DNA from: a virus
Strand: one strand, 5' to 3'
IMG/VR virus record: IMGVR_UViG_3300031707_000110
Coordinates: 1-31,751 of that record
DNA length: 31,751 bases
Shown: positions 1 to 31,751 of the stretch, one piece after another
Layout of the letters: each line of letters opens with the position of its first letter
How positions within the stretch are numbered: the first letter of the stretch is position 1
Made by a program: the position numbers and the translations under genes
The notes under the pieces: generated by a model
Told to the model about the DNA's origin: nothing
Databases searched by the model: none
Seen by the model: only the letters and a program-made list of their open reading frames with translations

Positions 1-468
1 CGCGAACTTAAATAGCCTTTCTAAATTCTTCTTTAAGTTTTTCCAATCACTTGAATCATTGCTTCCGCCAGTATAATCTTTATCGTGCTTGGCTGTGCGG
101 ATCAAAATGTCTTCATACCAACTATCTGAAAAGTGCCTTACATCAGAAGTTGACAGATAGGCAAATCTGCCGCTTGTGTTATTTTTGATAAAACAAGAAA
201 CTTCAAAGTGTCCTCTTGACCAATTAACTATCTCGCAGTTATCCGGGAGTTGTTTGGCTAATTCTTTTTTGAACTCTTTAGCGAATTGAGCGAACTCTGG
301 AGTTAAGGAAGAAGAGCTTTCAAAATCATATCCGAGCCATTTCTCCATCCCTGTTTTATCTTTATTATCTTCTAACTTCTTTTGTAGTCCTTCAATTTCT
401 TGCTGTAAATAACTTATCTGTGCGACTCTTTCTTGAATTTGTTCTGTGATTAACTCTTGGACTTGCAT
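1..468 (-). CDS. Hypothetical protein, N-terminal 156 codons (runs off window)
   Basis: The reading frame is open from ATG at 468 to base 1 with no stop, so the C-terminus lies outside the window. AGGAGG (475-480) lies 6 nt upstream of the ATG. Residues 1-40 are rich in Gln, Glu, Lys and Leu at heptad-like spacing and probably form a coiled coil. The rest is mixed and soluble-looking, with no signal peptide or membrane segment. I do not recognise the family. It is the last gene seen in the minus-strand early operon. Confidence 0.8.
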   Translation of the reverse strand, partial: MQVQELITEQIQERVAQISYLQQEIEGLQKKLEDNKDKTGMEKWLGYDFESSSSLTPEFAQFAKEFKKELAKQLPDNCEIVNWSRGHFEVSCFIKNNTSGRFAYLSTSDVRHFSDSWYEDILIRTAKHDKDYTGGSNDSSDWKNLKKNLERLFKFA

Positions 469-518
469 TTCTAACCTCCTTTATGATTTTAAGCGCGAAT
501 TTCCTCGCTTCTTGTAAA

Positions 519-644
519 TCATACGTTATTTTTAGATAATCTTCTGATAACTTCCTGCGCTCCTTTTTTATAAACTGTAACGCAGACTAAAATTCCTGCT
601 TCATCATAGACAGCCCAGAAGCGACCATACTTTTCAAGTTTCAT
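519..644 (-). CDS. Small hypothetical protein, 41 aa
   Basis: ATG at 644 follows GGGGAGGTGATATAGCA, a strong ribosome binding site that overlaps the stop of the preceding gene. The product begins MKLEKYGRFWAVYDEAG and continues with VCVTVYKKGAQEV, a compact beta-rich pattern typical of small phage accessory proteins. There are no motifs to assign a function. It ends about 50 nt before the ATG of the 1-468 gene. Confidence 0.75.
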   Translation of the reverse strand: MKLEKYGRFWAVYDEAGILVCVTVYKKGAQEVIRRLSKNNV

Positions 645-646
645 TG

Positions 647-808
647 CTATATCACCTCCCCCTCAATTATTCTGATATTGGCTTCAAAGCCAGTTCCATG
701 ATTTCGTCTCCACCATTGTAAGAAGTCATAATCTCCGCAGTCTTGCATACCAAATTTCTTTTTCATTTTATTCAACGAACTTCTTTTAACAGTGTATTCT
801 CTTTGCAT
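647..808 (-). CDS. Small hypothetical protein, 53 aa
   Basis: ATG at 808 has AAAGGAGGTGGTATAAA directly upstream, and the stop (TAG) is two bases before the next start. The protein is basic at the N-terminus (QREYTVKRSSLNKMKKKFG) and then carries an aromatic patch FLQWWRRNHG. The family is not recognised. It belongs to the same tightly spaced minus operon. Confidence 0.75.
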   Translation of the reverse strand: MQREYTVKRSSLNKMKKKFGMQDCGDYDFLQWWRRNHGTGFEANIRIIEGEVI

Positions 809-809
809 T

Positions 810-1028
810 TTATACCACCTCCTTTAATGTAGTGAATCTTAAATCTTCGGGATTAGTAGCGCAACCTGTAAAATCTTGAAACCTATCCCATTGTCCATCG
901 CACTTGTAAACTACAAAGATATATTCGGCGTTCCAAGATTTTATACGACCTTTCTCTTTTTTGAAGTTATCGTCATATAAAACCCATTTTCCAATATCTT
1001 CTTTGCGTAAATCGGCTAAATCAATCAT
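810..1028 (-). CDS. Hypothetical protein, 72 aa
   Basis: ATG at 1028 follows AAGGAGGCGTT. The sequence has a small beta-barrel character: GKWVLYDDNFKKEKGRIKSW, then YIFVVYKC, then a short helix at the end. Such patterns occur in small SH3-like phage proteins, but this is only a structural impression. It contains one Cys pair (C43, C56). Function is unknown. Confidence 0.75.
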   Translation of the reverse strand: MIDLADLRKEDIGKWVLYDDNFKKEKGRIKSWNAEYIFVVYKCDGQWDRFQDFTGCATNPEDLRFTTLKEVV

Positions 1029-1037
1029 AACGCCTCC

Positions 1038-1319
1038 TTAATATCTGTATCTTTTGTATGCTTCGTCATCACAGGGCATACACATTTTGATATTGCGCTC
1101 CATACAGACTTTATCTCCTTGATCTCTAATCCATTCCGGAGTGTTAGTAGCAAAGTGGCAGTAAATAGCCCAGTCGTTGTTTCCACCTTTGACTGCAACC
1201 CACCTTAATTCATTTCCGCTTCCGGTCATAAATAATCCGAGTTCATTATCAATAGCAGTGCCTGTTGCGAATATTTCTCTATATCTAAATTCTTTTAACT
1301 TTTCTAAAGTTAGCATCAT
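1038..1319 (-). CDS. Hypothetical protein, 93 aa
   Basis: The start is set at the ATGATG at 1319-1314, where GGAGGTGAT lies just upstream; a longer frame starting at 1334 would put the ribosome binding site inside the gene. The ATG overlaps the TGA of the 1316-1492 gene (ATGA), implying translational coupling. Residues such as WAIYCHF and a C-terminal MCMPCDDEAYKRYRY patch suggest a small soluble protein with a CxxC-like pair. Function is not recognised. Confidence 0.75.
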   Translation of the reverse strand: MMLTLEKLKEFRYREIFATGTAIDNELGLFMTGSGNELRWVAVKGGNNDWAIYCHFATNTPEWIRDQGDKVCMERNIKMCMPCDDEAYKRYRY

Positions 1320-1492
1320 ATCACCTCCTTCCATTTAGTAATTATTTTCATTTCGTTATCTATTTCCATTTTTTCTTCAAAGATAATCACTTTAATTCTA
1401 AAAGAAGATAACGGTTCTCTTTGCCTAGAGAACCTGAAGCCGAGATAATTAAGTATCATCTTCTTCAAACTTTCTTTCAGTATCTCTTGCAT
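1316..1492 (-). CDS. Hypothetical protein, 58 aa, directly downstream of hammerhead A
   Basis: The ATG at 1492 is preferred over the one at 1510 because AGGAG (1499-1503) is correctly spaced from it. That site abuts stem II of the ribozyme at 1503-1556, so folding of the ribozyme could affect access to the start. The protein is amphipathic, with a basic region (GFRFSRQREP) followed by beta strands (FRIKVIIFEEKMEI). Family is unknown. Confidence 0.65.
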   Translation of the reverse strand: MQEILKESLKKMILNYLGFRFSRQREPLSSFRIKVIIFEEKMEIDNEMKIITKWKEVI

Positions 1493-1502
1493 AAAAATCT
1501 CC

Positions 1503-1556
1503 TCTCTCATCAGTTATCGCTTTACGATAAGACCTACCTTTCGGCAGGTTTCGAGA
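1503..1556 (-). ncRNA. Type II hammerhead ribozyme A
   Basis: Read on the minus strand, the order is: stem II 5' strand UCUC (1556-1553); GAAA (1552-1549); stem III CCUGCC (1548-1543), loop GAAA, GGUAGG (1538-1533); U16.1 and C17 (1532, 1531); stem I UUAUCG (1530-1525), loop UAAAG, CGAUAA (1519-1514); CUGAUGA (1513-1507); stem II 3' strand GAGA (1506-1503). Every conserved core base of the hammerhead is present and the cleavage triplet is GUC, with the cut predicted between 1531 and 1530. It starts right after the stop of the 51-aa gene and ends on the ribosome binding site of the next gene. Confidence 0.92.
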
Positions 1557-1712
1557 TTATTCAACTATGTTTTTCGGCTCTACCATCACATCATTAGAAT
1601 AACTGTATTTGTTATCTACTACTACTTTATAGGTTATTCCTTCTTCTAAAGTCCTTATTTCTACGACTTTAGCCCTGATTAAAATCTCATCACCGACTTT
1701 AATCTCTTGCAT
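1557..1712 (-). CDS. Small hypothetical protein, 51 aa
   Basis: ATG at 1712 follows AAAGGAGGTTCAAA. The product starts MQEIKVGDEILIRAKVVEIR and has alternating hydrophobic residues throughout (TYKVVVDNKYSYSNDVMVEP), consistent with an OB- or SH3-like small barrel. Function is unknown. Its TAA stop (1557-1559) is immediately followed by hammerhead A. Confidence 0.75.
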   Translation of the reverse strand: MQEIKVGDEILIRAKVVEIRTLEEGITYKVVVDNKYSYSNDVMVEPKNIVE

Positions 1713-1728
1713 TTTGAACCTCCTTTTT

Positions 1729-2148
1729 TTAGTTTATTCTGTAAATAAAATACTCTCCTTCTTCGTTTTCCTCTCCATCATAGCCAGATAAAAAATGTCC
1801 TCTACCATCAGCACTAATAGCGTCTTCAATGAACTCATCTAAGTTTTCAATCATACACTGAATAGCAGCCTGAGCATCTTCACATTGTTCTTGTATTTTG
1901 CTTATACTCTTTTCAAGCTCAGGAGTATATCCGGCTTTAGTATGGTCTGCAATAAAAGAAGCGTTGAAAGCCCAGAGGCTATCTTTGATATTTTCAGCAC
2001 AGGCTTTATCCGCTTCTTCATCCGTGCCGATAGCATATTCTTTATCTCCTAAAGAATAAACTTCTAATCCATAGTGGTCATAGTTTCTTAACTGTAAATC
2101 ATCTTCTTCACAATCTAAAAACTTCGCTAACGCTTTTTCTTTTGTCAT
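1729..2148 (-). CDS. Acidic hypothetical phage protein, 139 aa
   Basis: ATG at 2148 follows AAAGGAGAAAAGCA. The protein is strongly acidic (for example DCEEDDLQL, GTDEEADKACAE, YDGEENEEGEY), with a central helical part (ELEKSISKIQEQCEDAQ) and a C-terminal beta segment EYFIYRIN. There is no signal peptide. Acidic small early proteins in phages sometimes act as DNA mimics, but nothing here proves that; function is unknown. It is one of the larger genes of the minus operon. Confidence 0.85.
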   Translation of the reverse strand: MTKEKALAKFLDCEEDDLQLRNYDHYGLEVYSLGDKEYAIGTDEEADKACAENIKDSLWAFNASFIADHTKAGYTPELEKSISKIQEQCEDAQAAIQCMIENLDEFIEDAISADGRGHFLSGYDGEENEEGEYFIYRIN

Positions 2149-2235
2149 TGCTTTTCTCCTTTCTTATCTCGATTAGCATAGAGCTGGATTAAAAGATAAT
2201 TTTAATCTTAAATCATTCATATTATCGCTGAACTT

Positions 2236-2412
2236 TTATTCCGAATTTTCGCGTTGTTTAATATGGCTTTCACAAACTATTACACTGCCTAAAACAAAAT
2301 GATGCAGAGTCATAACTTCTAAGATCTTAAACTCTTTGATATTCCGGCCACAGATAATACAATCTCCGTCTTTCTGCCTTTTGCGTAAAGTCTTTTCAAG
2401 ATTGCTGTCCAA
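2236..2412 (-). CDS. Small Cys-rich protein with TTG start, 58 aa
   Basis: An in-frame GTG at 2421 overlaps the ribosome binding site AAAGGAGG itself, so the TTG at 2412, spaced 7 nt from it, is the likelier start. The product has DCIICGRNIKEF, later VIVCESHIK: a CxxC plus CxxH arrangement that could bind one zinc. Its upstream neighbour (2418-2558) stops within this binding site. Function is not recognised. Confidence 0.65.
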   Translation of the reverse strand: MDSNLEKTLRKRQKDGDCIICGRNIKEFKILEVMTLHHFVLGSVIVCESHIKQRENSE

Positions 2413-2417
2413 ATAAA

Positions 2418-2558
2418 TCACCTCCTTTCAACATTGTATTCAAAGAAAACCTCTAATACTTCAATAAGTCTATTTACTTCAAAATAATCCTTAACTTCTT
2501 TGGTCTTGAGATAAATAACTTTCTTTCCTTGCTTAATCCCGAGAGTAATCTTTTTCAT
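2418..2558 (-). CDS. Small hypothetical protein, 46 aa, downstream of hammerhead B
   Basis: ATG at 2558 is preceded by TTGGAGGCAAAAACCTT. The sequence starts MKKITLGIKQGKKVIYLKTK and continues with a helix (YFEVNRLIEVLEVFFEY). The stop TGA overlaps the binding site of the next gene. It is the first gene after the ribozyme at 2596-2666. No family is recognised. Confidence 0.7.
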   Translation of the reverse strand: MKKITLGIKQGKKVIYLKTKEVKDYFEVNRLIEVLEVFFEYNVERR

Positions 2559-2595
2559 AAGGTTTTTGCCTCCAAGATAATTAAATCATCTCTTT

Positions 2596-2666
2596 GCCTC
2601 ATCAGAGCCGAGCATCTCTCGGCTGACGCCTTTGCTTAAATCTCTTTGTAGCAAAGGCGTTTCGGC
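2596..2666 (-). ncRNA. Type II hammerhead ribozyme B
   Basis: On the minus strand: stem II 5' strand GCC (2666-2664); GAAA (2663-2660); stem III CGCCUUUGC (2659-2651), a 15-nt loop, GCAAAGGCG (2635-2627); U16.1, C17 (2626, 2625); stem I AGCCGAG (2624-2618), loop AGAUG, CUCGGCU (2612-2606); CUGAUGA (2605-2599); stem II 3' strand GGC (2598-2596). The core is complete, stems I and III are perfect (7 and 9 bp) and the cleavage triplet is GUC. Predicted cleavage is between 2625 and 2624. The element begins three bases after the TAA of the 56-aa gene. Confidence 0.92.
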
Positions 2667-2668
2667 TA

Positions 2669-2839
2669 TTACGCTTTTATCAACTCTATATCTGCTTCTT
2701 GCTTTTCATCTGGTATCTCCTCGCAGATAATATGGCTTTCATAAACATCGGAGCCGAACTCCACTTTTACTTCTTGCTCTGCTTTTTCTTTTGAGGCAGA
2801 GCGGACTAAAAACTCTGCGGTAAATTTGAATAGCGGCAT
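2669..2839 (-). CDS. Small hypothetical protein, 56 aa
   Basis: ATG at 2839 follows AAAGGAGGGCTAACT. The product is FKFTAEFLVRSASKEKAEQE at residues 4-23 and ends in an acidic tail (ICEEIPDEKQEADIELIKA). The pattern resembles the neighbouring 54-aa gene (2842-3006), which also has a beta strand, then a helix of the type AxxEEEA, suggesting related small alpha/beta folds. Hammerhead B begins 3 nt downstream. Function unknown. Confidence 0.75.
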   Translation of the reverse strand: MPLFKFTAEFLVRSASKEKAEQEVKVEFGSDVYESHIICEEIPDEKQEADIELIKA

Positions 2840-2841
2840 AG

Positions 2842-3006
2842 TTAGCCCTCCTTTACTTCGTTAACCTCTCCGATAGCCCAATACGACACAATAATCTCGC
2901 AGGCTGTTTTTCTTGCTTCTTCTTCGTCTTTTGCCTCTACTTCCATCTCTTTGATACCATCCATACCCGGATAGTTGATATACCATTCAACTTTGTATTT
3001 TGGCAT
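2842..3006 (-). CDS. Small hypothetical protein, 54 aa
   Basis: The start at 3006 is chosen over an upstream in-frame ATG because GGGAGGTTAAAG precedes it and because the longer form would overlap the 154-aa gene. The sequence MPKYKVEWYINYPGMDG, then EVEAKDEEEARKTA, suggests a beta strand, loop and helix. No known motif. It follows the YubB-like gene with a 2-nt gap. Confidence 0.75.
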   Translation of the reverse strand: MPKYKVEWYINYPGMDGIKEMEVEAKDEEEARKTACEIIVSYWAIGEVNEVKEG

Positions 3007-3008
3007 CT

Positions 3009-3473
3009 TTAACCTCCCCTGGAGCCAACATAGTCGCAACATTTCTCTGCGACCACTTTGCCTTGCTCAATTCTCAATACCCCGTGAAAACCCATTCCGC
3101 CTTCATAGTAGCGATAATCAAAAGTCAACTTAGGAAACACCTGAGCCATCTTCTTTACCACAGGGACTATTGGCGACCAGGCACTCTGGAAAGTATAAAA
3201 CAACTCTCCGTCTCTTTCTTCTAATTCTGTCTCATAACATCCCCACTTCGTCCCCCAGTTTTTAATGCACCAATGATAGCCGAATTTCCCATAATCTTTT
3301 ATCGCCTCTTTCGGCGCTGGAATAAAAGAGTTGCAACAGAGCATTTCAATTTTTGGGTCTGTTTCATTATCGCTGTCTGCCCACGGATATTTGCCTCTTG
3401 CCTTTTGCTTAAATCTTTCCAATTCTTTTTTGTCTCCTGTAATAGTTAAATCATTTTCAACGTGGTTAGGCAT
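3009..3473 (-). CDS. YubB-like (DUF1281-type) ferredoxin-fold protein, 154 aa
   Basis: ATG at 3473 follows TTAAGGAGGTGAAGTAAAG. The N-terminus MPNHVENDLTITGDKKELER followed by FKQKARG is the signature opening of the YubB/DUF1281 family found on plasmids and phages. The family's general role is unknown; a ferredoxin-like fold is assumed for its N-terminal domain. Later segments (WCIKNWGTKWGCYETE, FQSAWSPIVPVVKKM, YYEGGMGFHG) also fit that family. No signal peptide is present. Confidence 0.85.
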   Translation of the reverse strand: MPNHVENDLTITGDKKELERFKQKARGKYPWADSDNETDPKIEMLCCNSFIPAPKEAIKDYGKFGYHWCIKNWGTKWGCYETELEERDGELFYTFQSAWSPIVPVVKKMAQVFPKLTFDYRYYEGGMGFHGVLRIEQGKVVAEKCCDYVGSRGG

Positions 3474-3475
3474 CT

Positions 3476-3601
3476 TTACTTCACCTCCTTAAATTCTTTA
3501 CACTTCTTTGCTGTATTGTCCCCTTTGGACTTTGGGCAATAAGAACTTCCTTCATTGCCGAAAGGCTTCATCTCTTTACAGTAGCGGCATAATCTTTTCA
3601 T
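3476..3601 (-). CDS. Zinc-binding-like mini-protein, 41 aa
   Basis: ATG at 3601 follows AAGGAGGCAAA and overlaps the stop of the 83-aa gene upstream. The sequence contains four cysteines (LCRYCKEM, SYCPKS, KKCKEF), a CxxC followed by two single Cys, which could hold one zinc. It is very basic. The 33-aa gene at 6322-6423 and the 31-aa gene at 5128-5223 share this Cys-rich small basic style. Function unknown. Confidence 0.7.
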   Translation of the reverse strand: MKRLCRYCKEMKPFGNEGSSYCPKSKGDNTAKKCKEFKEVK

Positions 3602-3849
3602 TTTGCCTCCTTAGATAATGCTTTGTATAATTCTTCAATAAGTCTTGGCTTCTGCTTTAACTCTTTGTAATCTCCGCGAAACGCTAACACTGCTACCCAA
3701 TAGTTATGAATATCATATCGCAATTTTAGAGATAAAGCGTGAAAACAAGTATTACAGGGAAAGCCTAAATGCTGAACCCTGCACTCTGTGGCTTCAAATA
3801 ACTTTTCTTGCAACATCTCTTTTGTTATTTTCAACTTTTTCTTTAACAT
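3598..3849 (-). CDS. Hypothetical protein, 83 aa
   Basis: ATG at 3849 follows GAGAGGAGGTGAAAGATT. The sequence is basic and helical at the N-terminus (MLKKKLKITKEMLQEKLFEA), with a three-Cys centre (ECRVQHLGFPCNTCFHALSL) and a C-terminal helix (RLIEELYKALSKEAK). The Cys/His cluster may bind metal. The gene overlaps the 55-aa frame at 3794-3961, which ends inside it. Function unknown. Confidence 0.75.
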   Translation of the reverse strand: MLKKKLKITKEMLQEKLFEATECRVQHLGFPCNTCFHALSLKLRYDIHNYWVAVLAFRGDYKELKQKPRLIEELYKALSKEAK

Positions 3850-3961
3850 AATCTTTCACCTCCTCTCGGTAATGTTTTGAGTTTGTCTTATACTCTCGGA
3901 CTATTCCCATCGGATAGCCGAAAGATAATAAGTGGCGCTGGACTCTATTGAGTTTTTGCAT
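3794..3961 (-). CDS. Small basic hypothetical protein, 55 aa, overlapping its neighbours
   Basis: ATG at 3961 has GAGGT eight nt upstream. The protein starts MQKLNRVQRHLLSFGYPMG and is rich in Lys and Arg. It overlaps the previous gene by 17 nt and the next by 56 nt, which is longer than usual in this operon, so its last third may simply read through the following gene in another frame. Function unknown. Confidence 0.5.
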   Translation of the reverse strand: MQKLNRVQRHLLSFGYPMGIVREYKTNSKHYREEVKDYVKEKVENNKRDVARKVI

Positions 3962-4124
3962 TTTCCAATACCTCTGTCATTGTCGGGAAGTCTCCCGACA
4001 TATCTCTGCCTGAAATCCTGCCTGCTTTCTGCCAACCCAGCGGAGATAATTTGCTTTCGGCGTTAAAACTACTTCCGACTGTGTAGCAGAGTTTATTGTC
4101 TTTAACGAATAGTGTCATTCGCAT
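3945..4124 (-). CDS. Small hypothetical protein, 59 aa
   Basis: ATG at 4124 follows AGGAGATGATAA at ideal spacing; an alternative ATG at 4118 would shorten it by two residues. The product begins MRMTLFVKDNKLCYTVGSSF and has LSPLGWQKAGRISGRDMSGD in the middle. No recognised domain. It overlaps the end of the 65-aa gene by 23 nt. Confidence 0.65.
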   Translation of the reverse strand: MRMTLFVKDNKLCYTVGSSFNAESKLSPLGWQKAGRISGRDMSGDFPTMTEVLENAKTQ

Positions 4125-4299
4125 TTATCATCTCCTGAGATAAGTTTCTCATCTCTTCTTTTAATTCGTCTGTAAAATCTGCTTTCTCCAAGCACTTCAG
4201 CGTTGCAGATAATTCTTTAATCATAAACTTTGCGTGCCGAGTTAAAGGGCGATCTTCTTTATCAATATAAACACCCTCGTTAACTTTCTTTAATTTCAT
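4102..4299 (-). CDS. Small helical hypothetical protein, 65 aa
   Basis: The ATG at 4299 is preferred to one at 4353 because AAGGAGGCAGCGAA precedes it and it overlaps the TAA/TGA region of the gene before. The product is mostly helical (FMIKELSATLKCLEKADF, ELKEEMRNLSQEMINAN). No signal or membrane segment. Function unknown. Confidence 0.7.
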   Translation of the reverse strand: MKLKKVNEGVYIDKEDRPLTRHAKFMIKELSATLKCLEKADFTDELKEEMRNLSQEMINANDTIR

Positions 4300-4547
4300 T
4301 TCGCTGCCTCCTTCAATACATTCTTTACTTCTCTTGCCCTCTTGCCTCGCCAACTCCCCAGATTTGAAAGCACGTAGAGAAGTTGCACTTTTAACTCTTC
4401 GCCAACCATCATCTTGCCGGTCTTTTGGTGTAGAACCTCTACTGCGTTTCCTTTGGAGATAACCACTGCGTTCTGGCTATCGCCTAATTCCAGAGCCGCT
4501 TGAGCGTAGCTCTTGGCATAATCAGCGAAGCCTCCCCTGCGCTTCAT
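4296..4547 (-). CDS. Hypothetical protein, 83 aa
   Basis: ATG at 4547 is preceded by GAGGCGGTAGTAA. The protein is basic at the start (MKRRGGFADYAKSYAQA) and has alternating strands (AVVISKGNAVEVLHQKTGK). It overlaps a 19-codon frame upstream that has the better ribosome binding site, so translation may be coupled. Function unknown. Confidence 0.7.
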   Translation of the reverse strand: MKRRGGFADYAKSYAQAALELGDSQNAVVISKGNAVEVLHQKTGKMMVGEELKVQLLYVLSNLGSWRGKRAREVKNVLKEAAK

Positions 4548-4581
4548 TTACTACCGCCTCTAACGCTTCTTTGAGTTGCAT
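4522..4581 (-). CDS. Possible 19-codon coupling ORF
   Basis: ATG at 4581 follows AAGGAGATAAGCG, a better ribosome binding site than that of the gene it overlaps. It encodes MQLKEALEAVVNEAQGRLR, an amphipathic helix-like peptide, and stops 26 nt inside the 83-aa gene. It could be a real micro-protein or a translation-coupling leader. Confidence 0.35.
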   Translation of the reverse strand: MQLKEALEAVVNEAQGRLR

Positions 4582-4592
4582 CGCTTATCTCC

Positions 4593-4901
4593 TTATCTTG
4601 CTGGAACTGGCAGGCCTGCGTTAATCTTTTCCTGCCGGCATCTCTTCATATTCTTTATTAACCAGTCAGACAAAAGATCTATATCCAATAACGCTTCGTT
4701 GTTTCTGCCCCAGCCCTCTGCAACTTTTTTTGTCAATACCTGAATTGCCGTCGCCGTCAAGACCCAGGCATTATCAGTCTTGGGATTTTTGAATTCCTCG
4801 CAGACAGATAATAATCTTTTTATTGCCAAAGGTCTTTGAACGCAAAATAATTCTAAATCTTTTACTGGCTCGCTGTTTTCAATAATCTCTCGCACTGTCA
4901 T
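4593..4901 (-). CDS. Hypothetical protein, 102 aa, downstream of hammerhead C
   Basis: The frame is open back to 5030, but the start is placed at ATG 4901 because GAGAGGAGGTGAGAAAG precedes it; the 43 upstream codons coincide with the structured ribozyme region and look non-coding. The product is helical (MTVREIIENSEPVKDLELF, IQVLTKKVAEGWG, LLSDWLIKNMKRC). No family recognised. Confidence 0.75.
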   Translation of the reverse strand: MTVREIIENSEPVKDLELFCVQRPLAIKRLLSVCEEFKNPKTDNAWVLTATAIQVLTKKVAEGWGRNNEALLDIDLLSDWLIKNMKRCRQEKINAGLPVPAR

Positions 4902-4940
4902 CTTTCTCACCTCCTCTCTAAAAAGTTTTCTGATACAAAA

Positions 4941-5050
4941 TAAACTCATCAGGGCTTTACGCCGATAGCAGAGATAAAGGGGGTCTTGTATCTTTTTATA
5001 ACCTTCGCCCAATTTATAGATTACAAGCAATATCTCCGCTATTTCGTTTA
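4941..5050 (-). ncRNA. Type II hammerhead ribozyme C (long stem III)
   Basis: On the minus strand: stem II 5' strand UAAAC (5050-5046); GAAA (5045-5042); stem III UAGCGGAGAUA (5041-5031) pairing with UAUCUCUGCUA (4976-4966) over 11 bp with one G-U, capped by a 54-nt insertion; U16.1, C17 (4965, 4964); stem I GGC-GUAAA-GCC (4963-4953); CUGAUGA (4952-4946); stem II 3' strand GUUUA (4945-4941). The core is complete and the cleavage triplet is AUC. Stem I is only 3 bp, which makes this copy less certain. Stem II begins on the TAA of a tiny ORF. Confidence 0.78.
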
Positions 5051-5098
5051 ATCTTTATAACTTTCAGGGAATAGGAACTCTAACATCTCGGTATCCAC
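5048..5098 (-). CDS. Possible 16-codon micro-ORF before hammerhead C
   Basis: A GTG at 5098 lies five nt after AAAGG and opens a 16-residue frame (DTEMLEFLFPESYKD after the start). Its TAA forms part of stem II of the ribozyme, the same stop-then-ribozyme arrangement seen at the other two sites. It is too short to judge on composition. Confidence 0.25.
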   Translation of the reverse strand: MDTEMLEFLFPESYKD

Positions 5099-5127
5099 TT
5101 TAACCTTTCCGCGCTGTAGCGTTATGC

Positions 5128-5223
5128 TTAGCGCTTAATAGATAATGGACATCTCTGACAATTTCTTGTCGTGCAACTATTACATACAGGGAAACCTAAC
5201 AGCCAAGATAAAAAGCGTACCAT
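5128..5223 (-). CDS. Cys-rich micro-protein, 31 aa
   Basis: ATG at 5223 follows AAAGGGGTGATTTAAG. The peptide has a hydrophobic start (MVRFLSWLLGFPVC) and then CNSCTTRNCQRC, i.e. four closely spaced cysteines able to bind zinc. Its stop lies in a small inverted repeat (GCGCT...AGCGC around 5111-5134). Function unknown. Confidence 0.5.
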   Translation of the reverse strand: MVRFLSWLLGFPVCNSCTTRNCQRCPLSIKR

Positions 5224-5224
5224 C

Positions 5225-5413
5225 TTAAATCACCCCTTTCAGAATTAAATTTTCTGCATCTTTGCTTTTATATTCAGAGTTTTGAATGTGCATCTCGCCA
5301 GTCTCTTTGTCTTTCAACTGTATTTGAATTAACACTTTTTGCACTTCCATATATTCTAATTCTCTTTTGTTATACTGCGCTTTCCAATCTTCAATCCAGT
5401 TAAGCAGTTTCAT
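5225..5413 (-). CDS. Small hypothetical protein, 62 aa
   Basis: ATG at 5413 follows GGGAGAGTAAAAG. The product has an aromatic helical N-terminus (MKLLNWIEDWKAQYNKRELE), a central strand (VQKVLIQIQLKDK) and a polar C-terminus. The gene ends within the ribosome binding site of the 31-aa frame. Function unknown. Confidence 0.7.
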   Translation of the reverse strand: MKLLNWIEDWKAQYNKRELEYMEVQKVLIQIQLKDKETGEMHIQNSEYKSKDAENLILKGVI

Positions 5414-5416
5414 CTT

Positions 5417-5584
5417 TTACTCTCCCTTCTCAATATAATCTCTGAACTTCTGCTCGTTGAAAGAACTGTTTTCGGTTTTTAAGCTTTTACAGACGGCAGA
5501 GATAATTACTTCTTTACTCTTCGGATTTTCGAACTCTATTCCTTTTATCGTCTTCGCTATCAGAATATAATCTCTTCTGTGCAT
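5417..5584 (-). CDS. Small hypothetical protein, 55 aa
   Basis: The start at 5584 has GAAAGGAGGTATAAAG upstream, so the longer frame from 5602 is rejected. The sequence MHRRDYILIAKTIKGIEFEN followed by KEVIISAVCKSLK, then NSSFNEQKFRDYIEKGE reads as a helical protein of a size common in phage early regions. Function unknown. Confidence 0.7.
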   Translation of the reverse strand: MHRRDYILIAKTIKGIEFENPKSKEVIISAVCKSLKTENSSFNEQKFRDYIEKGE

Positions 5585-5651
5585 CTTTATACCTCCTTTC
5601 ATTTTTTTGGAGTTCTTTGAAGTTAATGATACTATTGAGGGCGTTAATCAT
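5514..5651 (-). CDS. Small hypothetical protein, 45 aa, coupled by ATGA
   Basis: The ATG at 5651 overlaps the TGA of the 108-aa gene (ATGA) and has GAGGTGAAAAG directly upstream, which supports translation. The N-terminal half (MINALNSIINFKELQKNERR) lies in otherwise empty sequence; the C-terminal half overlaps the next gene by 71 nt and is highly charged. Function unknown. Confidence 0.55.
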   Translation of the reverse strand: MINALNSIINFKELQKNERRYKDAQKRLYSDSEDDKRNRVRKSEE

Positions 5652-5974
5652 CTTTTCACCTCTATAATCTTTGGCTCTTTTTCTTTTCTTACGCTGGGGT
5701 GGAAACAGGCAAAATCGAACTCAAAATTAAGATGGACGCTGACATTATCTCCTTTTTGAAGATAGGTATAAGTTTCTTTATCCAGAGGTATTAGCAACTT
5801 AAAATCTTCAACCCCTTTTAACAAACAGAGAGCAGAATAATTTAATCTTGTTTTCTCTATGTAAATCGCTTCTCTCTTAAATAATCCTACTCTCTTTTTG
5901 CCTGTGCTTTCAAGATACTTTTCCTCTTTAGAGATTATATTTTCTACTACACCTACAAAGTATTCACTATGCAT
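5648..5974 (-). CDS. Hypothetical protein, 108 aa
   Basis: ATG at 5974 follows AGGAGGTGAGACA. The protein is beta-rich (SEYFVGVVENIISKEEKYLE, then KRVGLFKREAIYIEKTRLNY, then NVSVHLNFEFDFACFH) and ends in a basic tail. No signal peptide. It is not recognised. It lies between the lysozyme-like gene and the 45-aa gene. Confidence 0.75.
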   Translation of the reverse strand: MHSEYFVGVVENIISKEEKYLESTGKKRVGLFKREAIYIEKTRLNYSALCLLKGVEDFKLLIPLDKETYTYLQKGDNVSVHLNFEFDFACFHPSVRKEKEPKIIEVKR

Positions 5975-5978
5975 TGTC

Positions 5979-6329
5979 TCACCTCCTTTCTAAAAAGTAT
6001 TTAACATTCTTAACCCAGTTAGAGTTAAGCGGATGCGCTTTTGGCGGGCAATAACGAGAGCCCAAGAACTCTAAATAATCTTTATACTGCGTTTGCTTCT
6101 TAAATCTTTTTCGGTTATTGCGGACTGTGTTAAAGCATATCCGCCTTGCTTCCGCTTCGTCTTTGTAAGGAATTGAACGGATGCCATAAAGATAGGTTGC
6201 TTTATACCCGCCTTCAGCGTGAAAGATGGCATTGACTATCTGGGCATCTGTCCACTCTTTCGCAAAGGAAGCAGAGTGGAAGATAAGCAGGAAAACGAGT
6301 GCGAGATAATAACGCTTGGCTTTATTCAT
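5979..6329 (-). CDS. Secreted lysozyme-like protein, 116 aa
   Basis: The ATG at 6329 overlaps the TAA of the 33-aa gene (ATGAATAA), so it is preferred over 6374, which lies inside that gene. Residues 1-23 form a signal peptide: basic NKAKRYY, hydrophobic LALVFLLIF, then HSASFA before KEW. The mature part has IVNAIFHAEGGYKATY, whose Glu in the AEGG segment fits the catalytic Glu of lysozyme/transglycosylase-like folds, then GIRSIP, FLGSRYCP and NSNWVKNVKYF, which occur in small phage-associated muramidase-like proteins. It probably cuts or loosens peptidoglycan. Its place in the early-type operon rather than a late lysis cassette is unusual. Confidence 0.65.
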   Translation of the reverse strand: MNKAKRYYLALVFLLIFHSASFAKEWTDAQIVNAIFHAEGGYKATYLYGIRSIPYKDEAEARRICFNTVRNNRKRFKKQTQYKDYLEFLGSRYCPPKAHPLNSNWVKNVKYFLERR

Positions 6330-6423
6330 TTGTCTTTCGCTTTTTATACCCTTTACATCTCTTACAGTTATCATTGCTTCCGCAGACTTTCCAATACCTA
6401 CAACTCTTTTTTGAAGTATTCAT
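6322..6423 (-). CDS. Cys-rich basic micro-protein, 33 aa
   Basis: ATG at 6423 is preceded by AGGAAAGATTGAA. The peptide contains SCRYWKVCGSNDNCKRCKGY, four cysteines with a final CxxC, then a very basic tail (KKRKTNE). A zinc-binding role is plausible. Its stop overlaps the start of the lysozyme-like gene. It is the gene nearest the candidate origin on this side. Confidence 0.6.
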   Translation of the reverse strand: MNTSKKSCRYWKVCGSNDNCKRCKGYKKRKTNE

Positions 6424-6435
6424 TTCAATCTTTCC

Positions 6436-6770
6436 TGTGGATAAACCTGTTAATAACTATGTTAAATCATTGAAGATAAAGACATTAGGATAAAACCTGT
6501 TAATAACCTGTTAATAACTTTGTAAGTTATTTAATAATAATACTTTACAATGTTTTTTATTCTTTATCTTTGAACTCTTGCTCTGTGAATATCCTGTGGA
6601 TAAACTGTTAACAACTCTATAAGTCGTTGGTATTGTTATCTATGCTAAAATATAAATTGCTGTAGCGTGGAGCGGTGGAGATACCGCCCTCCTCTCCTCC
6701 ATTCTTTCAACTCCTCTATAATCTCTTATTATATATTATATATATATAAGAAATATATAATATACTTCCT
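6436..6770. other. Candidate replication origin: DnaA boxes, repeats, AT-rich DNA
   Basis: Two perfect DnaA-box sequences (TTATCCACA on the minus strand) lie at 6436-6444 and 6595-6603. Between them are three copies of CCTGTTAATAAC. From about 6722 to 6770 the sequence is nearly pure A/T with alternating TATA, which would melt easily. There is no convincing gene. This combination is what a DnaA-dependent origin looks like; it could also be a control region for the minus operon. Confidence 0.55.
6446..6518. repeat. CCTGTTAATAAC direct repeats (three copies)
   Basis: Copies sit at 6446-6457, 6496-6507 and 6507-6518; the last two share one base and so are 11 bp apart, about one helical turn. 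A diverged relative (CTGTTAACAAC) is at 6605-6615. They are adjacent to the DnaA boxes and could be iterons or operator sites. Confidence 0.7.
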
Positions 6771-6799
6771 CTATATGTAATTTTAATCTCCGCAACGCT

Positions 6800-6973
6800 T
6801 CAGTGAAGCGTCAAAGGTTTTCTCATTTGAAATAACTCTGGAGATAATAGTACTTCGGCATATTCAATAGCAATAGCAGATTTTTTCGCTTTCATCTCTG
6901 CTTTTATTCTGTGTTCCTGCTCCCGTAATTGCTTTGCTTCTTGCAACAATTCTGTAATTGTTTTTTTTGCCAT
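6800..6973 (-). CDS. Small coiled-coil protein, 57 aa, promoter-proximal
   Basis: ATG at 6973 follows AAAGGAGAATAAAACA; a longer frame from 7009 lacks such a site. The product (MAKKTITELLQEAKQLREQE, then HRIKAEMKAKKSAIAIEYAE) is a charged helix likely to dimerise as a coiled coil. It is the first gene after the (AT)8 promoter, where phage regulators often sit, but no DNA-binding motif is evident. Its stop codon lies in the loop of a 7-bp hairpin (ACGCTTC/GAAGCGT). Confidence 0.65.
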   Translation of the reverse strand: MAKKTITELLQEAKQLREQEHRIKAEMKAKKSAIAIEYAEVLLSPELFQMRKPLTLH

Positions 6974-7098
6974 TGTTTTATTCTCCTTTGACAATTTGCA
7001 GAATTGCAATTCATAAATTTTTTATTTGTTTTATTCCCAACATTCTTCTGGAATACTTTCCTGAATATCGGTTTTGTTATATGTCAATGAACATATTC

Positions 7099-7127
7099 AA
7101 TGTATCATATATATATATATATGTCAA
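7099..7127 (-). promoter_or_regulatory. Sigma70-type promoter of the minus operon with an (AT)8 spacer
   Basis: On the minus strand, TTGACA (7127-7122) and TACATT (7104-7099) are 17 bp apart. The spacer is almost entirely an alternating AT tract (7107-7122). Transcription would start near 7092 and run into the 57-aa gene and probably on into the early operon. Changes in repeat number would alter the spacing in 2-bp steps. Confidence 0.6.
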
Positions 7128-7154
7128 GGATTATTTTTCTCAATTCAGGTAAGA

Positions 7155-7434
7155 ATTGAATCGTAAAAATTAGGAATTTTTATAATAAATAAGCATAAGA
7201 ATTGCGGGGGAAAAGTTAGAAAAAAATAATATGGAAGTCCGCGCCGCCTCTCCCCCACATACCTTCGAACTCGCGTTTCCTCTCCTCTGCCCTTCTGCTT
7301 TCCAGTATTTTCACGGCTAGGATAATCTCTTTTTTCCCAATTCCCTTAAATATTTTTATCTCACTTTTTTAATTCTTATCGTCGGATAGGTAAGCAAGAG
7401 TTCAAAGCATTATAAGGTTACTAAAAGATTTCTC
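7155..7434. other. Intergenic region without a supported gene
   Basis: No open frame with a ribosome binding site was found on either strand. It contains an AAAAATT/AATTTTT inverted repeat (about 7165-7183), a GC-rich island (about 7206-7290) that contrasts with its AT-rich surroundings, and several T-runs. It could hold operators or part of the origin; nothing specific can be named. Confidence 0.5.
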
Positions 7435-7463
7435 TTGACAAAAGTTCTTTTGTAGTTTATATT
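7435..7463 (+). promoter_or_regulatory. Sigma70-type promoter of the plus (structural) operon
   Basis: TTGACA (7435-7440) is followed after exactly 17 bp by TATATT (7458-7463). Predicted transcription start is near 7470. The only features before the first structural gene are a leader ORF and an intrinsic terminator, so this is probably a regulated late promoter. Confidence 0.8.
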
Positions 7464-7513
7464 TATAGCAATTAAAGATAGAAAGAAAGTGCTTCCTTAA
7501 AAGGAGTAAAAGC

Positions 7514-7612
7514 GTGGATAGAAATAATGAATATAATGAATATAATGAATATAATGAATATAATGAAGTAAATTCAGCCCTGAATTATTGTCAGGGCTTT
7601 TTTATTAAATAA
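7514..7612 (+). CDS. Leader peptide ORF, 32 aa, with Asn-Glu-Tyr repeats
   Basis: GTG at 7514 follows AAGGAGTAAAAGC, a good ribosome binding site. The peptide is MDRNNEYNEYNEYNEYNEV followed by NSALNYCQGFFIK. Its last codons run through the intrinsic terminator at 7576-7603 and it stops just after the T-run. A short ORF that overlaps a terminator is the classic layout of an attenuator, in which ribosome position decides termination. The repeat may alternatively matter as DNA, so the coding call is tentative. Confidence 0.5.
   Translation: MDRNNEYNEYNEYNEYNEVNSALNYCQGFFIK
7526..7567 (+). repeat. 9-bp tandem repeat AATGAATAT, each containing TATAAT
   Basis: Four exact copies and a partial fifth lie in the leader. 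TATAAT occurs at 7532, 7541, 7550 and 7559, i.e. four exact -10 hexamers every 9 bp. In-frame translation gives Asn-Glu-Tyr repeats. It lies between the promoter and the leader terminator. Confidence 0.9.
7576..7603 (+). terminator. Intrinsic terminator in the leader of the structural operon
   Basis: AGCCCTGA (7576-7583) and TCAGGGCT (7591-7598) form a perfect 8-bp stem with a 7-nt loop, followed by six T (7598-7603). It lies about 105 nt after the predicted transcription start and before the first structural gene, so transcription must read through it. Confidence 0.9.
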
Positions 7613-7625
7613 GAGAGGAGGGGCT

Positions 7626-7793
7626 ATGCCTGTAGAAATAAAGGAAACGCTGGAAGATATAAGGAACCGCTTGATTACCGAATGCCACAGAGAGCCGGAG
7701 GTGCAGCGTTCCGGCTATGTCAATGGAATATTAGATTTTTATAACGCTATAAAACATCAGGAAGATTTAGAATCTTTAAAAAAGGAGAGTTAG
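7626..7793 (+). CDS. Small hypothetical protein, 55 aa
   Basis: ATG at 7626 follows GAGAGGAGGGGCT. The product is helical (MPVEIKETLEDIRNRLITEC, later GYVNGILDFYNAIKHQEDL). It is the first gene after the leader terminator, and its stop is directly followed by the next ATG. Function unknown. Confidence 0.75.
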   Translation: MPVEIKETLEDIRNRLITECHREPEVQRSGYVNGILDFYNAIKHQEDLESLKKES

Positions 7794-8012
7794 ATGGGAA
7801 AAGCAAGTTATGATATGACAGAAGTAAGGTTTATTATTAAACCAGATTTTACAGAATGTTATGTTCTCTGTGAAGCATATGGAGATTGTCCTATTGGGGT
7901 TCAAGGGTGGCATTATAAAGTTTTTCCAAAGGATGTTTCTATTATAGACATAATTCCGCAATATATAACTGAATGTGTCTTATGGCCACAAAAGTCGCCT
8001 AATGAAAAATAG
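7794..8012 (+). CDS. Hypothetical protein, 72 aa
   Basis: ATG at 7794 touches the previous TAG and uses AAAAAGGAGAGTTAG as ribosome binding site. The sequence is beta-rich with aromatic residues (EVRFIIKPDFTECYVLCEAY, GVQGWHYKVFPKDVSI) and four Cys. No domain is recognised. It precedes the GroES-like gene. Confidence 0.75.
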   Translation: MGKASYDMTEVRFIIKPDFTECYVLCEAYGDCPIGVQGWHYKVFPKDVSIIDIIPQYITECVLWPQKSPNEK

Positions 8013-8023
8013 GAGGTAACATA

Positions 8024-8335
8024 ATGAATATTATCGTTCCCTTAAATAAACGCGTCATTGTCGAGCCGGAAGGCAAAGAGGAAGTTACTAAGGGCGGAAT
8101 TATCATCCCTGACACCGCTAGCCAGAAGGCGCCTACGAAAGGCAGGGTTATCTCTATTGCGGAAGACAGCGATTTGAAATTGAAAATATCCAGCGGCGAT
8201 ATTGTGCTGTTCTCCAAATATGCCGGGACTGAGGTAGTCATACCGGCAAAGAGCGTTAATGAGAAAGACAGGCAGCTGCAGGTGATAAAGGATGAGGATA
8301 TCTTGGCGGTGATAAAATATGAAAACGCAAATTAA
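8024..8335 (+). CDS. groES: GroES-like co-chaperonin (Cpn10), 103 aa
   Basis: ATG at 8024 follows AGGAGGTAAC. The opening NIIVPLNKRVIVEPE and the segment EVTKGGIIIPDTASQKAPTK match the Cpn10 barrel and its mobile loop (GGIxIP), followed by GRVISI and SGDIVLFSKYAGTEV, the usual core. The length is typical for the family. Phage co-chaperonins such as T4 gp31 pair with the host GroEL, often to fold the capsid protein; no GroEL gene is visible here, so host GroEL is the likely partner. Its position at the head of the structural operon agrees with that. Confidence 0.92.
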   Translation: MNIIVPLNKRVIVEPEGKEEVTKGGIIIPDTASQKAPTKGRVISIAEDSDLKLKISSGDIVLFSKYAGTEVVIPAKSVNEKDRQLQVIKDEDILAVIKYENAN

Positions 8336-8501
8336 GATATTAAACGTAACCGAACTGGATAAGATTGAAGCAACTGTGAATCTTTGGCTGGAGAGCCAGA
8401 AAGAGATAGAAGTGCAGAATTTGGCCATCTGGCCGCTTATAACGCAAGAAAAGTCGATAATGCTGGTGATGATAATATATTCTAAAGAAGAGTGGAGGTA
8501 A
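8319..8501 (+). CDS. Small hypothetical protein, 60 aa
   Basis: The ATG at 8319 overlaps the end of the GroES gene by 17 nt. The sequence MKTQIKILNVTELDKIEATV, then NLWLESQKEIEVQNLAIWPL and IMLVMIIYSKEEW has strand-helix-strand-strand character without a signal peptide. Function unknown. The ribosome binding site is weak and translation is probably coupled to GroES. Confidence 0.65.
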   Translation: MKTQIKILNVTELDKIEATVNLWLESQKEIEVQNLAIWPLITQEKSIMLVMIIYSKEEWR

Positions 8502-8504
8502 GAA

Positions 8505-8729
8505 ATGAAAATTGATGAACCTATTCAAGAGATAAATATCTTAGAACCGCTTTTAGTGCTTTCCAAAAAATACTATGCTGGCGGTGAGGTAGTTACTGAA
8601 CTCATCACTCCAGAAAACAAGGAGATGAATACGAATATCCAGATTACCTTTAAGAAGGGCGAGGATATATTTAAGTTAGGAAAAAAATATAGAGTTACTT
8701 TTACTCAGATAGAAGAAAAGGAGGCTTAA
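8505..8729 (+). CDS. Hypothetical protein, 74 aa
   Basis: ATG at 8505 follows GTGGAGGTAAGAA. The product is beta-rich (ILEPLLVLSKKYYAGGEVVT, NIQITFKKGEDIFKLGKKYR, VTFTQIEEKEA), like a small barrel. It lies between two small genes of the same operon. Function unknown. Confidence 0.75.
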   Translation: MKIDEPIQEINILEPLLVLSKKYYAGGEVVTELITPENKEMNTNIQITFKKGEDIFKLGKKYRVTFTQIEEKEA

Positions 8730-9137
8730 TTGGAAAATAACAAACTAACTGCTATCAAGCAAGAAATGAAACAGAAGCAAATCTCTATAATCAAGGAAGC
8801 AGTGCAGTTGACTTTCGAAAAGTTAGAAGAGATAGAGAAGCAGAAGAATATCCTGCAGAACCAGATTAAGATTTTAAAACACGACCTCTTTGATTTAAAG
8901 GACGGCCGGCTAGACAGGGTTCTTGAAAGGCAGAATATAAACGAAGAAACAAAATCGATAAGCGTCATTGTTGTAACGAAACCTGTAAACGGGGTTTCTG
9001 CGAATGTATCGCCCTGGTATGAGGATTATGAGTTTAAGGTTTTAGACGGCGAGCCGTGCAAGATCAATAATTCTTTGACTAAGACATATGCCTCAGGAAG
9101 CTATAAGTTAAATGACGGGACGATAAGGTATTTATAG
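8730..9137 (+). CDS. Coiled-coil hypothetical protein with TTG start, 135 aa
   Basis: TTG at 8730 is spaced 5 nt from AAGGAGG, and no ATG offers a comparable site. Residues 1-65 form a long charged helix (QEMKQKQISIIKEAVQLTFE, KLEEIEKQKNILQNQIKIL), a clear coiled coil. The C-terminal half is a small beta domain (SVIVVTKPVNGVSANVSPWY). It could be a structural or scaffold-like accessory protein; the family is not recognised. Confidence 0.75.
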   Translation: MENNKLTAIKQEMKQKQISIIKEAVQLTFEKLEEIEKQKNILQNQIKILKHDLFDLKDGRLDRVLERQNINEETKSISVIVVTKPVNGVSANVSPWYEDYEFKVLDGEPCKINNSLTKTYASGSYKLNDGTIRYL

Positions 9138-9147
9138 GAGGTTTGAG

Positions 9148-9288
9148 ATGAAAATATGGATTAAATATACTTGCAAGGCTTGTAATGGAGTAGGACAGAG
9201 CGGATCTACTGAAAGTTGTCCGATCTGTATGGGTAATGGATATTTAACAGAAATAATTGAAGTTATAGACTATAAATTTATAGATTAA
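9148..9288 (+). CDS. DnaJ-type zinc-finger mini-protein, 46 aa
   Basis: ATG at 9148 follows TAGGAGGTTTGAG. The peptide contains CKACNGVGQSG and CPICMGNGYL, two CxxCxGxG-type knuckles as found in the DnaJ cysteine-rich domain, together enough for one zinc site. The same paired motif appears in the putative small terminase at 21527-22126. It may stabilise a partner protein; function unknown. Confidence 0.75.
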   Translation: MKIWIKYTCKACNGVGQSGSTESCPICMGNGYLTEIIEVIDYKFID

Positions 9289-9302
9289 AAAGGAGCTAAA
9301 AA

Positions 9303-11831
9303 ATGGAACACAATTTATTCAGAGTGAAATCTCTGGAAGAAGGCAAAGAAGCAGTAGTTGGTTCGTGTAATGGCTTTAGCAAGGAAGAACGCTGGAGTAA
9401 GGAGACGCCTGTGTTTGCCGAAAAGATATTAAAATGTATTACGAAAATTGTTCCATTAGGCTCTCTTGTCTCTATTTCAATGCTTGATTTTGGAGTTGGT
9501 TGTGGTCGACTTGCCAAAGAGATATTAGAACGAAGTTCAAGCACTAAAATTCTCGGAGTTGACACTTCTATTGACATGCTTGAACAGGCAATACAATATG
9601 TAAATAATGAAAGATTTGAAGCAAAAATTCCTACTGATATTCCTAAAGATAAGAAATTCGACCTCATCTATTGCGTCTATACCCTCCAGCACGTCCCTGC
9701 AATAGAGATTCGCGAAATCTTATCTAGAATATACAACCATCTTAAAGACGATGGCTTTTTCATATACTGCTCAAGTGATTACCGCATGTCTATACGCTTT
9801 GATGGTAAGGGTTTCTTTGATGACAGGTTTTTAGGAGTTAATTTACAGGAAGAGATAGAAAGATATTTTGATAAAGTTGAGCCGTTATTCATTGAAGAAG
9901 ATTTTAAGGATAACTATATCTTAAAGAAGATGATTACCGGCTGTGATAGCGGTCTGGCGCATCCAGCGTTTGTATATCGAAAGAAAATCGAAAGTAAAGA
10001 AGTTAAGCCGATAATTGAAGTTGAAGGAATACCTATTTATGAAAAGAATGGTAAACTCTTTGCTGGTAAAAACGCAAAAGAAAAAGTAATGCAACCGCAA
10101 AAACTCCTTCTCATCAACCGTCTCTCTCCGGGTGATATTCTTGTTATGACTAATGCTATCAGGGACCTGCATTTAGCTCATCCGGGAAAGTTCATTACTG
10201 ATGTGCGGACGCCCTGCCCGGATATCTTTGCCAATAATCCTTATATCACTAAGTTAACTTATAATGAAGCTAATTATAATCAAGTGAATACTTGGTTTCA
10301 GACTAATATAGGCAAGACTAAGATGTTAGAGGATGTTATGCTTATTGATATGCAATATCCTTTAATCCATCAGTCTGGAGCCAGAGGCGCTCATTTTGCT
10401 GAAGGGCATCGGGAGTTTCTTGAAGAGACGCTTAAAATCAAGATACCACAGACTAAAATCAGACCAGAACTGTATCTTACTGAACAAGAAAAAGCTATAT
10501 GGGCAACAGGTGTATTAGGTAATAATATGGGTTATAAAGGCAAATACTGGATCATTAATGCCGGCTCTAAGGGCGACTATACTTTGAAGCAATATCCGTA
10601 TTATCAAGAAGTCGTAGATTTACTCAAAGATAAAATTACTTTTGTCCAGATAGGAGTTAAATCTCATAACCATAAACCACTTGAAAATGTAATTGATATG
10701 GTGGGTAAGACTGATAATGTGAGAGATTTATTCAGTTTAATTTATAACGCCGAAGGAGTGATTACCTGCGTGGCCTTTCCTATGCACATCGCGGCTGCTT
10801 TTAAGAAACCCTGCGTGGTAGTGGCCGGTGCCAGAGAAGGCACACGCTGGGAGTTATATCCAAATCACCGCTTTATTTATGTCAATGGCTGCCTGCCTTG
10901 CGCTGATTATGATGGTTGTTGGAGATCAAGACAAGAAGAATGCAATTATAAGAAAAATGGTGTTCCTATTTGTATGACTTTAATAAAGCCGGAAGAAGTG
11001 TCGCGAGAAGTAGAGAGGTATTATGAGGGTGGAATTTTGAAATATGATATTAAAGAACCGGTTATACTTAACCTAAAAGGAGAAGAAAAAATGGATAAAG
11101 AAAAAATAGATTTTGCACACGCAGGATTAATGGCAGAGATTATGACTAATAGTAATAAAGATATTGTCATTGAACCTCTGCCTTCAGGCATTAATTCCCC
11201 TCAAGCAACCTCATCAATTTTTAATATCTTGCGTATCCTTAAACAGTTAACTCCTAGCGATACTTACCTTGAGGCCTATCAGTGGCATTACGACAAAAGA
11301 AAAGATAAGTTTATGGATATTTATCACTTTATGCAATATCTCGGTGCGACAGTCAGGCCTAAACGGATTTTAGAGATAGGCACGCGCACCGGCATTTCAA
11401 TATGTCAGTTGCTTTCAGCATATCTTAATTACAATGAATTGGAAAGAGTGATACTCTGCGACTTATTCAATGATGGGATTTCAACTCCGAGTGTAGTCTT
11501 AAATGCTCTGAAATATCTGAATATTCCGGTTGATAAAGTGCAGTTTATTATAGGTAATTCTTTAGAAGAGATACCGAAGCTGATGGGTAAGGAAAGCTTC
11601 TCGTATGTCTTGGTGGATGGTTCTCATGACCGAAATGATGCTATGCAAGACCTTGAAAATTCTTATAAGTTAATTGAAAAAGAAGGTTATGTAATTTTTG
11701 ATGACCTCAGTATAGACGGCTGTAATCTTCAACCAGTTTGGGATAATTTCAAACAGAAATATTATGCTGATTTTATATTTATGGAAGATGGTGATAATGG
11801 TAAAGGTATAGGCATTGCTAAAAGGATCTAA
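9303..11831 (+). CDS. Methyltransferase - GT9 glycosyltransferase - methyltransferase fusion, 842 aa
   Basis: ATG at 9303 follows AAAAGGAGCTAAAAA. Residues about 55-175 are a class I SAM methyltransferase: motif I MLDFGVGCGRL (60-70), GVDTSIDMLEQA, then FDLIYCVYTLQHVP. Residues about 263-565 resemble GT9 (heptosyltransferase-like) enzymes: KLLLINRLSPGDILVMTNAI near 267, then FPMHIAAAFKKPCVVVAGA near 492, followed by a Cys-rich stretch. Residues about 597-842 are a second methyltransferase (ILEIGTRTGISICQL near 689; VLVDGSHDRNDAM). An internal ribosome binding site and ATG at 11091 could make this last domain separately. It opens the sugar cluster; the acceptor is unknown. Confidence 0.85.
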   Translation: MEHNLFRVKSLEEGKEAVVGSCNGFSKEERWSKETPVFAEKILKCITKIVPLGSLVSISMLDFGVGCGRLAKEILERSSSTKILGVDTSIDMLEQAIQYVNNERFEAKIPTDIPKDKKFDLIYCVYTLQHVPAIEIREILSRIYNHLKDDGFFIYCSSDYRMSIRFDGKGFFDDRFLGVNLQEEIERYFDKVEPLFIEEDFKDNYILKKMITGCDSGLAHPAFVYRKKIESKEVKPIIEVEGIPIYEKNGKLFAGKNAKEKVMQPQKLLLINRLSPGDILVMTNAIRDLHLAHPGKFITDVRTPCPDIFANNPYITKLTYNEANYNQVNTWFQTNIGKTKMLEDVMLIDMQYPLIHQSGARGAHFAEGHREFLEETLKIKIPQTKIRPELYLTEQEKAIWATGVLGNNMGYKGKYWIINAGSKGDYTLKQYPYYQEVVDLLKDKITFVQIGVKSHNHKPLENVIDMVGKTDNVRDLFSLIYNAEGVITCVAFPMHIAAAFKKPCVVVAGAREGTRWELYPNHRFIYVNGCLPCADYDGCWRSRQEECNYKKNGVPICMTLIKPEEVSREVERYYEGGILKYDIKEPVILNLKGEEKMDKEKIDFAHAGLMAEIMTNSNKDIVIEPLPSGINSPQATSSIFNILRILKQLTPSDTYLEAYQWHYDKRKDKFMDIYHFMQYLGATVRPKRILEIGTRTGISICQLLSAYLNYNELERVILCDLFNDGISTPSVVLNALKYLNIPVDKVQFIIGNSLEEIPKLMGKESFSYVLVDGSHDRNDAMQDLENSYKLIEKEGYVIFDDLSIDGCNLQPVWDNFKQKYYADFIFMEDGDNGKGIGIAKRI

Positions 11832-12184
11832 TGGTTCTTGAAAATATTATTAATGAATTCCGGGCAAAATATGGAAAGCCACCAGCAATAACCGCTGAGG
11901 CAATAGAACACGAACATTGTAGATTGCACTGCCTTTATATGGCTAATAACTTCAAAGTAGAACACACACCAGATTATTTTTTATGCGGTAAGGCAGAAAT
12001 TGTAGGTGCAGCCAGTTATAGGCATAGCGATGAAGATACTATTAGATTTTTACTCTATGAAAAGATAGCTAATAGTCCAGAACATCTTAAAGTTTTATTA
12101 GAGTCAAAATATTTAGCACATTGGTTTTATGTAAATGATTACATAGGATACCTTGTGATTAGAGGGGGGGAAAGGATAATATGA
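11831..12184 (+). CDS. CAP/SCP-like domain protein, 117 aa
   Basis: The ATG shares one base with the TAA of the fusion gene, and AAAGGATCTA serves as ribosome binding site. The order HEHCRLHCLYMANN, then VEHTPDY, GKAEIVGAAS, and YEKIANSPEHLKVLLE, then IGYLVIRGG follows the CAP fold: a histidine-bearing first helix, H...E core, and the W/A-x-SPxH helix before the final strands. CAP domains are often secreted, but no signal peptide is present here. It could also be an unrelated small alpha-beta protein. Role in the sugar cluster is unclear. Confidence 0.5.
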   Translation: MVLENIINEFRAKYGKPPAITAEAIEHEHCRLHCLYMANNFKVEHTPDYFLCGKAEIVGAASYRHSDEDTIRFLLYEKIANSPEHLKVLLESKYLAHWFYVNDYIGYLVIRGGERII

Positions 12185-13074
12185 AATTTGAAATTATTAT
12201 GCCCTACAGGCCTTATTCTCATGGAGATTTAAGTTCGCCACATGGGGATTTAGTACAGCTTGAAGATGATAGCTGGAGAAATAGTTCTGGAAAGATCTTC
12301 AAGGAAGGATTAGAATATGAAAAACATCGAGTCAGTATTCGACAAGCAATAGAGGCTTTGAATAAAAATTCTTTCTACAAACATCACATAATAGTTGCGA
12401 TAGATTCGGATGTTTATCCAAATAAATCTTTTTTAAATAATTTTGAAAATGTATCTATCATTAAGTCAGAATTTAAAGTCCCTAAAGAACATTATGGAGT
12501 AAGAATGCCTCTTGCTTGTAAGGCTGCTATTGATTCTCTTCCGGGGGAAGGTTTTCTTTGCCATGTGTATTTAGCTGATACTATTTGCTCTAAGAATTGG
12601 GATAAATACATAGTTGAGGCTATTAATAGGCTTGGAGAAGATAAAGTGTATGTCCCTATTTGGGTTGAAGGTTCTCATGGGGCGTTTCAAGAATTAGTTG
12701 GAATAGAATTGACACCTGATTTTATCTGGGAAAAATGTTCTAAAAAAATTGCTGCTGGAGCGTTTTTTCTTCCGGATCCTAGACGAAGCTATATCCAAGA
12801 AGAAGATTTTGAACACTACATTGAAATATTGCAGAAGGGAAACAGAGATTGTATTATTGAGAATTGTGGGGGAAGAATATTTGGTTGGCTGATATGTTTA
12901 TGTATGAAAATTTCTTATGCCAAGCAAATAAAATTTGATATCACTGATGTACATTCTATAGATACTAAGTTTGATTCACAACTTGGTGGATTGGGATTGA
13001 AGAAAGTAGTGGTTACGAACTCATTTATCTGGCATCCACAATGTTCGCATTTAGAACTAAGGTTGAAATATTAA
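12181..13074 (+). CDS. GT-A-type glycosyltransferase-like protein, 297 aa
   Basis: The ATG overlaps the previous TGA and follows GGGGAAAGGATAAT. The protein starts with FEIIMPYRPYSHGD and has a long helix leading to HHIIVAIDSDVYPN, where the Asp-rich strand end resembles the DxD region of GT-A enzymes; LCHVYLADTICSKNWDKYI resembles the acceptor-side segment of GT2 proteins. No membrane segments except possible hydrophobic patches near FGWLICLCM. Fold and role are inferred; substrate unknown. It is followed by a 45-nt gap and the dehydrase-like gene. Confidence 0.55.
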   Translation: MKFEIIMPYRPYSHGDLSSPHGDLVQLEDDSWRNSSGKIFKEGLEYEKHRVSIRQAIEALNKNSFYKHHIIVAIDSDVYPNKSFLNNFENVSIIKSEFKVPKEHYGVRMPLACKAAIDSLPGEGFLCHVYLADTICSKNWDKYIVEAINRLGEDKVYVPIWVEGSHGAFQELVGIELTPDFIWEKCSKKIAAGAFFLPDPRRSYIQEEDFEHYIEILQKGNRDCIIENCGGRIFGWLICLCMKISYAKQIKFDITDVHSIDTKFDSQLGGLGLKKVVVTNSFIWHPQCSHLELRLKY

Positions 13075-13119
13075 GTTTAAAATCTATAAACTATAAAGCA
13101 AGGAAGGAGATTTTACTCA

Positions 13120-14259
13120 ATGATTAAAGTTGGAGATTATTTCACAACTCCTGAAGATGAACAATCTGTATTAGAAGTTTTGAGATCTAATCGTTTGTCA
13201 GAGGGTAGTAAAGTCAGGGAATTTGAGGAGAAATGGGCTGAATTCTGTGGGACTAAATACTGCGTACTTACTAATTCTGGAACTTCCGCGTTGCTTGCTT
13301 GTCTGGAAGTGATGAAAGATATAACTAAACAAAGAAAGGTTTGGACATCGCCAAATACTTTTATATCCACCGTAAATGCCATAGTATTGTCTGGATTTGA
13401 GCCAGTATTCTCTGATGTGGATAAAGAAACCTTTGTTTTAAAACCGATACTCAATAGGGCTGGGATATTTCTGCCTGTCCATTTATATGGATACCCAGTA
13501 GATATGAACGAATTTAATTACTCTTGGATGATAGAAGATGCATGTGAGGCTCATGGTTCATTATATAAAGGCAAGAAAGTTGGTTCCATAGGGCTTATGG
13601 GATGTTTTTCTTTCTACATAGCCCACAACATCCAAGTCGGGGATATGGGGGCGATTATCACGAATGACCTTGAGATATATCGGGAATTAAAAAAGGTCAA
13701 GGCTCATGGCCGGATGTGCGAATGCACTGTTTGCCACAGGGCAGAGGGCAAGTGTCCGAATAAAGATAAAGGTTTTGATCCTCGCTTTACCCATACCCGA
13801 ATAGCTTATAACTTCAAAACTACTGAGATGCAAGCGGCGTTAGGGTTAAATCAACTCAAACATGCCGATGAAATAATCCGTAAGCGGCAAGAGAATGTTT
13901 TATACTTAAATACTGGTTTAAGAGATATAAAAGATTTACAACTCCCAATTTGGAATACAACAGTTAGTTATCTTGCATATCCTTTGATATTAAGAAATCC
14001 TGAGATAAACCGTAATGAATTCTGCAATAAGATTGAAAAAGCTGGAGTGGAAACTAGACCTTTCTTTTCTTGCGTACCTACACAACAACCTGCTTACGCA
14101 TATTTAAGAGAACAATGGAAAGACAAACTTCCTAATGCGGAATGGTTAGGGTTAAGAGGATTTCATATAGGGTGTCATCAATATTTGACAAAAGAAGAAT
14201 TAGATTTTATAATAGAGACAGTTAGAAAGGAAATTATTTATGATAGTAGAAAATATTGA
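13120..14259 (+). CDS. DegT-family RfbH/E1-like 3-dehydrase (Lys replaced by His, Fe-S cysteines), 379 aa
   Basis: ATG at 13120 follows AAGGAAGGAGATTTTACTCA. The fold type I PLP enzyme marks are clear: NSGTSALLACL (52-62), TSPNTFISTVNAIVLSG, HLYGYPVDM and IEDACEAHG (138-146) with the cofactor-binding Asp140. The residue that normally carries PLP as a Schiff base is not Lys but His169 (CFSFYIAHNI), as in ColD and RfbH/E1, which are 3-dehydrases rather than aminotransferases. Cys142, Cys200, Cys202 and Cys212 (plus Cys205) follow the E1 iron-sulfur spacing C-x57-C-x-C, differing only before the last Cys. It therefore probably removes the 3-hydroxyl from a nucleotide-linked 4-keto-6-deoxy sugar. 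Length is shorter than RfbH (about 437). No E3-type reductase is in the window. Confidence 0.82.
   Translation: MIKVGDYFTTPEDEQSVLEVLRSNRLSEGSKVREFEEKWAEFCGTKYCVLTNSGTSALLACLEVMKDITKQRKVWTSPNTFISTVNAIVLSGFEPVFSDVDKETFVLKPILNRAGIFLPVHLYGYPVDMNEFNYSWMIEDACEAHGSLYKGKKVGSIGLMGCFSFYIAHNIQVGDMGAIITNDLEIYRELKKVKAHGRMCECTVCHRAEGKCPNKDKGFDPRFTHTRIAYNFKTTEMQAALGLNQLKHADEIIRKRQENVLYLNTGLRDIKDLQLPIWNTTVSYLAYPLILRNPEINRNEFCNKIEKAGVETRPFFSCVPTQQPAYAYLREQWKDKLPNAEWLGLRGFHIGCHQYLTKEELDFIIETVRKEIIYDSRKY
14185..14213 (+). promoter_or_regulatory. Consensus sigma70 promoter inside the dehydrase gene
   Basis: TTGACA (14185-14190) and TATAAT (14208-14213) are both exact consensus hexamers, separated by 17 bp. The predicted start (about 14220) is 20 nt before the next gene's ATG at 14240. 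It lies in coding sequence for the C-terminus of the dehydrase, so it could be coincidental, but sequence-wise it is the strongest promoter in the window. Confidence 0.55.
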
Positions 14260-14908
14260 GATTCTTGAGTATAATAAAGATATTATGGAATTTAAAGGAG
14301 TTGATTTTAAGAGTATGCCGATAGATCAATGGCTTTATTTCTGCAAGGCTAATTTGACTTTTGGCGAACCCGGTATAGATTATTATGAACTTGCTGCTTT
14401 GCATCAAGCCTGTGAGATTTTTGGTAAACGATCATTAACGATAGTAGAAACAGGTATGTGTTTTGGCACTACTACCAGATATTTTTTAGTAAGGGTTATA
14501 AAATATGGCGGGGAATTACATACTTTTGAAGTTACTATCCGTGATAAATTCAAAGAAACTATGCAGGAACTCGGGCTTTGGGATAAAATAAATTTACATG
14601 GACATTCTATGAAAGACCCCTGGAGTAAAGAAATAGATGTTCTTTTTATAGATTCTGAACATGCTTTAGAAAATACATTAGGTGAGTATATGCATTTTAG
14701 AGAGTGGCTTAAAGCAGATTCAATTATAGGTTTTCATGACACTAATTGTTGTACTGGCGTAATAAAGGCTCTTGAGATGATACAGGAAGTCGACGAGTTA
14801 GAACTTATAAGTGAATGCAGTGATAGGGCTCATGCTGGGGTAAAATTCTTTAGAAGGAAGATTAAAAATAGGACAGATAGGCCTTGGAATACAGGAAAAA
14901 GAATATAG
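14240..14908 (+). CDS. CmcI-like (Methyltransf_24 type) methyltransferase, 222 aa
   Basis: The ATG at 14240 overlaps the dehydrase gene by 20 nt and follows AAAGGAAATTATTT. It contains LTIVETGMCFGTTTRYFLVR (about 66-85), the SAM-binding glycine-rich loop, then VLFIDSEHALENTLGEY and IIGFHDTN, which match the cephalosporin hydroxylase/CmcI-type methyltransferases with an Asp-Ser/Gly-x-His step. Such enzymes methylate sugars or small metabolites. It belongs to the same cluster as two similar domains (C-terminal part of 9303-11831 and 15954-16652). Confidence 0.8.
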   Translation: MIVENIEILEYNKDIMEFKGVDFKSMPIDQWLYFCKANLTFGEPGIDYYELAALHQACEIFGKRSLTIVETGMCFGTTTRYFLVRVIKYGGELHTFEVTIRDKFKETMQELGLWDKINLHGHSMKDPWSKEIDVLFIDSEHALENTLGEYMHFREWLKADSIIGFHDTNCCTGVIKALEMIQEVDELELISECSDRAHAGVKFFRRKIKNRTDRPWNTGKRI

Positions 14909-14910
14909 CC

Positions 14911-15960
14911 ATGACAATGACAAAAGAAAATAACACAAAAATTAAAAAATTCTTTAAAGACGATCCTGCAATTATGTGTCATCATAAACTTTTAGAAAAC
15001 GGACTTCCTGTCGCGGAAATCATAGAAGAAATAGAAGAAGATTCATCTATACTCAAAAAAAGCACTTGGGTGGAAGGTAATACTTTTGCTGAGGTAAAAC
15101 CTAGAGCAATAGAATGGTATCAATTCGGAATATTTTTTGCTGATATGAATAATTTAGGGATAACGGCATTCGATCTAGTGTATCAAAATATATTGCGTCG
15201 TTTAGACGGAAGAGTTATTATGTGCGATCTCGCGAAATTATATCCTTCAATAGATTTTCCAGAAGAGCCGATTGTAAAATATCTATTAAATAATGTATAT
15301 ATGTTGGAAGAGCATAAACAGGCTTTTCTGGAAGGATATATTACAAAAAGACCTATAAGCAAAGAAGGTCTTTTAGAAAAAGAATGTCAATTCAACTATG
15401 ACGGATATCAAGATCTCTACTGTAATGGCAAACTAATCCGTAAAGGAGTTAGATCAAATAAAAGGCTTTCTATGATTAAAGACGATTTTAATAATAAAAA
15501 TGTCTTAGATTTTGGATGCTCTATGGGAATGTTCTGCCGAGAGGCAAAAAGAAAAGGAGCATTTAAAGTATTGGGAGTAGATAATATAGTCCGGGGAAAA
15601 ATTAGGCATCTGATTGACCTTCCGGCTTATATTTCATATCTGGAAGGGCTTACTATCCAGTATCAATGTGCGGATATAGAACATATTAACTTAAAAAATA
15701 GAGTTACAGACACCAAATGGGATATAGTTTTCTTCTGTGCTATGCTGGGACATATTGCAGGAGACCGAGAAAATTATGTAAAATGGCTTAAAAGCATAAC
15801 AAAGGTGATATATTTTGAGTCTAATCTTGGAGGCACAGAAGAAAAAATTATGCCTTTTATAAATAGTATAGGATTTTCTAAGGTTGAATGTTTAGGAGAA
15901 AGTGGGGATCCTGATAGATATCCAAATAATCATTATATAATGTGGAGGTGCGAATGTTAG
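14911..15960 (+). CDS. Kinase-like domain fused to SAM methyltransferase, 349 aa
   Basis: The start is placed at ATG 14911, two bases after the previous stop; a TTG at 14884 in the same frame would add nine residues and cannot be excluded. The N-terminal half contains GITAFDLVYQNILRRLDGRV and IMCDLAKLYP, which match the catalytic loop (DLxxxNIL) and the following metal-binding Asp of protein-kinase-like folds such as the LPS/Kdo kinases. The C-terminal half is a methyltransferase (NVLDFGCSMGMFCREAKRKG, LGVDNI, WDIVFFCAMLGHIAG). The kinase glycine-rich loop is not obvious, so that half may be partial. Likely a sugar-modifying enzyme. Confidence 0.65.
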   Translation: MTMTKENNTKIKKFFKDDPAIMCHHKLLENGLPVAEIIEEIEEDSSILKKSTWVEGNTFAEVKPRAIEWYQFGIFFADMNNLGITAFDLVYQNILRRLDGRVIMCDLAKLYPSIDFPEEPIVKYLLNNVYMLEEHKQAFLEGYITKRPISKEGLLEKECQFNYDGYQDLYCNGKLIRKGVRSNKRLSMIKDDFNNKNVLDFGCSMGMFCREAKRKGAFKVLGVDNIVRGKIRHLIDLPAYISYLEGLTIQYQCADIEHINLKNRVTDTKWDIVFFCAMLGHIAGDRENYVKWLKSITKVIYFESNLGGTEEKIMPFINSIGFSKVECLGESGDPDRYPNNHYIMWRCEC

Positions 15961-16652
15961 ACAACTATAAAAACCCAATTTCTTTTGCTCCAGATATGGA
16001 TTATTTCAAAATTTATCCTGCGCCGATGTTTGAAGCAATGTTTAATCAGCATATAGGCCCTTGCAACTCAACTACTCCTTACTATGGGCCTCTTTTATAT
16101 TGGTTATGCCGAGCTGTAAATGCTTTAAACGTTATGGAAATAGGTATGGCTCAAGGTTGGTCTAGTTTCTTTATGGCAAGCGCAGTTAAAGATACAGGTG
16201 TTAGAAACGGTGTAGAAGGAATGTATTATGGAGTGGAGATATCAGATTGTACTGAATTATTTGATAGAATGAAGGCAAGAGGCGTAAATGCTAAACATAT
16301 TCATAAAGATTCATTAAAATTAATTCCTGCGGATTGGGATAATAAATTTCTTGATGTAGTATATCAAGATGGATGGCATTCGACCGAATATGTGTTAGAT
16401 GAATTAGCTATTTTAGCTCCTTATTTAAAAGATAATGGCAATGGTTATTGGGTAATGCACGATGTTTATAGTTGGTGTGAAGAAGGTTTTGCTGAAGTTA
16501 AAAAGCGCCACCCTAACTGGGAGTGTGTCAGATTTTTAACTAATTATGGTTTAGCGATATTCAGGAATATGGATAACTATGACTATAAAAAGAAATATTG
16601 GGATGGGCCTCAGAAGCCGGCATATCCGAATAGAGAGGAAATAGTAACATGA
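15954..16652 (+). CDS. CmcI-like methyltransferase, 232 aa
   Basis: ATG at 15954 follows GGAGGTGCGA and overlaps the previous TAG; a GTG at 15942 would contain the binding site itself. Motif I is NVMEIGMAQGWSSFFMASAV, followed by YYGVEISD and FLDVVYQDGWHSTEYVLDEL, then YWVMHDVYSW: the pattern of Methyltransf_24/CmcI enzymes with the D-G-x-H step. It ends with an ATGA overlap with the next glycosyltransferase. Confidence 0.8.
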   Translation: MLDNYKNPISFAPDMDYFKIYPAPMFEAMFNQHIGPCNSTTPYYGPLLYWLCRAVNALNVMEIGMAQGWSSFFMASAVKDTGVRNGVEGMYYGVEISDCTELFDRMKARGVNAKHIHKDSLKLIPADWDNKFLDVVYQDGWHSTEYVLDELAILAPYLKDNGNGYWVMHDVYSWCEEGFAEVKKRHPNWECVRFLTNYGLAIFRNMDNYDYKKKYWDGPQKPAYPNREEIVT

Positions 16653-17659
16653 AATCAAAATATGCATTTATTGTCTGCGCTGATATCCGTTATTTACCAG
16701 AGGTGATTGGGTTGTTAAACAGTCTTTCGTATGTCGGCAATACTTCTGATGTTCATTTCTATGGTTATCAAATACCTAAAGAAGTTCAAGAGCAATTTAT
16801 TCTTCTTGGTTATAATGTTATTTTCCACGAAATCAGTGATGAGGAGATAAGAATTAACCATGGTTTAAGCGAGGTTGTTTGCCGGAAGCGGTATTATTTC
16901 GCCAATGAAATAGGCCAAGATTATTCTGCTGTCTGTGTATTAGATGCGGATATGATATTTTGCCGAAATCCGATACAATTCTTTGAAATTGCAGAAAAAA
17001 CTGGATTTGTGTTAGGTGTCGTAAAGGAACAAAAAGAATCTTATAAACATCCTCATCATAAATTCAAAAATGAGTGGATAATGCCAGAAGGTTTTATTCC
17101 TGAATTTGATTTATGTAATTGCCCATTATTTGTAGATACTAAAATTTGGGGAGAGGCGCTAAAGAGAAGTTACGAAATATTTATTGATGGTTTTGATGAG
17201 ATGAAAGGCGATAATTTTAAAGGTCCAGATATGTCCGCGATGAATTTAATGCTTGCTAAATATGGTTCAGAAGGTAAGACTATCGGATTACCTAATGTTC
17301 AATGGTTAGGGACGAACGAGCAAAATTTAAAATTATATCAAAGAGCTGTAACCGATTACGGAAAAATAAAAACCGAAACAGGAACACCGATATACAGTTA
17401 TCATGGGCAATATTATCATCCTCGTTGGAGAAATGTGCAGTTAATGAATAGAGATCATTGCGCTAAAGGGTATTTTAAAGCAAGTGGAGATTCTCTTGAA
17501 TGTTCAAATAATATCGCGCGAGGCGCGATGAATCTACTTTATGAAAGATTTAAGAAGATGTTAGATTGGAAAATTATTATAGAAAAGAAAAATTATAGGC
17601 ATCCTGAAAAAAATACAGGTTATTTGGATATTGTTTCTGATGAGGATTTTTTAAAATGA
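16649..17659 (+). CDS. GT-A fold glycosyltransferase, 336 aa
   Basis: ATG at 16649 overlaps the previous TGA and follows GAGGAAATAGTAAC. KYAFIVCADIRYLPEVIGLL at the N-terminus is the nucleotide-binding strand and first helix; VCVLDADMIF (D99-A-D101) is the metal-binding DxD motif; FDLCNCPLFVDTKIW and DMSAMNLMLAKYG fit the acceptor region of GT8-like enzymes. No signal peptide or membrane segment. It would transfer a sugar from a nucleotide donor; donor and acceptor unknown. Confidence 0.7.
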   Translation: MKSKYAFIVCADIRYLPEVIGLLNSLSYVGNTSDVHFYGYQIPKEVQEQFILLGYNVIFHEISDEEIRINHGLSEVVCRKRYYFANEIGQDYSAVCVLDADMIFCRNPIQFFEIAEKTGFVLGVVKEQKESYKHPHHKFKNEWIMPEGFIPEFDLCNCPLFVDTKIWGEALKRSYEIFIDGFDEMKGDNFKGPDMSAMNLMLAKYGSEGKTIGLPNVQWLGTNEQNLKLYQRAVTDYGKIKTETGTPIYSYHGQYYHPRWRNVQLMNRDHCAKGYFKASGDSLECSNNIARGAMNLLYERFKKMLDWKIIIEKKNYRHPEKNTGYLDIVSDEDFLK

Positions 17660-18480
17660 ATATTGACAAACAGTCTGAAATATACGAACCAGAAAAGCAA
17701 GATATAAAACTTGCTCAAAAATTAAAAGAAGGCAATTACAAAAAAATTGTGTTAGTATCATGGCATGGCGCGGGAGACCAATGCATGCTTCGGGCTCCCC
17801 TTGAAAAATTAAGAGAAATGTTTCCTGATATTAGAATTGATGTAGCAGTTTGTGGCGGGCTTGACCAAAAAGCAATTATTCCTGAAGCGATAGAAGTCGG
17901 GGGGGATTGGAGGGAAACATTACCAAAAGAATACGATTTAGTAGTGCAGATAAATATGCCTTTAGAAAAATTGGAAGATTTATCTATGACGAAAGCAGAA
18001 GTTTGCTGTGAAACGGAACTAGGGATACCTAAAATATCCGGACATCTGCCTATCAAAAGAAAAAGATTAGTTGCAGTTCATTTCCATAACACTTCTGTCA
18101 GTTGGCTAACTAACCCTGATGAAGCGACAGCTAAGAAAATATGGGATGAAATTATTGAGGCGAAGTGTGTTCCATTAGAAACTTTATTTAAGCATCCTTT
18201 TTACAATGAAACAAGCAAGAAATTTGATTTTGTAGATAACCATGTAAGAAACTGGCCGGCAAGATTAGATACATTAATATCATTATTAGGTGCTTGTGAT
18301 GCATTGATTGCAGTAGTAAGTGGTAACTTTCATATAGGGTTATCTGTATTAGGTCCTAAAAAAGTAATGTTATTAGAGAAGGATTTGAAAGCTGAACATT
18401 TTACAAAATTACCCATAAAAAGGATTGATATTAAGGAATATCAAGATAATTCCATAAAAGAATGGCTTCAAACTTTATGA
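17656..18480 (+). CDS. GT9-like (heptosyltransferase-type) glycosyltransferase, 274 aa
   Basis: The ATG overlaps the previous TGA. KIVLVSWHGAGDQCMLRAPL near residue 30 corresponds to the N-terminal glycine loop of GT9 enzymes (compare SPGDILVMTNAI in the 9303 fusion). The C-terminal NWPARLDTLISLLGACDALI and AVVSGNFHIGLSVLGPKKVM are the donor-binding region with S-x-x-x-H. The protein is shorter than the usual 320-350 residues. It is the last gene of the sugar cluster and is followed by a terminator. Confidence 0.72.
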   Translation: MNIDKQSEIYEPEKQDIKLAQKLKEGNYKKIVLVSWHGAGDQCMLRAPLEKLREMFPDIRIDVAVCGGLDQKAIIPEAIEVGGDWRETLPKEYDLVVQINMPLEKLEDLSMTKAEVCCETELGIPKISGHLPIKRKRLVAVHFHNTSVSWLTNPDEATAKKIWDEIIEAKCVPLETLFKHPFYNETSKKFDFVDNHVRNWPARLDTLISLLGACDALIAVVSGNFHIGLSVLGPKKVMLLEKDLKAEHFTKLPIKRIDIKEYQDNSIKEWLQTL

Positions 18481-18502
18481 ATTAAGGTTTTCTATTAACC
18501 GA

Positions 18503-18545
18503 AAAATAGCCAAAATTATTGATACAAGATAGTTTTGGCTATTTT
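18503..18545 (+). terminator. Intrinsic terminator after the sugar cluster
   Basis: AAAATAGCCAAAA (18503-18515) and TTTTGGCTATTTT (18533-18545) form a perfect 13-bp stem with a 17-nt loop and T-rich 3' side. It separates the GT9-like gene from the LamG/Ser-rich gene. A weak promoter-like TTGATA (18519) with TTTTAT at 17-bp spacing lies in the loop and right arm and could restart transcription. Confidence 0.75.
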
Positions 18546-18561
18546 ATTTGAAGGATATAAG

Positions 18562-21210
18562 ATGAAAATAACCTGTTGTAAATGCAGTAAAAAATATTCT
18601 TTTGACGAAAATCTATATGAGCCAAAAGAATTATCTTCTTTAATTCTTATCTGCCCTCATTGTAATCTTACCCACACTGTTAAATTTGATATATCTGAAC
18701 CTCTTTCAATTTCTATATTAAAAAAAGTAGTTGACTTGAAATTATCTGTTACCGAACTCGACTATATGGAATACGCAGACGACGCCAATGCACAGGCGGC
18801 GTATGTAACAAATGATACAATAGACTCCTATACTAAACTTTTGCTACATTTAGATAATAATGTTACTGATTCCGCTACTGGCAAAACAGTAACCAATAAC
18901 AATGTAACTTTTTCTAATACTGCCACACAGTTTAAGTGGGGATACTCAGGAGTATTTAATGGAACTTCTGCATACTTATCTATTCCTGACAGTGATGATT
19001 GGGCGTTTGGAACAGGAGATTTTACTATTGAGTGTTGGTTTAAAGGGGCTAGTCCCACAAATCTTGCTCTTATTTTAGGTAGAGTATCAGGAACTGGAAG
19101 TAGTTGGTCAGACTTAAATTGGGCAATGTGTATTACGGGTGCTGGAAAATGCTTAATAGATATTAGTAATAACGGAAGCAGTACTGGGGCAATAGAAATT
19201 ACTTCTTCTACTTCAATTAACGATGATGTGTGGCATCATCTTGCTTGTGTAAGGTATGGTGATAGATTTGATTTATATGTTGATGGAATATCTGAAGCCA
19301 ATGGTACTTCAGCTCTTACTGTTTTAGATGATAATAGAACTGTTTTAATAGGAACAGGATATAATACTGGTGAATTTATTACTGGTAAGGTTGATGAAGT
19401 TCGTGTATCTAAAGGTATAGCTCGCTGGATTTCAAATTTTACTCCGCCAGTTTTTGCTTATCCTAACTATTTGCAATGTGGTTCCGAAGCCACAATCAAA
19501 ACTCAAGGTTCATATTCATTAAAAGGAGTGGCGGCGATAACGGATAGCCTCAATAAAACCCTTACCCACACAGTTTCACCAACGATAGATTTAAGTAATA
19601 AAAATACTTGGGTATTTGATATTCGTGCTTCTCGGACAGGAAGTAATATCAAAGTTGGGTTGCATGATAGTGGAGGCACTACTACTGAAGTAACTCCGAA
19701 TATAACTGTTGCTGGCGAATTTTTGCATGTTCAAGCAGACATATCAGGTGTTGCGAATGCTAATAAAGATGCGATAGATTCAATAATTATAACACAGGTA
19801 AATGCCGATAGTGATACAACTTATTATATAGATAATATGTATGCGACTACGGATGCTAGTTCATCTTCGTCGTCAAGCAGTTCAAGTAGCTCAAGTAGTT
19901 CAAGTTTATCTAGCAGTTCCAGTTCTTCCAGCTCTTCCAGTAGTTCATTCAGTTCAAGCAGTTCTAGCTCTTCCAATTCTTCCAGCAGTTCATTCAGCTC
20001 AAGCAGTTCTAGCTCTTCCAATTCTTCCAGCAGTTCATTCAGCTCAAGCAGTTCTAGCTCTTCCAATTCTTCCAGCAGTTCATTCAGTTCAAGCAGTTCT
20101 AGTTCTTCTAGTTCTTCCAGTTCATCAAGCAGTTCATTCAGTTCAAGCAGTTCCAGCTCTTCTAGTTCTTCAAGCAGTTCATTCAGTTCAAGCAGTTCTA
20201 GCTCTTCCAGCTCTTCCAGCAGTTCATTCAGATCAAGCAGTTCTAGCTCTTCTAGTTCTTCCAGCAGTTCATTCAGTTCAAGCAGTTCTAGCTCTTCCAG
20301 CTCTTCCAGCAGTTCATTCAGTTCAAGCAGTTCTAGCTCTTCTAGTTCTTCCAGCAGTTCATTCAGTTCAAGCAGTTCTAGCTCTTCTAGTTCTTCCAGC
20401 AGTTCATTCAGCTCAAGCAGTTCTAGCTCTTCTAGTTCTTCCAGCAGTTCATTCAGCTCAAGTAGTTCCAGCTCTTCAAGTAGCTCAAGCAGTTCATTCA
20501 GTTCAAGCAGTTCCAGTTCTTCAAGTAGCTCAAGCAGTTCATTCAGTTCAAGCAGTTCCAGTTCTTCAAATAGCTCAAGCAGTTCATTCAGCTCAAGCAG
20601 TTCCAGTTCTTCCAGTTCTTCCAGCAGTTCATTCAGCTCAAGCAGTTCTAGTTCTTCTAGTTCTTCCAGCAGTTCATTCAGTTCAAGCAGTTCCAGTTCT
20701 TCTAGTTCTTCCAGCAGTTCATTCAGTTCAAGCAGTTCCAGCTCTTCCAGCTCTTCAAGCAGTTCATTCAGTTCAAGCAGTTCCAGCTCTTCCAGCTCAT
20801 CAAGCAGTTCATTCAGTTCAAGCAGTTCCAGCTCTTCCAGTTCTTCAAGCAGTTCATTTAGTTCAAGCAGTTCCAGTTCTTCTAGTTCATCAAGCAGTTC
20901 ATTCAGCTCAAGCAGTTCAAGCAGTTCTAGTTCTTCAAGCAGCTCAAGCAGCTCAAGCAGTTCTAGTTCTTCAAGCAGTTCTAGCTCATCAAGTTCTTCA
21001 AGTAGTTCTAGTTCTTCAAGCAGCTCAAGTAGTTCCAGTTCTTCCAACTCTTCAAGTAGTTCAAGTAGCTCAAGCAGTTCCAATTCTTCCAGCTCTTCAA
21101 GTAGTTCTAGTTCAGCTTCATCATTACCTCATAAAGTTGAATTTAAAGACGATACTTATGATTATAAGTTTAAAGACGATACTTATGATTATAAATTTAA
21201 AGAGCATTAA
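18562..21210 (+). CDS. Zinc ribbon - LamG - beta domain - serine-rich repeat protein, 882 aa
   Basis: The ATG at 18562 follows GAAGGATATAAG; an upstream TTG at 18535 falls in the terminator stem and is rejected. Residues 1-40 are a zinc ribbon (CCKCSKKYSF, LICPHCNLTH). Residues about 90-300 are a LamG/concanavalin-like jelly roll (YSGVFNGTSAYLSIPD, DFTIECWFKG, WHHLACVRYGDRFDLYVDGI, GKVDEVRVSKGIARW). A second beta domain follows to about 430. Residues 433-855 are almost entirely Ser, with a Phe every 15 residues. The end has two FKDDTYDYK repeats. No signal peptide. It is probably a virion surface or tail-fibre-like protein that binds carbohydrate; the Ser tract is a good glycosylation target. 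Confidence 0.8.
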   Translation: MKITCCKCSKKYSFDENLYEPKELSSLILICPHCNLTHTVKFDISEPLSISILKKVVDLKLSVTELDYMEYADDANAQAAYVTNDTIDSYTKLLLHLDNNVTDSATGKTVTNNNVTFSNTATQFKWGYSGVFNGTSAYLSIPDSDDWAFGTGDFTIECWFKGASPTNLALILGRVSGTGSSWSDLNWAMCITGAGKCLIDISNNGSSTGAIEITSSTSINDDVWHHLACVRYGDRFDLYVDGISEANGTSALTVLDDNRTVLIGTGYNTGEFITGKVDEVRVSKGIARWISNFTPPVFAYPNYLQCGSEATIKTQGSYSLKGVAAITDSLNKTLTHTVSPTIDLSNKNTWVFDIRASRTGSNIKVGLHDSGGTTTEVTPNITVAGEFLHVQADISGVANANKDAIDSIIITQVNADSDTTYYIDNMYATTDASSSSSSSSSSSSSSSSLSSSSSSSSSSSSSFSSSSSSSSNSSSSSFSSSSSSSSNSSSSSFSSSSSSSSNSSSSSFSSSSSSSSSSSSSSSSSFSSSSSSSSSSSSSSFSSSSSSSSSSSSSSFRSSSSSSSSSSSSSFSSSSSSSSSSSSSSFSSSSSSSSSSSSSSFSSSSSSSSSSSSSSFSSSSSSSSSSSSSSFSSSSSSSSSSSSSSFSSSSSSSSSSSSSSFSSSSSSSSNSSSSSFSSSSSSSSSSSSSSFSSSSSSSSSSSSSSFSSSSSSSSSSSSSSFSSSSSSSSSSSSSSFSSSSSSSSSSSSSSFSSSSSSSSSSSSSSFSSSSSSSSSSSSSSFSSSSSSSSSSSSSSSSSSSSSSSSSSSSSSSSSSSSSSSSSSSSSSSNSSSSSSSSSSSNSSSSSSSSSSASSLPHKVEFKDDTYDYKFKDDTYDYKFKEH
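19948..20946 (+). repeat. About 21 tandem 45-bp units coding for Phe plus 14 Ser
   Basis: Phe codons (TTC, once TTT) mark units from 19948 to 20902; all but one interval are 45 nt and one is 54 nt. Ser codons AGT, AGC, TCA, TCT and TCC are mixed, so neighbouring units are similar but not identical in DNA while the protein is conserved. Early units carry one Asn; one unit begins Phe-Arg. Confidence 0.9.
21142..21195 (+). repeat. Two 27-bp repeats coding for FKDDTYDYK
   Basis: The units at 21142-21168 and 21169-21195 differ by one base and encode the same nine residues, followed by a partial FKEH. They form the acidic C-terminal tip of the Ser-rich protein. Confidence 0.9.
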
Positions 21211-21221
21211 GGAGGTCAACG

Positions 21222-21527
21222 ATGCCCAATGTGAAACATGAATACTACGTTGCTGACGATGTAACCTTTCGGGGTTCATTTGAAATTGACGGCGTAGCAC
21301 AGACGCCAGACGCAGGATCTGCTAAAGTGCAGATATGGAAAGTAGGTTCCACTACGGCGGTATTGACTGAAACCGCCGCGACTATAGCGACTACGCAGAT
21401 ATATTATAAATATACGCCTTTAGTTGTAGGCACATTTACATTATTCTTTTATGCCACATTTAATTCTGGCATGGATAAGAGGACAGGAGTGATTGAGTTT
21501 TTGGTCAAAAAGAAAGAGGCGCATTAA
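21222..21527 (+). CDS. Ig/BppU-like beta-sandwich protein, 101 aa
   Basis: ATG at 21222 follows AAGGAGGTCAACG. The sequence VADDVTFRGSFEIDGVAQTP, then KVQIWKVGSTTAVLTETAA, YKYTPLVVGTFTLFFYATF is a classic beta-sandwich with a V-G-x-Y/F-T-x-x-F ending, as in phage baseplate/fibre-associated Ig-like domains. It is probably a virion decoration or tail accessory protein. It lies between the Ser-rich protein and the terminase block. Confidence 0.65.
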   Translation: MPNVKHEYYVADDVTFRGSFEIDGVAQTPDAGSAKVQIWKVGSTTAVLTETAATIATTQIYYKYTPLVVGTFTLFFYATFNSGMDKRTGVIEFLVKKKEAH

Positions 21528-22126
21528 TGGTTAATGAACGTTCGTTAGCAAATTTAAGAGGCCCTAAACCAAAAAAAGAAGGATATGGCTACCGGTATTG
21601 CATGCCACAGGAAAAAATTGATGAGTTGTTTACATATCTGGCTGAAGGCATATCTTTGAAACAGGCCGCTAAAAAAGCCAAAATGTGTTTTGAAACAGCA
21701 AGAAAATATTTTAGAAGAGGTGATGAGAAGCGTGGAATTAAGCCGCTTCAATGGCGTTTGACTATCTTTCAAGACAAGATTTCTGAAAAATATAATGTCC
21801 TTTTGGTTGAACGCCGGGCAGAAATGGTGGATATTCTTCGCACAAGCATAAATAGCATAAAAGAGAAGATTAAAGAAAAACAATGTAAGTTCTGTGAAGG
21901 CACAGGAATACAGACTGGTAAAGACGAGATAAAAATAGCCTGTCCGGTATGTAAGGGCGAAGGAAAAATTATGGGTTCATTGATGGATAAATCATCTTTA
22001 AGAGATTTGGATAGGTTGATCCGCCTTGAGGTATTTCTATTGGGCGGAGTTACGCAAAAAGAAAAAGAAAGAAAAATGTTAAGCGCGGAGGAGATAGCTG
22101 GTGGAGACAATAACGAAAACTCTTGA
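21527..22126 (+). CDS. Putative small terminase subunit with zinc knuckles, 199 aa
   Basis: The ATG shares a base with the previous TAA. Residues about 40-66 (FTYLAEGISLKQAAKKAKMC, then FETARKYFRRG) form a helix-turn-helix. Residues about 120-145 contain CKFCEGTGIQ and CPVCKGEGKI, a DnaJ-type zinc site not typical of small terminases. A C-terminal acidic/helical part follows. Its position immediately before TerL, overlapping by 26 nt, is the main reason for the call; a small terminase recognises the packaging site and hands DNA to TerL. Confidence 0.65.
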   Translation: MVNERSLANLRGPKPKKEGYGYRYCMPQEKIDELFTYLAEGISLKQAAKKAKMCFETARKYFRRGDEKRGIKPLQWRLTIFQDKISEKYNVLLVERRAEMVDILRTSINSIKEKIKEKQCKFCEGTGIQTGKDEIKIACPVCKGEGKIMGSLMDKSSLRDLDRLIRLEVFLLGGVTQKEKERKMLSAEEIAGGDNNENS

Positions 22127-23684
22127 AAGAATAGACTGGCAGAAGGAAATAGACAGCCGCGACCCGGTTGACGCGAAGAAGTGGCAGATTAAGGAATACC
22201 GGCGCTGCGTTGAGGATAAAATCTATTGGTTCAATAACTATGTCTGGACAATAGATACGCGTAGGACTCCGTCAATTATTCCTTTTGTATTATGGCCTAA
22301 ACAGATAGAATTGGTTAAAGAATTAGATAAATATCAAGATTTATTCATTGATAAGGCCAGAGATCTCGGCATTTCTTGGACAGTTATGGGCTGGGAATTG
22401 CATCAGAATTTATATACAAAGGGTTTTACTGCTTTAAATCTTTCAAGAAAAGAGTCGGAAGTGCAAGATTCCGGAAATACTTTCCATGCCTTGCACGGCC
22501 GGATATTATTTATGTATTCAAGGCTTCCACCATTCTTGAAGCCGCGGATACACAATCCGTTCCTTATTTTTGCGGTGCCTTCAATGAATTCAGTAACTAA
22601 AGGAGAGTCTGCAAACCCTAACGCCGGAAGAGATACGCAGTATAAATTTATCTTTGTTGATGAAGCGGCGCATATCGAGTGCCTTGATGAGATGTGGAAG
22701 GGTTTAAGAAACGCCTCCAACGCAATATGCCTTAATTCAACTCCGCCAACAGAGAGTGTTAATAATAAGTTCGCGGAAATTAAAGAGATGCCTAATTCCG
22801 GTTTTGCCAAGATGCGTTTTGAATGGACTGATAACCCGCTGCATGACGAGGCATGGTTTGCCAAAAAGACCGCTTCCATGACAGAGCAAGAAATATCACA
22901 GGAGTTATTAGTGCAATATGACAAGGCAAAGATCAACCGTTCTTATCCTGAATATGATGATGGGATACATCTCTTAGGGCATAAGGTATATCTTAATCCG
23001 AAATCAAAATTATACTGTTTTATGGATTTTGGGTTGGGGGGCGAAGTATTTACTTTCGCTCAAAAGGATTTTGAGGATAGATTATTTGCTATATATTATA
23101 AAATATTCTTTAATAAATTAACTCCTGAATTATATCTTGAGTTTATTAAATGTCTTGATGCTTTAGGTTATACCGGGCAGATAAGCGACATAGTATATAT
23201 AGGAGACAAGTCCGGCAACAAAAGAAGCCGTATTACCAATACGAGTGTGATAGAGGATTATAAAAAAGTTTCTAACGGCCAAATAGATATACATACACGA
23301 GAACTTACTAACGATGAAAAGATGAAATGCGTCAAAACATGCCTTAAAAAATATATCAACGGCCGGCCGCAGTTCAATATTTCAAACGAGCCGACTTGCT
23401 TGGAATTGGCAAAGTGTATGAAAAATGTTACGCTTAATAAAACAGGGCAAGACCATATAGACAATAAATATACCCACGCGGTTAACGCTATTGAATATGG
23501 CATAAACTATTTATTTCCTAAAACTAAAGCCGCCGGCATAGTTGTAGGGATAGACCCGGGGCAAGAAATAAAAGATAATAATGGCAAGATAATCAGGACA
23601 GTTGAGCCGGTAATGACCAGAGGCGCTTCTGTAGCTTCAGTTATAAATAGATACAGAACAGAACGAAGAGGAATAATTGGTTAG
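22101..23684 (+). CDS. terL: Terminase large subunit, 527 aa
   Basis: GTG at 22101 follows GGAGGAGATAGCTG inside the small-subunit gene. The ATPase part has a Walker A variant, DKARDLGISWT (84-94), with the adenine-side Q motif near PKQIELV, and Walker B FIFVDEAAHI (184-192) with Asp187/Glu188. The nuclease part has CFMDFG (Asp309), IVYIGDKSGNK (Asp369) and a final HAVNAIEYGINYL, the metal-binding Asp/His pattern of RNase H-like terminase nucleases. It pumps DNA into the procapsid and cuts it. Length is normal. The short C-terminal tail is specific. Confidence 0.95.
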   Translation: METITKTLERIDWQKEIDSRDPVDAKKWQIKEYRRCVEDKIYWFNNYVWTIDTRRTPSIIPFVLWPKQIELVKELDKYQDLFIDKARDLGISWTVMGWELHQNLYTKGFTALNLSRKESEVQDSGNTFHALHGRILFMYSRLPPFLKPRIHNPFLIFAVPSMNSVTKGESANPNAGRDTQYKFIFVDEAAHIECLDEMWKGLRNASNAICLNSTPPTESVNNKFAEIKEMPNSGFAKMRFEWTDNPLHDEAWFAKKTASMTEQEISQELLVQYDKAKINRSYPEYDDGIHLLGHKVYLNPKSKLYCFMDFGLGGEVFTFAQKDFEDRLFAIYYKIFFNKLTPELYLEFIKCLDALGYTGQISDIVYIGDKSGNKRSRITNTSVIEDYKKVSNGQIDIHTRELTNDEKMKCVKTCLKKYINGRPQFNISNEPTCLELAKCMKNVTLNKTGQDHIDNKYTHAVNAIEYGINYLFPKTKAAGIVVGIDPGQEIKDNNGKIIRTVEPVMTRGASVASVINRYRTERRGIIG

Positions 23685-23703
23685 CTAAAAAAGGAGAGTT
23701 AAG

Positions 23704-26085
23704 ATGAAAAAGACTAAAATAACAAAAGAACCATCCGAAGTAATTCTAAATTTCAATGAGAGACAGAAACGATCTGTTGAAATTCAGCGTAGATTAGCTG
23801 AAGCATATCCGATGATAGGCGGTTCAGGTGAAGACTCATTGTGGCGTTCCTTGACTACTAATCAGGATAGAGATCTTAATCTGCTTACACAGCGCAGGAT
23901 GCAGGATATCGCATTTTATTTATATGACAGCAACCCTATGGCTGGAAGGATTATTGAAATTATTGAAGATTTTGTTATCGGCGATGGTTTCAGTTATACA
24001 GCACAAGACCCTGATGTCAAAGAAGTATTGGATAACTTTTGGGAAGACCCGGATAATAATTTAGATGAAGAAATGAATGTCAATGTTGTAGAGTTATTTC
24101 TTTTCGGGGAGCTCTGTTTGCCAGTTTGGGTCAATTCTGCTAACGGCGCTGTAAAGTTAGGATATATAGACCCTAAAACAATACTAAAAATTAAAAAAGC
24201 TCCTAATAATCCTAAAATAAATCAAAAATTAATTTGGAGAAAGCCCAGCGGCTCGGTAGAAAGAGAAATAAATATTATCAATGTTGATAAAGCATTAAAG
24301 TCCAAAACTTATGGAAGATTAGTAGGGGATTGTTTCTATTTTACAATTAATAAAGTAAGTTCTGCAACGCGGGGTAGAAGTGCGCTATTAAGATTAGCCG
24401 ATTGGTTAGACGGCTATGATTCATTTCTTTTTGCCCGGTTAGAGAGAGCATTTCTTCTAAACAATTTTATCTGGGATATTCAATGTGAAGGAATGAATAA
24501 AGGAGAATTGGAAGAGTTTGTCAAAACCTTAGCCACGCCTCGTCCTGGCTCTATCAGGGCGCATAATGAAAAAATCACTTGGAAAGCAGAAACCCCAAAG
24601 TTAGAATCTGCTGACGCTTCTGATGAAGCAAGATTATTTAAACAACAGATATTAGGCGGTTCAGGATATCCAGAACATTGGTTTGGTGAAGGTTCTACAA
24701 CGACTAGAGCCTGTATGGATTCTTTAACTGAAACTCTAACAGAAAATGGGTGGAAGAAATATTGGGAAGTTTTACCTAATGAAAAAATAGCTACCTTAAA
24801 TCCAAAGAATAATCAACTTGAATATCATTTGCCAGTTCAAAAATTTGTTTATGATATAAAAAACGAAGAATTAATTTATTTTAATAATAAATTTATTGAT
24901 ATTATGGTAACTCCAGAACATAAAATGTGGACTAGAGAAAAATATGAAAAAAAATATAAAAAAATTATGGCAAAAGATTTAGAGAAAAATCAATATCATT
25001 TTCAAATGGCAGTAGATTGGATAGGTTTAGAAAAACAATATTTTAATTTACCTTCCTGTCCTACTATTGGTAGAGCAATATATCCCGAACTTACAATTCT
25101 TATGGATGATTTTCTTGAATTTTTGGGATACTTTATTTCTGAGGGTTCTTTAAGAAGAACACAATTAATTAGACATGTATATACTATTGAAATTAGTCAA
25201 AAAGATAAAAAGAAAACTCAAAAAATAAGAGAATGTTTAAATAGATTACCTTTTAAATTTTCAGAAAAAAAAGACAAGGATATTATTAATAGATTTAATT
25301 TAAATGATAAAGCATTATGGATTTGGTTATATGAAAATGTTGGGAATTTATTTTTAAATAAGAAAATTCCTTTAATTTTTAAAAATTTAGGGAAAAGACA
25401 ACTTAGAATATTATTAGATGCATTAATTTTAGGGGATGGTAGTTTGAATAGAGATAAAACTTATCCTACTTATTATTATACAGCTTCAGAAAAATTAAGA
25501 GATGATTTTCAAGAAATAGCGTTAAAGTGTGGTTTTCAAGTAAAATACATGAAAGGGAATAGATGTTGGAGATTAGCACTTTGTCAAAGAAAAGAAGCTA
25601 AAATATGGAATCCAAGTGGTATTAAAAAAGTTAAATATCAAGGAAAAGTTTATTGTTTTGAAGTTCCAAACCATCTTTTTATCACTAGAAGAAATGGGAA
25701 AATTGGGATACATTCAAATACTGCAAAAGAGATGTCGGCTCCTGTATTGAAAAGTTTAAAATCAAAACAGAAAAAAGTTAAATTTATCATTAAACGGATG
25801 TTCAATTTTGTTATTGACCAGGCGATAATTGCTGGAACTTTAACTAAAGATGTTAATAGAAATTTTAAGATAATACCTTCACCTATTGTTTCAGGAGATA
25901 GCAGTAAAGGCGCTGCTGAAGCGATGGGTGGATTAATCGGCGGCTTAGTTCAGGCTTCTGATAAAGGTTGGATAAGCGACAAGAAAGCAAAGACAGTTTT
26001 AAATGCGGTAATTAGTCAATTAGGTGTTGATATGGAAAGCGATACTGATGAAGAAAAAGTAGAAAAGGAGGAAACTATAAAATGA
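23704..26085 (+). CDS. Portal protein interrupted by an intein, 793 aa precursor
   Basis: ATG at 23704 follows AAAGGAGAGTTAAG. The N-extein (1-336) has QRRMQDIAFYLYDSNPMAGR and IIEIIEDFVIGDGF, typical of phage portal proteins, and the C-extein (673-793) continues the portal with TAKEMSAPVLKSLKSKQ. Between Ala336 and Thr673 lies a 336-residue intein. After splicing the portal would be 457 residues, a normal length, and the junction restores GSTTTRA-TAKEM, which fits the conserved TRATA region of portals. The portal forms the ring through which DNA is packaged. The C-terminus is acidic. Confidence 0.92.
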   Translation: MKKTKITKEPSEVILNFNERQKRSVEIQRRLAEAYPMIGGSGEDSLWRSLTTNQDRDLNLLTQRRMQDIAFYLYDSNPMAGRIIEIIEDFVIGDGFSYTAQDPDVKEVLDNFWEDPDNNLDEEMNVNVVELFLFGELCLPVWVNSANGAVKLGYIDPKTILKIKKAPNNPKINQKLIWRKPSGSVEREINIINVDKALKSKTYGRLVGDCFYFTINKVSSATRGRSALLRLADWLDGYDSFLFARLERAFLLNNFIWDIQCEGMNKGELEEFVKTLATPRPGSIRAHNEKITWKAETPKLESADASDEARLFKQQILGGSGYPEHWFGEGSTTTRACMDSLTETLTENGWKKYWEVLPNEKIATLNPKNNQLEYHLPVQKFVYDIKNEELIYFNNKFIDIMVTPEHKMWTREKYEKKYKKIMAKDLEKNQYHFQMAVDWIGLEKQYFNLPSCPTIGRAIYPELTILMDDFLEFLGYFISEGSLRRTQLIRHVYTIEISQKDKKKTQKIRECLNRLPFKFSEKKDKDIINRFNLNDKALWIWLYENVGNLFLNKKIPLIFKNLGKRQLRILLDALILGDGSLNRDKTYPTYYYTASEKLRDDFQEIALKCGFQVKYMKGNRCWRLALCQRKEAKIWNPSGIKKVKYQGKVYCFEVPNHLFITRRNGKIGIHSNTAKEMSAPVLKSLKSKQKKVKFIIKRMFNFVIDQAIIAGTLTKDVNRNFKIIPSPIVSGDSSKGAAEAMGGLIGGLVQASDKGWISDKKAKTVLNAVISQLGVDMESDTDEEKVEKEETIK
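24712..25719 (+). mobile_element. Intein with LAGLIDADG homing endonuclease in the portal gene
   Basis: It starts with Cys337 (CMDSLTETLTENGW, block A), has TPEH (403-406, block B), two LAGLIDADG helices, FLEFLGYFISEGSL (470-483) and LRILLDALILGDGSL (567-581), and ends YCFEVPNHLFITRRN ... GIHSN with Asn672 before Thr673. The usual final His-Asn is here His-Ser-Asn. The DNA is visibly richer in A/T runs than the flanking portal sequence, which suits independent acquisition. It should self-splice and its endonuclease would target inteinless portal genes. Confidence 0.92.
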
Positions 26086-27749
26086 AAAAGTTTAATTTTT
26101 TACTGCCATTATTAGAAGATTTCTCTTTAGATAAGATAGACATAATCTCGGATGAGAAAATTATGGAAGGAGTAAAGCCGGCTTTCGGATCTCCGGGAGG
26201 TAAGTTTTTCGTGGCCGGGAAGCTGATAGGGTTATTTCCCGAACACAAAAGATATGTTGAACCATTTATTGGTGGCGGTTCAATTCTATTTAGAAAAAAT
26301 AAGACTGAACAAGAGTTCATCAATGATAAAGACCAAGAGATATTTACTTCTTTTAAGTTTATGCAGAATATTAACGACCAACAGATAGAAGCGCTAAATA
26401 AGATGGATTGGAAGACATCAAAGATAACTTTTGATAAACTATTAGCCGAATACAAAGAAAGCCCGGCGAATAAGGATCCTGTTTACCAATTCTACCGCTA
26501 CACTTATATTAAAGCCGCTAGCGATGCCGGAGAAATGCGTTCTTATGACGACAGGGCTGAAGGCGAGATAATGAAACTTACCACACGATTAATGAAAATA
26601 AAAGAACGCCTGCAAGGCGTAACCATAGAGAATATTGATTATAAAGACTTCGTAAAGAAATATTCCAATGCCGAATCTTTTACTTTTCTTGACCCGCCGT
26701 ATCCAAGTGCAAAGATGAACTGGAAGTGGTGTCCGACACAAGAAGAGTTTGAGGCCTTTACCAAGACAGTCCCGGGTAAATGGATGGTTACTTATGAAGT
26801 CTGCGATGGCTGGAAAGAAAGCAAATATTACAGAAAAATATTATCTCAATACAACTTAGCGGCGCCTTCGGCAGGCCATATGACCAGAAAATCAGAGTTA
26901 GTAGTTACGAATTATCCAATGGAACAAAACTCTTCTTATCTATCAACTTCTTGTTTAGACCAAGAAGAAATAGATGAAGCGTTGAATTTTATCAGCCAGA
27001 CGGATATAAGGCTTGAAGAAAGCAAAGATTTATCTGAAGAGTTAAAACAAATCCTTAAACTCTATGCAGCTAAGCGCCGCGGGGAAGAAGTAAAGCAGGA
27101 GTTTGAACAGTTAAAGACATCTTTTTGTAACTGCGTTAAGGAAATGATAAAAGCTGGAACTACAAATTTTCAGCCTGAAAAGTTATCTCCATTTGCTTTA
27201 GAATTGTTTGATAAGTTTACGGAGTATAAATATTTGGCAGAGCAACCTGACGGCAATAAGCAGGCATTTAATACATTTAAAGAAATGAAAGACAGCAATG
27301 TAGATTACAAAGAATATAAATTCACGATAAAAATGAAAGAAGCAGAAAAGAAAATCGGAAACTTTGCTTTGTATCATCAATGGTGGAAAGGAAAACATTT
27401 AGAAAGCAAAAAAATAGAAAGTTTTATCATTGCTACTGATTTGAATATTGATTTGTTTTTGGATATGAATCCATTAAATGAAAACTTTAAAGAAGGAGTT
27501 TTTTACATCAAACCCTCAAAATACGAAGTTATGAAGATAAATGAATCTACTACTTTTGTAGCCCCGAGAAGCAACCTCAATATTACTGAGATGCCGGCTT
27601 GGATGAAAATAATTGATATGGGTAAGATATCGATTTTAGAGTCCACAGAACTTGAGAAAACAATAGAGTTTTCAGGCGATAAACTGAAAGGAATTTTTAG
27701 CGCAAAAAGAGATACAGAGAGTTCGGACTTTTGGAGCTTATTAAAATAA
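26082..27749 (+). CDS. D12-class (Dam-like) adenine-N6 DNA methyltransferase with C-terminal extension, 555 aa
   Basis: The ATG overlaps the portal TGA and follows AAAAGGAGGAAACTATAAA. Residues about 30-285 are the methylase: GSPGGKFFVAGKLIGLFPEH, RYVEPFIGGGSILF (SAM motif, 59-67) and FTFLDPPYPS with the catalytic DPPY at 204-207. The order is that of D12/Dam enzymes, which methylate adenine in a short site. The C-terminal 260 residues are helical and charged and are not recognised; they end in FWSLLK. Phage copies may protect against host restriction or mark DNA for packaging; its place between portal and protease suggests a late role. Confidence 0.88.
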   Translation: MKKFNFLLPLLEDFSLDKIDIISDEKIMEGVKPAFGSPGGKFFVAGKLIGLFPEHKRYVEPFIGGGSILFRKNKTEQEFINDKDQEIFTSFKFMQNINDQQIEALNKMDWKTSKITFDKLLAEYKESPANKDPVYQFYRYTYIKAASDAGEMRSYDDRAEGEIMKLTTRLMKIKERLQGVTIENIDYKDFVKKYSNAESFTFLDPPYPSAKMNWKWCPTQEEFEAFTKTVPGKWMVTYEVCDGWKESKYYRKILSQYNLAAPSAGHMTRKSELVVTNYPMEQNSSYLSTSCLDQEEIDEALNFISQTDIRLEESKDLSEELKQILKLYAAKRRGEEVKQEFEQLKTSFCNCVKEMIKAGTTNFQPEKLSPFALELFDKFTEYKYLAEQPDGNKQAFNTFKEMKDSNVDYKEYKFTIKMKEAEKKIGNFALYHQWWKGKHLESKKIESFIIATDLNIDLFLDMNPLNENFKEGVFYIKPSKYEVMKINESTTFVAPRSNLNITEMPAWMKIIDMGKISILESTELEKTIEFSGDKLKGIFSAKRDTESSDFWSLLK

Positions 27750-27752
27750 TGC

Positions 27753-27781
27753 TTGACAAATAGATTTTATGTGTATATATT
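27753..27781 (+). promoter_or_regulatory. Sigma70-type promoter before the capsid genes
   Basis: TTGACA (27753-27758), 17 bp, TATATT (27776-27781): the same two hexamers and spacing as the promoter at 7435. Predicted start is near 27788. A DnaA box and an intrinsic terminator follow before the next gene. Confidence 0.75.
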
Positions 27782-27798
27782 TTAAGTAGTTAAGATAC

Positions 27799-27807
27799 TT
27801 ATCCACA
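27799..27807 (+). promoter_or_regulatory. DnaA box next to the capsid promoter
   Basis: A perfect TTATCCACA lies about 11 nt after the predicted transcription start. The following bases match one of the origin boxes as well (see findings), so this is more than a bare nine-base match. DnaA bound here could block or modulate the promoter. Confidence 0.6.
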
Positions 27808-27832
27808 GGATATTAACAGGATAGTCCACTTT

Positions 27833-27869
27833 ACGGATTTATTATAGAGATATAGTAAATCCGTTTTTT
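27833..27869 (+). terminator. Intrinsic terminator before the capsid genes
   Basis: ACGGATTTA pairs with TAAATCCGT and the stem continues inward through TTATA/TATAG to a GAGA loop, 14 bp in all with one wobble, then six T (27864-27869). Transcription from 27753 would give an RNA of about 80 nt unless it reads through. Confidence 0.92.
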
Positions 27870-27888
27870 GTTAACTAGTAAAAATAAT

Positions 27889-28200
27889 ATGCCATACCCA
27901 AATACCCATAGTGCTAGAATTTCTGAACCTCTTCCGCAAGGTTCTTCTGTCTTTGCAACAAAACAAATTGCCCCAGGTATAAGTATAATTCTTCAACGCC
28001 CTAAAAGCGGTGGCTCTATGCACGCACAATCCTATCGTTTTTCAAAACATCAGTATACTGCTGAAGAAGCAAAAGCGTGGTTAAAGAAGCACGATATTTC
28101 TTACATCTCATTTGAACCGGCGAGCTCCGGAGATACAGAAACTAGGAAAGATATTATCGAAAGAATAACCAAAGAACTATCCGGTGCCATAATTGCTTAA
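27889..28200 (+). CDS. MPYPN-type phage protein upstream of the capsid protease, 103 aa
   Basis: The ATG at 27889 gives the N-terminus MPYPNTHSARISEPLP, which is characteristic of a small protein often found next to phage head proteases; an earlier in-frame start lies on the terminator's T-run. Later SMHAQSYRFSKHQYTAEEAK, WLKKHDISYISFEPASS fits the same family. No strong ribosome binding site is seen. Its exact role is not established; it may help the protease. Confidence 0.75.
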   Translation: MPYPNTHSARISEPLPQGSSVFATKQIAPGISIILQRPKSGGSMHAQSYRFSKHQYTAEEAKAWLKKHDISYISFEPASSGDTETRKDIIERITKELSGAIIA

Positions 28201-30793
28201 ATTAAACCAAACCAATATAGTTTGTTTTTTAGAAAGCACTCCTTCTGGAGATATCTGGAAGGTGATGATTATTGAAGAAGGACTTTCTAAAAACGGAAAG
28301 TATTATACCAAAGAAGCCCTCCAGAAATCAATTTCCCTTTTTGAAAAATCAAAAGTTTGTTTCTACGAATGGAAAGACAAACATTTTGACCATATTCCTT
28401 TATCCATAGAAAAAATTCGACCAGAAGGATTTCCTCTCCAAACAGCAGGGTATCTTGATAATGTTAAATACGAAACCGTAAAAATCGAGGGGAGAGAAGT
28501 CACTGGTTTAACAGGGTCTCTGCATTTACTCGAAGAAAATTCGAAAGTCCAAGAGCTAAAGCAGATGCTCGTAAATGCCTGGCAGAAAGGATTAAAAAAC
28601 TTTCTAGGGCTGTCAATAAACGCGGAAGGCCCTTCAAGCGTTAGAATGCTTAACGGCCAACCAGTAACAGTAGTAAACGGGATTACTAAAGTTTTTAGTA
28701 CGGATTTTGTAACTCAACCTGCGGCTGGCGGTGAGTTACTTAAAATAATCGAAAGCCTAAACCAAAGAGGAGGTAGCGAAAAAATGTTTAAGAAGATTCT
28801 TGAAGCTCTAAAGGCTTGGAATCCGAAGTTATTAGAAAGCGTGGATATCGAGAATATCACTGAAGAAGAAGTAATCAGTATTTTTGAATCTCTTGTTACA
28901 GAAGCAAAAGCAAAGAAATCCGCTAAATGCGCTGATTTAGAAGGTATCGTAAAGCATTTAAAGGATAAGAAATATGACGAGGCAGAGAAACTGCTTAATG
29001 AAGTCATTAAAATAAAAGAAATGACTGATGAGGAGTTAATGAAATGTGATCCTTCAACGCTAACTCCCGAACAGAAAAAGAAAAGAGCAGAATTAGAAAA
29101 AGCACAGGCAGATGCTGCAGGGCAGACAGAGGCAAAAAAGAAACAAGAAGAAATCGAAAAGAAAAATAAAGACCTTGAGGCAAGGTTAGCCGATATAGAT
29201 AATCAATTAAAGGTCAGGGAATGCAAGGAATTACTCGAGTTGGCATTAGGTGAAAGCAACCTTCCTGAACCGATAAAAGGTAAAATCAGAAACTCTTTTA
29301 AGAGCAAGGTATTTAAAGAAGCAGAACTTAAAGAAGCGATTAAGGCAGAGCGCGAAGTTCTGGCAAAGTTAATCGAAAGCAAGACCATCATCTTTGATGA
29401 CGGCGTTGAAGGCACATTTGTCGAAAGAGAACCGGTTACAAGGCTACAGGCGTCTTTAGATTTGATGTTAGGATTTGTGCCTAGCGAAGCCGAAAAAGAA
29501 AAATATAAGGATATTGATAAATTTACATCATTAAAAGAAGCCTATGTTGCATATACGGATGATCCAGAAGTATCAGGCAGGTTAGGCCCGAAAGCAATCG
29601 CAAGATTAACCGAAGCGGTGGTTGATGATAATTCTTCTTTTGCCTATGCCTTAGGTTTTTCTATGCAAAGGCGTATGCTTCCTGAATACCGGGCAATTCC
29701 AGAACTCTGGAGAAAAATAGCGGTATCTACGCCGATAAAAGATTTTAAGTTGCAAGAAAGAATTCAGTGGGGTGGATTTGGTGTCCTTCCTACGGTTCAA
29801 GCCGCAAGGACATCTGCTGGCACTCCTATTGATAGTTCAGCTCCGACTTATCCTGAACTTGGCTTTCCGGGTGATGTTGAGGCTACATACGCAGTGATGA
29901 CAAAAGGCGGTATGATTACCGTAACCAGAAGAGCGATTATCGATGACGACTTGAAAGTCCTTACAGGAATACCGAAAAGAGTCGGCAAGGCCGCTGGTTA
30001 TACATTAAATCAGTTCGTCTTTGATTTAATGATAGGCTATGGCGCTCCTTCTGGAACACCAGCTATCAATACAGCCACGATTTATGACGGCGCAGTGCTT
30101 TATATCACAGCGCATAAGAATTACAGAACGGGCGCTTTAGGTTATGATAACCTGCAAGATTTATTGAATGATATGTGGTATCAGTGCGAACTTGGTTATA
30201 AGACTGATGTTGCAACTCAGTTAGAAGCTGGTGGAACATCATTAGTTATTACAGGTGGTACTGGAACATACATCAAGGCTGGCGATTATCTCTGGTTAGA
30301 TGGAGAGATAATTCGTGTTGATGTTGTAGCTACAGATACATTGACTATCTCAAGGGGACTTTTCGGTACGACAGATGCACAGCATTTAGTTGGTGTTGAT
30401 GTGCGTAAAGTAAGTCAGTTCTTAGCGTTAGAGAAACCTATTCTTTGGGTGCCTAGGGCATTAAACGGAACAGCTTTGGCGTTACAAAAGTCTGAAAAGC
30501 ATCCTGAAAGCGCGGAAGGCGGAATTAATACGCTTCGCGACCAGTTTGATGTTCAGCAAAGCCCGTTCCTTCGCGGCGATGAGAATAACTATTATTTATC
30601 AGCCAAGCCTGGCGATGTTGAAGGTATTGAAATAGGATTTTTGAACGGCAAAGAAGAACCCGAGATTTTAGTACAAGACCAACCTACAGTCGGCAATGTG
30701 TTTACTGCTGATACAATCCGCTATAAGGTGCGTCATGAATACGGCGGAGCGGTTGTTGACTTCAGGGCCTTTGCAGGTGCAATAGTATCGTAA
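28193..30793 (+). CDS. Capsid maturation protease - scaffold - major capsid protein fusion, 866 aa
   Basis: The frame starts at TTG 28193, overlapping the previous gene; no better start is seen before the conserved GLSKNGKYYTKEALQ. Residues 1-190 are a prohead protease (KVMIIEEGLSKNGKYY, then NFLGLSINAEG with the Ser that is the likely nucleophile). Residues about 200-400 are a charged scaffold-like coiled coil. From about 430 the sequence is a major capsid protein (RLQASLDLMLGFVPSEAEKE, GGMITVTRRAIIDDDLK, GKAAGYTLNQFVFDLM). GAGGAGGTAGCGAAAAA and ATG 28784 (codon 198) could start the scaffold-capsid part separately. It makes and matures the head shell, probably with help from the GroES-like protein. 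Confidence 0.85.
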   Translation: MLKLNQTNIVCFLESTPSGDIWKVMIIEEGLSKNGKYYTKEALQKSISLFEKSKVCFYEWKDKHFDHIPLSIEKIRPEGFPLQTAGYLDNVKYETVKIEGREVTGLTGSLHLLEENSKVQELKQMLVNAWQKGLKNFLGLSINAEGPSSVRMLNGQPVTVVNGITKVFSTDFVTQPAAGGELLKIIESLNQRGGSEKMFKKILEALKAWNPKLLESVDIENITEEEVISIFESLVTEAKAKKSAKCADLEGIVKHLKDKKYDEAEKLLNEVIKIKEMTDEELMKCDPSTLTPEQKKKRAELEKAQADAAGQTEAKKKQEEIEKKNKDLEARLADIDNQLKVRECKELLELALGESNLPEPIKGKIRNSFKSKVFKEAELKEAIKAEREVLAKLIESKTIIFDDGVEGTFVEREPVTRLQASLDLMLGFVPSEAEKEKYKDIDKFTSLKEAYVAYTDDPEVSGRLGPKAIARLTEAVVDDNSSFAYALGFSMQRRMLPEYRAIPELWRKIAVSTPIKDFKLQERIQWGGFGVLPTVQAARTSAGTPIDSSAPTYPELGFPGDVEATYAVMTKGGMITVTRRAIIDDDLKVLTGIPKRVGKAAGYTLNQFVFDLMIGYGAPSGTPAINTATIYDGAVLYITAHKNYRTGALGYDNLQDLLNDMWYQCELGYKTDVATQLEAGGTSLVITGGTGTYIKAGDYLWLDGEIIRVDVVATDTLTISRGLFGTTDAQHLVGVDVRKVSQFLALEKPILWVPRALNGTALALQKSEKHPESAEGGINTLRDQFDVQQSPFLRGDENNYYLSAKPGDVEGIEIGFLNGKEEPEILVQDQPTVGNVFTADTIRYKVRHEYGGAVVDFRAFAGAIVS

Positions 30794-30815
30794 TTTAACC
30801 TAATTAATGGCGATG

Positions 30816-30849
30816 GCCGGGGCTTTTGAGGTAGTTTGACCGCCCCGGC
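30816..30849 (+). other. GC-rich hairpin downstream of the capsid gene
   Basis: GCCGGGGC (30816-30823) and GCCCCGGC (30842-30849) form a perfect 8-bp stem with an 18-nt loop. There is no T-run after it, so it is unlikely to terminate; it may stabilise the abundant capsid mRNA or limit read-through. Confidence 0.6.
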
Positions 30850-30893
30850 ACAGCTGTTAAGCTGAAAAATGCTTAATGTTAAGGAGGTATTAG

Positions 30894-31241
30894 ATGTCTA
30901 AATTTTCAAGATATGATTACAGTGTAGCAAGTCAAAGAGGCACTGCTATTACAAAAACAAGTGCCTACCCTATCACGGAAGCAGATATTTTAAGAATTGG
31001 TCAATTTTTTGTTTGTAGCGGTGTTACTACATTGACCCTGCCTGTAGCAAGTGCAAATTTAAAAGGCGTAAGTATTTATGTTACTGGCAATAATGCTTTG
31101 TCAAAAGTAGTTGTCGCTGCCGGTTTTGGTGGTGGTGGCGCAAGCTACGATACGGTAACTGTCGGAGCTTATAATACCGTAGAGTTTTGGTGCAATGGGA
31201 CTAACTGGTATGCCTTATCTCAATCTGTAGGCGCAAGCTAA
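30894..31241 (+). CDS. Small beta-rich virion-like protein, 115 aa
   Basis: ATG at 30894 follows AAGGAGGTATTAG. The sequence MSKFSRYDYSVASQRGTAIT, TLTLPVASANLKGVSIYVTG and VEFWCNGTNWYALSQSVG is a repeated beta-strand pattern ending in a W/C/Y-rich strand, like the small fibre-head domains of phage tails. It is a clear paralogue of the next gene (shared TLTLP...NLKGVSIYVT, GFGGG, EFWC..YWYAL). It has no Ser-rich tail. Confidence 0.7.
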   Translation: MSKFSRYDYSVASQRGTAITKTSAYPITEADILRIGQFFVCSGVTTLTLPVASANLKGVSIYVTGNNALSKVVVAAGFGGGGASYDTVTVGAYNTVEFWCNGTNWYALSQSVGAS

Positions 31242-31261
31242 CCAGATAAAGGAGGATACCT

Positions 31262-31751
31262 ATGCCAAAACCTACCAGATTTAAATACAGTGTTGCCAAT
31301 AAAAGAAGGGCAACATTAAGTAAATCTTCAAACTATTCTCTTACCGAGAATGATATATTACGTAGTGGTTATCTATTTGTTAATTTAACTGCTGCCTGCA
31401 CTTTAACCCTTCCTGCTGCAAGCTCAAATTTAAAAGGCGTAAGTATTTATGTAACTACTTCAGACCAAGGTAATGTTTTTGTGTCTGCTGGGTTTGGCGG
31501 CGGTGCTGGTAGTTACGATACAGCGCAAATAGGAAGATATGAAACTGCGGAGTTTTGGTGCAGTGGCAGTTATTGGTATGCTTTGAATGTAACTGTAACT
31601 GGGACTGGCTCAAGTTCTTCAAGTTCGAGTTCGAGTTCATCGAGTTCAAGCAGTTCATCCAGTTCAAGTTCTTCAAGTTCTAGTTCTTCAAGCAGTTCAT
31701 CCAGTTCAAGTAGCTCATTAAGTTCAAGTAGTTCTAGTTCTTCAAGCAGTT
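31262..31751 (+). CDS. Paralogue of the preceding gene with a Ser-rich tail, N-terminal part (runs off window)
   Basis: ATG at 31262 follows AAGGAGGATACCT. Residues 1-112 match the preceding protein (KYSVANKRRATLSK, TLTLPAASSNLKGVSIYVTT, GFGGGAGSYDT, EFWCSGSYWYALNV). After VTGTG the frame becomes uninterrupted Ser to the end of the window, with one Leu visible. The DNA again mixes AGT, AGC, TCA, TCT and TCG codons. It thus combines a small fibre-like domain with the same low-complexity tail as the 882-aa protein. Confidence 0.8.
   Translation, partial: MPKPTRFKYSVANKRRATLSKSSNYSLTENDILRSGYLFVNLTAACTLTLPAASSNLKGVSIYVTTSDQGNVFVSAGFGGGAGSYDTAQIGRYETAEFWCSGSYWYALNVTVTGTGSSSSSSSSSSSSSSSSSSSSSSSSSSSSSSSSSSSSLSSSSSSSSSS

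What the first reader, a model, noticed from the sequence alone, without database searches (positions are those of the whole stretch)
1503..1556. Complete type II hammerhead ribozyme between two early genes (copy A)
All conserved core positions (CUGAUGA, GAAA, A15.1-U16.1, C17) are in the right order for a type II hammerhead, with stems I, II and III of 6, 4 and 6 bp and a GUC cleavage triplet. Stem II ends on the ribosome binding site of the 58-aa gene, so folding or cleavage could control its translation.
Basis: partly seen in the sequence, partly recalled or inferred. Interest (0 to 1): 0.75.

Follow-up and report, generated by a model that had tools for sequence, protein, structure and literature searches.

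The report
Self-cutting RNA between phage genes
This stretch encodes a genuine-looking self-cutting RNA (a type II hammerhead ribozyme) placed directly after one phage gene and before the next, probably to cut a long phage messenger into separate pieces; the ribozyme type is known, but its tight placement at the stop codon and its replacement by a tRNA gene in one relative hint at what such ribozymes do.

Summary
Rfam's model does not accept it at its own threshold (26.4 bits, cut-off 37); comparison does. A related phage has the same ribozyme between the same two genes, with 5 two-sided compensatory changes and no broken pair. The window holds two more copies, 2596-2666 and 4941-5050; I found 12 distinct copies in 6 related phages.

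The shared feature is on the other side: 12 of 12 copies start 2-13 nt after a stop codon. In a context-blind sample of viral contigs, 126 of 162 ribozymes did so, against 479 of 7081 shifted positions. At copy A's site one relative carries a tRNA instead. Best explanation: self-cleaving punctuation of a polycistronic early transcript, an idea already in print (PMC3088659). New here, as far as I searched: the stop-codon rule, the tRNA replacement and a conserved 16-codon ORF before copy C.

The parts
1503..1556 (-). Type II hammerhead ribozyme, copy A (stems II 4, III 6, I 6 bp; GUC; predicted cut between 1531 and 1530)
1557..1712 (-). Upstream 51-aa gene; its TAA (1559-1557) directly precedes stem II of copy A; homologs of 41-43% identity in three relatives
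1316..1492 (-). Downstream 58-aa gene, 65-67% identical in two relatives; start codon 14 nt after the ribozyme core; Shine-Dalgarno GGAG directly after stem II
2596..2666 (-). Type II hammerhead, copy B (Rfam RF02276, 41.1 bits over 2588-2667); C17 at 2625
4941..5050 (-). Type II hammerhead, copy C (stem III 11 bp with a 54-nt loop, stem I 3 bp, AUC triplet); C17 at 4964
5048..5098 (-). 16-codon micro-ORF VDTEMLEFLFPESYKD*, conserved in 6 of 6 phages; its stop codon lies in stem II of copy C
519..6374 (-). Compact array of small early genes in which the three ribozymes fill 3 of the 4 gaps longer than 45 nt (146, 110 and 64 nt)

Best explanation
Copy A is a type II hammerhead that cuts the polycistronic early phage transcript in cis just after C1531, 26 nt past the stop codon of the 51-aa gene. 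The type II shape gives both new ends a hairpin: stem III closes the 3' end of the upstream messenger (left with a 2',3'-cyclic phosphate) and stem I sits flush at the 5' end of the downstream messenger (left with a 5'-OH and a 38-nt leader). Together with copies B and C it acts as mRNA punctuation, splitting the transcript into units with their own stability and expression. Shown by computation: the ribozyme fold, its covariation, its placement and the tRNA replacement in one relative. Inferred: that the genes are co-transcribed, that it cleaves in the cell, and that the purpose is segmental mRNA processing or stability.
For: Complete core and stems. Compensatory changes in orthologous copies and no broken pair in any of the ten pairwise comparisons made. 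Six related phages carry 12 distinct copies on the sense strand of small-gene arrays. 12 of 12 begin 2-13 nt after a stop codon. A context-blind pattern scan of IMG/VR gave 162 further distinct type II hammerheads; 126 have the stop of an ORF of at least 40 aa within 15 nt upstream, against 479 of 7081 shifted control positions (first set 86 of 112, held-out set 40 of 50). In the first set stem II touches the stop (median gap 0.5 nt) while the Shine-Dalgarno is 16 nt off (median), the upstream gap being smaller in 63 of 72. All 32 loci with two or more hammerheads keep them on one strand, up to 9 in one locus. At copy A's site phage G006 has a tRNA (RF00005, 40.8 bits), an element that RNase P and other tRNA-processing enzymes would be expected to cut (general knowledge). 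Perreault et al. 2011 showed in vitro and in-cell cleavage of clustered prophage hammerheads and proposed processing into operon- or gene-length mRNAs (PMC3088659, sections 6 and part 1 of 11 read).
Against: No cleavage or transcript data for this phage. In Perreault et al. 4 of 18 tested consensus hammerheads showed no cleavage. Copy A's minimum-energy fold is not the native stem II, and a conserved loop I-tail pseudoknot could not be established. The tRNA replacement is one case, and in G011 the site after the 51-aa gene homolog carries neither a recognisable hammerhead nor a tRNA. Two relatives have none (G023, 71 kb; G005, 36 kb), so the elements are not essential to the group. The shifted control positions mix gene-internal and intergenic places, so the 6.8% baseline is low for intergenic sites; the asymmetry between the two gaps is the better control.
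Confidence: 0.62

Rival explanations
1. Translation-gated ribozyme: the upstream gene's terminating ribosome sits on stem II and GAAA and blocks folding, so cleavage happens only when ribosomes have left; cutting then reports on, or responds to, translation of the upstream gene.
For: Stop codon within 2-13 nt of the core in 12 of 12 copies, inside stem II in some; 126 of 162 in the wider sample. Before copy C a conserved 16-codon micro-ORF with its own Shine-Dalgarno-like sequence brings a stop codon to the ribozyme in 6 of 6 phages; five aligned versions have pooled pS 0.73 against pN 0.17.
Against: Stop adjacency is equally expected if only a minimal 3' UTR is selected. In the first set micro-ORFs add just 3 of 114 copies. 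A 16-aa peptide may have its own function. No kinetic data.
Confidence: 0.25
2. Translation switch: stem II hides the ribosome-binding site of the 58-aa gene and cleavage or unfolding exposes it.
For: In copy A the Shine-Dalgarno follows stem II directly and the predicted minimum-energy fold pairs it.
Against: Accessibility change is small and inconsistent; the hiding pairing is not kept in the ortholog; 10 of 12 copies have their start codon about 20-96 nt away.
Confidence: 0.1
3. Gene-cassette boundary: the hammerheads mark joints at which genes are exchanged, and cleavage serves mainly to insulate newly acquired genes.
For: Class B and C copies keep their own sequence while neighbouring genes differ between phages: the window's 102-aa gene after copy C has a homolog only in G006, and the G007 gene there has none in the other loci; the genes there in G011, G009 and G029 look different again by eye.
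Against: Class A keeps both neighbours. Gene turnover is common in phage early regions anyway.
Confidence: 0.15
4. A decayed or chance hammerhead-like fold without activity.
For: Rfam score below the cut-off; non-native minimum-energy fold.
Against: Shuffle control and compensatory changes with an untouched core in the ortholog.
Confidence: 0.05

Closest known systems
Type II hammerhead ribozymes of bacteria and phages (Rfam RF02276; Perreault et al. 2011, PMC3088659)
   Same: Same core, permuted type II topology, intergenic and clustered positions among phage genes, same proposed processing role
   Different: Stem II is UCUC/GAGA and the copy scores below the Rfam cut-off; no established loop I-tail pseudoknot
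HHphage of haloviruses HF1/HF2 (passages in PMC3088659)
   Same: Hammerhead in early genes, 13 nt upstream of a start codon; here the start is 14 nt after the core
   Different: HHphage has an altered core with inserted bases; copy A has a consensus core
Triple hammerhead around ardA in Agrobacterium tumefaciens (PMC3088659 section 6)
   Same: Several hammerheads on one polycistronic RNA flanking single genes; active in E. coli
   Different: Other genes and sequences; there the biological purpose is given as unknown
tRNA punctuation of mitochondrial transcripts (recalled; only a search listing seen)
   Same: Works like it: an RNA element between genes marks where a long transcript is cut
   Different: Here the element cuts itself and needs no RNase P; only one relative has a tRNA at the site

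Membership tests
Type II hammerhead ribozyme (RF02276) | Core CUGANGA ... GAAA with A15.1-U16.1 and H17 at the cut site | tested here: met
Type II hammerhead ribozyme (RF02276) | Stems I and III closed by loops, stem II open | tested here: met
Type II hammerhead ribozyme (RF02276) | Pairing kept by covariation among homologs | tested here: met
   copy A and ortholog, 5 two-sided changes, 0 broken
Type II hammerhead ribozyme (RF02276) | Rfam covariance model at gathering score (a curation threshold, not a structural feature) | tested here: not met
   26.4 bits against 37; copy B passes with 41.1
Type II hammerhead ribozyme (RF02276) | Loop I-3' tail pseudoknot, common but not universal | tested here: inconclusive
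   possible UAAA/UUUA in copy A, read by eye; not kept in the ortholog (sequences)
Type II hammerhead ribozyme (RF02276) | Self-cleavage in Mg2+ | not testable with these tools
   needs in vitro transcription
tRNA (element at the orthologous site in phage G006) | Cloverleaf scored by RF00005 and ARAGORN | tested here: met
   40.8 bits, cut-off 29; tRNA-???, 4-base anticodon call. The whole-locus gathering search did not list it
tRNA (element at the orthologous site in phage G006) | Standard 7-nt anticodon loop and charging | tested here: inconclusive
   ARAGORN gives an undetermined isotype with anticodon 'aatc'

The most novel reading that the evidence does not exclude
Phages use type II hammerheads as a stop-codon-coupled punctuation system: the ribozyme is docked on the stop codon so that a terminating ribosome gates its folding, each gene is released as its own hairpin-capped messenger according to its translation, a dedicated micro-ORF supplies the gating stop where none exists, and a tRNA can replace the ribozyme as an interchangeable cutting mark.
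Probability: 0.2. Interest if true: 0.82.

Novelty: new member of a known kind. Interest (0 to 1): 0.55.

Why it matters
[quoted passage not shown] A placement rule shared by most of 162 separately sampled viral hammerheads, a one-site swap with a tRNA, and a micro-ORF ending in the ribozyme turn that question into simple tests: does cleavage depend on the upstream stop codon, and does it set transcript ends and stability?

Tried and rejected
Type I and III hammerheads: one weak hit inside a protein gene of the window (+ strand, near 17636), at chance level (3 hits of that score or more in 60 shuffles). Other Rfam families: none at gathering threshold besides copy B in the window and none in six relative loci. 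Weak hits (sroH, n00280, HOTAIR_2 and others) are far below their cut-offs and were dismissed.

A MAFFT alignment of eight copies was out of register, so no covariance model was built; pairs were counted by position from the core.

Shine-Dalgarno unmasking was modelled and gave no consistent result (for G029B the assumed start position was not a start codon, so that row does not count).

RF02276 over 285 genomes of the phylum of G029 found nothing, but it also missed G029's own copies under the stricter filters, so it says nothing. A search with the 102-aa gene downstream of copy C found no relative in viral contigs, although G006 has one at 59%. No phage record in INPHARED has the 58-aa gene or the large 842-aa protein; the terminase finds only distant matches, so the group has no close relative there. 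A broader search with an alignment of the 58-aa gene brought only the two known relatives.

A second stem II pattern gave 12 stretches, of which only 2 hold a hammerhead by the scanner, 1 of the 2 stop-adjacent; too few to replicate. In one search copies within 150 nt of a locus end were dropped before the count (2 of 114 in set 1). The stricter rule (longest ORF only) gave 78 of 114 against 450 of 9872.

Full report
Observation. The strict core and three stems score 27.2 on a scanner whose best hit in 300 dinucleotide shuffles lay in the bin 21-22. Rfam lists only copy B in the window; a narrow search gives copy A 26.4 bits, below the cut-off of 37. Folding gives z about -3, though the minimum-energy structure uses an alternative partner for stem II.

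Comparison. The terminase led to 25 viral loci and one 67-kb contig in a metagenome-assembled genome. Of 28 viral records searched with RF02276, 12 had a match at E up to 10 and none above the cut-off. The scanner, run on the fetched pieces, also found one in G006, making 13 of 28 records; ten of these share the same best match and score and look like one species. The contig G029:C5 has two. Distinct copies: 12 in six phages. G023 (71 kb) and G005 (36 kb), scanned over their whole length, have none. Copy A has an ortholog between the same two genes in G007; five pairs changed on both sides, one on one side, none broke, and the core and stem II are identical. Copies B and C also keep their pairs through two-sided changes.

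Surroundings. The small genes from 6374 down to 519 lie on one strand, mostly overlapping or a few bases apart. The three hammerheads fill three of the four gaps above 45 nt. The homologous site of copy A in G006 holds a tRNA-like gene: RF00005 40.8 bits in a narrow search and ARAGORN tRNA-??? with an odd anticodon call; the whole-locus gathering search had not listed it. In G011 the site carries neither. Before copy C every one of the six phages has a 16-codon (15 in G006) ORF with a Shine-Dalgarno-like sequence, ending 2-5 nt before GAAA; five equal-length versions have pooled pS 0.73 and pN 0.17.

Position rule. All 12 copies start 2-13 nt after a stop codon (for G009C the micro-ORF gives 5 nt and a longer overlapping frame 12 nt). 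To test this without using gene context I scanned IMG/VR for one stem II type. Of 119 stretches held, 107 contain a hammerhead at score 20 or more. Of 162 distinct copies away from locus ends, 126 have the stop of an ORF of at least 40 aa within 15 nt upstream; shifted positions give 479 of 7081. The held-out part alone gives 40 of 50 against 178 of 2224. In the first part the gap from stop to stem II has a median of 0.5 nt and the gap from stem II to the Shine-Dalgarno 16 nt; the former is smaller in 63 of 72. Loci with several copies keep them on one strand in 32 of 32, with 9 in L113, 7 in L119 and 6 in L176.

Mechanism. In a type II hammerhead the cut falls between hairpins III and I, so both products end in a hairpin; this follows from the known geometry. 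With the ribozyme on the stop codon, the upstream messenger keeps its stop and ends 26-84 nt later, and the downstream messenger begins with stem I. I think punctuation of the early transcript the most likely role. Gating by the terminating ribosome would explain the tight placement and the micro-ORF, but is untested. The ribosome-binding-site switch is the weakest: modelled accessibility barely changes and the geometry is special to copy A and its ortholog.

Known work. Perreault et al. 2011 (PMC3088659; section 6 and part 1 of section 11 read, other passages by search) described clustered hammerheads flanking genes in prophages, showed cleavage of three clusters in vitro and one in E. coli, and proposed processing into gene- or operon-length mRNAs. 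The words 'stop codon' do not occur in its main text. Searches for hammerhead with tRNA punctuation, with phage, Shine-Dalgarno and stop codon, with polycistronic, for 'type II hammerhead' and with prophage listed no paper whose title or abstract start reports the stop-codon rule or a tRNA swap; the library lacks most subscription journals. A 2017 review (PMC6155905, passages) calls the prokaryotic roles open.

Verdict. Copy A is a new member of a known ribozyme class in a known kind of setting. The added value is the placement rule, the tRNA at the same junction, and the micro-ORF.

Noticed in passing
5048-5098 (-): Conserved 16-codon micro-ORF with its own Shine-Dalgarno-like sequence, roughly M..EML.WLFPESY[KR]D*, in 6 of 6 related phages, ending in the hammerhead of copy C.
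   Followed up: partly
L059:7919-7999 (-): tRNA-like gene with an undetermined isotype and an odd anticodon loop, exactly where the window has hammerhead copy A.
   Followed up: partly
L113, L119, L176: Viral contigs with 9, 7 and 6 type II hammerheads in one same-strand gene array.
   Followed up: partly
L053:4630-4700 (+): After the 51-aa gene homolog of phage G011, TCTCGAAA is followed by a sequence without CTGATGA; possibly a decayed hammerhead.
   Followed up: no
5128-5223 (-): Conserved 31-aa cysteine-rich protein (MVRFLSWLLGFPVCNSCTTRNCQRCPLSIKR) upstream of the micro-ORF, found in four relatives.
   Followed up: no
2149-2235 (-): The only gap above 45 nt in the early gene array without a hammerhead; it holds an A+T-rich inverted repeat.
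   Followed up: no
9303-18480 (+): A run of genes between the early and the structural genes, several of them methyltransferase- or aminotransferase-like.
   Followed up: no

Follow-up and report, generated by a model that had tools for sequence, protein, structure and literature searches.

Three predicted type II hammerhead ribozymes, here called A, B and C, lie at the stop codons of small genes in the early operon of an uncultured phage, on a genome fragment of 31,751 nt (the whole stretch of DNA analysed, referred to below as the window). It is probable that all three act in cis to process the long mRNA transcribed from the early genes of a tailed phage, so that the gene upstream of each ribozyme would receive a short 3' untranslated region ending in a hairpin. 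The evidence for this interpretation comes from the structure of the three copies, from the placement of hammerheads in other phages, and from the conservation of the ribozymes among relatives of the window.

Hammerheads in the early operon

Both strands of the window were scanned with a descriptor which required the core segments CTGANGA and GAAA, the U16.1-H17 positions and all three helices. Exactly three type II hammerheads were found in the 31,751 nt, all on the minus strand within the early operon, where they flank small co-oriented genes over a distance of 3.5 kb. Across 300 dinucleotide shuffles of the sequence the mean was 0.04 matches per window, and no shuffle reached three. A further scan of the window for type I and type III hammerheads added nothing, and no other Rfam RNA gave a credible match in it. 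Hammerhead A occupies positions 1503-1556 (minus strand; CTGATGA at 1507-1513), with cleavage predicted between 1531 (C17) and 1530; B occupies 2596-2666 (minus strand; CTGATGA at 2599-2605), with the predicted cut between 2625 (C17) and 2624; and C occupies 4941-5050 (minus strand; CTGATGA at 4946-4952), with the predicted cut between 4964 (C17) and 4963.

The catalytic core (CUGANGA, GAAA, U16.1 and H17) is present in every copy, with C at position H17 and an A15.1-U16.1 pair in each, and in all three copies stems I and III are closed by loops while stem II is open, which is the type II layout. The helix lengths (I/II/III) are 7/4/7 in A, 7/3/11 in B and 3/5/12 in C, and the long stem III of C spans 79 nt from A15.1 to C17. 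When the window was searched with the Rfam model RF02276, B scored 41.1 bits against a gathering cut-off of 37, and A and C were not listed at E<=1. The three copies thus share with the type II hammerheads of RF02276 (PMC3088659) a common core, three helices, an open stem II, C17 and an occurrence in phage DNA; they differ in that A and C escape detection by Rfam, that stem III of C is unusually long, and that the putative loop I-tail pairing of B is found well downstream of stem II, not immediately beside it.

Folding of the isolated segments produces the hammerhead for A (z -3.3) and for B (z -4.1). The isolated fold of C is weaker (z -2.1); its minimum-energy structure is not fully a hammerhead, and the region of its short stem I (3 bp) has an alternative pairing in that structure. 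All computed copies have a stable stem III hairpin (-10.7 to -31 kcal/mol), and the stability of stem I varies among these copies from -0.3 to -10.8 kcal/mol. Orthologs of B exhibit loop I-tail complementarity (AGAUA/UAUCU), but the tail sequence also recurs abundantly as a motif throughout the genome, and in the comparison of orthologs no clear loop I-tail pseudoknot pairing was seen in A or C.

The gene upstream of A (51 aa, 1557-1712, minus strand), which is conserved in the related genomes G005, G006, G010 and G032, ends in a TAA at 1557-1559 that abuts the ribozyme, so that A starts 0 nt past this 51-codon ORF; the gene downstream of A (58 aa, 1316-1492, minus strand) has its Shine-Dalgarno sequence, GGAG at about 1499-1502, directly after stem II. 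B starts 2 nt past the TAA (2669-2671) of a 56-codon ORF (56 aa, 2669-2839, minus strand) and is followed by a 46-aa gene (2418-2558, minus strand). C overlaps the TAA (5048-5050) of a 16-codon gene (VDTEMLEFLFPESYKD; 5048-5098, minus strand), this stop codon being part of stem II, and the gene downstream of C (about 102 aa, 4593-4901, minus strand), which has AGGAGG ahead of its ATG, has an ortholog in G005, with unrelated genes at that place in G006, G008 and G010.

The descriptor scan and the stop positions therefore agree with the initial annotation of the window, which had placed three hammerheads on the strand of the early genes, each beginning at a stop codon. The same annotation had regarded the 16-codon ORF before C as doubtful, and in this respect it has to be corrected. 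The ORF is matched in G006, G008, G010 and G014 at 68-85% identity (tblastn with the early ORFs of the window), and is conserved in four relatives, G005 (where it has 15 codons), G006, G008 and G010, ending there in ESY[K/R]D-stop, always at or on the ribozyme. Since it is conserved and always ends in this way, the doubt about the stop codon of C is removed, and the ORF is, to judge by its conservation, a real gene.

Placement of hammerheads at stop codons in other phages

In order to look beyond the phage family of the window, viral contigs were searched with two patterns covering the ribozyme interior only, with no flanks, and a structural filter and the removal of duplicates were then applied. 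The search yielded at least 230 non-redundant type II hammerheads. Almost all of them are viral, and a handful come from the window's own family; the sample represents two stem II sequence classes, and ORF calling was mechanical. An upstream ORF on the same strand, with at least 40 codons and ending within 500 nt, was found for 226 of the hammerheads among the matches listed, and in these the median distance from the stop codon to GAAA is 4 nt. The stop codon ends no more than 5 nt from GAAA in 55% of the type II hammerheads among the matches listed, compared to 2.5% with a stop within 5 nt for random same-strand positions and 9.4% where the same k-mers lie outside any detected hammerhead (odds ratio 9.3, p = 4e-28). 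On bacterial genome contigs 17 of 49 type II hammerheads lie within 5 nt of a stop codon, against 2.1% of random positions. On the evidence of these searches, placement at stop codons is shared by the type II hammerheads of hundreds of unrelated phages.

Type I hammerheads were found at stop codons in all eight cases, in an equally limited sample, and type III hammerheads in none of 16 non-redundant cases, nearly all of which come from one marine phage group, so that as a control using the same kind of element the type III contrast is only suggestive. The three types occur mixed in some marine phage contigs. No statement of a stop-codon rule was found in the openly licensed literature, and the term "stop codon" has zero occurrences in the main text of the 2011 description of type II hammerheads (PMC3088659).

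The most extended arrangement is that of contig L355, where 12 type II hammerheads lie within about 5.5 kb; most of these ribozymes are at a stop codon and have a Shine-Dalgarno sequence (mostly GAAGGAGGAC) and a start codon after them. Other contigs carry arrays of 8, 7 and 7, and arrays of 7-12 amount to roughly one hammerhead per gene.

Tight packing may explain part of the stop-codon spacing. It is possible, without being probable, that genome compaction alone sets the position of the ribozyme, which would be fitted between the stop codon and the Shine-Dalgarno sequence with the spare space left on its 3' side for a loop I-tail pseudoknot; this explanation is compatible with mRNA processing and denies only that the stop codon matters. 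The median slack is 2 nt towards the stop codon and 15 nt towards the Shine-Dalgarno sequence (147 versus 26 cases, p = 1e-21), as packing of this kind would produce, and a pseudoknot with the 3' tail is known from a majority of type II hammerheads (PMC3088659). However, no such close packing is seen for other structured elements on the same contigs: the median distance from the stop codon is 19 nt to the start of terminator-like hairpins and 46 nt to tRNAs. Compaction would, moreover, account for where the ribozymes are but not for why they are kept.

The same spacing can be read in terms of translation, although we consider this unlikely. A ribosome terminating on the upstream gene would cover stem II and the GAAA strand and block folding, and the ribozyme would cut only when upstream translation was sparse or finished, a coupling of mRNA cleavage to translation that we likewise regard as doubtful. 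The median stop-to-GAAA distance of 4 nt falls comfortably within the stretch of RNA that a terminating ribosome covers, and the larger distances of hairpins and tRNAs from stop codons also favour gating by the ribosome, as does the overlap of the two features: at least one stop-codon base lies inside the continuous stem II in 71 of the 115 stop-abutting cases, and several TGA stops lie in stem II within the array of 12 ribozymes. On the other hand, tight packing between stop codon and Shine-Dalgarno sequence could yield the same spacing, and a stem II extended beyond 3 bp is no commoner at stops than away from them, which leaves unsupported the general idea that the stop codon is specially built into stem II. 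It would be a bold and rather unlikely extension to treat phage type II hammerheads as translation-gated punctuation in which the terminating ribosome decides on the cut, with up to one ribozyme per gene.

Conservation among related phages

Searches with terminase and capsid sequences place the window, a fragment, with a family of IMG/VR phages whose genomes are about 64 kb long. No close cultured phage relative was found, the best match to the capsid region being a Microcystis phage at 28.6% identity. The near-identical genomes G010-G012, G015-G018, G020 and G023 were counted once, and G014 carries the same hammerhead copies.

If the ribozymes process the early mRNA, hammerheads should recur at the same gene borders in relatives, a comparison which had been proposed from the window alone and which gave a divided result. 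The expectation holds for C, which is present in all five genomes that have the region (the window, G005, G006, G008 and G010), and for B in five of six (the window, G006, G008, G010 and G032, with G005 lacking it), and A is flanked by the same pair of genes in the window as in G006. It fails at the A border in G005, G010 and G032, where there is no hammerhead, and in the distant relative G021 (71 kb, 60% terminase identity), where the strict scan gave no match. G032 has a displaced A-type copy (core CTGAAGA) ahead of the next conserved gene. The missing copies of A in these three genomes count against the processing interpretation, as do the 3-bp stem I of C, its imperfect isolated fold, and the lack of a clear pseudoknot in A and C.

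A structured insert, not always a ribozyme, is present at the A border in every relative examined. In G005 it is a tRNA-like gene (called tRNA-??? by ARAGORN, with an enlarged anticodon loop and a fold z of -5.5), in G032 a different folded element (z -3.1), and in G010 a hairpin (z -1.9). A tRNA identity for the G032 insert was rejected by ARAGORN, and this insert has no match in Rfam. Elements resembling tRNAs serve as processing signals in bacteria, and the replacement of A by one of them fits a processing role, as a single case.

With three to five orthologs per copy, 27 pair positions were found to be changed on both sides with the pairing kept; stem II of C, for example, switches from UAAAC/GUUUA to AUAGC/GCUAU between orthologs. 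Such two-sided compensatory change is, in these alignments, the mark of selection on the folded ribozyme. The neighbourhoods are less constant than the ribozymes: C keeps its upstream ORF across relatives while the downstream gene changes, B keeps its own sequence pattern among neighbours that differ between the window, G006, G008 and G010 (in G032 both neighbours match those in the window), the A-type copy of G032 precedes a different gene, and neighbours that are not constant were noted in the 2011 study (PMC3088659). All of this might be expected if hammerheads were conserved RNA blocks serving as recombination or mobile boundaries, where phages swap small early genes, and had little importance for RNA processing, but that explanation is distinctly improbable because the compensatory substitutions and the intact core indicate selection on the folded ribozyme and not on DNA identity. 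That A-C are inactive motifs or chance look-alikes is extremely improbable, even though Rfam detects only one of the three, since the 0.04 copies expected per window led us to reject a chance origin and the copies are kept in relatives with compensatory changes.

Proposed processing of the early mRNA

Cleavage by a hammerhead generates a 2',3'-cyclic phosphate and a 5'-OH, and in the type II layout the cut falls between stem III and stem I, so that stem III ends the upstream mRNA and stem I starts the downstream one. Under the processing interpretation, each hammerhead would fold once transcribed and would cut the RNA about 25-90 nt past the stop codon at which the upstream gene ends. The upstream mRNA would retain this stop codon and have as its 3' end the stem III hairpin with the cyclic phosphate, while the 5' end of the downstream mRNA, a 5'-OH at stem I, would lie a short distance ahead of the following Shine-Dalgarno sequence. 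RNA self-processing would in this way take the place of a transcription terminator or a nuclease site, its main effect being to provide the upstream gene with a short protected 3' end and to uncouple the stability of the two pieces. We infer cleavage in the cell, the end chemistry and the effect on stability from the observed sequences, conserved structure, compensatory changes and placement.

The initial annotation had stressed the separate 5' end that cutting would give each gene set. The placement at stop codons, the stem III that is always stable, and the attachment of C to its upstream ORF favour the other end, and so the evidence points to formation of the 3' end of the upstream gene, rather than the downstream 5' end, as the main job of these ribozymes. 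The systematic use which that annotation had suggested is supported both by the orthologous ribozymes with their compensatory changes and by the same stop placement in hundreds of unrelated phages, which suggests that long messages are trimmed right after the end of a gene.

The window hammerheads join clustered phage hammerheads known since 2011, and the idea that a polycistronic RNA is cut is not new. Perreault et al. described type II hammerheads, including clusters that flank prophage genes, and suggested that cutting divides long phage transcripts into mRNAs the length of an operon or a gene; three phage arrays (triple hammerheads) cleaved in vitro and one of them in E. coli when expressed. 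Of the 18 consensus hammerheads that they tested, 4 did not cleave (PMC3088659), which counts against the processing interpretation. The prophage clusters of Clostridium scindens, Azorhizobium caulinodans and Agrobacterium tumefaciens (PMC3088659) resemble the present case in that hammerheads on one strand flank single genes or short blocks, and what is added here is the stop-codon placement, the conservation of single copies, and arrays of up to 12. The role of bacterial and phage hammerheads has been open since 2011, and later papers still describe the cause of their association with genes as unknown; the positional rule, the conserved orthologs and the arrays of up to 12 per operon make a function directly testable. 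Placement at a stop codon also offers a simple means of recognising real hammerheads when phage genomes are annotated, and self-processing is indicated as an alternative to terminators.

Two further systems are comparable. The HHphage hammerhead of haloviruses HF1 and HF2 also belongs to a polycistronic early transcript, in which a start codon follows it after 13 nt, and the RNA 5' end has been mapped to its cleavage site (within 3 nt); it differs in having a variant core and a single copy, which sits in the leader preceding the first ORF and not between genes (PMC3088659). The theta (HDV-like) ribozymes near phage tRNAs are likewise self-cleaving elements found in tailed phages, and they define the end of an adjacent RNA, but they belong to another ribozyme class and are proposed to trim the 3' trailers of tRNAs, not mRNAs (PMC10879173).

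Structured RNAs at the border of hammerhead A in related phages

The junction that follows the 51-aa gene (window 1557-1712, minus strand), at which the window carries the predicted type II hammerhead A (1503-1556), is occupied in relatives from the same ~64-kb phage family by structured elements of several kinds. In the relative G005 the position is taken by a tRNA-like gene (G005:27898-28016; L076:7918-7999 in the corresponding locus; minus strand) whose anticodon loop is enlarged and which ARAGORN reports as tRNA-???, aatc. The same border in G032 (locus L120), 3' of the ortholog of the 51-aa gene, holds a branched RNA with a z of -3.1, for which no match was found in Rfam and none by ARAGORN. 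A hairpin lies at this border in G010 (4630-4710); it begins with ATCTCGAAA, as hammerhead A does, and is without CTGATGA.

Hammerhead arrays and mixed types in other contigs

Arrays with approximately one type II hammerhead per gene occur in four other contigs: L355, with 12 (3600-9070, minus strand), several of which incorporate TGA stop codons in stem II, and L182, L335 and L190, with 8, 7 and 7, respectively. In the marine phage contigs L313, L326, L362, L349, L371 and L380, a single gene block contains hammerheads of types I and II, and in some cases also type III, with type I located at stop codons and type III immediately 5' of start codons.

The heptamer ATTATCT

ATTATCT, a heptamer with the core TTATCT, is in strong excess on one DNA strand in the early region (window 1-6500), where the minus strand contains 15 copies, compared to 0.56 expected, spread over all three reading frames, and also in G005, G006, G013 and G024. 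Across whole relatives, its strand counts are 100:39 in G006, 48:9 in G024 and 12:46 in G013. The bias is apparently independent of gene direction, and the heptamer is possibly a primase, Chi-like or packaging signal. The motif is also present in the tail of hammerhead B (2596-2666) and in stem/loop III of the orthologs of hammerhead C (4941-5050).

Other genes of the window

In its middle, the portal protein ORF (23704-26085) has hits to PHROGs for thymidylate synthase, PhoH and ribonucleotide reductase, and these suggest that an intein is inserted in the portal gene. The late strand from 9303 to 18480 encodes, as judged by eye from translations, a putative block of genes resembling those for methyltransferases, glycosyltransferases and aminotransferases, an uncommon cargo given the size of the phage. 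Two ORFs contain long serine repeats, as SSSSSSSSF units: one encodes an 891-aa protein (18535-21210), and the other lies at the end of the window (31262-31750).

Follow-up and report, generated by a model that had tools for sequence, protein, structure and literature searches.

Three kinds of sugar 3-dehydratase are distinguished in reviews, E1, ColD and SpnQ, and the cluster ligands are known from E1. In all 3-dehydratases a PMP Schiff base is formed, a histidine removes a proton and the C3 hydroxyl group leaves; in E1 and SpnQ the intermediate is reduced through a [2Fe-2S] cluster, and in ColD, which has no cluster, it is hydrolysed and PMP is regenerated with glutamate (PMC8987622). SpnQ, a His-type dTDP-sugar 3-dehydrase, uses general ferredoxin/flavodoxin reductases for its cluster chemistry (PMC8987622); it differs from the enzyme described here in its dTDP substrate and its place in secondary metabolism, and is likened to it by description, not by sequence.

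Phage-borne E1-type 3-dehydratases are already known. The cyanophages S-H68 (QBP05885) and S-CAM7 (AOV62415) likewise carry annotated His-type 3-dehydratases in sugar islands, the former a canonical E1 with C142 and C-x-C and the latter a Cys-less, ColD-like enzyme, both about 25–27% identical to the protein of this study, and a motif search showed at least 120 viral contigs to contain the canonical E1 motif. The novelty lies in the cysteine set and the lineage; no description of the C-x-C-x2-C...C set and its clade was found in the open-access literature searched.

The DNA analysed here (the window) is a stretch of 31,751 nucleotides from an IMG/VR virus record. The reading that we prefer, at a probability of about two in three, is that it encodes a PMP-dependent Fe-S 3-dehydratase with the cluster on C200, C202, C205 and C212 and GDP-4-keto-6-deoxy-D-mannose as substrate, carried by the phage as optional glycan-modifying cargo.

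The Dehydratase Gene and Its Family

Positions 13120–14259 of the window (+ strand) hold an intact open reading frame for a full-length DegT_DnrJ_EryC1 protein of 379 aa (Pfam, 8e-79), which exceeds the curated cut-off of PF01041 (265.9 versus 19.8 bits). The best PDB profile match was E1 with 390 bits, ColD scoring 297. Pairwise and profile alignment with E1 (PDB 3bcx) placed His169 (codon 13624–13626, + strand, as are all codons given here), which replaces the PLP lysine, opposite H220, Cys142 (13543–13545) opposite C193, Cys200 (13717–13719) opposite C251 and Cys202 (13723–13725) opposite C253, with identical 57- and 1-residue spacings. Two further cysteines follow, Cys205 (13732–13734) and Cys212 (13753–13755). 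The DNA pattern C-x22-FY-x-AH-...-GR-x-C-x-C gave one match in the window and none in 100 shuffles. The earlier note on this DNA had named the histidine as the substitute for the PLP lysine and had listed the five cysteines; all five lie at those positions in the 379-aa frame, and the histidine, besides aligning with H220, is maintained across the clade.

An ordinary DegT sugar aminotransferase with an incidental histidine would agree with the Pfam family and with the top single-sequence PDB match by E-value, which is an aminotransferase; we regard it as very improbable, because His169 is kept clade-wide and all the Lys-type homologs are devoid of the C-x-C. As judged from its sequence, the window protein is probably a PMP-dependent NDP-4-keto-6-deoxyhexose 3-dehydratase of the His type and DegT fold, with a putative Fe-S cluster. 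The label RfbH/E1-type given to it earlier is apt in that it is a His-type 3-dehydratase related to E1 and RfbH, but too narrow in that its score against the NCBIfam RfbH equivalog NF011936 (204.7 bits) stays below the cut-off of 423 and the protein falls outside the E1 clade.

In a tree of 81 proteins the window protein grouped with that of phage L308 (support 100) within a clade of 17 members (clade A, support 100), separate from the E1/RfbH clade and near Omnitrophota sequences; an earlier tree agrees on clade A. Members of clade A occur in Omnitrophota, DPANN archaea, other phyla and phages. A second clade (clade B), from Omnitrophota, Coatesbacteria and some phages, likewise has Ala142 and C-x-C-x2-C...C. 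Within the E1 lineage are the canonical E1 enzymes and, near its base, a five-Cys group with C142 plus C-x-C-x2-C...C, and Cys-less, ColD-like enzymes of the His type are found in at least three places in the tree. Archaeal His-type Cys-less enzymes (L392–L395, with EDSCETMFA and GRDSIY) form a clade of their own that includes phage members.

The simplest reading of this distribution would be that C-x-C-x2-C...C is old, that E1 swapped C205 for C193, and that ColD-like enzymes repeatedly lost the cluster; we infer this order of the cysteine changes from deep branches with SH-aLRT values of 83–98, without bootstraps.

Conserved Cysteines and Candidate Cluster Ligands

The cluster of E1 is reportedly held by C193, C251, C253 and C261, an assignment said to go back to Agnihotri et al. 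in 2004. The window protein departs from the cluster motif C-x57-C-x-C-x7-C in its last gap, which is x9, and contains the part C142-x57-C200-x-C202. Since the spacing from C-x-C to the final cysteine varies, from about 7 to 14 residues in viral E1s with 9 in the window protein, x7 is not a fixed rule. For the fourth ligand the earlier note had offered Cys205 and Cys212. C205 was placed opposite E1 C261 by pairwise alignment, and this candidate was rejected because the profile alignment overruled it: C212 lies opposite C261 in the 66-sequence profile and in the larger alignment alike. This agrees with the subsequent ...C-x-x-RF that is common to the five-Cys and E1 groups and on which the assignment is based; in the large alignment, 108/108 canonical E1-type viral proteins have Cys in column 212. 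Cys212 is thus the putative fourth ligand and Cys205 an extra conserved cysteine, kept in clades A and B and in the five-Cys group and absent from E1.

A search with the pattern FY-x-AH...GR-x-C-x-C-x2-C retrieved 10 viral and 108 genome loci. As the pattern selects H169, C200, C202 and C205, their conservation in this set is circular (H169, chosen through AH, in 110/110) and the other positions alone are informative: residue 212 was Cys in 110/110, and residue 142 was Ala in 73 proteins, Cys in 23 and Ser in 14. Overall similarity to the window protein, with the cysteines unused, was then the basis of a search of 285 genomes of the Omnitrophota phylum, whose best 30 homologs (32–58% identity) had H169, Ala142 and C-x-C-x2-C...C in 30/30. 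The set was widened by profile-searching the viral contigs and by searching 236 genomes from the phylum to which a Candidatus Nanoarchaeia genome (G003) belongs; some sequences were gathered by peptide patterns lying outside the cysteine loop, and a single-protein search of the viral contigs with the window protein gave no match. Among 140 overall-similarity homologs the loop C-x-C was present in 50 of the 78 His-type proteins and in none of the 62 Lys-type proteins (Fisher p 5e-18, relatedness ignored). Cys142 was found in 10/50 proteins with His and C-x-C, in 28/28 with His and no C-x-C, and in 15/62 of the Lys type; it is uninformative about a cluster because it also occurs in Lys-type aminotransferases and in Cys-less dehydratases. 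In these sequences the C200–C212 loop travels with the histidine, and the conserved set is C200, C202, C205 and C212.

Cys142-x57-Cys200-x-Cys202, proposed earlier as the first part of the E1 motif, is therefore E1-like in its spacing in the window, but does not stand as a ligand set, Cys142 being unconserved and non-diagnostic. The residue is Ala or Ser in most relatives and may be a bystander or a fifth cysteine, and C205 is the putative ligand that would take the place of E1 C193. On the other side, the window protein retains Cys142, as do the proteins of phages L308, L306 and L307, which makes E1-like ligation possible in the window protein and counts against our preferred explanation. A canonical E1/RfbH enzyme, with a [2Fe-2S] cluster on C142, C200, C202 and C212, CDP-4-keto-6-deoxyglucose as substrate and C205 as a bystander, would account for this retention and for the exact E1 spacing, and E1 is the best solved relative; it is nevertheless unlikely, given Ala or Ser at position 142 in most of the clade, the retained C205, the placement outside the E1 clade below the RfbH cut-off, and the neighbouring genes described in the next section.

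Clade A shares with E1/AscC/RfbH (CDP-4-keto-6-deoxyglucose 3-dehydrase, PDB 3bcx and 3bb8) the DegT fold, His for Lys, and a C-x-C and downstream Cys that match E1 C251, C253 and C261 in position. It differs in having no conserved C193 position, in the extra conserved C205 and in forming a separate clade, as well as in neighbours of the GDP type, not the CDP type, with no E3-like gene seen nearby.

Gene Neighbourhoods and the Probable Substrate

Among same-strand genes up to three away, clade A loci had a gene of the cluster of Gmd, the GDP-mannose 4,6-dehydratase, in 36/72 cases, an Fcl-like gene in 34/72 and either of them in 49/72, and RmlA/RmlB was found within three genes in 0/72. Three Gmd representatives (L284, L207 and that of phage L304) passed the NCBI equivalog cut-off, and none of the neighbour representatives scanned reached the cut-off for CDP-glucose 4,6-dehydratase, which together with the Gmd/Fcl-like genes speaks against the canonical E1 enzyme. 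Gmd lies immediately upstream of the dehydratase gene in phage L304. Among full-length phage relatives the closest is L308 (69% identity); there a Gmd homolog (281 bits, below the cut-off of 415) follows directly downstream, beginning where the dehydratase gene ends. On the window contig no Gmd-type gene was found and no ferredoxin or reductase was recognisable by motif, which weighs against our preferred reading, although the contig is probably about half of a genome.

The Gmd, Fcl and ColC-like neighbours in relatives point to GDP-4-keto-6-deoxymannose, the ColD substrate, and not to a CDP sugar; they indicate this substrate without proving it. Where a CDP- or GDP-sugar had been proposed, the GDP alternative is thus favoured. 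ColD (GDP-4-keto-6-deoxymannose 3-dehydratase, PDB 2gms and 3gr9) resembles clade A in His for Lys, in the Gmd and Fcl/ColC-like genes found next to many clade A relatives and probably in the substrate, and differs in having no cluster (PMC8987622), whereas clade A has four conserved cysteines.

Other branches have other neighbours. The five-Cys group had RmlA in 7/19 and RmlB in 6/19 loci and no Gmd; its 3-dehydratases L182, L191, L226, L239 and similar ones, mostly archaeal, adjoin RmlA/RmlB-like genes, which suggests dTDP-sugar substrates. Clade B tends towards an HddA-like kinase and an HddC-like nucleotidyltransferase, its members L286–L294 and the phages L317 and L318 adjoining heptose-type kinase, isomerase and nucleotidyltransferase genes, and its substrate may be a heptose. 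Heptose-type neighbours were also found for the phage members L306 and L307.

Proposed Reaction

In the reaction that we propose, the 4-keto group of the sugar would be joined to PMP as a Schiff base, His169 would take a proton from C4' of PMP and the C3-OH would depart to give a 3,4-hexoseen intermediate. This intermediate would be reduced by electrons passed from a presumed donor via a cluster adjoining PMP, most likely held by C200, C202, C205 and C212 with C205 in the role of E1 C193. GDP-4-keto-6-deoxy-D-mannose, the product of Gmd and the most likely substrate, would be converted to GDP-4-keto-3,6-dideoxymannose or a colitose-like sugar.

The main chemical rival is a structural zinc on the four cysteines, combined with a ColD-like reaction in which the intermediate is hydrolysed and PMP is regenerated by glutamate. 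A zinc site would suit C-x-C-x2-C...C, the neighbouring Gmd/Fcl-like genes are those of the colitose pathway, in which ColD works without a cluster (PMC8987622), and the Cys-less His-type enzymes appear in at least three places in the tree; we hold this rival to be quite unlikely, as C200, C202 and C212 coincide with all but one of the four E1 cluster ligands and the protein is nearer to E1 than to ColD. Because three of its four conserved cysteines occupy E1 ligand positions, a cluster is the best bet, and we retain the Fe-S 3-dehydratase as the preferred reading.

Clade A combines an E1-like cysteine loop with a ColD-type gene neighbourhood, most of its members being without the first ligand of E1, and appears to be an unstudied branch spread over many bacterial and archaeal phyla and phages. 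More tentatively, and at somewhat less than even odds, it may represent a widespread uncharacterised Fe-S class that deoxygenates GDP-4-keto-6-deoxymannose by electron transfer, in which C-x-C-x2-C...C would be ancestral and from which E1 would have swapped C205 for C193 via the extant five-Cys intermediates. Confirmation of the cluster would call for a wider ligand rule in the recognition of such enzymes, and would make an evolutionary swap of metal ligands directly testable in the living five-Cys forms.

Phage Setting and the Cargo Island

The assignment of the contig to a phage is solid, as the earlier note had supposed: terminase, portal and capsid genes lie on the same contig, with the terminase large subunit at 22101–23684 (+), and a sister phage has an empty site in place of the dehydratase gene. 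The contigs of sister phages whose terminase is 58–86% identical reach about 60–71 kb, from which the window is estimated at about half a genome.

The gene stands in an island of cargo genes on the + strand. To its left are an 842-aa protein with methyltransferase, GT9-like and Methyltransf_24 domains (9303–11831) and a protein of unassigned family (12181–13074); to its right are a Methyltransf_24 protein (14240–14908), a Methyltransf_23-like protein (14911–15960), a second Methyltransf_24 protein (15954–16652) and a weakly glycosyltransferase-like protein (16649–17659, sub-threshold Nucleotid_trans and GT8). In G533 (L444), the closest syntenic phage, the genes flanking the insertion, 12181–13074 on the left and 14240–14908 on the right (79% and 83% protein identity), are adjacent and the segment 13097–14223 (+) is missing, so that the dehydratase gene is a single-gene presence/absence difference. 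None of nine related records tested (0/9) had a DegT gene, and with one syntenic relative a gain in the window phage is likelier than a loss. The phages L301, L302 and L308 share the gene at 69–73% without synteny to the window, which argues that it moves between unrelated phages. The locus shows cleanly how a single sugar-modifying gene can be gained or lost while the cargo island around it is otherwise conserved, and as optional cargo among glycosyl- and methyltransferases the enzyme would presumably alter a glycan, either of the host surface or of the virion.

The copy in phage L302 (9953–11058, on a contig that is also that of L312; 71% identical) has a frameshift near codon 218, due to decay or to sequencing error. 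As to the host, there is no tRNA on the window contig and no close TerL among named phages, and the closest cellular kin of the enzyme, which are in Omnitrophota, give no more than a hint.

Other features of the contig were also recorded. The portal gene (23704–26085) contains an intein-like insert at about residues 337–675, with LAGLIDADG and intein splicing matches, which is common to L421 and L418 and missing in several sister phages. A laminin-G-domain protein with very long serine tracts and periodic Phe is encoded at 18562–21210, next to the glycosyl/methyltransferase island, and the end of the contig (31262–31751) encodes another Ser-tract protein; the Ser-tract protein is possibly a glycosylated virion protein. 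The phage also encodes a GroES-like co-chaperonin (8024–8335).
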